Part shown: piece after piece, positions 1 to 26,268 of the stretch | How positions within the stretch are numbered: the first letter of the stretch is position 1 | Layout: each line of letters starts with the position of its first letter | IMG/VR virus record: IMGVR_UViG_3300037184_000166 | Span: 1-26,268 of that record | Direction: 5' to 3' (one strand) | DNA length: 26,268 bases | Source of the DNA: a virus | Program-made: the position numbers and the translations under genes | The notes under the pieces: model-generated | The model's database searches: none | What the model was told of the DNA's origin: nothing | The model's input: only the letters and a program-made list of their open reading frames with translations

Positions 1-133
1 GGTTGACCGTGCCTCCAGGAGAGCCTCCACCCGCAGTTCCCGGGCGTGGTCCCTGGTAGACGGGCGCGAACGGTGGAATCAGCTGGGCCACGGCCGCCGC
101 CGGCAGGAGAAGGAAGAGAAGGAGCTTTTTCAT
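1..133 (-). CDS. Secreted protein, N-terminal fragment (runs off window)
   Basis: This gene is cut by the left edge; only the first 44 codons are visible. Translation from the ATG at 133 gives a textbook Sec signal peptide: MKK, a leucine-rich core (residues 4-10), then PAAAVA followed by Q17, a good signal peptidase I site after A16. The mature part starts with a Pro/Gly-rich stretch (IPPFAPVYQGPRPG, then a GGGSPGG linker), as in low-complexity spacers ahead of a binding domain. The start lies 2 bases after the stop of the preceding gene, so the two are probably translated together. It is the fourth gene in a row with an export-type leader. Function of the missing body is unknown; a secreted adhesin or fibre-associated protein is the guess from context. 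Confidence 0.72.
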   Translation of the reverse strand, partial: MKKLLLFLLLPAAAVAQLIPPFAPVYQGPRPGTAGGGSPGGTVN

Positions 134-135
134 CG

Positions 136-552
136 TCAGTTTGTGGGGAAGCTGGTCCCCTGGCTCGGTGTTGAGACACACAGGACGGTGGTTCCTGTGG
201 CCATGATGGCCCTGATCGGTATGCCGGTGAAGAAGGGGCCGTAAAGGGTCACGGACTGCCCTGCAGCCAGCCAGTACCCCCTTCCTGTGGCGCCTGTGGC
301 AGGATCGGTGCCAGTCACCCCCGTACGCTGGTCCTTGACCAAGGATCCGCCGTCCAGGCCGAGGTTGACTTGGTTGCCACCATTGGCGGTGGCTGCATTG
401 CTGATGGTGATCCAGGTGTCGCCAGGGCCCGCGGCAGCAATCGTGCTTACGGTCGAGGTGCTGAGGGAGGAGACGAGATGGTTGGCTGCGAGCGCCATCG
501 CCGGCAGTGCCAGCACCAGCGCGAAAGAGATGAGACGATGGATTGTTTTCAT
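136..552 (-). CDS. Secreted small beta-rich protein of the fibre cassette
   Basis: A 138-residue protein with a clear Sec signal peptide: MKTIHR, a hydrophobic core at residues 8-20, and an A-L-A site near residue 22 (PAMALA then ANH). An upstream in-frame start at 582 exists, but it would bury the leader and overlap the preceding gene, so ATG at 552 is preferred; it sits 4 bases after that gene's stop. The mature part is rich in Thr, Ser, Gly and Ala with alternating hydrophobics (TWITISN, LAAGQSVTLYGPF, AIMATGTTVLCVS), which suggests one small beta-sandwich or a virion-surface-type domain. I do not recognise a named family. Its position after the tail fibre and LamG genes suggests a role at the host surface or on the virion exterior, but that is inference. 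Confidence 0.75.
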   Translation of the reverse strand: MKTIHRLISFALVLALPAMALAANHLVSSLSTSTVSTIAAAGPGDTWITISNAATANGGNQVNLGLDGGSLVKDQRTGVTGTDPATGATGRGYWLAAGQSVTLYGPFFTGIPIRAIMATGTTVLCVSTPSQGTSFPTN

Positions 553-556
553 GAGA

Positions 557-1288
557 TTACAGGGTGTGAGTGTCGCCAGCAAAAATCTTGATCAGCGCCA
601 AGGAGCCAGTGAAGTAATAATAGTCGAATCCTTGGCCGATGGTCATAATCTGCGAAGCGAAAGCTGTGGGGGTAGTCCAAGTCGAACCCGCGACAGTTGC
701 AATGTCACCTCCGGAAGTTACGTACTGCTGGATCGTTCCGTTGGTGTTATTGAACACGATCTGCATATGCAGCCAGACCGAATTGGTAAGTGTTGTCGAG
801 GAGTAGTAGAGCGACGCGTGCCCCGCTGAGTCTCCTATGTAGGTATACAGCCTGCTCGCGCCAGATGGCACGTAGACAAGAAACGAGGCCGTAAGCGAAG
901 GGGTTATGAATAGGTAGGACGGCTGGGACCAATCCGAACAGAATGCCCAGAAATCAAGGGTGATGATCTGGTTGGAAGAATAGGACACGCCAGGTACTGA
1001 ATGGACGTACTGACTCACCCCGTCGAATTGAAGGTATGCTGATGCTCCTCCAGGCGGCGCCGAGGACGACCACATGCCAGTCGAGGAAATCTTGCCTGTG
1101 TTGCCGTTGCCCGAGGAGTCGTACAGGGTCGTGGAAAGCTGCGAATCGGCCATCTCCCAGTCAAGTAGGGCTGTGGCTGGAGGTGGTGCCGCAGGGGCAG
1201 GGTAGCTCCCAAAAACCTGTTGGGACCCACTGCCGAATAGTGGAGAGCTCCAGACTAGGACTAGAAGAAGTGAAAGGACGCGCTTCAT
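557..1288 (-). CDS. Secreted LamG / concanavalin A-like lectin-domain protein
   Basis: A 243-residue protein. Residues 1-19 form a signal peptide (MKR, then a leucine/valine core), followed by a Pro/Ala-rich linker (residues 28-40). Residues about 41-236 show LamG/ConA-like lectin hallmarks in order: an opening LLDWEM strand, YDSSGNGNTG (56-65), LQFDGVSQYV (86-95), TLDFWAFC (110-117), WLHMQIVFNNTNGTIQQYV (172-190) and a closing GSLALIKIF (228-236). This fold usually binds glycans or protein surfaces. The ATG overlaps the stop of the tail fibre gene (TGATG), so translation is probably coupled. Codon use looks more AT-rich than in the head genes. Likely an adhesin or fibre accessory; whether it joins the virion or is released by the infected cell is not visible. 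Fold assignment is fairly sure, role is not. Confidence 0.85.
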   Translation of the reverse strand: MKRVLSLLLVLVWSSPLFGSGSQQVFGSYPAPAAPPPATALLDWEMADSQLSTTLYDSSGNGNTGKISSTGMWSSSAPPGGASAYLQFDGVSQYVHSVPGVSYSSNQIITLDFWAFCSDWSQPSYLFITPSLTASFLVYVPSGASRLYTYIGDSAGHASLYYSSTTLTNSVWLHMQIVFNNTNGTIQQYVTSGGDIATVAGSTWTTPTAFASQIMTIGQGFDYYYFTGSLALIKIFAGDTHTL

Positions 1289-2877
1289 CAGTTCAAATTA
1301 ACCTGCCAGACACCTGGCGTGTTTGCCACCTTCACGATCGTGGCCGCATGGCTGACGGGGATTGTGAACGAGGCCACCACCCCCACACCGCCGTTCTCGT
1401 ACATAGTGTCAGAGCCGCTCATACCCACCGTGATCGTTCCGCCGCCAGTGGGAAGGTTGCTCAAGGTGATCGGCGTGCCGACCGCGTAGTTCACAGGATT
1501 CGTGCCGCCAGTATAGCTTGGAATCGTCCAGGCGACCGCGCCGCCAGATTGATGCGTCACCATGCCGTTCGCGTCACCTGCCACCAGTTCGTAGCTTCCC
1601 GTCTGTGGGTTTGGGGTGAGAACTTGGCTCGCGATGGCAGTCAGCACGTACTGGGTTGTGGCGATCTGCGTCGTGTTCGTGCCAGCCGCCGCGGTTGGGG
1701 CTAATGGGGTGCCGGCCAAGGTCGGAGATGTGGCCTTGACGTAGCTGCCTGTCCCGACGTTCGCCACAGACACCAGGGTCGTACTGCCGTTAAATTCCGC
1801 GGTGTAGGTCGAAGTGATCGATCCCGACGTGGAGATATTTCCAGCTCCGGCTGGTGTCTTCCAAGTCCCGTCGCCGCACCAGAAGGTACTCGACCCCGCA
1901 CCAGTTCCAGAAGCCAGGTTCCCGACAGGAAGGTTGCCTGTCACACCACCATTTCCGCTCGCTGCAAGATTGATGGCCCCAATCGTCACTGTGCCAGACG
2001 TGTTCAGCAGCGGCAAGGTGAACGAGTAGCTCGTACCCGGGACTGTCGCCCAAGTCCCGTTGCCGCACCAGTAATGGCTCGAGTCGGCATTGGTGCCGCT
2101 GTTCAGGTTCGCAACTGGCAGGTTCCCAGTCACCCCCCCGCTCCCTGATGCCGCAAGGTTGATCGCGTTGACCGAGAGTGTTCCGGACCCAGTGATGGGG
2201 TTGTTCGGGCTCGCTGAAAGGCCTCCGCCGGCAAGGATCGACGTTACTGTCCCAAGCCCGCCTCCACCCCCGGTGAATGGGTAGAACTTCAACGCCCCGG
2301 TGGCATCAAATCCAACAACCATCGACTCGCGGGCAGTCTTGGAAAGCAGACCGCTCGTAATCTCATCTCCCGGGAACTGCAGACTGTTCTGCGTCTGCAG
2401 GTTGATCTGCTGCAGGGCCATGGTGATTTTGTCCAGTGCCTGGCCGATCATCAATGGAGTCAAGGGGCCCGTGTTCGTGAACGTGGTCGTCTGGGTGAGA
2501 GGCACCGCCCGAGATATTGTGATGATGTCGTTTATTTGGACCGAGTTCGGGCCGCCGGGGATTGTTGTGATCGAGCCCGTGCTGCCATTCCCACCCGTAA
2601 CCGAGTAGTCCTCACCAACCGAAAGCGAGACAGGCGGGCTGGACTTGCTGTCCAAGACCAGCAGATCGCCGGCACCCTGGAAGACGAATGGCACTGGCAG
2701 GGTCTGCGGACCCGTGGTCAACGTGTACTGCACCCAGGTCGTAGTACTCGAGACCGTGGCCCGCGCCATGTTGGCCAAGGCGGCGCCCACCAGTATCGTG
2801 ATCGAGAACCAGTTCAGCGCCTTTCTGAATGGATCGTCCGAAGGTATCGGACCCCTTAGCCAAGTGGACAGTTTCAT
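1288..2877 (-). CDS. Tail fibre protein with T7-type attachment domain and N-terminal hydrophobic leader
   Basis: A 529-residue fibre. ATG 2877 is chosen over an upstream start at 2946 because a strong AGGAGG lies 9 bases before it. Residues about 21-40 are hydrophobic (WFSITILVGAALANMARA), resembling a signal peptide or membrane anchor. Residues about 45-160 resemble the T7 tail-fibre N-terminal domain that docks on the tail: a WVQYTLTTG start, LPVPFVFQGAGDLLV, VGEDYSV, ITISRAVPLTQ and ALDKITMALQQI. Then come a Gly-rich hinge (202-208), two 44-residue repeats beginning AINLAASG (238-281 and 301-344), the common fibre motif TSPTLAG...PTA...IATTQYV (385-411) and a beta-rich end. The gene follows the ATP-grasp gene by 13 bases. 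It is the main receptor-binding candidate. The leader ahead of a docking domain is odd. Confidence 0.88.
   Translation of the reverse strand: MKLSTWLRGPIPSDDPFRKALNWFSITILVGAALANMARATVSSTTTWVQYTLTTGPQTLPVPFVFQGAGDLLVLDSKSSPPVSLSVGEDYSVTGGNGSTGSITTIPGGPNSVQINDIITISRAVPLTQTTTFTNTGPLTPLMIGQALDKITMALQQINLQTQNSLQFPGDEITSGLLSKTARESMVVGFDATGALKFYPFTGGGGGLGTVTSILAGGGLSASPNNPITGSGTLSVNAINLAASGSGGVTGNLPVANLNSGTNADSSHYWCGNGTWATVPGTSYSFTLPLLNTSGTVTIGAINLAASGNGGVTGNLPVGNLASGTGAGSSTFWCGDGTWKTPAGAGNISTSGSITSTYTAEFNGSTTLVSVANVGTGSYVKATSPTLAGTPLAPTAAAGTNTTQIATTQYVLTAIASQVLTPNPQTGSYELVAGDANGMVTHQSGGAVAWTIPSYTGGTNPVNYAVGTPITLSNLPTGGGTITVGMSGSDTMYENGGVGVVASFTIPVSHAATIVKVANTPGVWQVNLN
1846..2166 (-). repeat. Two-copy 44-residue repeat inside the tail fibre gene
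   Basis: Two diverged copies of a 132-base unit at 2166-2035 and 1977-1846, separated by 57 bases. Each encodes AINLAASG(S/N)GGVTGNLPV(A/G)NL, then a SGT spacer, and ends in WCG(N/D)GTW. The copies keep the Cys-Gly and Trp positions, so they are shaft or knob modules rather than random similarity. Duplication of such units is a common way for fibres to change length. Confidence 0.85.
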
Positions 2878-2890
2878 CGGGGAATGCCTC

Positions 2891-4180
2891 CTATGCCTTT
2901 GTTTTCTCTTTATCAAGTTTGAAAGGAGATAGACCCAATTCCTCAAGCTTCTGAATCTCCTCGTTTGCCTGCTCCGCAGAGCCCAAGTTGAATTTGATCT
3001 GATAGCCTGAGATGGAATCGCCCGCCTCTTGGGCGTGATCCATCGCGGCCTGAAGAGTGTCGCCCCAGCCGACCACCGCGCCGCACTCGCTCATGTTCTC
3101 GGACTGCGGCACCACGTATCGCTGTCCGTCCACAAGGACCGAGTTGAAGAGCTTGATCTGGTTGGCGTATTTAAGAGGGTAGGTGACGGGCTGCCAATTC
3201 GACTCGGCCCACGCAGACTTCAGCACCACCTCCACACCCCACTTCCCGGCCGGCACCGGCTCCTTCAGGATGCCATCGGCGCCGAACCACATGATCTCGC
3301 TCAGGTTCGTGAAGAGCTCTTGCCAGAGTTCCGAGGGAGGGCATGGCGCGCGGATCGTCGCATCGACCATGTAAGGGACGTGATCCTCGCCGACGCGAAT
3401 CTCGTTCGACACAGAACCGCGGCATCCGTACTTAGCGAAGAGAGGGGCAAAGGCTTCGTTCCAGCGCCGCAGCGGCTCCGGAATGTCCATCCAGTCAACC
3501 ATGCCCCCGCAATAGCTCGCGTCCTTAATTTCGATTCCGAAGACCGTGTTCCTCGGATACCGGCCATCGATGCAATACGTGTCGACGCCAACCTCTCGCC
3601 GGTCTGGCAGGTCGTCCTCAACAATGAACTCGAGCGTCTCCTTGAAGCCGCCAAGCGTGTGTGCAAGCTCGACCAGCTTCGGCTCGATCTCGTCGTAGTT
3701 GCGGGCAAAAAAAGTTTCCGTGACGCCCCTCCAGCGATCGATCTTGACGTGCTGATCTTTGTGGGCCTTCAGGTGCGCATGAAGCTGGGTCATTCCATGT
3801 AACACTTTCCAGGGCTGCAGCGGCAGCTTCAACTCGGCCATGCGCTCCTTGCAGAGTTCCCGGTACAGCTCGAGTTCCTCGGCGTTCCGGCAGCCCCACA
3901 CCCGCTTCCCCCTCTTCTCAAGCTCGATCTGCATCGCGGCATGTCCCAAGTCTGGGAAAACGAAAAGATCCACCTTGTCAAAATGAGGTCCAAACACGCC
4001 ATCCACCAGCTCTACGTTCGGCAGCCCGTATCCAACCCGACCCTCGTTCATAGTCGGGAAGGACCCGGCGTATGGTACGAACAGGTATACCCGCCCGAAG
4101 TCGCGGCCGAGCCTCTCCGCCAAACTCACGAAGAGCGGATTGCAGCAGACGAAGGCGGTCTTGGATTTAAGGTCGATCAC
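2891..4180 (-). CDS. ATP-grasp family protein (PurD-like ligase fold)
   Basis: I take the GTG at 4180, which overlaps the preceding stop as GTGA, giving 429 residues; a TTG at 4216 is the longer alternative. The N-terminus has a nucleotide-type alpha/beta region (TAFVCCNPLFVSLAERL, VYLFVPYAG, KVDLFVFPDLGHA). The middle and end resemble ATP-grasp ligases of the phosphoribosylamine-glycine ligase type: a lysine and hydrophobic strand near residues 125-135, FIVEDDL (185-191), EVGVDTYCIDG (196-206), YMVDATIRAPCPP (270-282), and a PurD-like C-terminal VVGWGDTLQAAMDHA (369-383). ATP-grasp enzymes join a carboxylate to an amine or similar group through an acyl-phosphate. The substrate is unknown. 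It lies between virion genes and fibres, not among nucleotide genes, which argues against a purine role. A peptide or surface modification role is only a guess. Confidence 0.72.
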   Translation of the reverse strand: MIDLKSKTAFVCCNPLFVSLAERLGRDFGRVYLFVPYAGSFPTMNEGRVGYGLPNVELVDGVFGPHFDKVDLFVFPDLGHAAMQIELEKRGKRVWGCRNAEELELYRELCKERMAELKLPLQPWKVLHGMTQLHAHLKAHKDQHVKIDRWRGVTETFFARNYDEIEPKLVELAHTLGGFKETLEFIVEDDLPDRREVGVDTYCIDGRYPRNTVFGIEIKDASYCGGMVDWMDIPEPLRRWNEAFAPLFAKYGCRGSVSNEIRVGEDHVPYMVDATIRAPCPPSELWQELFTNLSEIMWFGADGILKEPVPAGKWGVEVVLKSAWAESNWQPVTYPLKYANQIKLFNSVLVDGQRYVVPQSENMSECGAVVGWGDTLQAAMDHAQEAGDSISGYQIKFNLGSAEQANEEIQKLEELGLSPFKLDKEKTKA

Positions 4181-4554
4181 GGCAGGCTGTAGATTTTCTT
4201 CTCGTACTTCGCCCAATCAACACCCAGCTCAGCAGACATCAGTGCCTCGATGTTCGTGGCAAAGAAGTGCTCCCGGCGGTACGGCGCCCTTGGATCGTCG
4301 CCGGGCTCATCGTCGTTCCCAGGCTTGCGTGCTTGTTCAAAAGCGATGTCGAAGGCATCCACTGACTCTTGGGAAATCTTCCGATGCCTGCAGAGGTTCA
4401 CCTCGACGAGCTCATGGAGGGCAACGAGGAGTTCGTAGCGCCAGTTGTTCATATCCGACACCTTGATGTGCAGGACGCCCTTGCTGGTGAACCAATCGCC
4501 AACGGTGGGGTATCGCTGCCTCGAGTGGGGTGTGGTCTCTATTACGATTTTCAT
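4177..4554 (-). CDS. Small conserved phage protein with HExxE motif (possible metal binding)
   Basis: A 125-residue protein whose ATG overlaps the stop of the giant virion gene (ATGA), so the two are probably coupled. It opens with MKIVIETTPHSRQRYPTVGDW, followed by a short beta region ending WRYELLVALHELVE. H47, E48 and E51, with H57 (CRH) six residues on, resemble a metal-binding helix such as those in small zinc proteases. A second conserved-looking stretch is DDPRAPYRREHFFAT (86-100), with H96. A classical HExxH is absent. From memory, proteins with this layout recur in uncultivated podovirus genomes, without a known function. A protease or structural metalloprotein is possible, but neither is shown. 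It is probably a late gene, since it shares the virion operon. Confidence 0.72.
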   Translation of the reverse strand: MKIVIETTPHSRQRYPTVGDWFTSKGVLHIKVSDMNNWRYELLVALHELVEVNLCRHRKISQESVDAFDIAFEQARKPGNDDEPGDDPRAPYRREHFFATNIEALMSAELGVDWAKYEKKIYSLP

Positions 4555-7500
4555 TTTCTAAAGCTTGTGTTGATGTCGCGCATCTTCGCGTACGGGTCGC
4601 GGGCCTCCACGGGCGTGTACTCCCTCGGCTCCCAGTCAATTCCATTCTCCTTGGCATACCGCCACAGAAGCTGCTGGAAGCGGCCGTACATCGCCTCGCG
4701 GAGGAACTGGGCCGTCAGCACCTGGTGGAGAGCCTTGGGCATTGGCTCGCCGGCTTCCTTCGGTTCGAGGCTCTGCAGGAAGGCGGCGTCCGATTCCTCG
4801 CTCTTTGTCCATGTGTGGAGCAGGCTCTCCCGCGCGCTCAGCTGCATGCGGTCAAGGGTCTTCGACTTGATCTCCCCGTCATCCTTCAGCTCGAGGCCGC
4901 GCTGTTCAGCATCCGCCTTGGCCTTCCCGGCGATCTCTTTCTGGACCGAGGAGAAATGATCCTTGATCGCCGCATAGGCCTTCTCGTCGTCGTTGTCCTC
5001 GAGGGCGTATCGGATCGGCTGGAACTCGCTGACGGGGTAGGTGCCGGTATCGTCCTTCGCTTTGAATGGGTCGTCCTTGGGCAGATTCTGGTTCCACTCA
5101 TGGGCCAGTTTGTAGGCGTCCGCGATCGGCGACCCGCGGCGGATCTGTATGCCCTGGCTCAACAGGAACTGCTGGAAGTTCGAAACGTCCATGTACCGCT
5201 GAGTCGGGCTGATGTCCTTCAACGCCTCCGAGACGCCCGGCATCCACTTCATCGAGATCGGCACCCAGGACACCGCTGCGTCCCGCAGGGCGTCTGTCGG
5301 GGTGATCCGCTCTCCGCGCCAGTTCATTCCCACAGTCATGTTCAGACCGTGCGAGACCATTGGTGAAAGCCGCGATACCAGGTACGGGTTTACCCCGCCC
5401 CGGTGGAAGGTCTGGTTCAACCCCTCCCAAAAGTTGAGCAGGTCCTGCGCCTCGTTGCGGATCCCGTAGTAGCGCCCGTTGTGGTAGACCATGAACGGCT
5501 CCTCCCAGTGCGGATCCTTGTCATCGTTGATAGCCATGTTCACGGCGCGGCTGACGAGCATCAGGGATCCCGCAGTCACCGCCAGACCGTACAGCGGCTG
5601 ACGGCCAGCCTTCGCCCCGGTCAGACCCACCACCTGCTGCCCGTAGTTGCGGATCGTCGCCTCGAGGAAGTCCGGGGCCAAGGCAGCGAACCGAATGAAA
5701 TGCTGAATCGTCGGATTGCGGTTCAGGAGGGCGTAGTTCTGGTGGCCGAACCTCGCGTTCACCTGCTCGCCAGTCAAGGCACTGATCTGCCTAGGAGTTA
5801 TTTTCCCCGCCTTCAACTCTTCAGAAAACAGCCTCATGTTCCGTTCGCGGAGCGCCTTGTAGGCCGTGAACTTCAGCCGCGGCAGGAAGACCTCGAAGGC
5901 CATGTGCTGCATCGCCTGGTTGGCGTCTGCCACCCTGCGCAGGTACGGAACCTTGCCGAGAATATCGATTCCGCTCCGGTGACCGCCTGTGCCCTCTGTG
6001 AACTCAGACCTTGAGGCCTGTGGTGAGATGAGCATCAAGCCGCCGTTCTTCACGGCCTCCTGCACCTCGGGATCCGCGGGATCGATCTTGTCCAGGTTGA
6101 AGACGTTGATGCCATAGGTGAATCCGCGCTTCGCCAAGTGGACCGGGTGGAACATCGAGAAGGCGCCCAGCATCGTGTTCGCGACGAACCTGTTCGACTG
6201 ATCGACGAACTTCGCGGCACGCTTTGAAATCTGCACCAAGTCACTGCCCGGGGCATCGTACCAGTCTTGGATGGCGGATCTACCGAGAATGTTGCGCAGC
6301 CAGCCGGCCACCTCAGGGTGGAAAACCATTCCGCGGAGCGACGGATGCTTTACCTCCTCGTAGGTGGTCTCGACATCCTCCGGCGGCTTCCCGTGGTAGG
6401 CAAGACGGTCGCCGTTCGAGCCGCGCTCGATCATCATCCTGCTGAGCATCCTGCGGGTGTTCACCGCCTTCGACAGTGCGTTGTTATACACAGTCATGAT
6501 CTCAAGGATGTCCTTCGTGGCAGCCTTGAAGCCTGCCTGCTCAAGCTCCCCAAAGTTCGGGAACGTCCGCGCCTGAGAGTACTTGAAATTCTTGTCCAGC
6601 TTGCCGTAGTACGCGCTCGCCACGCCGCCGCCTACGTACGGACGGTCGATGATCTGGGTGATGTAGTCCTCGCGGAACCGCTTCTCGTCCATCACTCCTT
6701 CCTTCACCGCCCGCTTGAACTGGTCGTCGAACCACTTCCCAATAACCTCCGTCATCGCCTTCTGCTCGTCTGTGAGCTTCAGGGCGGCCTGGTATCCCTT
6801 GCGAAGAGTGGTGTCAGTCGTCTGCTTCAGGCGGGCCCGGATCGTCGCCTCATCGTATCCTGCATCCCTCCAGTTCGACATGCCAATGCGGGTCAGGCGA
6901 TCAGGGGCCACCCTCTTCACCTCGCGGCCCACTGGCATGAACTTCAGTTGGTCTATCTGGATCCCGCCCACCCAGTCCGAAACGATCTGCCTGAAGCCTC
7001 CATCCATCGGCACGTTCCTCACGTAGTTGGCGGCGCGGCTGAGGCTGTCCCAGATCCCTCGCCCAACGTCCGCGGCCTGGCTCATCATCGGCGATGCGGC
7101 GCCCAGGTTCTTGGCCTCCTCAAGGGCCTGCTTCTCCACGCTGGTCTCCTTCCCATCCGGCAGGCCCTTGGTGGCACGGAGCAGGGCGTCGTTCGGATCA
7201 TCGGTCGCAGCCTGCTGGTCCTGGCGGAGCTTGGCGGCCATCTCCGGGGTGTTGGTCTTAGCCGACGCCTCGCCGGCCGGGTTCTGCAGGACGAATCCGT
7301 GGTCATCCTTCGTCACCTTCATATCCTCGGCCTGTGGATCCGCCTGTCGCTGCAACTCCTGTGCGCCGGCATAGAGCTGCCCGAGGATCGGCCGCATGCT
7401 CTCGCCGGTCTCGGATTCAAATTGCGCGACAGCCGCGGCGAATGACTTTCCGCCACGGATCATCATGTCCGCCACCACGATCGTGGCATCGAGGATGTCT

Positions 7501-10500
7501 GCAGGATCCAATCCAGCTGCAACGCGCCCGAGGTGGCGCTTGTTCATCCTGTCGATCGCCGCCTGTGCTGCGGCGCCGGGTCCTCCTGCAGGAGGCCTTA
7601 CTGGTCCTTCGTTTCCTTCGGGGATTCCGCCGGCTTGCTCGTAGGCGGAGCGTAGCGGCGTGCTGGCTGCTCCCGCAGCTTGCGGCAGCGACATCTGTTT
7701 TGCCGCTTTCCTCACGGCATCGACAAACGCATCCTCATATTGGTCTGCATCGCCCCTGCCACCGTACTCCTTAAAATTCTCCTCGGCTGCATCTCGGTAA
7801 TCGTCAACTGCGCCCTGTAAAGATTCCGGCGCCTTCCCTTCGATGATAAGCCCTTCGACGTGATCCACCAGGTCGGGCACCGTTGAAATATCACCCGTAT
7901 TTTCGTATTTATGCAACGCATCCTCTAGCGCATTTGTGTCGCCTGTGAATCCAGATACAGGTTGAGAGGAAACCGATTCGGCAGTCGCAGTTTCCGATGT
8001 CAAAGGTCGCATCAATTTACCCGTGTGCATGTCGCCGGGGTAATATGTGTCTTTTGCGGGGTTAATCTGCTGAGTGGTCTTGGCCCGCTGATATGTGTCT
8101 GGGCGATTCAGGAAAGAGCCCGCCCCGTCCACAAATCCAGCCATGGATTCATCTACTTTCTCGCCCGCATCTTGCGCGGCTATTTGTGCCTCCATGTGGT
8201 CCGTTCCTGTGAAAACCTTCCCGTCGGGTGTTTTGTACGCAGCCAAAACAATGCGATGCCCGGAACTATCCAACTGTGAGAATGGCGCAGTCGCCTTTAC
8301 GTCCACAGCCTCTGTCTTTTCCCGGGCAACGTCCGCGCCCTTATCCAGCGCGCTTTGCATCATCTGCCGCTCCTCGGCTGTGAGATCCACGTCAAGTTTG
8401 TCAGGCCGGATCCGGGCGGCGATGGCATTGCCTGCGGCGACTAGATCCTCGTCTCCGTGGCCTCGATCATCGCGGGCCCAATCCAAAACTTCACGGGCTG
8501 TCAGTGGCTTCGTTGGATCCGCCAAGCGAGTCGGAACATCACTTGTTTCAGCTTGGCCGCCAGACGCCAGAGCCCCCTGGGCCTTCGCGTACTCAGTTGC
8601 CGCCAGTGCCGTGTCCTTCTTCGTCGCATCGACGGCCTGCGAGTACATCTCACCAAGGAAGGGGCGGATGCCGGTTCCAAATTCGTCCTGCATCCTCGAG
8701 GACCACTCTGCCAATGTCGTCACCCCCTTGAGAATCAAGTCTGACCCAATGATCAGCCCGTCAGCGATGTCCCGTGGGTCGAAGTTAGCCGTGGTCTCAC
8801 CCTGCGCCCGCCTTTCCATGAAGCGGGCTTTTGCCTCGTTGACAATCCGGTCTCTGATGTTGGCCGGCTGGCCTCTGGCATCCAAAGATGCGAGGGCGGC
8901 GCGTTGCTCGATCGGCGGAGGCTGAGCCTTTTCCCCTGCCTTCTTCCCTGCAACGTAGGGTTCCACACCTAGGGACGCGATGTTCCGGTTTGGCTCCTTG
9001 CCGGTTCCCTCGATTTCTATCCAGAAGGGATCGCCGGCCTTCCTGACGCCAGGCATGACCATGAAGTTTCCCTCATCATCACGGACCAGCGTTCCTGTCC
9101 AGCCTCGATAGTTCACCACCTTACCGATCAGGGATCCAAGCATCGTCTGCTCCGGAGCCTTCCCAAAAGCCGTCGCGTACATCAGGTTGTACTGGTGCTC
9201 GGCGAGGATGGACTGCATTCGCTCGGTGGAGTAGGCATCCTGCAGGGCCTTGACCACATCTTCCGGAACACCATAGGCCCGCATGGCGGTCTTGTCCTTC
9301 ATCCACGCGCGGGCGAATCCCTCATCCCTGAAAGCTGCATGCCCTCCTGCCACGAGGGCGGTGACGGCCATCATTGCGATCGTCGACGGTGCGGACTCCT
9401 TGTAGGCGTCCAGGGTCTTGTGCCAGTCCACCTCTGGTATCGCCGCGTCAAAGTGGCGGTAGAGGGCCTGGATGAAATCTGAGGATGTTGCCTGGAAACT
9501 CAGGACCCCACCCACTGCGGCGGCGTCAATGGCGGTCTCGCCGGCCGCACGGGCCCCGGCTGACTTGAGACCGGCGATCAGCTTGTTCATGCCGGTCATT
9601 TTGCCGATCAGCTTGCCGCCGATCATCATCGACATGACATCAGCGCCGGCCGTATCGGAGGCCATGTTGATGGCCTTGTCCAAAGGGATACCCTTGGAGC
9701 GGTATCGCTCGATGTTCTCAGCCTTGATCGCCTCAAAGTTCATGAGGAGTCCAGGACCGCTGAACCAGGTCAGGATCGACGGGATTCCCACCGCGGCCCA
9801 TTCGGAAACCTTCTTCACCCATCCCTGACCTTTCGCCGGCTCGTTCAGCCCCATGGTCGCCCGGTAAAGGTCATGGTCTGCTTGGATCCGGTTGTAGTCG
9901 GCCTCAGGGTCTGTCGCCGGCACGGGCGCCACCGGGGATCCGGGGCGTGATGCGCGCTGGTTGAAGGCCTCCACTGTGTTGTGCTCAAGGTCAGCCTGAA
10001 GCTCCCTGACCCCGGTCTGAACGCCTTCAACCCACTCAGCGAACGTCCGAAGACCCATCCTCCCGAGCTTCCCAACCTCACCCTCTTCTGGCTGGGCGCC
10101 GCGGGATTCCTTCGCCTTATGGGAGGACAAGGCCAGCACCACATCGCGATCCTCCTGGCTGAGACCCGCGATGGCATCCATTGCAGCCTTGCGCTGCTCC
10201 GGGGCCACGTTCGCGATCAAGTCCTGGTCCGGCCGTATGGATCCCATGTAGGCGGTCACTGCGTTGATCGCCGGGCCCAGCTTCGTCACCTTCGCCTGGT
10301 AGTCCTTCTGCACGGCATCAGCCACGGCATGGTAGTAGTCGCGGTGGGTGGGGTCGTAGGCGGAGTCGGCCTCAACTTCCTTCTGGGTGGCATCCCAGGA
10401 GCCCTTCGGATCCTGACCTCCGTAGAGCTTGACAGCCAGACTCGAGGCCATCTTGCCAACCATGACGCCTTCCGTCTGTTCCTTCTTCAGCTGGAGCCCG

Positions 10501-10988
10501 GCTTGGCCGAAGAACTGTCCGTCGTCCATCTTCGGATCCCATCCAGCCTTCTGGGCATAGTCGCCACGGTAGAGCTCATAGTTCTGGACGATCTCCGAAA
10601 GGGGCTTCTGGTAGCGGGTGGCGAGGAAGATCTGGCTGGCAGTCCTCTGGCGCTGCACGCGCGGATCGACCGATGTCTTGCCCAATTCCTCCAGTTTGGC
10701 TGATGCGTCCTTCCCCACCGCCTTCTGGAACTCCTCGTCGCCTTGAAATAGGCTTGTCAGCTTGTCAGAATCGATTGTGGGGGTTTTTTCGCCGGCAGTT
10801 GATACCTGCGTAGCCTCAGCAACCGCGGTGGACGCCACGGGCACTGTTCCACGTGGTTGGCCGTGGGCGTAACCCGTTCCCTCCTTGACCAGTTCGGAGG
10901 GCTTGGATGGGTCAAACTTCGGCTCTTCAGCGACCGTCGCGGCGCCGCCGGAGACCAGTTCGGAGGGTTGATTCGGGTCGAAAGCCAT
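4551..10988 (-). CDS. Giant internal (ejected) virion protein, gp16-position, polyvalent-protein-like
   Basis: A 2145-residue protein in the place of T7 gp16, which has about 1300 residues. Its ATG directly follows the previous TAA, with GAGGT upstream. N-terminus: two copies of FDPxxPSELV (residues 3-12 and 25-34). There are hydrophobic stretches near residues 398-420, 532-548 and 1798-1818, which fits a protein that inserts in membranes during DNA ejection. A module of about 50 residues (DI.D..I...D....G, then a G..RP.LG..Y ending) occurs twice, at about 736-788 and 1160-1212. Residues about 897-1097 include a small domain (KTPDGKVFTG... and GFVDGAG.FLNR) known to me from large phage polyvalent proteins; codon use there is more AT-rich. 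The C-terminal part is helical and charged. No transglycosylase or protease motif was seen. Likely ejectosome component; exact activity unknown. Confidence 0.8.
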   Translation of the reverse strand: MAFDPNQPSELVSGGAATVAEEPKFDPSKPSELVKEGTGYAHGQPRGTVPVASTAVAEATQVSTAGEKTPTIDSDKLTSLFQGDEEFQKAVGKDASAKLEELGKTSVDPRVQRQRTASQIFLATRYQKPLSEIVQNYELYRGDYAQKAGWDPKMDDGQFFGQAGLQLKKEQTEGVMVGKMASSLAVKLYGGQDPKGSWDATQKEVEADSAYDPTHRDYYHAVADAVQKDYQAKVTKLGPAINAVTAYMGSIRPDQDLIANVAPEQRKAAMDAIAGLSQEDRDVVLALSSHKAKESRGAQPEEGEVGKLGRMGLRTFAEWVEGVQTGVRELQADLEHNTVEAFNQRASRPGSPVAPVPATDPEADYNRIQADHDLYRATMGLNEPAKGQGWVKKVSEWAAVGIPSILTWFSGPGLLMNFEAIKAENIERYRSKGIPLDKAINMASDTAGADVMSMMIGGKLIGKMTGMNKLIAGLKSAGARAAGETAIDAAAVGGVLSFQATSSDFIQALYRHFDAAIPEVDWHKTLDAYKESAPSTIAMMAVTALVAGGHAAFRDEGFARAWMKDKTAMRAYGVPEDVVKALQDAYSTERMQSILAEHQYNLMYATAFGKAPEQTMLGSLIGKVVNYRGWTGTLVRDDEGNFMVMPGVRKAGDPFWIEIEGTGKEPNRNIASLGVEPYVAGKKAGEKAQPPPIEQRAALASLDARGQPANIRDRIVNEAKARFMERRAQGETTANFDPRDIADGLIIGSDLILKGVTTLAEWSSRMQDEFGTGIRPFLGEMYSQAVDATKKDTALAATEYAKAQGALASGGQAETSDVPTRLADPTKPLTAREVLDWARDDRGHGDEDLVAAGNAIAARIRPDKLDVDLTAEERQMMQSALDKGADVAREKTEAVDVKATAPFSQLDSSGHRIVLAAYKTPDGKVFTGTDHMEAQIAAQDAGEKVDESMAGFVDGAGSFLNRPDTYQRAKTTQQINPAKDTYYPGDMHTGKLMRPLTSETATAESVSSQPVSGFTGDTNALEDALHKYENTGDISTVPDLVDHVEGLIIEGKAPESLQGAVDDYRDAAEENFKEYGGRGDADQYEDAFVDAVRKAAKQMSLPQAAGAASTPLRSAYEQAGGIPEGNEGPVRPPAGGPGAAAQAAIDRMNKRHLGRVAAGLDPADILDATIVVADMMIRGGKSFAAAVAQFESETGESMRPILGQLYAGAQELQRQADPQAEDMKVTKDDHGFVLQNPAGEASAKTNTPEMAAKLRQDQQAATDDPNDALLRATKGLPDGKETSVEKQALEEAKNLGAASPMMSQAADVGRGIWDSLSRAANYVRNVPMDGGFRQIVSDWVGGIQIDQLKFMPVGREVKRVAPDRLTRIGMSNWRDAGYDEATIRARLKQTTDTTLRKGYQAALKLTDEQKAMTEVIGKWFDDQFKRAVKEGVMDEKRFREDYITQIIDRPYVGGGVASAYYGKLDKNFKYSQARTFPNFGELEQAGFKAATKDILEIMTVYNNALSKAVNTRRMLSRMMIERGSNGDRLAYHGKPPEDVETTYEEVKHPSLRGMVFHPEVAGWLRNILGRSAIQDWYDAPGSDLVQISKRAAKFVDQSNRFVANTMLGAFSMFHPVHLAKRGFTYGINVFNLDKIDPADPEVQEAVKNGGLMLISPQASRSEFTEGTGGHRSGIDILGKVPYLRRVADANQAMQHMAFEVFLPRLKFTAYKALRERNMRLFSEELKAGKITPRQISALTGEQVNARFGHQNYALLNRNPTIQHFIRFAALAPDFLEATIRNYGQQVVGLTGAKAGRQPLYGLAVTAGSLMLVSRAVNMAINDDKDPHWEEPFMVYHNGRYYGIRNEAQDLLNFWEGLNQTFHRGGVNPYLVSRLSPMVSHGLNMTVGMNWRGERITPTDALRDAAVSWVPISMKWMPGVSEALKDISPTQRYMDVSNFQQFLLSQGIQIRRGSPIADAYKLAHEWNQNLPKDDPFKAKDDTGTYPVSEFQPIRYALEDNDDEKAYAAIKDHFSSVQKEIAGKAKADAEQRGLELKDDGEIKSKTLDRMQLSARESLLHTWTKSEESDAAFLQSLEPKEAGEPMPKALHQVLTAQFLREAMYGRFQQLLWRYAKENGIDWEPREYTPVEARDPYAKMRDINTSFRK
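10887..10982 (-). repeat. FDPxxPSELV N-terminal repeat pair in the giant virion gene
   Basis: Two 10-residue copies (FDPNQPSELV at 10982-10953 and FDPSKPSELV at 10916-10887), 12 residues apart. The underlying DNA is also similar. Such short N-terminal motifs recur in large virion proteins and may be docking or packaging tags; that role is inferred. Confidence 0.7.
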
Positions 10989-12572
10989 TTACTTGACCTC
11001 GTTCCAGTTCTCCCCGTCAAACTTGTAGGTCTTGCCGCCCTGCTTCCGGACCTCGTCCTTCTTGAACTTCGGTGTCTCCAAGAGCTTGTGACTTATCCTC
11101 TCCACCTCAGCCTCAGTCGAGGCGCTCAGTCCAGAGGATTGACCAGTCATCCCGTCAATAGTCGCCCGCCCCATATCAAGATCGGTCTGCCCCTGAATCT
11201 GGGTTGCGATGAACTTCCTCTGGCCCTCTCGGTCATTCTCGAGGTCCGGGTTCTTGGCGATCTCCGCCGACAGGGCGGTCTGCAGGTCCCAGAACCGCTC
11301 GTGAGCCTTCTGCCAGATTTTCTGGTCCCGCACGTCCTTGCCAGTTTTCTTGTCGACAACTGCCCAGTTCCCGAAGCGGTGGTCATTCAACAGGTCGCGC
11401 AACATCGTGTAGCCATCGTCGCTCTTGTCCGGCGTCTTCGCCGACAGTCGAGCATCCAGTTCCTTGTTGAGCTTCGTCTGGTACGCGGTCGGCAGGGACC
11501 CTATTCCCGGGGTGCCCGCAGTGCCTGCGATGATGTCGACCAGCTGGCTGTTGTCCGTGTCCGTCACCCGGTCGTAGTTGTTGATCAGACCCAGGATGTA
11601 GCCGGCATTTGCCTTCGCCTCGTTGACGTTGTCGCGGTTCACATGGCTTTCGTAGGCGTCTGCCATACGGTCGGTGATCAGCTTTGACTTCACCATGTCC
11701 ATCAACTGGTCATGCGACAGGGGCTTCTTCGGGTCCTGGTCGTAGTTCGCGAGGGCTTGGTTGAAGTTGCCCGCCTGCCAAGTGTTGGTCTGGCGCCGGC
11801 CTTCACTGATCAGCCGCTCCATCGCCTGAGGCGAGAAAACCTTCTTCGGAGAGATCAGGTTTCCGTTCTGGTCCAGTACGTTATCGGGCAGGGGGGCCCC
11901 GTACTTCATGGAGGCCTCGAGGACGTCTGTCATGCCCGCTGGATTCGTAGCCATTCCCTGCTCGATCGCGCTGGAGGCGACGATCTTCGGTATGTTCCTC
12001 TCCCACTCATCCATCATGACAGGGTCGAGCTTGCTCGAACGGCCGAGCTTCACGATCGCCGCCATGTGGTCAGCATGCCCATCCCGGCCCGCCTCCTGGT
12101 AGTCCGCGTACAAGGTGCCCTGAGCCCTGTTGATGGACTGCAGGTTCGACATCGTCTTCGCCTGGATCTGGAGCCCCTGCCCCCACGAATCCAACGCGAT
12201 GTTCAGCTGCGGCCGCAGTCCAGGCGGAATGCCGCCGTTCTGGCTGAAGATATCCGTGCGCACCTTGTCGGCCATCGACTTGGCCCGCTCCTGCCACTGC
12301 TGCTCGTCCGAGTCGCCCTTGGTGCTCTCGATGAAGGCCTGCTGGGCGGCGCGCATTTTCAAGTCGGCATCCGCAGAGATCCGGGCGAACCGAACCTTCG
12401 CCATGTCCGCCTGAAACCCCGCCGCCACATCTCCGACTCCCTCGATCGCGCCGGCAACAGCCTCTGCGCCGCGCAACCGCGGGCCCGCGAGGGCACCGGC
12501 ATTCAGCTGCACATTCCTCTCAGGAGTGTGGATGTCCTGTTCACTGCCAGGGACTGTGGGAATGTTGGCCAT
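10989..12572 (-). CDS. Internal virion protein, gp15-like by position
   Basis: A 527-residue, mostly helical, charged protein. The start has GGGAA upstream and follows the gp14-like gene by 4 bases. It begins MANIPTVPGSEQDIHTP, then an Ala/Gly-rich stretch (residues 25-55) of the kind that opens many internal or ejection proteins (LRGAEAVAGAIEGVGDVAAGF), then long amphipathic helices with many Gln, Lys and Asp residues. The C-terminus ends in a short strand-like KTYKFDGENWNEVK. Location between the gp14-like and giant gp16-position genes matches gp15 of T7-like phages, which forms the periplasmic ejection tube. Sequence similarity to gp15 itself cannot be claimed by eye; T7 gp15 is longer (about 750 residues). 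Internal virion role is likely. Confidence 0.72.
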   Translation of the reverse strand: MANIPTVPGSEQDIHTPERNVQLNAGALAGPRLRGAEAVAGAIEGVGDVAAGFQADMAKVRFARISADADLKMRAAQQAFIESTKGDSDEQQWQERAKSMADKVRTDIFSQNGGIPPGLRPQLNIALDSWGQGLQIQAKTMSNLQSINRAQGTLYADYQEAGRDGHADHMAAIVKLGRSSKLDPVMMDEWERNIPKIVASSAIEQGMATNPAGMTDVLEASMKYGAPLPDNVLDQNGNLISPKKVFSPQAMERLISEGRRQTNTWQAGNFNQALANYDQDPKKPLSHDQLMDMVKSKLITDRMADAYESHVNRDNVNEAKANAGYILGLINNYDRVTDTDNSQLVDIIAGTAGTPGIGSLPTAYQTKLNKELDARLSAKTPDKSDDGYTMLRDLLNDHRFGNWAVVDKKTGKDVRDQKIWQKAHERFWDLQTALSAEIAKNPDLENDREGQRKFIATQIQGQTDLDMGRATIDGMTGQSSGLSASTEAEVERISHKLLETPKFKKDEVRKQGGKTYKFDGENWNEVK

Positions 12573-12576
12573 GTTG

Positions 12577-13158
12577 TCAGTTCCCGGTTGGGGCGCTCAA
12601 GTCCGTGTTCGCTGGGTCGTACCCGCCTCCGGCAGGAGCCGGGGCTCCCCCGCCTCCGCCTTTGAACAGGCCTTGGTTGTAGGCACCCCCCACCTCGGTC
12701 GCCACCTTGCTAGCTCCGTTCAGAACGTCCGCGATGCCCTCCATGTGATACTGATCGGCCTGCGCTGCCCCTTCCGCAACGCCGGCAGCGGCCGCCGAGG
12801 CAAGGTTCTCCTCCTTCGCCTGCGACTCCGCCCACATGTTCTGCGCGCGCATCTCGGTCTTGCCGATGGTTGCCGCCTGCACCGCCAAGGCTGACCCCTT
12901 GTTCGCGACGATCCCGGCCCCAGCGTAGGCTGCTGCCTGCCTCGAGACGTAGGTTGCAGCATCCTTCCGCATGTTCTGGATGTTGACGATCGTGTCCTTG
13001 TCGATCTGGTCCGACTGGGCAGCATCGACCTTCGCGTTGTAGGCCGCGGTCTGTGTCGCCGTGTTCGCCGCCGCATCCGAGGCCTTCTTGGCCATGCCGC
13101 TGGACGCCACCGTTGCGCCAACGGAGATCGCAAGTGCTGCTATTGGGATGACGGGCAT
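12577..13158 (-). CDS. Internal virion protein, gp14-like
   Basis: A 193-residue protein with AAGGAG about 10 bases before the ATG. The gene overlaps the end of the preceding one by 19 bases. Residues 2-22 are hydrophobic (IPIAALAISVGATVASSGMA). A long Ala/Gln-rich helix follows (residues 23-160), then a Gly/Pro-rich tail (GGGGGAPAPAGGG). This is the usual profile of T7 gp14-type proteins: a hydrophobic start, then an alanine-rich coiled region with VNIQNMRKDA and a segment of the GIVANKGSALAVQ kind. T7 gp14 forms the outer-membrane pore of the ejection channel, and the same role is inferred here from profile and gene order. Confidence 0.78.
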   Translation of the reverse strand: MPVIPIAALAISVGATVASSGMAKKASDAAANTATQTAAYNAKVDAAQSDQIDKDTIVNIQNMRKDAATYVSRQAAAYAGAGIVANKGSALAVQAATIGKTEMRAQNMWAESQAKEENLASAAAAGVAEGAAQADQYHMEGIADVLNGASKVATEVGGAYNQGLFKGGGGGAPAPAGGGYDPANTDLSAPTGN

Positions 13159-13604
13159 GGGAGTGCCGCTCCTTCAGACGGCGGCCAGTTCTCTGCGTTT
13201 ATCAGCGGCTTCGCGTAAGTCTTGTGGCCTGGGTCAGGTGTCGAGGTGGCGTAACCCATCTTCACCATCGCCCGCTCTTCCCAGCTTCCTGGACGAACGA
13301 ACGACAGGACCGCGAGGCATCCAGCGTCCTTGGCGATTGCCTCGAGCTTCTCGTACAGTCCCTTCACCGCCTCGACGATGTCCCGCGAGAAGGCGCACTG
13401 CGGGTTCGTCGTCGTCAGTTCGATGACCCCGATCTTGTTTCGGTGAAAGTACAGGAAGCTCATCGCCATGTCCACGCCGGCCGAGTAGGCCACCCATCCG
13501 TCAGGAAGGGCCACCATCGGGAATCCGAGCGCGTTGTGCCGGTCCCACCAGCTCTTCAGCTTTGGGTAGTCGACCTCGGGTTCGAATGGCCGGTATTTGA
13601 TCAT
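13140..13604 (-). CDS. GNAT-fold-like phage protein in gp13 position
   Basis: A 154-residue protein starting at ATG 13604, which overlaps the nozzle gene stop (ATGA). An in-frame start at 13787 would lie inside the nozzle gene and adds no sensible sequence. Visible pattern: MIKYRPFEPEVDYPKLKSWW, then ALPDGWVAYSAGVDMAMSFLY (32-52), IGVIELTTTNPQ (58-69), a helix DIVEAVKGLYEKLEAIAKDAGC (75-96), a strand LAVLSFV and a final MVKMGYA (113-119). This strand-helix order and the late GY motif resemble GNAT acetyltransferases. Related proteins occur between tail nozzle and gp14-like genes in many podoviruses, where T7 has gp13. Whether it acetylates anything or only keeps the fold as a virion assembly factor is unknown. 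Confidence 0.7.
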   Translation of the reverse strand: MIKYRPFEPEVDYPKLKSWWDRHNALGFPMVALPDGWVAYSAGVDMAMSFLYFHRNKIGVIELTTTNPQCAFSRDIVEAVKGLYEKLEAIAKDAGCLAVLSFVRPGSWEERAMVKMGYATSTPDPGHKTYAKPLINAENWPPSEGAALPCPSSQ

Positions 13605-16600
13605 GGCACGCTTGAGAGGCTGTAGTCGACCGCCACCCCTAAGACGGTGAGGGGTAAAGGTCCAGACGTATAAATTATCACTGGGATCACGACGCCGTAG
13701 TCGCCGCAGAAATCCTTCACTTGGTAGATGCCACTGTAGAGCGGCACCTCGCCGAGCGGAGGTGAGGGATTCGTCAGGAGCGCCCACAGCCAGGAGAAGA
13801 GTCCCTCAGTGCGGCTCCTGAAGATCAGTTCCTTCGTCCGTCCCTTCAGACCGCTTCCATCCGTGACCGTGCAGGCAAGCGTGTTCAGGAAGGAGATCGC
13901 CAGTCCGGTGACCTTCTTCGTCACGTTGCTCGTCACGCCTGTGTGGACGTCGACATCCAAGTTCATCGGCTGGAGGATTGATGGGAAGGGCAGGCCGACA
14001 TGGGCGATGCACTCAGAACCGTCTGTGGGCGGGGTGAAGGCCGGCACGGTGATCTGCCCTCCGTCAACCACAAATGTCCCGTAGTCTTGTGCGTTGATGC
14101 AAACAGACACGGTGCGTCCGTTTAAGTAGCCGAGACCTGTGAAGACGTTCGTCGCCGGCTGGACGTAGGTCTGGCCGCAGTCGACGTGGTAGGCCCAGTC
14201 CTTGTCCGGGCCATATCCCGGGGTCTGCCCTGGCTGCGGGATCACCGTCTGCCAGTTGATCGGGTTCAGCCTCTCCATGAAGCGGGTGGCCACCCCACCG
14301 ATCATCCTGTTGACCACCACCCAGACCTCGTCGTCGTTGGTGCCCTTGCCATGGATCGTCGCCACGCCCTCGAAGCCTGCATCCGTTCCGAGTCCTGTGT
14401 AGTGCCGGTGCCAGCCGAAGATCTCCTGGTCGAGCTCGTAGGTCATCGCCACCATCTCGCCGTTCGCGGTCGTCACCCAGAGGAAGCCGTTCTTCTGGCC
14501 CTGCTTCTGGTAGGCCATCTGGATCGCCCCTCCGTTCATGATTTGGTCGGAGAGCGCCGTCAGGTCCTGCGACATGTACTTGTTCGTCACGACTGAGTAG
14601 AGCATCTGCCGCGCGGAATATCCCTGCCGCTGCACGAATACCAACGCATCGCCGGCAACGACTGCCGGGATGTTCTGGTTGCTGCCCCAGCGCGACTGCC
14701 GGTGGGCGGTGATGTTCGTGGGCCCTATCCCGCTCGAGCCGTCCGCCGGGGCGATCACCCACTCAGCCGAGAGCAGTCCGGCGAAGAGAGCGTCCTGGGC
14801 CTGCAGCCAGAGGATGGCACCGTCGCCGACGGCGTCCAAGTCGAAAGCCACGCCGTCCGTCGCAAGCGTCTGGTCACCGAGGTCCCAATTCTCGATGTCG
14901 TTCTGTTGCGTGCCCCAAACCCTCTGCGGCTCGTAAGCCGTGTACCCGCAGAAGACGCGCTGCTCAAAGGCCGTGATGGCAGATGGGTAACCACGCACGC
15001 CCGACCAAGATCCTTCAGACCAGTAGATCGTCGGCCATCCATCCGCAGTCCAGTGCCCTGAGTCGCTCGGCGGGGGCGTGCTTCCGGTGACCGCGGTGTT
15101 GCAGATGTAGTTGACCCCGTTGTAGCCGGTGCGGTCCCCGACCACGTATCCCTGGCCGCTGACCCAGGCATCCGCAACCGTAAGCTGCGTGATCACGTCC
15201 GCCACGGCGAGATACGGGGTTGTCACAGTGCCTCCAGATCCGGATATCGAGGCGCCGTTGTACTGGAAGACTGTCCCGACCGTGAATCCCACAGGGGCCC
15301 CGAGGGCGCCCCAGTTGACCGTGCCGACCGCCTGGATCGCGTAGGTTGTGCCGCTGACCATCACCGAGGCAGCCGCGATTGCCACCTGGGTGATCTGCAC
15401 AATGCCGTACAAGAACGCATCGACACATTCGAATACGACCCGTGGATTGGTAGGACCAGCCGTGGGCGGCACCGACACGTTCGTGATCACCAGACGGTAA
15501 AGCTGCGCCTGTGCGGCCGTGCCCGTGATGTCCACATTTCGGTCGTTTCGGCCGGTGGTGGTCCTGACCGTCTGCCAAGTGATGCCGCCATCCGAGGAGG
15601 ACTGAACCTCGATGTCCGCCGACCACACCCCGTAAGTGTGAACCTCCCACGCGCCAAAGGCGGTGATCGTCGAGGAAGTGCCCGCCGCGAATCCGCCGGC
15701 CGCGGTGCCGTCATATTCCACGTACGCAGAGTCTCGGAGGTAGGCCAGCTCCCAGTAGGCTCCCACATGCGCCGGCAGGAACATGGTCACCACCGACCAG
15801 TAGCCGGAGGCCAAGTCGTTCGCGAAAGTTCCGGAGATGTGCGGGAAGGTGCAGTTGTAGATGATCCCGCCAGCCAGGACCGAGGAGTCGATGTTATAGG
15901 AGGTGGATGTAGCCCAAGAGGGCGCGCTCGCTGTGAGGAGGGTTTGTCCGGTCGTACTGGCCGAGGAGATCGTGACGTCCGTGGCGTTCTGGTCGAGAAG
16001 CGCCGGGGTCAGGTCGAAGACAGGCTCCATCGACCAGTCCGTGTCGGCATACCGGATCAGCTTCTGCCGGGGGTGGTTCGCCTGGGTGATGTAGACGACA
16101 TCATTGATCGGGCAGCACTGCAGCTGGAACACCTCTGTCGCCGGCAGGCCTCCTGAGCCCACCGCCGCGTCATATGGGGACGGAACCTCGTAAATGTTCT
16201 GCTGGACCCAGTTGGTTGCGTCCGAGTGCGGCTGTGTCGTGCTCCCGTTGATGCCGCCGGCAGAGTAGTAGATCTGGGTGTTCGTGGGATCAGTGACGAA
16301 GGACCCAGCTGGGTAGTCCGTGGCGGTCACCCAACTCGGAGCCGTGCTCAGGGTCACCTGCGCCCCGTTCGAGTAGAAGCGTATGTAGTGGTGGCCGAAC
16401 TCGAGCATGAAGGCCGTGTTGATCGAGAACTGGAACTCCTCCGGCCTCGCGCAATAGTTGCCTCCAGGGATCACCTTCGTCGGGGCGATCATCTGCGTGC
16501 CGGGGCGGCGGGTGCCCGGGCCCGTCTTCAGCAGCAGCATGTTCCTCGCCTGAATGCACGCAGCCCTGTATTTCTGCTGGTCGACGCGGGCGGTCAGGGT

Positions 16601-16654
16601 GGAACTCCACTCGCCGGCCGAGAAGGAAACGAGGCTTTCGATGCTCTTGGACAT
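13601..16654 (-). CDS. Tail nozzle protein (tail tubular protein B, T7 gp12-like)
   Basis: A 1017-residue protein, larger than T7 gp12 (about 790). The start MSKSIESLVSFSAGEWSSTLTAR is typical of the family: the phrase about gathering virion components, R-D-x-x-K-Y-x-x-A and a TGPGTRRPGT element (44-53). The second half contains the usual nozzle core (YWSEGSWSGVRGYPSAITAFEQRVFCG, WGTQQNDIENW, ALFAGLLSAEWVI, GEMVAMTYELDQEIFGWHRH, and a FMERLNP end). Three carbohydrate-binding-like inserts interrupt the first half at residues 107-151, 246-288 and 494-538. The protein would form the distal tube that reaches the cell surface and carries fibres. It follows the adaptor gene by 3 bases. Assignment is strong; the inserts are the unusual part. 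Confidence 0.9.
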   Translation of the reverse strand: MSKSIESLVSFSAGEWSSTLTARVDQQKYRAACIQARNMLLLKTGPGTRRPGTQMIAPTKVIPGGNYCARPEEFQFSINTAFMLEFGHHYIRFYSNGAQVTLSTAPSWVTATDYPAGSFVTDPTNTQIYYSAGGINGSTTQPHSDATNWVQQNIYEVPSPYDAAVGSGGLPATEVFQLQCCPINDVVYITQANHPRQKLIRYADTDWSMEPVFDLTPALLDQNATDVTISSASTTGQTLLTASAPSWATSTSYNIDSSVLAGGIIYNCTFPHISGTFANDLASGYWSVVTMFLPAHVGAYWELAYLRDSAYVEYDGTAAGGFAAGTSSTITAFGAWEVHTYGVWSADIEVQSSSDGGITWQTVRTTTGRNDRNVDITGTAAQAQLYRLVITNVSVPPTAGPTNPRVVFECVDAFLYGIVQITQVAIAAASVMVSGTTYAIQAVGTVNWGALGAPVGFTVGTVFQYNGASISGSGGTVTTPYLAVADVITQLTVADAWVSGQGYVVGDRTGYNGVNYICNTAVTGSTPPPSDSGHWTADGWPTIYWSEGSWSGVRGYPSAITAFEQRVFCGYTAYEPQRVWGTQQNDIENWDLGDQTLATDGVAFDLDAVGDGAILWLQAQDALFAGLLSAEWVIAPADGSSGIGPTNITAHRQSRWGSNQNIPAVVAGDALVFVQRQGYSARQMLYSVVTNKYMSQDLTALSDQIMNGGAIQMAYQKQGQKNGFLWVTTANGEMVAMTYELDQEIFGWHRHYTGLGTDAGFEGVATIHGKGTNDDEVWVVVNRMIGGVATRFMERLNPINWQTVIPQPGQTPGYGPDKDWAYHVDCGQTYVQPATNVFTGLGYLNGRTVSVCINAQDYGTFVVDGGQITVPAFTPPTDGSECIAHVGLPFPSILQPMNLDVDVHTGVTSNVTKKVTGLAISFLNTLACTVTDGSGLKGRTKELIFRSRTEGLFSWLWALLTNPSPPLGEVPLYSGIYQVKDFCGDYGVVIPVIIYTSGPLPLTVLGVAVDYSLSSVP
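15041..16336 (-). other. Three CBM5/12-like inserts within the tail nozzle gene
   Basis: Segments at 16336-16202, 15919-15791 and 15175-15041 each encode about 45 residues with the same layout: an opening W (APSWVTATDYPAGSFV, APSWATSTSYNIDSSVL, DAWVSGQGYVVGDRT), a Y or G strand, a Y-x-C or YY strand (IYYSAGG, IIYNCTF, NYICNTA), and a closing W (TNWVQQ, GYWSVV, GHWTAD). This matches chitin/cellulose-binding modules of the CBM5/12 type. Binding activity is inferred. Confidence 0.7.
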
Positions 16655-16657
16655 TCG

Positions 16658-17581
16658 TTATCCCGCAGTGCTTCCCCTGCGTGAACGAAGGAATTGGGAC
16701 TCTCGCGTCGGATCGTAGCGGTGCGCCTTGTGCTCGCCGGAATCCTTGAGCATCGCCGAGGTGAGGGTTTCGGTCTCGAAGCGGTTGTTCAGCTGGGTGG
16801 ACATTTTCCCGCCGTCACCGAGGATCTGGGTGGCAATGTTGGCGGCAAGCTTCACCGCCACGCAGGTGATGAAGAGCGGGTCGAATATCGTCGGGTCCTG
16901 GATGAACGCCGTGTACTTGATGTCCGCCCATGGCTTGTCGCAGAAGATGGCGCCCTGGTTTGTCACCGACTGGTCCTCAGTGTTCACGACCTCGTTGATG
17001 AAGAGCTCGTACAGGCTCCCGCGTCCGCGCCCGAAGCGGCAGTCGTTGCCGTTCATCTCCTCGATCAGCAGGTAGTCCGTGGGGAGTGCGTATCCAAATC
17101 TCCACTCATACAGCCCGCCAGTGTTGCCGTAATTCCCGGCGAAGAAGCTCGAGTAGAGCTGGGCCCACATGCCCGCGGTCAGGTCGTTGATGAAGTTGCT
17201 CGAGGAAAGCGCGGGTCCGCTGGGAGCCATGCAGTAATAGATCGCCTCCCCGTAGGTGACCAAGGTGCCGCCGGAGTAGAGCGTGTTGGGCAGCCAGTAT
17301 GGGGGCGGGACGCTCGGGCGGCATCCCGGCCAGCCGAACGCCGTGCCGGATCCGCTCGAGGAGCTTTGGGGGAACGAAAGCTGTGTCAGGGTTTGCCGAC
17401 GCCTCAGGCAATTCCAGTTATGAAGCCGCCCAACCTCGCGCACCGATTGCCAAATCTCGCCTGCACAGGCTATGGCCGAGGCGCTATTCGTGTCGTCAAT
17501 GCTGTTGATCGGGGCCGACCCGATCTCGCGCAGGGCCTTGTTCGCGATCTCTGTTTCACCAAACGGAACGTATTTGGGCAT
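16658..17581 (-). CDS. Tail adaptor (tail tubular protein A, T7 gp11-like)
   Basis: A 307-residue protein; T7 gp11 has about 196. The family start is clear: EIANKALREIGSAPINSIDD (11-30), an AxACAGEIWQSVREVGR helix (36-52), and the HNWNCLRRRQTL (54-65) element. The ALPTDYLLI strand (165-173) and the later NTEDQ...AIF and KYTAFIQDPTIFDPLF (222-237) elements follow as expected. An insert at residues 95-142 (YWLPNTLYSGGTLVTYGEAIYYC, ending in MWAQL) resembles a CBM5/12 module. The adaptor binds under the portal and connects it to the nozzle. It lies downstream of the terminator at 17797-17829, and its ATG is 3 bases after the stop of a doubtful small ORF. There is no clear ribosome site, so coupling to that ORF is possible. 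Confidence 0.88.
   Translation of the reverse strand: MPKYVPFGETEIANKALREIGSAPINSIDDTNSASAIACAGEIWQSVREVGRLHNWNCLRRRQTLTQLSFPQSSSSGSGTAFGWPGCRPSVPPPYWLPNTLYSGGTLVTYGEAIYYCMAPSGPALSSSNFINDLTAGMWAQLYSSFFAGNYGNTGGLYEWRFGYALPTDYLLIEEMNGNDCRFGRGRGSLYELFINEVVNTEDQSVTNQGAIFCDKPWADIKYTAFIQDPTIFDPLFITCVAVKLAANIATQILGDGGKMSTQLNNRFETETLTSAMLKDSGEHKAHRYDPTRESQFLRSRRGSTAG
17156..17299 (-). other. CBM5/12-like insert within the tail adaptor gene
   Basis: Residues 95-142 of the adaptor read W-L-P, Y-SGGTLVTYGEAIYYC and a closing MWAQL. This is the same pattern as the three inserts in the nozzle gene. T7 gp11 has no such insertion as far as I know, and the adaptor's extra length is about accounted for by this segment and its flanks. 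Confidence 0.62.
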
Positions 17582-17584
17582 GGC

Positions 17585-17779
17585 TCAGGCGACCCGCGGC
17601 GCCGGGTGGCGCCCTATGTTTTCGACGCTGTTCAAGTGCGCCGGGTGAGAATGCATGAACGGAGGCGGAGCTTGGTTGCGCCGGCCTCGACCGGCAAACC
17701 GTCGTCCTGGCCTCAGAATCCCGGCCGGTCCAGGGGGCTTCAGTCCCGCTCCCTTTGGTAGTTGCGGCTGGAGTGGCAT
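17585..17779 (-). CDS. Doubtful small Pro-rich ORF
   Basis: A possible 64-residue basic protein, rich in Pro, Arg and Gly (MPLQPQLPKGAGLKPPGPAG start, HPAPRVA end). It has no recognisable domain. No convincing ribosome site precedes its ATG, and it begins only about 17 bases after the T-run of a terminator, which is unusual for a strongly expressed gene. In its favour, it fills the gap exactly, and its stop lies 3 bases before the adaptor ATG, as in other coupled pairs here. The composition could equally come from GC-rich noncoding DNA. If real, it may be a small structural or coupling peptide. Confidence 0.35.
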   Translation of the reverse strand: MPLQPQLPKGAGLKPPGPAGILRPGRRFAGRGRRNQAPPPFMHSHPAHLNSVENIGRHPAPRVA

Positions 17780-17796
17780 GTGACGGTGTTCTTTAG

Positions 17797-17829
17797 AAAA
17801 AAGGCCGAGGCGCGGTGTCCGCGCCCCGG
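17797..17829 (-). terminator. Rho-independent terminator between capsid and tail genes
   Basis: On the minus strand: CCG, one mismatch, then a perfect 7-base-pair stem GGCGCGG/CCGCGCC closed by a 3-base ACA loop, with the CCG/CGG pair extending it. After CC comes TTTTTT (bases 17802-17797). It sits 69 bases after the decoration gene stop and before the tail adaptor, the same relative place as T-phi of T7. It would lower tail-gene transcription relative to coat protein, with partial read-through. Confidence 0.85.
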
Positions 17830-17897
17830 TTTAGCAGGAAACCACAATCAACAGATCAGGATGGGCACCGGCAAAGGCGCCCACCCCGAAATGGCTA

Positions 17898-18398
17898 TTA
17901 GTCGAGCGCGCTGACGCGGATGCGGAACGTGATGACCTTGCCGGCAACCGGCACGCTCAGGGTGGCGAAGGTCGCCACGAGCCAGACCCAGTCGTCGGTG
18001 ATCTGCGCCGGGGCATTCAAGGCGGTCCCCCCAGAGAGCGGGAATCCGACCGTGGTGTTGCCCGAGGTGATGGTCAATGCGGCCGAGTAGCGGGCCGGAT
18101 CGTAGGCGACTGTGCCGCCTTGCGTGTCCGTGTCGCCGAGCAAGAGGGTGGCGGTCGACGCCACTGCCTGCGAAGCGATGTTGCTGCCCGTGGTCGGATC
18201 CACGATCACGCCCTGAGGAAGCCTCTTGACGTAGATCACGTCGTTGGCGACCTCATTGCCCGTCATGGTGTACTGCGCCGTGATCAGCTTCACCCGCGCC
18301 ATCGCGAGATCAGGATCGTTGAGGCTGTCGAGGGTGTTCACCCCGCCCGCTTCAACTGCGCCGATGTTCGAGTACCAGATATTTGTGGGAGCTCCCAT
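17898..18398 (-). CDS. Putative capsid decoration / head protein
   Basis: A 166-residue protein starting at ATG 18398 with AGGA 8 bases upstream. It lies 39 bases after the coat gene. Pattern: AMARVKLITAQYTMTGNEVANDVIYVKRLPQGVIV (32-66) followed by ASTATLLLGDTDT, DPARYSAALTITSG and a final beta-rich FATLSVPVAGKVITFRIRVS. Proteins of this size and pattern commonly follow the coat gene in uncultivated podoviruses and look like all-beta surface or cement proteins. It shares a transcription unit with the coat gene, bounded by a terminator on each side, which fits a protein needed in many copies. The exact role is inferred. Confidence 0.75.
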   Translation of the reverse strand: MGAPTNIWYSNIGAVEAGGVNTLDSLNDPDLAMARVKLITAQYTMTGNEVANDVIYVKRLPQGVIVDPTTGSNIASQAVASTATLLLGDTDTQGGTVAYDPARYSAALTITSGNTTVGFPLSGGTALNAPAQITDDWVWLVATFATLSVPVAGKVITFRIRVSALD

Positions 18399-18437
18399 TT
18401 GTGTTGTCCTATTGTAGAGTGTTGATGGTTGCTCGGA

Positions 18438-19355
18438 TTAGACCGATTCGTCGCAGGCGATGGTGCCGACTCCGGCTTCCTCGAACCGCGTGCAGTCCAG
18501 CAGCATGACCGTGCGGATTTGCAGGGCGTGCTTCTGGGTTGCGATGATGTCGACGTGGGTGCGGCTCTCCACTCCCAAACCGACCATCACGAATCTCTTC
18601 TGCCAGAACAGGCAGGTGCGCACGCCAGCGGCCGTCACCGGCAAGAGCTGGGTGATCTTGAACCCGAATCCGAGGAACTTCGTCATGACGCCGTCAACGA
18701 GCGCCTTCACGTCGTTGTACAGGTAGTTCGCGACTTGGTCGACGTTCGTCAGCAGGTTGTTGAGCTGCTTGGCCGAGTAGCCGATGAAGCGGTCTCCCTG
18801 CGGGACCTCGTTCGAGTCGAGGACGTAACGGGCCTGCGTCATCTTGCGCAGAGTGAGCCCGATATTGACCGTGCCGTTGCCGTAGGTCACGGCGATCTGG
18901 TTGGCCGCCAGGAGTGTGGCGGAGCCAGCGCCGGTCGGACCAGTGCGGTTCGTTCCGGTCATTCCGTTGATGACCACGACGTCCTTGTTGCGGTTCGCAA
19001 CCGTGACGTGGGTCTGGATCGCCGGGCCCTCGGGATCCGGCAACTCGCCGAGCGCGATCGGATCGAACTCGTCGTAGATTGTCGTCTTGTCGTAGGGCCG
19101 TAGGTACACCCAGCGTTGATTCGTCGGGATGTTGGAGGGCGTGGAGGGTCCGCCGCGCTCCGTGTCTTCACGCATCACGTCGGTGACGGAGCCGTAGAGG
19201 TCGAACCTCTTGGACTTGCCGCGCACGTTCGTGATGGCGTACGTGCCCGCAAGCCGGTGGTCGGTCTGCTGCGCCATGACCTGATGCCAGGTATCATCGA
19301 ATTGAATCTGGAAATCGTTGATCAGGCTGGGCCAAACTTGTCCTGTAGCTGCCAT
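18438..19355 (-). CDS. Major capsid protein
   Basis: A 305-residue protein from ATG 19355 (MAATGQVWPSLINDFQIQF). A GTG at 19397 would add 14 residues (MSGVILAVSKHFPI); neither start has a good ribosome site, and the shorter one has the more usual coat-like beginning. Visible coat-family pattern: LINDFQIQFDDTWHQVMAQQTDHRLAG, VRGKSKRFDLYG, a DKTTIYDEFDPIALGELPDPEG segment, ANRNKDVVVINGMTG, a LLTNVDQVANYLYNDVKALVDG helix, FLGFGFKITQLLP, then VRTCLFWQKRFVMVG. The order matches the HK97-fold coat group found in P22-like and related podoviruses (Phage_capsid_2 type). It lies downstream of scaffold and co-chaperonin genes, behind a terminator, so it probably has its own promoter in 19356-19522. Confidence 0.87.
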   Translation of the reverse strand: MAATGQVWPSLINDFQIQFDDTWHQVMAQQTDHRLAGTYAITNVRGKSKRFDLYGSVTDVMREDTERGGPSTPSNIPTNQRWVYLRPYDKTTIYDEFDPIALGELPDPEGPAIQTHVTVANRNKDVVVINGMTGTNRTGPTGAGSATLLAANQIAVTYGNGTVNIGLTLRKMTQARYVLDSNEVPQGDRFIGYSAKQLNNLLTNVDQVANYLYNDVKALVDGVMTKFLGFGFKITQLLPVTAAGVRTCLFWQKRFVMVGLGVESRTHVDIIATQKHALQIRTVMLLDCTRFEEAGVGTIACDESV

Positions 19356-19420
19356 GATTGGAAAGTGTTTGCTGACTGCCAGGATGACGCCTGACACGTC
19401 CGGCTCCCGCCTCGAGTGTT

Positions 19421-19431
19421 CAGCTATGCTG
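19421..19431. repeat. Short palindrome CAGC-ATA-GCTG
   Basis: Perfect 4-base arms around a central ATA (minus-strand reading). It lies 66 bases before the coat ATG and shares its GCATAGC core with the palindrome at 19470-19480. It could be a protein-binding site or chance. Confidence 0.4.
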
Positions 19432-19469
19432 GTCTTGGCACCACCGGAGATCCGCCTGCCCGCGCTGGT

Positions 19470-19480
19470 CCGCTATGCGG
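19470..19480. repeat. Short palindrome CCGC-ATA-GCGG
   Basis: Perfect 4-base arms around ATA (minus-strand reading), 38 bases from the related palindrome at 19421-19431. Together the two fit C(A/C)GCATAGC(T/G)G. Function unknown. Confidence 0.4.
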
Positions 19481-19522
19481 AGTATTCTGCTTGGCGAGAA
19501 CGGTCTGCCACCACCAAATAGA

Positions 19523-19553
19523 AAAGCCCGCGCCTTTGTCAAGCACGGGCTTT
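19523..19553 (-). terminator. Rho-independent terminator after the co-chaperonin gene
   Basis: On the minus strand: stem AAAGCCCGTGC / GCGCGGGCTTT (11 pairs, one G-T wobble), a 9-base loop TTGACAAAG, and a short T-run that continues the arm (CTTTTC). It starts 20 bases after the co-chaperonin stop and ends the scaffold/co-chaperonin transcript before the coat gene. The T-run is short, so some read-through is likely. Confidence 0.8.
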
Positions 19554-19573
19554 CCCTCTGCTATGAAACTGAA

Positions 19574-19939
19574 TCAGGCGGCACTGTTCAGGGTCTTAGC
19601 CTGCTCGCCCTCGATCGTGAGATTCAGGTGCCGTTCGCGAATCGCGTACACCCTCTTGCCATTGAGGCTGAACTCGAAGTCGCCTTTCACGAACTTCTGG
19701 ATGTAGACGAACTTCCCGGGCTTCAGCTCGGTCTTGATCAGATGCCCGCCGTAGGTGGCGTTGTTCCCGTCGAACGGCAGGTAGCCGGGACCCACAGCCA
19801 CCACCAGGCAGCGGCCGTACTCGGTCGCGTCGTCAGGCAGCAGGATGCCGCCCTTCGACTTGATCTCGTCCATCGGCTGGAGGATCACCCAGTCCTGCAG
19901 GGGCTTGAACTTTCCCTTCACTTGGAGTGAGTAAAGCAT
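19574..19939 (-). CDS. GroES-like co-chaperonin
   Basis: A 121-residue protein. The ATG overlaps the scaffold stop (TGATG) and has AAAGGA upstream. It follows the GroES pattern: FKPLQDWVILQPM (11-23; compare the I-R-P-L-x-D-R-V start of GroES), the mobile loop KSKGGILLPDD (27-37) with the GGI-L-L tripeptide that contacts GroEL, GRCLVVAVGPG (42-52), LKPGKFVYIQKF (72-83; compare V-K-V-G-D-I-V-I-F) and the VYAIRERHLNLTI end (98-110). The region after GPG, the roof-loop position, is a little longer than in bacterial GroES. By analogy with T4 gp31 it would cap host GroEL and help fold the coat protein encoded next. No GroEL gene is in the window. Family assignment is strong; the coat as client is inferred from gene order. 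Confidence 0.88.
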   Translation of the reverse strand: MLYSLQVKGKFKPLQDWVILQPMDEIKSKGGILLPDDATEYGRCLVVAVGPGYLPFDGNNATYGGHLIKTELKPGKFVYIQKFVKGDFEFSLNGKRVYAIRERHLNLTIEGEQAKTLNSAA

Positions 19940-20910
19940 CAGGGTCCTTTCCGGCGGGAGGCCTCGCCCTGGAGCTTGTAGAGCTCGTTGACCTTGAGTT
20001 TCGCGTCCTCGTGCCCCGGGTCGTTCGGATCCGTCCAGGCCTTGTTCAGCGGGTTCTGCGGGTTGCGCATGATGTCCAGGGCTTGGTCGCGGTAGCTGGC
20101 CTTCCCAGGCTCGCTCAAGTCGCCCTGAACCAGCTTGTCCTCAGAGATGAGATTCGTCAGCCGCACCATGGCCAGCCGGAAGGCTGCGTCCTTCATCATC
20201 GGATCGCTCGGCTTGATGCCCAGCGTCACGGCGCCGCGGAGGGCCAGGGTGTTCGCCTTGTCCACCTCAATCCCCTGCGTGTGCATGGCTGTCTCGAACT
20301 CCTTGTCCTGGGAGGCATAGTAGGCAGTCTCGGCCTGCTTCTGAGCCGCCGTAGACTGCACGACCATATCCTGCTGCATTTTCAGAATGCGCTTCACGGC
20401 GCCCGGCGCGAGGCATTCTTCGTGGGCGATCTTCGCGAACTGGTCGGCCAAGCCTTGGTTCCAGTTCTCCGCCGGCAGGTCCGCGGGTTTGGTGATGCCG
20501 TATCCGGCAGGTTCTTTCGGCACGTTGAGGATCTGCGCCAAATGGGCCCGCCTTTCGGCTTTCGCCTCATCTGAGGCGTTCTCCGGAAGGGGCGTGAGAG
20601 CCTTCGCGACAGCCAGCTTGTTGGCGTTCGCGCCGCCCCCAAGGAGGCCCTCGAGGGTGTCGTACTTGAGGAAGAAATCCTTGTGGCCCTTGATGCTGTC
20701 GGGGGCCTTATCCCAGCCTTCCTTGTTGATCTTGCCGTCCGCGGTGATCAGCCCGTCGAACCACTGCTTCTGGGCGCCGGCTCCGCCACCCGATCCGCCG
20801 GCAGCGGCCTTTGCTGCAGCCGCAGCAGCGGCTTGCGCGGCGGCGTCTCCGCCTCCACCTGCGGCCCCGCCGGCAGCTTCCTCAAACAAAGGGGAATGAT
20901 TTTCGAACAT
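19939..20910 (-). CDS. Capsid scaffolding protein
   Basis: A 323-residue protein with GGGGAGG 8 bases before its ATG, the best ribosome site in the window, fitting a protein made in quantity. Residues 11-47 are almost only Ala and Gly. The rest is charged and mostly helical: WFDGLITADGKINKEGWDKAP (50-70), FFLKYDTLEGLLGG (79-92), a P-rich ITKPADLPAENWNQGLADQFAKIAHE (139-164), and Gln-rich helices to the basic C-terminus GEASRRKGP. The pattern of AELPEN followed by a helix containing FAKIAHE, ahead of a coiled-coil, is that of scaffolds in T7-like and related podoviruses. It lies just upstream of the co-chaperonin and coat genes. Basic C-terminal residues often bind coat protein in this group. 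Confidence 0.83.
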   Translation of the reverse strand: MFENHSPLFEEAAGGAAGGGGDAAAQAAAAAAAKAAAGGSGGGAGAQKQWFDGLITADGKINKEGWDKAPDSIKGHKDFFLKYDTLEGLLGGGANANKLAVAKALTPLPENASDEAKAERRAHLAQILNVPKEPAGYGITKPADLPAENWNQGLADQFAKIAHEECLAPGAVKRILKMQQDMVVQSTAAQKQAETAYYASQDKEFETAMHTQGIEVDKANTLALRGAVTLGIKPSDPMMKDAAFRLAMVRLTNLISEDKLVQGDLSEPGKASYRDQALDIMRNPQNPLNKAWTDPNDPGHEDAKLKVNELYKLQGEASRRKGP

Positions 20911-20913
20911 GGA

Positions 20914-21543
20914 TCAGTCCTCCCCTTTCTCTGCCATCAGAGCGGCTGAGTGTTGCTCGTCGGTGTCCTGGTCGTCTTCGCTGAAGCCGACGCACTCGTC
21001 AGGAGTGTAGGTGATGCGCTTGCCGTCGATTCCACAGACCGCGCGGGTCGCGACGAGGACGTCCGTGACCTGCCTCTCGCGCTTGACCTGTCCCTGGAAC
21101 TCAGGAAGGTGATCTTCCGGGCGGGGCAGCCATACCGGCTCCAGGTACGAGACGGTGCCGGAAAACTTTCCGATCACTCCGTATCGGGTGCAGAAAGTGT
21201 TGTACTGGTACACGAAGTACCACTGCACAACCGCGGGCGTCTTGTCGCCCAGGTTCGGTTCCTTCTTCGGGCGGGGAGGCACTTCCTTCAGGCTCTTGTC
21301 GGCTTTCAGGTCCGCTCGCTTGAACTCGCGGATCGGCATCTCGTTCTCACCCAGGAATGTGATCACGCCGACCTTGAAATTGCGCATTTCGAGGGAGTTC
21401 TTGAACGTCACGATGCGGGTGTCCGGGTCGTACTTTGCGACCACGCGATCCTCGATCAATTCGTCCTTGTTCCCCTTCTTGCGGTGAATCTCCTTCGCTA
21501 CCGGGTCGAAGGTATAGTTAACAGGTATTCTGTCGTCAGGCAT
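20914..21543 (-). CDS. Unrecognised head-region protein
   Basis: A 209-residue protein with AAGGA 6 bases before its ATG. I do not recognise the family. It starts with a short beta region (MPDDRIPVNYTFDPVAKEIHRKKG), has a basic and Pro-rich middle (KEVPPRPKKEPNLGDKTP, about 86-103), then an aromatic stretch (WYFVYQYNTFCTRYGVIGKF, 108-127) and ends very acidic (GFSEDDQDTDEQ...GED). Its place between portal-side genes and scaffold suggests a head assembly factor or minor head protein. Stop and next ATG are 3 bases apart, so it is probably translated with the scaffold gene. Real gene status is well supported by its ribosome site and packing. Confidence 0.72.
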   Translation of the reverse strand: MPDDRIPVNYTFDPVAKEIHRKKGNKDELIEDRVVAKYDPDTRIVTFKNSLEMRNFKVGVITFLGENEMPIREFKRADLKADKSLKEVPPRPKKEPNLGDKTPAVVQWYFVYQYNTFCTRYGVIGKFSGTVSYLEPVWLPRPEDHLPEFQGQVKRERQVTDVLVATRAVCGIDGKRITYTPDECVGFSEDDQDTDEQHSAALMAEKGED

Positions 21544-21555
21544 TGTGGTTCCTTA

Positions 21556-21849
21556 TTATTTCGTTGATTGCCGTGCTAATTCCGATGCCACTTTCACGTT
21601 AGTTTTGATGTAGAGAAAAAGCGCGCGGGCGCCCTCAGCGTGGCCCATGCTCAAGGGGTCGACCCTCCCATCAGCCTTTGGGATCGCGGTCGTCTGCCAC
21701 TCATACCCGCGGATCTCGAGGTCCTGCCAGACAAGTAGCTGGTTCGGGTCGCGGCTCTTCTCGTCCTGGCCGAACAACTCGAGGTACGCACCCAGAAGGC
21801 GCTCCTTCTTGGCGATCTCCTCGAGATCTTCTGGAATTGGGGCTGTCAT
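21556..21849 (-). CDS. Small Bbp19-like phage protein
   Basis: A 97-residue protein starting at ATG 21849, 4 bases after the portal stop. A longer in-frame reading from 21999 lies inside the portal gene and encodes only Arg/Ser-rich shadow sequence, so it was rejected. The layout (LLGAYLELFGQDE, then LLVWQDLEIRGYEW, then VDP...GHAEGARALFLYIKTNV) resembles the small Bbp19-type proteins found near the portal of many podoviruses: a DL helix, a DP turn, then a E-G-x-R-A-L helix. Their function is not known to me; location implies a role in head or portal assembly. Confidence 0.68.
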   Translation of the reverse strand: MTAPIPEDLEEIAKKERLLGAYLELFGQDEKSRDPNQLLVWQDLEIRGYEWQTTAIPKADGRVDPLSMGHAEGARALFLYIKTNVKVASELARQSTK

Positions 21850-21853
21850 CCGG

Positions 21854-23623
21854 TCAAGCGGCCTGTGGCTGCTTGTTCTTCGGGATCTGGTCTGAGACCG
21901 AATCCTGGAGGGCTTGCGGTGCCTTCCCGAGCTTCCCTGCCGCGGTCGCAGCCTGCTCTGCCATGGCCATCGCCCTGTCTTGGGACTGCAGTTGCGCACG
22001 CTGCTGACGGAGGCTGATGACCTGCTGCATCGGACGCTCGTACCGAGGAGACATCCCTTGGTTGATCGCGTACGCGCGCAGTGCGGAATCCCAGTCCCAG
22101 TTGTCCAGCCACTCCGGCTTTTGGGCCTTCCCAGATACCTCCGTGATGAACTGGAGGGTATCCATCGTGGCCTTGTTCTGCAGGGCCATGAGGGCGAGCG
22201 CCAATCGGCTGGTGTACGTCACCTCGGGCATCGCCAGGCGCAGCTTGCGGCCGGTGGGGTCCGGAACGTACATGGACCGCGGGGGCTTCGGGAAACGGCC
22301 GGCACGGAACAGGATTCCGAAAATGCGCTTCAGGTCGGGCCCAGTCTTCTCCGTGATCAGCCGGCCGAACATCGGGCTCAGCTGCTCCAGCTTCTCGCCC
22401 ATCACCTGAGAGATCCCGTAGGCGGTGGCGTGGTTCACGTCGATCTCCTGCATCGCCTTGAAGACGTCCGTGTAGAACATCCTGTGGACGGCCTCCTGGA
22501 TTTTCTGCACGCCGGTCTCAGTTCCTTGCAGGTTCATCCTCGAGACCCATTCCTCGGGCTTTCCGCCGCCAGGCGCGTTCGGGTCGTAGGGCGTCACGCC
22601 GCCCGGGCGGAGGTCCATCTGTCCAAAGAGCTTGATTGGGGTAAGGATCCGGGGGTTCGCCTGCAGCTCAACCTGCGCATGCTGGAAGCGCACCATGAAG
22701 TTCAACTCGCGGACGTTCGGCAGGGTCTCGAAGGCGGGGCTGTACCCCCAGACCGATCCGGTTCCCCAGTCATCAAAGCGGGTGACGGAGTCAGGCATCT
22801 CGTCGTATCCGCCCTCCTTCACACAGACCTTGTCCTCGAGCGCAATGTAGATCGAGGCGAACGGCTTGTTCGGCCCGTCAATCCTGCCGGGCTCACGCTC
22901 AATCTCAGATCGAGGCCTGATCACATGGACGAAGACAAACTCTGCGTCCTGCCCCTTTCCGCCGTTGTCGGTGAGTGCCTTGTAGATCTTGCGCGCCGGC
23001 TTCAGGGCGCTCTCACCCCACTCCTGCTTCGCCTGTCGGGCGGAGTACTTGAACTCCGAGTAGATCGTGTCGACCATACCCTCGCTGTTGCGGGCCACGC
23101 AGTAGGTGGCGATCTTCCGGGTCATGCAGTTGATCAGGTTGGCCTCGCCCTGCTCAATGTGCAGCTGGCCTGTGCCGAACACAACCCGGTTCTTGTACTG
23201 GATGCCGCTCTCAGAGTAGTAGTTCGATCTGGAAAGCTCGTCGAGGGCGATCTCCGTACACATCCCGCACCAGATTGATCCGTCGTCGTTCTCGTCCATG
23301 TTCATGGACTTCGGCGGAGTCCAGGCAAACCACGGCTCGGCCGAGGGTGTCGCCCAATTCGCATGTCCAGTCGTGCAGATCCTGGCGTCCTCGATGCCCG
23401 TCGTGTCGTAGATCAGATCGCCCCACCCAGCCGTCCCTTCCGTCTTTGTCGTGTTGATGTCCGACATGTTCGGCAGGTAGTAGTCGGAAAGCCGCTGCCA
23501 TGGGTCGTCCCAGATGGCCATCCTCTGGCTCTTCAGCTTCTGGTAGCGTGTCAGCTCGCGCAGTGCCAAATCCGGATTTCCATCCGCCCGACCTGACTTC
23601 GGTGCTGTTTCGAGCATGAACAT
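21854..23623 (-). CDS. Portal / head-to-tail connector protein (T7 gp8-like)
   Basis: A 589-residue protein, close to the usual portal length for this group (about 540). Pattern: a helical start (ELTRYQKLKSQRMAIWDDPWQRLSDYYLP), DTTGIEDARICTTGHANWATPSAEPWFAW, QYKNRVVFGTGQLHIEQG, a stretch around YGYSPAFETLPNVRELN, then LEQLSPMFGRLITEKTGPDLKRIFGILFRAGRFPKPP. These are familiar elements of the bacteriophage head-to-tail connecting protein family. The C-terminus is Gln/Ala-rich. Two ATGs (23623 and 23617) are possible; the difference is two residues. Twelve such subunits form the ring through which the terminase packages DNA; this is family knowledge. Confidence 0.92.
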   Translation of the reverse strand: MFMLETAPKSGRADGNPDLALRELTRYQKLKSQRMAIWDDPWQRLSDYYLPNMSDINTTKTEGTAGWGDLIYDTTGIEDARICTTGHANWATPSAEPWFAWTPPKSMNMDENDDGSIWCGMCTEIALDELSRSNYYSESGIQYKNRVVFGTGQLHIEQGEANLINCMTRKIATYCVARNSEGMVDTIYSEFKYSARQAKQEWGESALKPARKIYKALTDNGGKGQDAEFVFVHVIRPRSEIEREPGRIDGPNKPFASIYIALEDKVCVKEGGYDEMPDSVTRFDDWGTGSVWGYSPAFETLPNVRELNFMVRFQHAQVELQANPRILTPIKLFGQMDLRPGGVTPYDPNAPGGGKPEEWVSRMNLQGTETGVQKIQEAVHRMFYTDVFKAMQEIDVNHATAYGISQVMGEKLEQLSPMFGRLITEKTGPDLKRIFGILFRAGRFPKPPRSMYVPDPTGRKLRLAMPEVTYTSRLALALMALQNKATMDTLQFITEVSGKAQKPEWLDNWDWDSALRAYAINQGMSPRYERPMQQVISLRQQRAQLQSQDRAMAMAEQAATAAGKLGKAPQALQDSVSDQIPKNKQPQAA

Positions 23624-23626
23624 GGA

Positions 23627-23938
23627 TCAGGTGCCCAGAGATTTCGCCCCCGGCCCAACAGACTGCGATGCAGGCTTTGGATTAGTTGGCGACGGTGACG
23701 GCGACTTGGGAAAGAAGCCGCCAGTATCGGGAGCGAAGATCGTGCTGTTCGAGAATCCCTTCTTCCGCAGCATCTGCCGACGGTAGTCCGCCTGCGCCTG
23801 CGCCACCTCAGGAGAACTCTCCGTGACTGGCGGCACCGCGGCCGCGACTGGCGTGGCTGCTACGTTCGGCGCGCTTCCGCCGCTGAAGAACCTGTAGGCG
23901 TGCGGGGGCCAGAATTGTTTATCCGGGTGTAATGTCAT
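23627..23938 (-). CDS. Small portal-upstream phage protein
   Basis: A 103-residue protein from ATG 23938, overlapping the previous gene by 20 bases. A TTG one codon upstream is less likely. It has an Ala/Pro/Val-rich spacer (residues 24-40) and a conserved-looking RRQMLRKKGFSNSTIFAPDTGGF (53-75), then a Ser/Pro-rich tail. The R-x-x-x-R-x-G-x-x-x-T-I-x motif is shared by many small proteins located between terminase and portal, or elsewhere in tail regions, of podoviruses. Function unknown. Confidence 0.66.
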   Translation of the reverse strand: MTLHPDKQFWPPHAYRFFSGGSAPNVAATPVAAAVPPVTESSPEVAQAQADYRRQMLRKKGFSNSTIFAPDTGGFFPKSPSPSPTNPKPASQSVGPGAKSLGT

Positions 23939-24320
23939 CAATTGCGGGCAAATCCGCTGGGCATAAACGACGCAATGTCTCGGAAGGCACCAATGTCAAT
24001 TCTTTCTTGCCGCCCCTGAGCCGGTGAAAGGCTATCCATCCGAGGGGCCAGGGCAGTATCTGCCAGCACTTTCCGATGTCGCCGGCCATCGCATGCACAA
24101 ACCAGGTGTCGGCCGTCCGGCGCAGCTCTGGCGTCAGTTCGAACATGACGTCGGTCATCTCTACGATCCTCTCGCGGATCACCGGCCTGCCCATGACGAA
24201 GTAGTCGGGAGTCGAGAACACGAATCCATGGCGGTGGTGCCACGCCACGTAGAAGTCGAAGGTGAACTCCTGTGGGTTCGCCCCGTACAGGGCCGCTATT
24301 TGATCGTACGGGCTCACCAT
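23919..24320 (-). CDS. Small unrecognised protein after terminase
   Basis: A 133-residue protein. ATG 24320 overlaps the terminase stop by 7 bases; a GTG at 24317 would give the common GTGA overlap instead. Pattern: YDQIAALYG, then FYVAWHHRHGFVFSTPDYFVMGRPV (23-47), a helix, WFVHAMAGDIGKCWQILPWPLGWIAFHRL (73-101) and a basic stretch. The aromatic patches and Pro-Trp-Pro-Leu turn suggest a small folded domain, perhaps GNAT-like as in some neighbouring podovirus genes, but I cannot place it with confidence. Probably a late gene co-translated with the terminase. Confidence 0.66.
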   Translation of the reverse strand: MVSPYDQIAALYGANPQEFTFDFYVAWHHRHGFVFSTPDYFVMGRPVIRERIVEMTDVMFELTPELRRTADTWFVHAMAGDIGKCWQILPWPLGWIAFHRLRGGKKELTLVPSETLRRLCPADLPAIDDITPG

Positions 24321-25963
24321 CGTATCACCCTTGGTTCAGTCCTTCCCTCCCCTCGGGGGCGGTTCCAGCCGGCAAGGATGACCTGCCCTGACCCCGGGGC
24401 CTGCATGTACGTGTACCCGTCCCCCCCTGGGATCATGCCGTTCATGTCCGCTTCCGCAAAGGTCCGGATCGCCGCGGCGCCGTGGGAGTTCTCGTCGTGT
24501 ACCGGGTTCTCCCTTATCACCCCGCTCGAGGCATCCTCCTTCGTGTGGTAGCCCTCGAGGCATCCGATCCCCGAGGGCATCGTCCTGCCGTCGTGCTGCC
24601 AGGTGCGGCCGCACTCGGTCTTGTGGAAAATGAAGCGCGGAAGGAGGGCCCGGAGCCTGCGGATCCCCAGCCACTCGTCGGGCGTCCGCGTGACCACCCG
24701 GATGTTCTCGAGGCCCGCAGCCATGAGGTATTCGACATAGGATTTGCCGCTCTTCTCCTTCGCGTTCGCGTCATGCGGCAGGAAGTTGATCGCCACCGGC
24801 ATCTGGTACTTGCGCTCCCATTCCTTGATGACCGCGGCATAGTATGGCGGGTCCTCCCTGCAATTGCAACGGTAGGCCAGGGCGCAGATGTCCCGGCCTG
24901 AGAATTGCAGGAGCCAGATCGCCGTGAAGTCGGAGTACCCGATGTCCCAGAAGGAATACAAGGGGAAGGTGCGGTCGTGCTCGAAGTCGACAATCCTCTT
25001 CGCCGCCCGCAGCTGGGAGATCCTCGAGCCGTAGATAGCCCCCTTGATAACCGCCTCGAAGGCCTCCGAGACCGTGCTTGGGAACTCCGACAGGATCGCG
25101 TTCTCGATCGCCGCGTGCTTCTTCACGTACCAGAACTTCTGCTCCGAGGTGAGCTTGATGCCCTGCTCCTCGAGGCTCTTGAAGTATGCTGCGTGCTCCG
25201 CATCCAAATGCAGCCCAGGGCTCGACAGCACGTACCCGAAGTGACGCCACCATGGGAAGAAATGGAACCTCCAGTCCATCGCGGTGAGCGGCTCCTTCGA
25301 CTCCATGGCCAAGCATAGCAGGGCGTAGAAGACGCCGAACTTTCCCCCCTCGTGGGTCGCCTCGATCACGATCGTGTTGCCCGAGTGGATGGTGTTCAGC
25401 GCGCCCTTCCGGATCTCCTCCGCAACCTCCGGGCTGTAGAAGCTGACGTGGCCGAGCTCAGAAATCCAGAGGAACTGCAGGGTGCCGCCACGCATCGAGG
25501 TGCCAGCCCAGATCTTCGAATCGTTCGACCATTCCATCTCCTTCGTGTTGTCGACCCGGAGACGGACTGTCGCCTTGACCATGGCCCCTATCTGCGCGGT
25601 CGCCGGGTCATCCGGATCGTCGAGGTGGTCATAGGCGAAGCGGACCTTGTCCAGCTTCTTTTTTGCGTCGTCGTCCGTTTTGTCGATGATGCCGCAAGTT
25701 TTGTTCTTTGAGAAGAGAGCGAAGTCCAGCTCCCGCAAGGCGCAATAGGTCGAGATTCCGGGCTGCCGGCACTTCAGGACGATGTTCTGGGAATGCCAGT
25801 TGTCGTGCAGCTGCCTCTGCTCCCACCGCGGCCTGAACTTCACCTTCACCCCGTTCTCATTCTCAATCCAGTAAAGGTTGGCCAGCCTCCATGCCTGCGA
25901 GGACAGCAGCTCCGCCACCCTTGCCTTTGCCTTCTCCTCAGCGATCTCCTGCTCAGTCGCCAC
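24314..25963 (-). CDS. terL: Terminase large subunit
   Basis: A 549-residue DNA packaging motor and nuclease, starting at GTG 25963 three bases after the previous stop. ATPase domain: Walker A-like KCRQPGIST (64-72), Walker B region FLWISE (164-169) with catalytic E169, and a coupling motif IEATHEG (200-206). Nuclease domain: WDIGYSDFTAIW (339-350) with D340 and D345, LPHDANAKEKSGKS (396-408) with D398, and VHDENSHGAAAIR (488-500) with D490 and H494. These are the usual RNase H-like metal sites. It cuts concatemeric DNA and drives it through the portal encoded about 0.7 kb on. No small terminase subunit is visible in the window. Confidence 0.95.
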   Translation of the reverse strand: MATEQEIAEEKAKARVAELLSSQAWRLANLYWIENENGVKVKFRPRWEQRQLHDNWHSQNIVLKCRQPGISTYCALRELDFALFSKNKTCGIIDKTDDDAKKKLDKVRFAYDHLDDPDDPATAQIGAMVKATVRLRVDNTKEMEWSNDSKIWAGTSMRGGTLQFLWISELGHVSFYSPEVAEEIRKGALNTIHSGNTIVIEATHEGGKFGVFYALLCLAMESKEPLTAMDWRFHFFPWWRHFGYVLSSPGLHLDAEHAAYFKSLEEQGIKLTSEQKFWYVKKHAAIENAILSEFPSTVSEAFEAVIKGAIYGSRISQLRAAKRIVDFEHDRTFPLYSFWDIGYSDFTAIWLLQFSGRDICALAYRCNCREDPPYYAAVIKEWERKYQMPVAINFLPHDANAKEKSGKSYVEYLMAAGLENIRVVTRTPDEWLGIRRLRALLPRFIFHKTECGRTWQHDGRTMPSGIGCLEGYHTKEDASSGVIRENPVHDENSHGAAAIRTFAEADMNGMIPGGDGYTYMQAPGSGQVILAGWNRPRGEGRTEPRVIRW

Positions 25964-25966
25964 GGG

Positions 25967-26268
25967 TCAATTATTCGGGTTGCTCCGGTTGTTTGTGCCG
26001 CTGTCGCTCACTCCAATCGTCCCGGCGGTCGTGAAGTTCTTCAAGCAGTTCCAATTTGATCCTGAGTCGATTGTGATCCCGGCGTAGGGGTAGCTCCATG
26101 TCCAGTCTGAGAGTGAGTTGGCGAGGGAGTTTCCGGTGATGTAGATCCCGGTCGTGATGCCTCCATAGGGTGCGATGCCGTTGAAGTTGCAGTACTGGCA
26201 GTCGTTCAAGAGAAGGTAGTAGGCATAGCCGCCGGGAATGTAGGAGTCGTCCGCAGCGATCATCGAGT
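25967..26268 (-). CDS. Beta-helix-like protein, C-terminal fragment (runs off window)
   Basis: The reading frame is open to the right edge, so only the last 99 or so residues are seen; the ATG at 26263 need not be the true start. Short repeating turns rich in Asn, Gly, Tyr and Thr (NDCQYCNFNG, TTGIYITGNSLANS, AGITIDSGSNWNCLKNFTTAGTIG) resemble the last coils of a right-handed parallel beta-helix, as in tail spikes and pectate-lyase-like proteins. The stop is 3 bases before the terminase GTG. A fibre or spike next to terminase would fit, as would a depolymerase, but the domain is incomplete here. Confidence 0.6.
   Translation of the reverse strand, partial: SMIAADDSYIPGGYAYYLLLNDCQYCNFNGIAPYGGITTGIYITGNSLANSLSDWTWSYPYAGITIDSGSNWNCLKNFTTAGTIGVSDSGTNNRSNPNN

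Follow-up and report, generated by a model that had tools for sequence, protein, structure and literature searches.

At its left end, the window (the whole stretch of DNA analysed here, a 26,268-base podovirus fragment from IMG/VR) carries a fibre cassette of four genes, all of which encode N-terminal leaders that very probably function as Sec signals. Our preferred reading, to which we assign a probability of about one half, is that the cassette encodes virion fibres that would leave the cytoplasm through Sec, mature in the periplasm, and attach to virions at lysis. The sequence-only reading of this DNA had proposed four consecutive left-end genes with export-type leaders; all the open reading frames lie where it placed them, all four are leader-bearing by the rule used here, and the leaders are conserved in relatives.

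The window phage is a soil-type podovirus, and its capsid protein shares ~30% identity with those of Pelagibacter phage HTVC010P and its allies. On the minus strand, the genes run from TerL through the head-tail connector/portal, a scaffold-like protein, a GroES-like protein, and the major capsid protein to two tail-tube proteins, internal proteins, a 2,145-aa protein, two small conserved genes, and the fibre cassette (Table 1). Genes 1 and 2 share one base, the spacings between genes 2 and 3 and between genes 3 and 4 are 4 and 2 bases, and a strong Shine-Dalgarno sequence (AGGAGG) precedes the first ATG of gene 1. The 2,145-aa internal protein (4551-10988) is barely alignable with the giant proteins of 1,513 to 3,491 aa at the same place in the related contigs G003, G002, and G004. 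Directly before the fibre lies a gene for a 441-aa protein of unknown family (2891-4216), as it does in G002 and G007; a homologue is also found at the contig end of G006, and a 426-aa gene occupies the same place in L117. The 441-aa protein has no match in Pfam, PHROG, or PDB, and its assignment as an ATP-grasp enzyme was rejected for want of Pfam or PDB support. At the right end, positions 25967-26263 encode the C-terminal 98 residues of the protein whose gene precedes TerL, which is all that the window retains of a second receptor module. In G002, this module (25535-27683) comprises a leaderless tailspike-like protein and a leader-bearing 145-aa companion, and the sugar-transferase- and methyltransferase-like open reading frames beside it (27736-31391) possibly point, on a by-eye reading, to surface glycan change.

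Table 1. Features of the fibre cassette in the window
Feature	Position	Strand	Basis
Gene 1, 529 aa	1288..2877	-	
Gene 1 leader, residues 1-40, predicted cut ARA/TVSST	2758..2877	-	Alignment with leaderless homologues; n/h/c rule; AGGAGG upstream
T7-like virion-docking domain, gene 1 residues 41-169	2371..2757	-	PHROG 1640 tail protein; PDB profile match
Gene 1 shaft and distal part	1288..2370	-	Tail-fibre repeats phrog_2631 and phrog_454 at residues 370-419
Gene 2, 243 aa: leader of 19-22 residues and putative LamG/ConA-like lectin domain	557..1288	-	Pfam Laminin_G_3; G004 relative
Gene 3, 138 aa: 22-residue leader (ALA/A) and ~116-residue beta domain	136..552	-	Homologues; AF2 model
Gene 4, 44 aa visible, frame open at contig end: 16-residue leader (AVA/Q) and start of a further fibre protein	1..133	-	ORF; same-position genes in relatives

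Signal peptides were predicted by a crude n/h/c rule written for this analysis; as a control, it was positive on every one of 15 textbook E. coli signal peptides. The rule is positive on all four cassette genes, each of which shows by this rule the Sec/SPI hallmarks of a basic n-region, a hydrophobic core, and a small-x-small site. Shuffled N-termini are positive in 145 of 5760 cases (2.5%), and homologues of TerL, portal, scaffold, MCP, tail-tube, and internal proteins in seven related contigs yield no positives. In the same seven contigs, the rule picks out three of the five fibres as well as the LamG gene and all three called gene 3 homologues. The shuffle rate and the absence of positives among the core head and tail genes reject chance hydrophobic N-termini, and we count these results in favour of exported fibres. 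The leader of gene 1 is the weakest of the four, with a 23-residue n-region containing two Asp residues, and its top-scoring site lies at residue 32, yet the ARA/T site at residue 40 is better placed. This doubt is settled by the gene 1 homologue in G002 (contig ..041809_000716), which has a textbook leader and an aligned A/T junction. For genes 3 and 4, the predicted cleavage sites agree with those read from the sequence alone; in gene 2 the proposed LFG site (after residue 19) has an alternative at SGS (after residue 22).

The same cassette, suggested by the sequence-only reading as something to look for in related contigs, was found in G002, G004, and L032 with leaders and in G007 without them. 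G002 carries the fibre, the gene 3 homologue, and the gene 4 homologue in the same order, and G004 carries the fibre, gene 3, and a LamG protein; leaders are present on three of three genes in each of these contigs and in L032, and on none of three in G007. The fibre of G003 is also leaderless. Leader presence tends to be common to the genes along a cassette. The gene after a leader-bearing fibre has a leader at 5 of 7 loci, against 8 of 49 (Fisher p 0.005, uncorrected for kinship), or at 6 of 7 if a GTG start in L034 is included. We take the coordination of leaders as a further point for exported fibres. One phage (L183:1598-3558) has two leader-bearing fibre genes with one small gene between them.

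In two families, the fibre and gene 3, the leaderless homologues start exactly at the predicted cut point of the leader. The alignments show fibre junctions such as ...ARA/TVSST and ...VLA/NISSQ against the leaderless starts M-ITSQ and M-ISSTT, and gene 3 junctions such as ...AFA/NIKQV and ...AHA/IIKQV against M-AIGQT. Ala occupies position -1 in 7 of 7 leader-bearing fibres and 5 of 5 gene 3 proteins (12 of 12). This coincidence of cut point and leaderless start also argues for exported fibres.

The docking domain itself appears intact behind the leader. Residues 41-169 of gene 1 match the PHROG 1640 tail protein (E 7.9e-13), and the docking profile A1 matches the tailspike Dpo31/36 (PDB 28lx/8ck1; E 9.4e-11); a direct search of the cultured-phage collection with the head of the window fibre gave no match. 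A scan with the docking domain gave 80 viral loci; nearly all of the fibres start directly at the domain, and seven, including that of the window, have a leader ahead of it. Mapped on the docking-domain tree, leader presence requires no fewer than five gains or losses, four of which are forced. Scored with a profile built from leaderless fibres outside the window clade, the docking domains of the clade's five leader-bearing fibres reach 75-98 bits and those of its leaderless fibres 51-75 bits. The leader is therefore not accompanied by a lower score, and relaxed selection on docking is not apparent. The retained domain, a cleavage that would restore the leaderless N-terminus, and the leaders on annotated tail fibres described below together favour a virion part that is finished outside the cytoplasm.

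The fibre of G004 (L033:5983-7767; contig G004, 36329-38116) combines a leader, a docking domain, a shaft, a Peptidase_S74 endosialidase-type chaperone (40.3 bits, cut-off 22), and a C-terminal TM helix followed by a basic tail. Under the positive-inside rule, the body of this fibre would lie outside the cytoplasm and may be held there until S74 self-cleavage, and this topology fits an exported body. The S74-plus-TM layout is reminiscent of eukaryotic MYRF. The loci L036, L037, L039, and L117 count against exported virion fibres, as in each of them a short docking protein lacks a leader and the fibre proteins that follow have one. L117 is a 26.7-kb contig in a MAG labelled Armatimonadetes and the only genome match for the window clade, possibly a host hint and possibly a mis-binned phage contig; the first part of its docking gene is nearly identical to those of viral contig ..037089_000228, and a leader-bearing fibre gene comes next.

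Gene 2 scores 27.2 bits against Pfam Laminin_G_3, slightly below the cut-off of 27.6, and its structure model has a pLDDT of 38; the G004 cassette includes a leader-bearing protein with two domains that are 21-27% identical to gene 2. Homologues of gene 3 have a leader in G002, G004, L032, and L036 and none in G007. The AF2 model of gene 3 is all beta (pLDDT 85), its fold search returned weak PDB matches only (best E 3.7e-3), and a direct search of the cultured-phage collection gave no match. The genes at the gene 4 position in G002, L032, and L036 are leader-bearing, and in L032 and L036 the leader is followed by tail-fibre domains, that of L036 matching the PHROG 11393 fibre-tip family; in the window, gene 4 is truncated where the contig stops.

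A second leader-bearing family consists of fibre-tip proteins; through those of L043 and L058, BcepC6B gp19 and PBR31 orf035 were identified as members. With these four proteins as queries, 366 relatives were obtained, and the best 80 were assessed. Leaders are present in about 75 of the best 80 (65 + 6 by the rule, and at least three that are obvious but missed by it). The family occurs mostly in phages other than the window type, and its genes lie beside docking or spike genes (17 of 77 loci) and also beside myophage baseplate genes. A Cys-x16-Cys pair occurs in 50 of 59 distinct mature sequences, and even and odd Cys counts stand at 46:10 in this family versus 20:27 in leaderless docking fibres. 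Judged from sequence, this is the pattern of disulfide-bonded exported proteins. The fibres of KpV74, Nobby, and Mulvp2, which have related tip domains, show neither a leader nor the Cys-x16-Cys pair. The leaders, the Cys pair, and the even Cys counts of the fibre-tip family add to the case for exported fibres. Disulfide support was also tested for the window-type fibres and is absent; their Cys counts are mostly odd, so disulfides provide no argument for periplasmic folding there.

Tail fibres are usually assumed to be folded in the cytoplasm and added to the virion in that compartment. From the leaders, their coordination, placement, gain and loss, and the docking domain, we infer a different course for the window phage. 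Gene 1 would supply the phage's own receptor-binding fibre and genes 2-4 its accessory fibre or lectin proteins; all would be produced late, with Sec signal peptides, and transferred to the periplasm by SecYEG. Signal peptidase I would then cut off the leader, giving gene 1 the same N-terminus as leaderless docking fibres, and the mature proteins would fold and oligomerise in the periplasm. At lysis, cytoplasmic virions would meet the periplasmic pool, and the docking domain would join fibres to tails after or during lysis. Against this course, we know of no phage whose fibres are normally attached after lysis; tailspike can be added in vitro to tailless P22 heads. With slightly less confidence, we suggest that some tailed phages may share a widespread, undescribed route of Sec export, periplasmic maturation (with disulfides in one family), and attachment only at lysis, so that the virion would be completed outside the cytoplasm. 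If this is true, fibres in many soil and Burkholderia-type phages would not be folded and joined in the cytoplasm, contrary to textbook assembly, and the laboratory expression and study of such receptor-binding proteins would change (an oxidising compartment, a cleaved N-terminus). The recurrent leader in podophages and myophages raises the testable question of when and where the fibre meets the virion.

The leading competitor is that the exported fibres never enter the virion and act as secreted decoys, which would engage the receptors of the dying cell, of debris, or of neighbouring cells and so block superinfection or keep progeny from being trapped on debris. This explanation draws on the lectin-like gene 2 and on the leader-bearing fibre-tip proteins, which often lack a docking domain of their own and come after a distinct docking or spike gene (17 of 77 loci; BcepC6B gp18/gp19, PBR31 orf034/035). 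It is nonetheless unlikely, because the window fibre and six others keep the full docking domain without signs of relaxed constraint, the annotated tail fibre of lytic myophages has a leader, and Sec alone gives no passage across the outer membrane. The sequence-only reading had suggested that the infected cell exports phage-coded adhesins as an extracellular arm. Its first half gains support, as the leaders are real and conserved and the predicted export of the fibre-locus proteins is well founded, but the arm of decoys is not borne out by a docking domain that is kept and whose leaderless N-terminus cleavage would restore.

Less likely still is membrane staging, in which the leader tethers fibre chains to the inner membrane for assembly near lysis sites, or serves as a structural hydrophobic N-terminus of the virion fibre, without full export. 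Hydrophobic N-termini of such length can anchor, and in the G004 fibre a C-terminal TM helix is present as well, but the leaders are diverse, end in a fixed small-x-Ala at the domain edge, occur on non-docking proteins as well, and look cleavable. It is improbable that genes 2-4 encode host-directed secreted proteins, such as matrix or cell-surface lectins, that merely share an operon with the fibre. Gene 2 is LamG-like and lambda lom is a precedent for an exported non-virion gene among tail genes (PMC12309495), but profiles identify both the fibre-tip family and the genes at the gene 4 position in L032 and L036 as tail-fibre proteins, and leaders are gained and lost together across cassettes. 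An annotation artefact, with real starts downstream and untranslated leaders, is the least probable: internal ATGs do lie near the domain start in the window fibre (MARATV...) and gene 3 (MALAANH...), but AGGAGG stands at the first ATG of gene 1, the n/h/c architecture is fixed across about 75 loci (among the best 80 of 366 relatives), and misplaced starts are rejected by the other six leader-bearing fibres, which have no ATG start at the junction.

Leaders on fibres also occur beyond this podovirus, among them in many Burkholderia-type phages. GenBank notes on Bcep1 gp51 and Bcep781 gp49 read 'possible tail fiber; possible signal peptide domain', and the leader of Bcep1 gp51 is plain on reading its sequence; the leader on a fibre was thus already known from annotation and is not wholly new. 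No published explanation of leaders on tail fibres was found in the open-licence literature, and a PBR31 genome paper describes a signal peptide on gp40 and does not discuss the leader of orf035 (PMC10975493). Bcep1 gp51 and Bcep781 gp49 (Burkholderia phages, Naesvirus) resemble the window in having a Sec-type leader on the tail fibre, which in these myophages is the annotated fibre itself and so supports exported fibres. They differ in their myophage baseplate context, in that a T7-like docking domain is not recognised, and in carrying a leader on one gene only. BcepC6B gp19 and Xanthomonas phage PBR31 orf035 (PHROG 11393) are, like the window proteins, leader-bearing podophage fibres, located after a docking or spike gene, but here the leader replaces the docking domain instead of preceding it, and C-x16-C is conserved. 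Lambda Lom is likewise a phage-coded protein exported to the envelope, but it belongs to the outer-membrane protein/lipoprotein class and is not homologous to tail fibres. T5 Llp, an exported phage lipoprotein of the envelope whose function is similar to a decoy or superinfection block, is also unlike the window fibres in lacking homology to tail fibres. HTVC010P-type podophages resemble the window in their docking domain and have a major capsid protein related to its own, but the HTVC010P fibre is leaderless and starts at the docking domain. The T7-like docking fibre is a cytoplasmic protein with the domain at its very N-terminus, and the window fibre departs from this type by the 40-residue leader in front.

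Follow-up and report, generated by a model that had tools for sequence, protein, structure and literature searches.

The fibre protein encoded in the window, as we call the whole stretch of DNA analysed here (a 26,268-base IMG/VR virus record), has a 40-residue leader in front of its T7/epsilon15-type docking domain, and this leader would be a cleavable Sec signal peptide. The leader is part of a module-wide pattern and not a single-gene oddity. As read from the sequences, this pattern, which had escaped an earlier note on the same DNA, is lineage-wide and spans the whole receptor-binding module, the predicted cleavage site falls at the N-terminus of leaderless homologues, and relatives with a split fibre carry the signal on its distal protein. 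On balance, we regard it as probable that Sec exports the receptor-binding module, that signal peptidase processes it, and that it joins particles after the inner membrane has been breached.

All structural genes of the window lie on the minus strand, in the order terminase, portal, major capsid protein, tail proteins (PHROG_394 and PHROG_376), internal virion proteins, and fibre, with three more genes to the left edge (Table 1). Directly upstream of the docking gene, a 441-aa protein (2891-4216, minus strand), which contains AFVCCNPLFVSLAERLGRDFGRVYL, is kept in place in the relatives G002, G006, G045, G032, and L082; it is ATP-grasp-like by eye only and has no Pfam match at 0.1. Amid the tail genes, a small protein (13140-13604, minus strand; MIKYRPFEPEVDYPKLKSWWDRHNALGFPMVALPDGWVAYSAG) is GNAT-like by eye, and similar ORFs occupy the same place in G002 and G006. 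At the right edge, adjoining the terminase, there is a C-terminal fragment, apparently of a beta-helix tailspike (25967-26266, minus strand), in the position of the 505-aa spike of G002. G002 (L059) has an additional small signal-peptide protein (MKKFSSFLFAAALIVFAASVHA; 27246-27770, minus strand), which lies outside the fibre module, next to tailspike and terminase.

Table 1. Features of the fibre gene and of the genes that follow it in the window.
Feature	Position	Strand	Basis or remark
Fibre gene, 529 aa	1288..2877	-	Its stop and the start of the following gene overlap (TGATG)
LamG/concanavalin-like lectin protein, predicted signal peptide MKRVLSLLLVLVWSSPLFGSG	557..1288	-	PF13385, E 4.8e-6, slightly below the curated cut-off; signal score
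Small protein, 138 aa, predicted signal peptide MKTIHRLISFALVLALPAMALA	136..552	-	Homologues in G002, G004, G045
Truncated gene at the window edge, predicted signal peptide MKKLLLFLLLPAAAVAQ	2..133	-	Signal score
Shine-Dalgarno AGGAGG of the fibre gene	2887..2892	-	9 nt before the ATG
40-residue leader MKLSTWLRGPIPSDDPFRKALNWFSITILVGAALANMARA, predicted Sec signal peptide	2758..2877	-	Long n-region, hydrophobic core, A-X-A cleavage motif
T7/epsilon15-type fibre docking domain, residues 41-169	2371..2757	-	PHROG_1640 profile and fold alignment

The AGGAGG that the earlier note took as support for the fibre start does favour the ATG at 2877-2875: the later in-frame starts ahead of the docking domain (GTG 2790, TTG 2778, and ATG 2769) each match a Shine-Dalgarno sequence at four bases at most, and ATG 2769 has none. 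A later start codon was rejected on these grounds and because homologues keep the leader. The leader has the marks of a substrate of Sec and signal peptidase I, namely a positive n-region, an uncharged hydrophobic core, and small-X-small at -3/-1. The n-region is long, with about 20 residues that include DD. The hydrophobic segment, placed by the note at about residues 21-40 with the ending MARA, does run into ARA, followed by T, but its extent is about 21-37. With a signal-peptide scorer of our own making, written for this analysis, the leader scores 13.0, a value equalled by 0.35% of 2,000 shuffles of its own letters, and it stands above chance because the same alignment column holds a leader in eight other records. 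In an AlphaFold2 model of residues 1-172, the leader contains a separate helix (16-33), and pLDDT is below 50 at 35-42. Several other accounts of the leader were rejected: a lipoprotein (signal peptidase II) signal, since the window leader has no Cys and thus no lipobox Cys at +1; a Tat signal peptide, since RR occurs neither in this leader nor in the other eight; and an assembly artefact, since the leader is present in nine records from different metagenomes.

The docking domain is identified by PHROG_1640 (tail protein; E 7.9e-13, window residues 41-169 against profile positions 2-128), while the Pfam model PF03906 has no match to the fibre protein. VIA-align gives Z values of 10.1 with LME-1, 9.9 with Carin1, and a further 9.6 and 8.5, the last with T7 gp17, where window residues 45-125 superpose on residues 5-79. 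In these alignments, residues 41 and 45 of the window fibre match residue 2 of the Carin1 fibre and residue 5 of gp17, respectively. In the model, residues 51-120 have block pLDDT above 90 and belong to a beta domain, and residues 141-163 form a helix. Because residue 41 pairs with residue 2 of solved domains, the leader amounts to 40 extra residues, and not 44 as the note had it, ahead of a domain that is N-terminal in other proteins; the profile match and the structure alignment agree on this point. In the primary product, the docking domain is therefore preceded by the leader and would come first only after cleavage. The note's central reading, a hydrophobic leader ahead of a T7-type docking domain, is thus borne out by profile match, fold alignment, and leader anatomy. 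Searches with direct peptide patterns and tblastn gave no relatives for either the fibre or the 2145-aa protein.

Relatives were found through terminase, docking-domain, and major capsid protein queries. A signal peptide directly precedes the docking domain in eight records of one lineage and in one record outside it. The leader-bearing fibres of the window lineage are those of G002 (MKFLKAFILVVSLALSVLPAARA, followed by TVSS), G004 (MKVFRLFTLVLALALAIPVLA), G045 (MKHFFRVALLFLLPALGLA), G044 (MKSFLKVAILLCLPFLARA), G039 (MKVFRYLFILVLLIVRLNA), G031 and G038 (both MKVLRYLIPLVVFVVQACA), and G026 (MKVFRYILPLIVLSIQACA); the one outside is that of G012 (MRNRFAAFAAVLALSCPALA). The leaders of the relatives are short, 19-23 residues. 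A comparison of starts in homologues, as the note had proposed, shows that it is the leader, with its MK... start, and not a later start, that is conserved. In an alignment of 33 docking domains, all nine leaders have Ala at -1 in one and the same column, with a small residue at -3 in most, and 22 of the 24 leaderless homologues have their start Met in it (the other two start one column later). Cleavage there would therefore restore the ordinary N-terminus. Likewise, residue 2 of the epsilon15 tailspike aligns with the residue that directly follows the G002 leader, and all annotated phage records in which the start position was checked (8/8) are leaderless, the best matches beginning right after the leader.

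The lineage forms one well-supported clade of 15, eight with and seven without the leader, in a tree built from the mature domains, where G012 lies elsewhere. Fused leaderless fibres also occur within the lineage (the long proteins of G032 and L196). The tree requires at least three changes of the leader overall, of which the starred branches force at least two, gain and loss not being separable. One leaderless relative sits in an Armatimonadetes MAG, and a search of 291 Armatimonadetes genomes gave no match beyond that MAG. Lipobox proteins behind the fibre in relatives suggest a diderm host. A need for disulfides as the reason for export was rejected, as cysteine counts are inconsistent.

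The signal extends to the genes that follow the fibre. All four genes of the receptor module in the window, the fibre and the three downstream, have a positive signal-peptide score; of the remaining 18 genes just one has, a TTG-started ORF of doubtful start, and the tail nozzle genes have no signal. Genes after the fibre also carry signals in G002, G004, and G045, where the homologues of the small protein all have signal peptides. No relatives of this small, putatively exported protein were found outside the lineage.

A second architecture is found in G006, G050, G057, G059, L082, L200/L201, and L202, where the docking domain is encoded apart, as a short leaderless protein of about 217-248 aa, and the signal peptide is carried by the downstream fibre-like protein. 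In the fused, leader-bearing fibres, the regions that follow the docking domain have their homologues in these separate, signal-bearing proteins: G044 208-435 matches G057_4 64-292 (65%), G026 575-743 matches G006_SP3 (59%), G045 255-383 matches L202_SP2 (59%), and the C-termini of G039 and G031 are homologous to L082_SP2. Long docking proteins have the leader in 8 of 10 cases and short ones in none of 7 (Fisher p 0.0019, uncorrected for shared descent). This swap between architectures is seen directly in the sequences. Since the signal is on the distal fibre in split relatives and before the docking domain in fused ones, the tag follows the receptor-binding fibre. G003 is an exception, having a short docking protein followed by a gene that also lacks a signal, with no signal in the module. 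In the same record, whose fibre is leaderless, a lipoprotein-like ORF (L025, about 4819-5295, plus strand) with a GSMEP motif reminiscent of signal peptidase I/S26 adjoins a lipobox protein.

The fibre of G004 (L030, 4983-6767) has a signal peptide, the docking domain, a Peptidase_S74 chaperone (residues 479-530, E 3.9e-10), a hydrophobic helix at 570-588, and then FRFNRKSS. To judge from this layout, the N-terminal signal and the C-terminal helix with its positive tail would suit a protein of the periplasm held to the inner membrane by a tether. It is tempting to propose that S74-type self-cleavage frees the fibre from this tether.

How might such a module be used? During infection, the fibre and its lectin-like and small partner proteins would be exported across the inner membrane, the leader acting as a cleavable Sec signal peptide. 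Signal peptidase I would cut after Ala40 and leave the docking domain with the N-terminus of its ordinary cytoplasmic homologues, and the fibre would fold and trimerise outside the cytoplasm. The periplasmic location of the docking domain, raised in the note, is a prediction. The tail nozzle, lacking a signal, would be built in the cytoplasm, and the fibres would dock no earlier than the breach of the inner membrane by holin and lysis. Selection would act on export of the distal receptor-binding fibre: in a one-protein fibre, the signal would have to stand before the docking domain, and in a two-protein fibre, the adaptor would stay in the cytoplasm while the distal fibre carries the signal.

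We infer export, cleavage, presence in the virion, and late docking from the features described above. The accepted view is that tailed-phage virions are finished in the cytoplasm. As the docking partner on the tail would be cytoplasmic, use of the exported fibre in virions requires assembly after the membrane breach. It has long been established that P22 tailspikes join spikeless heads in vitro, and late docking is therefore feasible. The wider proposal of two-compartment assembly in a lineage of tailed, podovirus-like phages, with heads, nozzle, and sometimes the docking adaptor in the cytoplasm and Sec-exported, matured fibres outside, the two being joined at lysis, has in our view about an even chance of being right. 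Export would not be indispensable, given the leaderless fused fibres of G032 and L196 and the signal-less module of G003.

An alternative explanation, which we consider unlikely, is that the fibres and lectins are exported to act as free proteins, binding or trimming receptors and surface polysaccharide and thereby blocking superinfection or freeing progeny from debris. The LamG lectin in the module, the beta-helix/pectate-lyase-like body of the leader-bearing G012 protein, and the exported proteins of the split architectures, which have no docking domain, would all suit such a role. However, in nine records it is the docking domain itself that bears the export signal, with fold and canonical N-terminus kept, which a receptor blocker would not need, and only one docking gene was found per record.

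It is less likely still that the leader is an uncleaved membrane anchor, retaining trimers of the fibre, or tails, at the inner membrane while assembly proceeds. The predicted helicity of the hydrophobic core and the long, charged n-region of the window leader are in concordance with an anchor; the invariant -1 Ala and mostly small -3 residue, placed exactly at the domain boundary, and the length of the relatives' leaders, typical of cleaved signals, point instead to processing. Finally, the leader might be untranslated in the functional product, the fibre starting internally at ATG 2769, which in the window is in frame before ARA. This is very improbable, and internal initiation is nearly excluded, as this ATG lacks a Shine-Dalgarno sequence, the leader ATG of G026 is the sole start codon upstream of its docking domain, and G002, G004, and G031 have no start with a proper ribosome site at the boundary between leader and domain.

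With Sec signals on receptor-binding proteins across a lineage, positioned such that cleavage gives back the usual docking N-terminus, either the fibres of these phages would reach their mature form outside the cytoplasm and be added to particles at lysis or later, or the phages would export soluble receptor binders. Virion assembly across compartments then becomes testable with ordinary fusions and N-terminal proteomics. There is also a caution here, in that a signal peptide is no ground for excluding a gene from the phage structural proteins.

The docking domain and its fold were already known, and for the two-compartment arrangement no precedent was found in the literature searched. That search, with most subscription papers outside its reach, yielded no account of tailed-phage fibres with signal peptides, and no signal peptide is reported for its phage in the first verrucophage paper (PMC4642752). 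The window fibre is like T7 gp17 (PF03906/PHROG_1640) in fold and profile, but gp17 and the 24 leaderless homologues start at the domain, to which the window fibre adds its Sec-type leader. The closest characterised docking domains, in both sequence and fold, are those of the epsilon15 tailspike and the Cobetia phage Carin1 tailspikes (Dpo31/Dpo36), whose genes, unlike that of the window, begin leaderless at the docking domain. With endosialidase-type Peptidase_S74 fibres, G004 shares the S74 chaperone, to which it adds the N-terminal signal and the hydrophobic helix after S74, whereas the window fibre has no S74 match. Virion proteins do pass through Sec in the inoviruses, where pIII and pVIII have their signal cleaved before they join the particle. 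This export route is analogous to the one proposed here, with no homology between these proteins and the window fibre; inovirus particles are assembled in the membrane, while the window is that of a tailed phage, with cytoplasmic head and nozzle.

Follow-up and report, generated by a model that had tools for sequence, protein, structure and literature searches.

Several phages are known to provide their own co-chaperonin. Gp31 of phage T4 acts as a phage-encoded lid for the host GroEL; it has no roof loops, which results in a wider opening, and its mobile loop is longer, with 22 residues instead of 16 (PMC6318259). In the siphovirus Pseudoalteromonas phage B8b, GroES is found in the structural module, between head and tail genes, and the authors of that work reported that GroES was earlier known from myo- and podoviruses (PMC4294664). 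GroES is also a core gene of the HTVC023P-type pelagiphages, which are podoviruses (PMC9599517). In chloroplasts, Cpn20 oligomers are able to work with chaperonins of seven-fold symmetry, although their own symmetry does not match (PMC5780408).

The gene described here is a further phage GroES; such genes are known already, from podoviruses among others and also from positions next to head genes. Like B8b and the HTVC023P-type phages, our phage encodes a single GroES. The deposited uncultured phage ct2os315 (MW202796) likewise has a Cpn10 gene between portal and coat, but it differs in having another type of coat and several genes between Cpn10 and coat, and it is filed as Myoviridae. More interesting than the gene itself are the series of roof lengths and the tandem forms found in its relatives.

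We analyzed an IMG/VR virus record, linear and 26,268 bases long (hereafter the window). On the minus strand the order is terminase-like gene, portal, a 209-residue gene, scaffold-like gene, Cpn10, coat, a 166-residue gene and tail proteins (table 1), which makes up a head and tail module of the podovirus type. We infer a scaffold role for the 323-residue product from its position between portal and coat. For the coat gene, a start at the GTG at 19397 was rejected and the 305-residue protein begins at the ATG at 19355. The Cpn10 gene sits between the scaffold-like and coat genes, as an earlier sequence-only reading had placed it, with a terminator-like hairpin intervening before the coat. The scaffold-like stop codon and the Cpn10 ATG have one base in common (TGATG, 19937-19941) and AAGGA lies immediately upstream of this ATG, which together make translational coupling of Cpn10 to the scaffold-like gene plausible.

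Table 1. Features of the window and of the corresponding locus in related contigs.
Feature	Position	Strand	Evidence or remark
Terminase-like gene	24314-25963	-	
Portal (head-tail connecting protein)	21854-23623	-	PF12236, E 1.5e-97
Scaffold-like gene, 323 aa	19939-20910	-	PHROG 3742, E 5.8e-11; no function assigned to that PHROG
Cpn10/GroES-family co-chaperonin gene, 121 aa, single domain	19574-19939	-	PF00166, PHROG 3188, AlphaFold model vs PDB Cpn10 chains
Mobile-loop region, residues 24-43 (DEIKSKGGILLPDDATEYGR)	19811-19870	-	Alignment; low pLDDT at residues 27-38
Roof-loop region, residues 51-73 (PGYLPFDGNNATYGGHLIKTELK)	19721-19789	-	phmmer/PDB, alignment; +8 residues vs Acinetobacter GroES
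Intrinsic-terminator-like hairpin downstream of Cpn10, TTGACA in loop region	about 19523-19553	-	Own scan
Promoter-like TTGACA-N16-TAT, overlapping the terminator-like hairpin	19518-19542	-	Sole match in window
Conserved structured 5' leader of coat gene	19409-19492	-	Covarying hairpin 19469-19481
Major coat protein, 305 aa	18438-19355	-	PF19821 Phage_capsid_2, E 5.5e-49
Coat leader in relatives	L001 7868-7953; L002 7891-7974; L003 4147-4230; L004 7873-7958; L005 1428-1510; L020 7472-7554		
Tandem two-domain Cpn10 proteins, same locus	L001 7099-7719; L004 6368-6973; L020 6001-6546		Two Pfam stretches each

The window protein (MLYSLQVKGKFKPLQDWVILQPMDEIKSKGGILLPDDATEYGRCLVVAVGPGYLPFDGNNATYGGHLIKTELKPGKFVYIQKFVKGDFEFSLNGKRVYAIRERHLNLTIEGEQAKTLNSAA) was matched by the Pfam family PF00166 over residues 10-103 (E 6.5e-9; 36.2 bits against a curated cut-off of 21.1) and by PHROG 3188, co-chaperonin GroES (E 7e-10), and these Cpn10 profile matches are far beyond chance. 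Moreover, phmmer matched it to the Thermus thermophilus Cpn10 in the PDB (E 4.5e-7). The earlier call of a GroES-like co-chaperonin is thus borne out by three agreeing sources, and profile searching placed the protein inside the Cpn10 family. It nevertheless missed the NCBIfam GroES equivalog and subfamily cut-offs (best 36.4 bits vs. 99), which indicates that it is not a canonical housekeeping GroES. With one Cpn10 domain it does not correspond to Cpn20, which has two per chain, and with a 23-residue roof segment and a mobile loop that is not lengthened it does not correspond to T4 gp31 either. The predicted structure, of modest confidence (pLDDT only 62), has the Cpn10 beta-barrel fold according to Foldseek: the top 31 matches were all Cpn10-type, with human Cpn10 at E 1.3e-5, and T4 gp31 gave a weaker match (E 0.19). 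Like bacterial GroES, the protein shows the mobile-loop core and the strands of this Pfam family; unlike bacterial GroES, it has an extended N-terminus, the longer roof and two extra residues before the last strands.

The GGILL motif that had been noticed in the mobile loop is indeed present, at residues 30-34 (window 19838-19852), and the low pLDDT around it is expected of a mobile loop. From D16 to the AVG motif there are 32 residues in the window protein and 34 in Acinetobacter GroES; the loop is therefore not lengthened, unlike that of gp31, and is even slightly shorter. The core of the loop is conserved among relatives, with G31, I32 and P35 invariant in the alignment of all seven contigs and a GG-I-x-L/V/I pattern throughout. 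The ILL hydrophobic contact triplet, within GGILL, is kept in the four single-domain proteins (window, L002, L003 and L005), while in the first domains of the tandem relatives it is weakened to IEL, IHV and IHI by the loss of one hydrophobic residue. The second domain of L004 retains GGILI.

The longer roof proposed from the sequence holds for the window protein, in which the segment from AVG to the next strand has 23 residues against 15 in bacterial GroES, but not as a fixed trait, since close relatives differ in its length, which ranges between 6 and 23 residues (21 in L005, 16 in L002, and only 6 both in L003 and in each tandem first domain, those of L001, L004 and L020). By alignment, L001, L003, L004 and L020 look roofless, as in T4 gp31. 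This suggests a larger roof in the window phage and an open roof in the four relatives, and the variation in length suggests that closure at the top of the dome is under loose or shifting selection.

These relatives were recovered by coat and alignment queries of IMG/VR; a single-sequence scan of IMG/VR with the window Cpn10 found no relative. The coat searches returned another seven contigs, whose coats share 70-78% identity with that of the window over the best segment. Six of them (L001, L002, L003, L004, L005 and L015/L020) carry Cpn10 between the scaffold-like and coat genes, and the seventh (L006) is uninformative on Cpn10 presence, as it starts just before the coat. The search for the same gene order in related contigs, proposed with the sequence-only reading, thus found Cpn10 at the same place in all seven contigs that cover the position, the window counted, each with a profile match above the PF00166 cut-off. 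The order portal, gene of about 200 residues, scaffold-like, Cpn10, coat is common to the contigs that cover it, and in the seven the Cpn10 start codon either shares one base with the stop codon of the scaffold-like gene or is separated from it by only a few bases. L020 has an additional 93-residue ORF (6577-6858) between its tandem Cpn10 and the coat, seen in this one contig.

Cpn10 divergence was greatest at third codon positions in 21 of 21 contig pairs, which is what a conserved protein should show. In the Cpn10 tree, from which the empty rows L032 and L033 were left out, the seven first domains formed one clade (support 1.00) separate from bacterial GroES and from the other phage Cpn10s tested. 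Together with the fixed position, this indicates that Cpn10 is an old resident gene. Many GroES matches from the phage collection, labeled Acinetobacter, Salmonella, Listeria and Enterococcus, were not counted as genes of phages, as they look like bacterial DNA filed as phage. No relative of the coat was found in the genome collection, so no host is indicated.

We consider it probable (roughly 80%) that the gene provides a phage Cpn10 lid for the host GroEL that acts on phage head proteins, most likely the coat. The protein would be made from the portal-scaffold transcript, presumably late in infection, and would assemble into a ring lid; the GGILL loop would dock this ring on the host GroEL, and the docked lid would close the folding chamber over the head proteins. 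No Cpn60 (PF00118) was found in 13 records, including related phage contigs of 41.8 and 47.8 kb and the 26-kb linear window, which is not necessarily a whole genome, and all 14 controls were detected. The partner is therefore presumably the host GroEL, in likeness to T4 gp31, another Cpn10-fold lid from a phage in which no phage GroEL was found. Gp31 serves the T4 coat as its client, and by this precedent the coat is a fair guess for the client here too. The guess is weakened by the terminator-like hairpin before the coat gene, by the coat itself, which at 305 residues is small enough for an ordinary chaperonin chamber, and by five marine or spring phages with homologous coats (HTVC010P, two Vibrio phages, EXVC032P and ct3Et533), in which no Cpn10 match above the cut-off was found. 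This coat type does not, then, always need a phage lid. The unusual client or cage imagined in the sequence-only reading was not established, given these five phages and the small coat.

The same observations give some weight to a true GroEL lid whose main client is either another head protein from the same transcript (the portal or the scaffold-like protein) or a host protein required during the stress of infection. Cpn10 shares the portal-scaffold transcription unit, from which the hairpin separates the coat, and homologous coats in other phages get by with no phage-encoded Cpn10; however, all seven contigs keep Cpn10 directly before the coat, and the established client of gp31 is a coat, so that we hold a client other than the coat to be a serious but minority option. 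It appears improbable that the ring no longer works with GroEL and has been exapted as a cofactor in head structure or assembly. The high overall divergence from bacterial GroES and the contact residue lost in the tandem first domains would fit such a change, but GGILL is intact in the window protein and GGILI in the second domain of L004. Phages do pick up host groES repeatedly, as the several unrelated phage GroES genes found attest, yet a recent capture carried by chance and with no special role is very improbable here, because the seven first domains make up one fully supported clade at a fixed position, that is, an old resident.

If the phage Cpn10 does act as a lid on the host GroEL, the locus provides a natural series in which the lid is roofless, normal, extended or tandem. 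The tandem proteins of L001, L004 and L020, and only these, resemble chloroplast Cpn20 in having two Cpn10-like domains head to tail. Their second domain is nearer to bacterial GroES; in L004, whose whole protein scores 91 bits, the strongest stretch falls in domain two. Chlamydomonas CPN20, a chloroplast Cpn20 subunit, was the top fold match to the model of the L004 protein, and T4 gp31 matched this model at E 7.7e-3. Unlike Cpn20, the phage first domains form a separate divergent clade, and the window protein has a single domain. A tandem arrangement may not be unique to this phage group: the Cellulophaga phage phi18:3 (L040, NC_021794) has two annotated GroES genes (1109-1363 and 11459-12061), of which gp096 is possibly a diverged tandem and gp080 is the second GroES gene, and the N-terminal half of its 200-residue GroES is Cpn10-like as judged by eye only.

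It is possible, and we propose it tentatively, that the GroEL lid was remodeled repeatedly in this one phage lineage, with a roof that was enlarged in the window phage and L005 and lost from L003 as well as from the tandem forms, which also gained a second, canonical-like domain by fusion. The trees of Cpn10 first domains and of head proteins conflict with weak support and thus give no firm count of fusions or of roof losses. If the remodeling is true, phages would adjust how wide the folding cage opens to suit the client, a cage tuning that we infer, and rings of two-domain subunits would face an even-against-seven symmetry problem, as in chloroplast Cpn20. The coats that accompany the series are about 70-78% identical to that of the window, so that, provided the lids do act on the host GroEL, the function of the roof in the chaperonin dome could be tested directly. 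We found no description of such a lid series in the literature.

The terminator-like hairpin overlaps the promoter-like motif directly before the coat leader (19518-19553). It was absent from the listing of a second terminator scan, and comparable hairpins occur in L002 and L003. By chance, 0.08 matches to TTGACA-N16-TAT would be expected in the window, and CTTGAC is found at the corresponding place in six of the seven contigs. The leader hairpin consists of 5 bp with an AUA-like triloop, and GAACAC lies just before it. Of the 35 pair cells in the seven contigs, every one is standard and 11 have changes on both sides; four of the five pairs show such changes and none is broken in any contig, while sliding the partner strand breaks the pairing. 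Several contigs have a second AUA hairpin in the leader, followed by GAACACUC. A covariance model of the leader located it at the coat of every contig and gave no other match in the window, with further matches in two long relatives at E 0.4 or worse; Rfam had no match in the window. Coat autoregulation or antitermination are our guesses for the role of this hairpin.

Elsewhere on the minus strand, 4551-10988 is a single ORF of 2145 residues that may encode a large internal virion protein and that Pfam did not match at E 0.01, and an ORF of 441 residues, also without a Pfam match, lies at 2891-4216 between a 125-residue gene and a tail-fibre-like gene. No tRNA was found in the examined parts of two long phage contigs. 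Past the tail genes of the window, a 215-residue ORF (13140-13787, minus strand) has no Pfam match, and an N-acyltransferase is annotated at the matching position in Vibrio phage 1.182.O.
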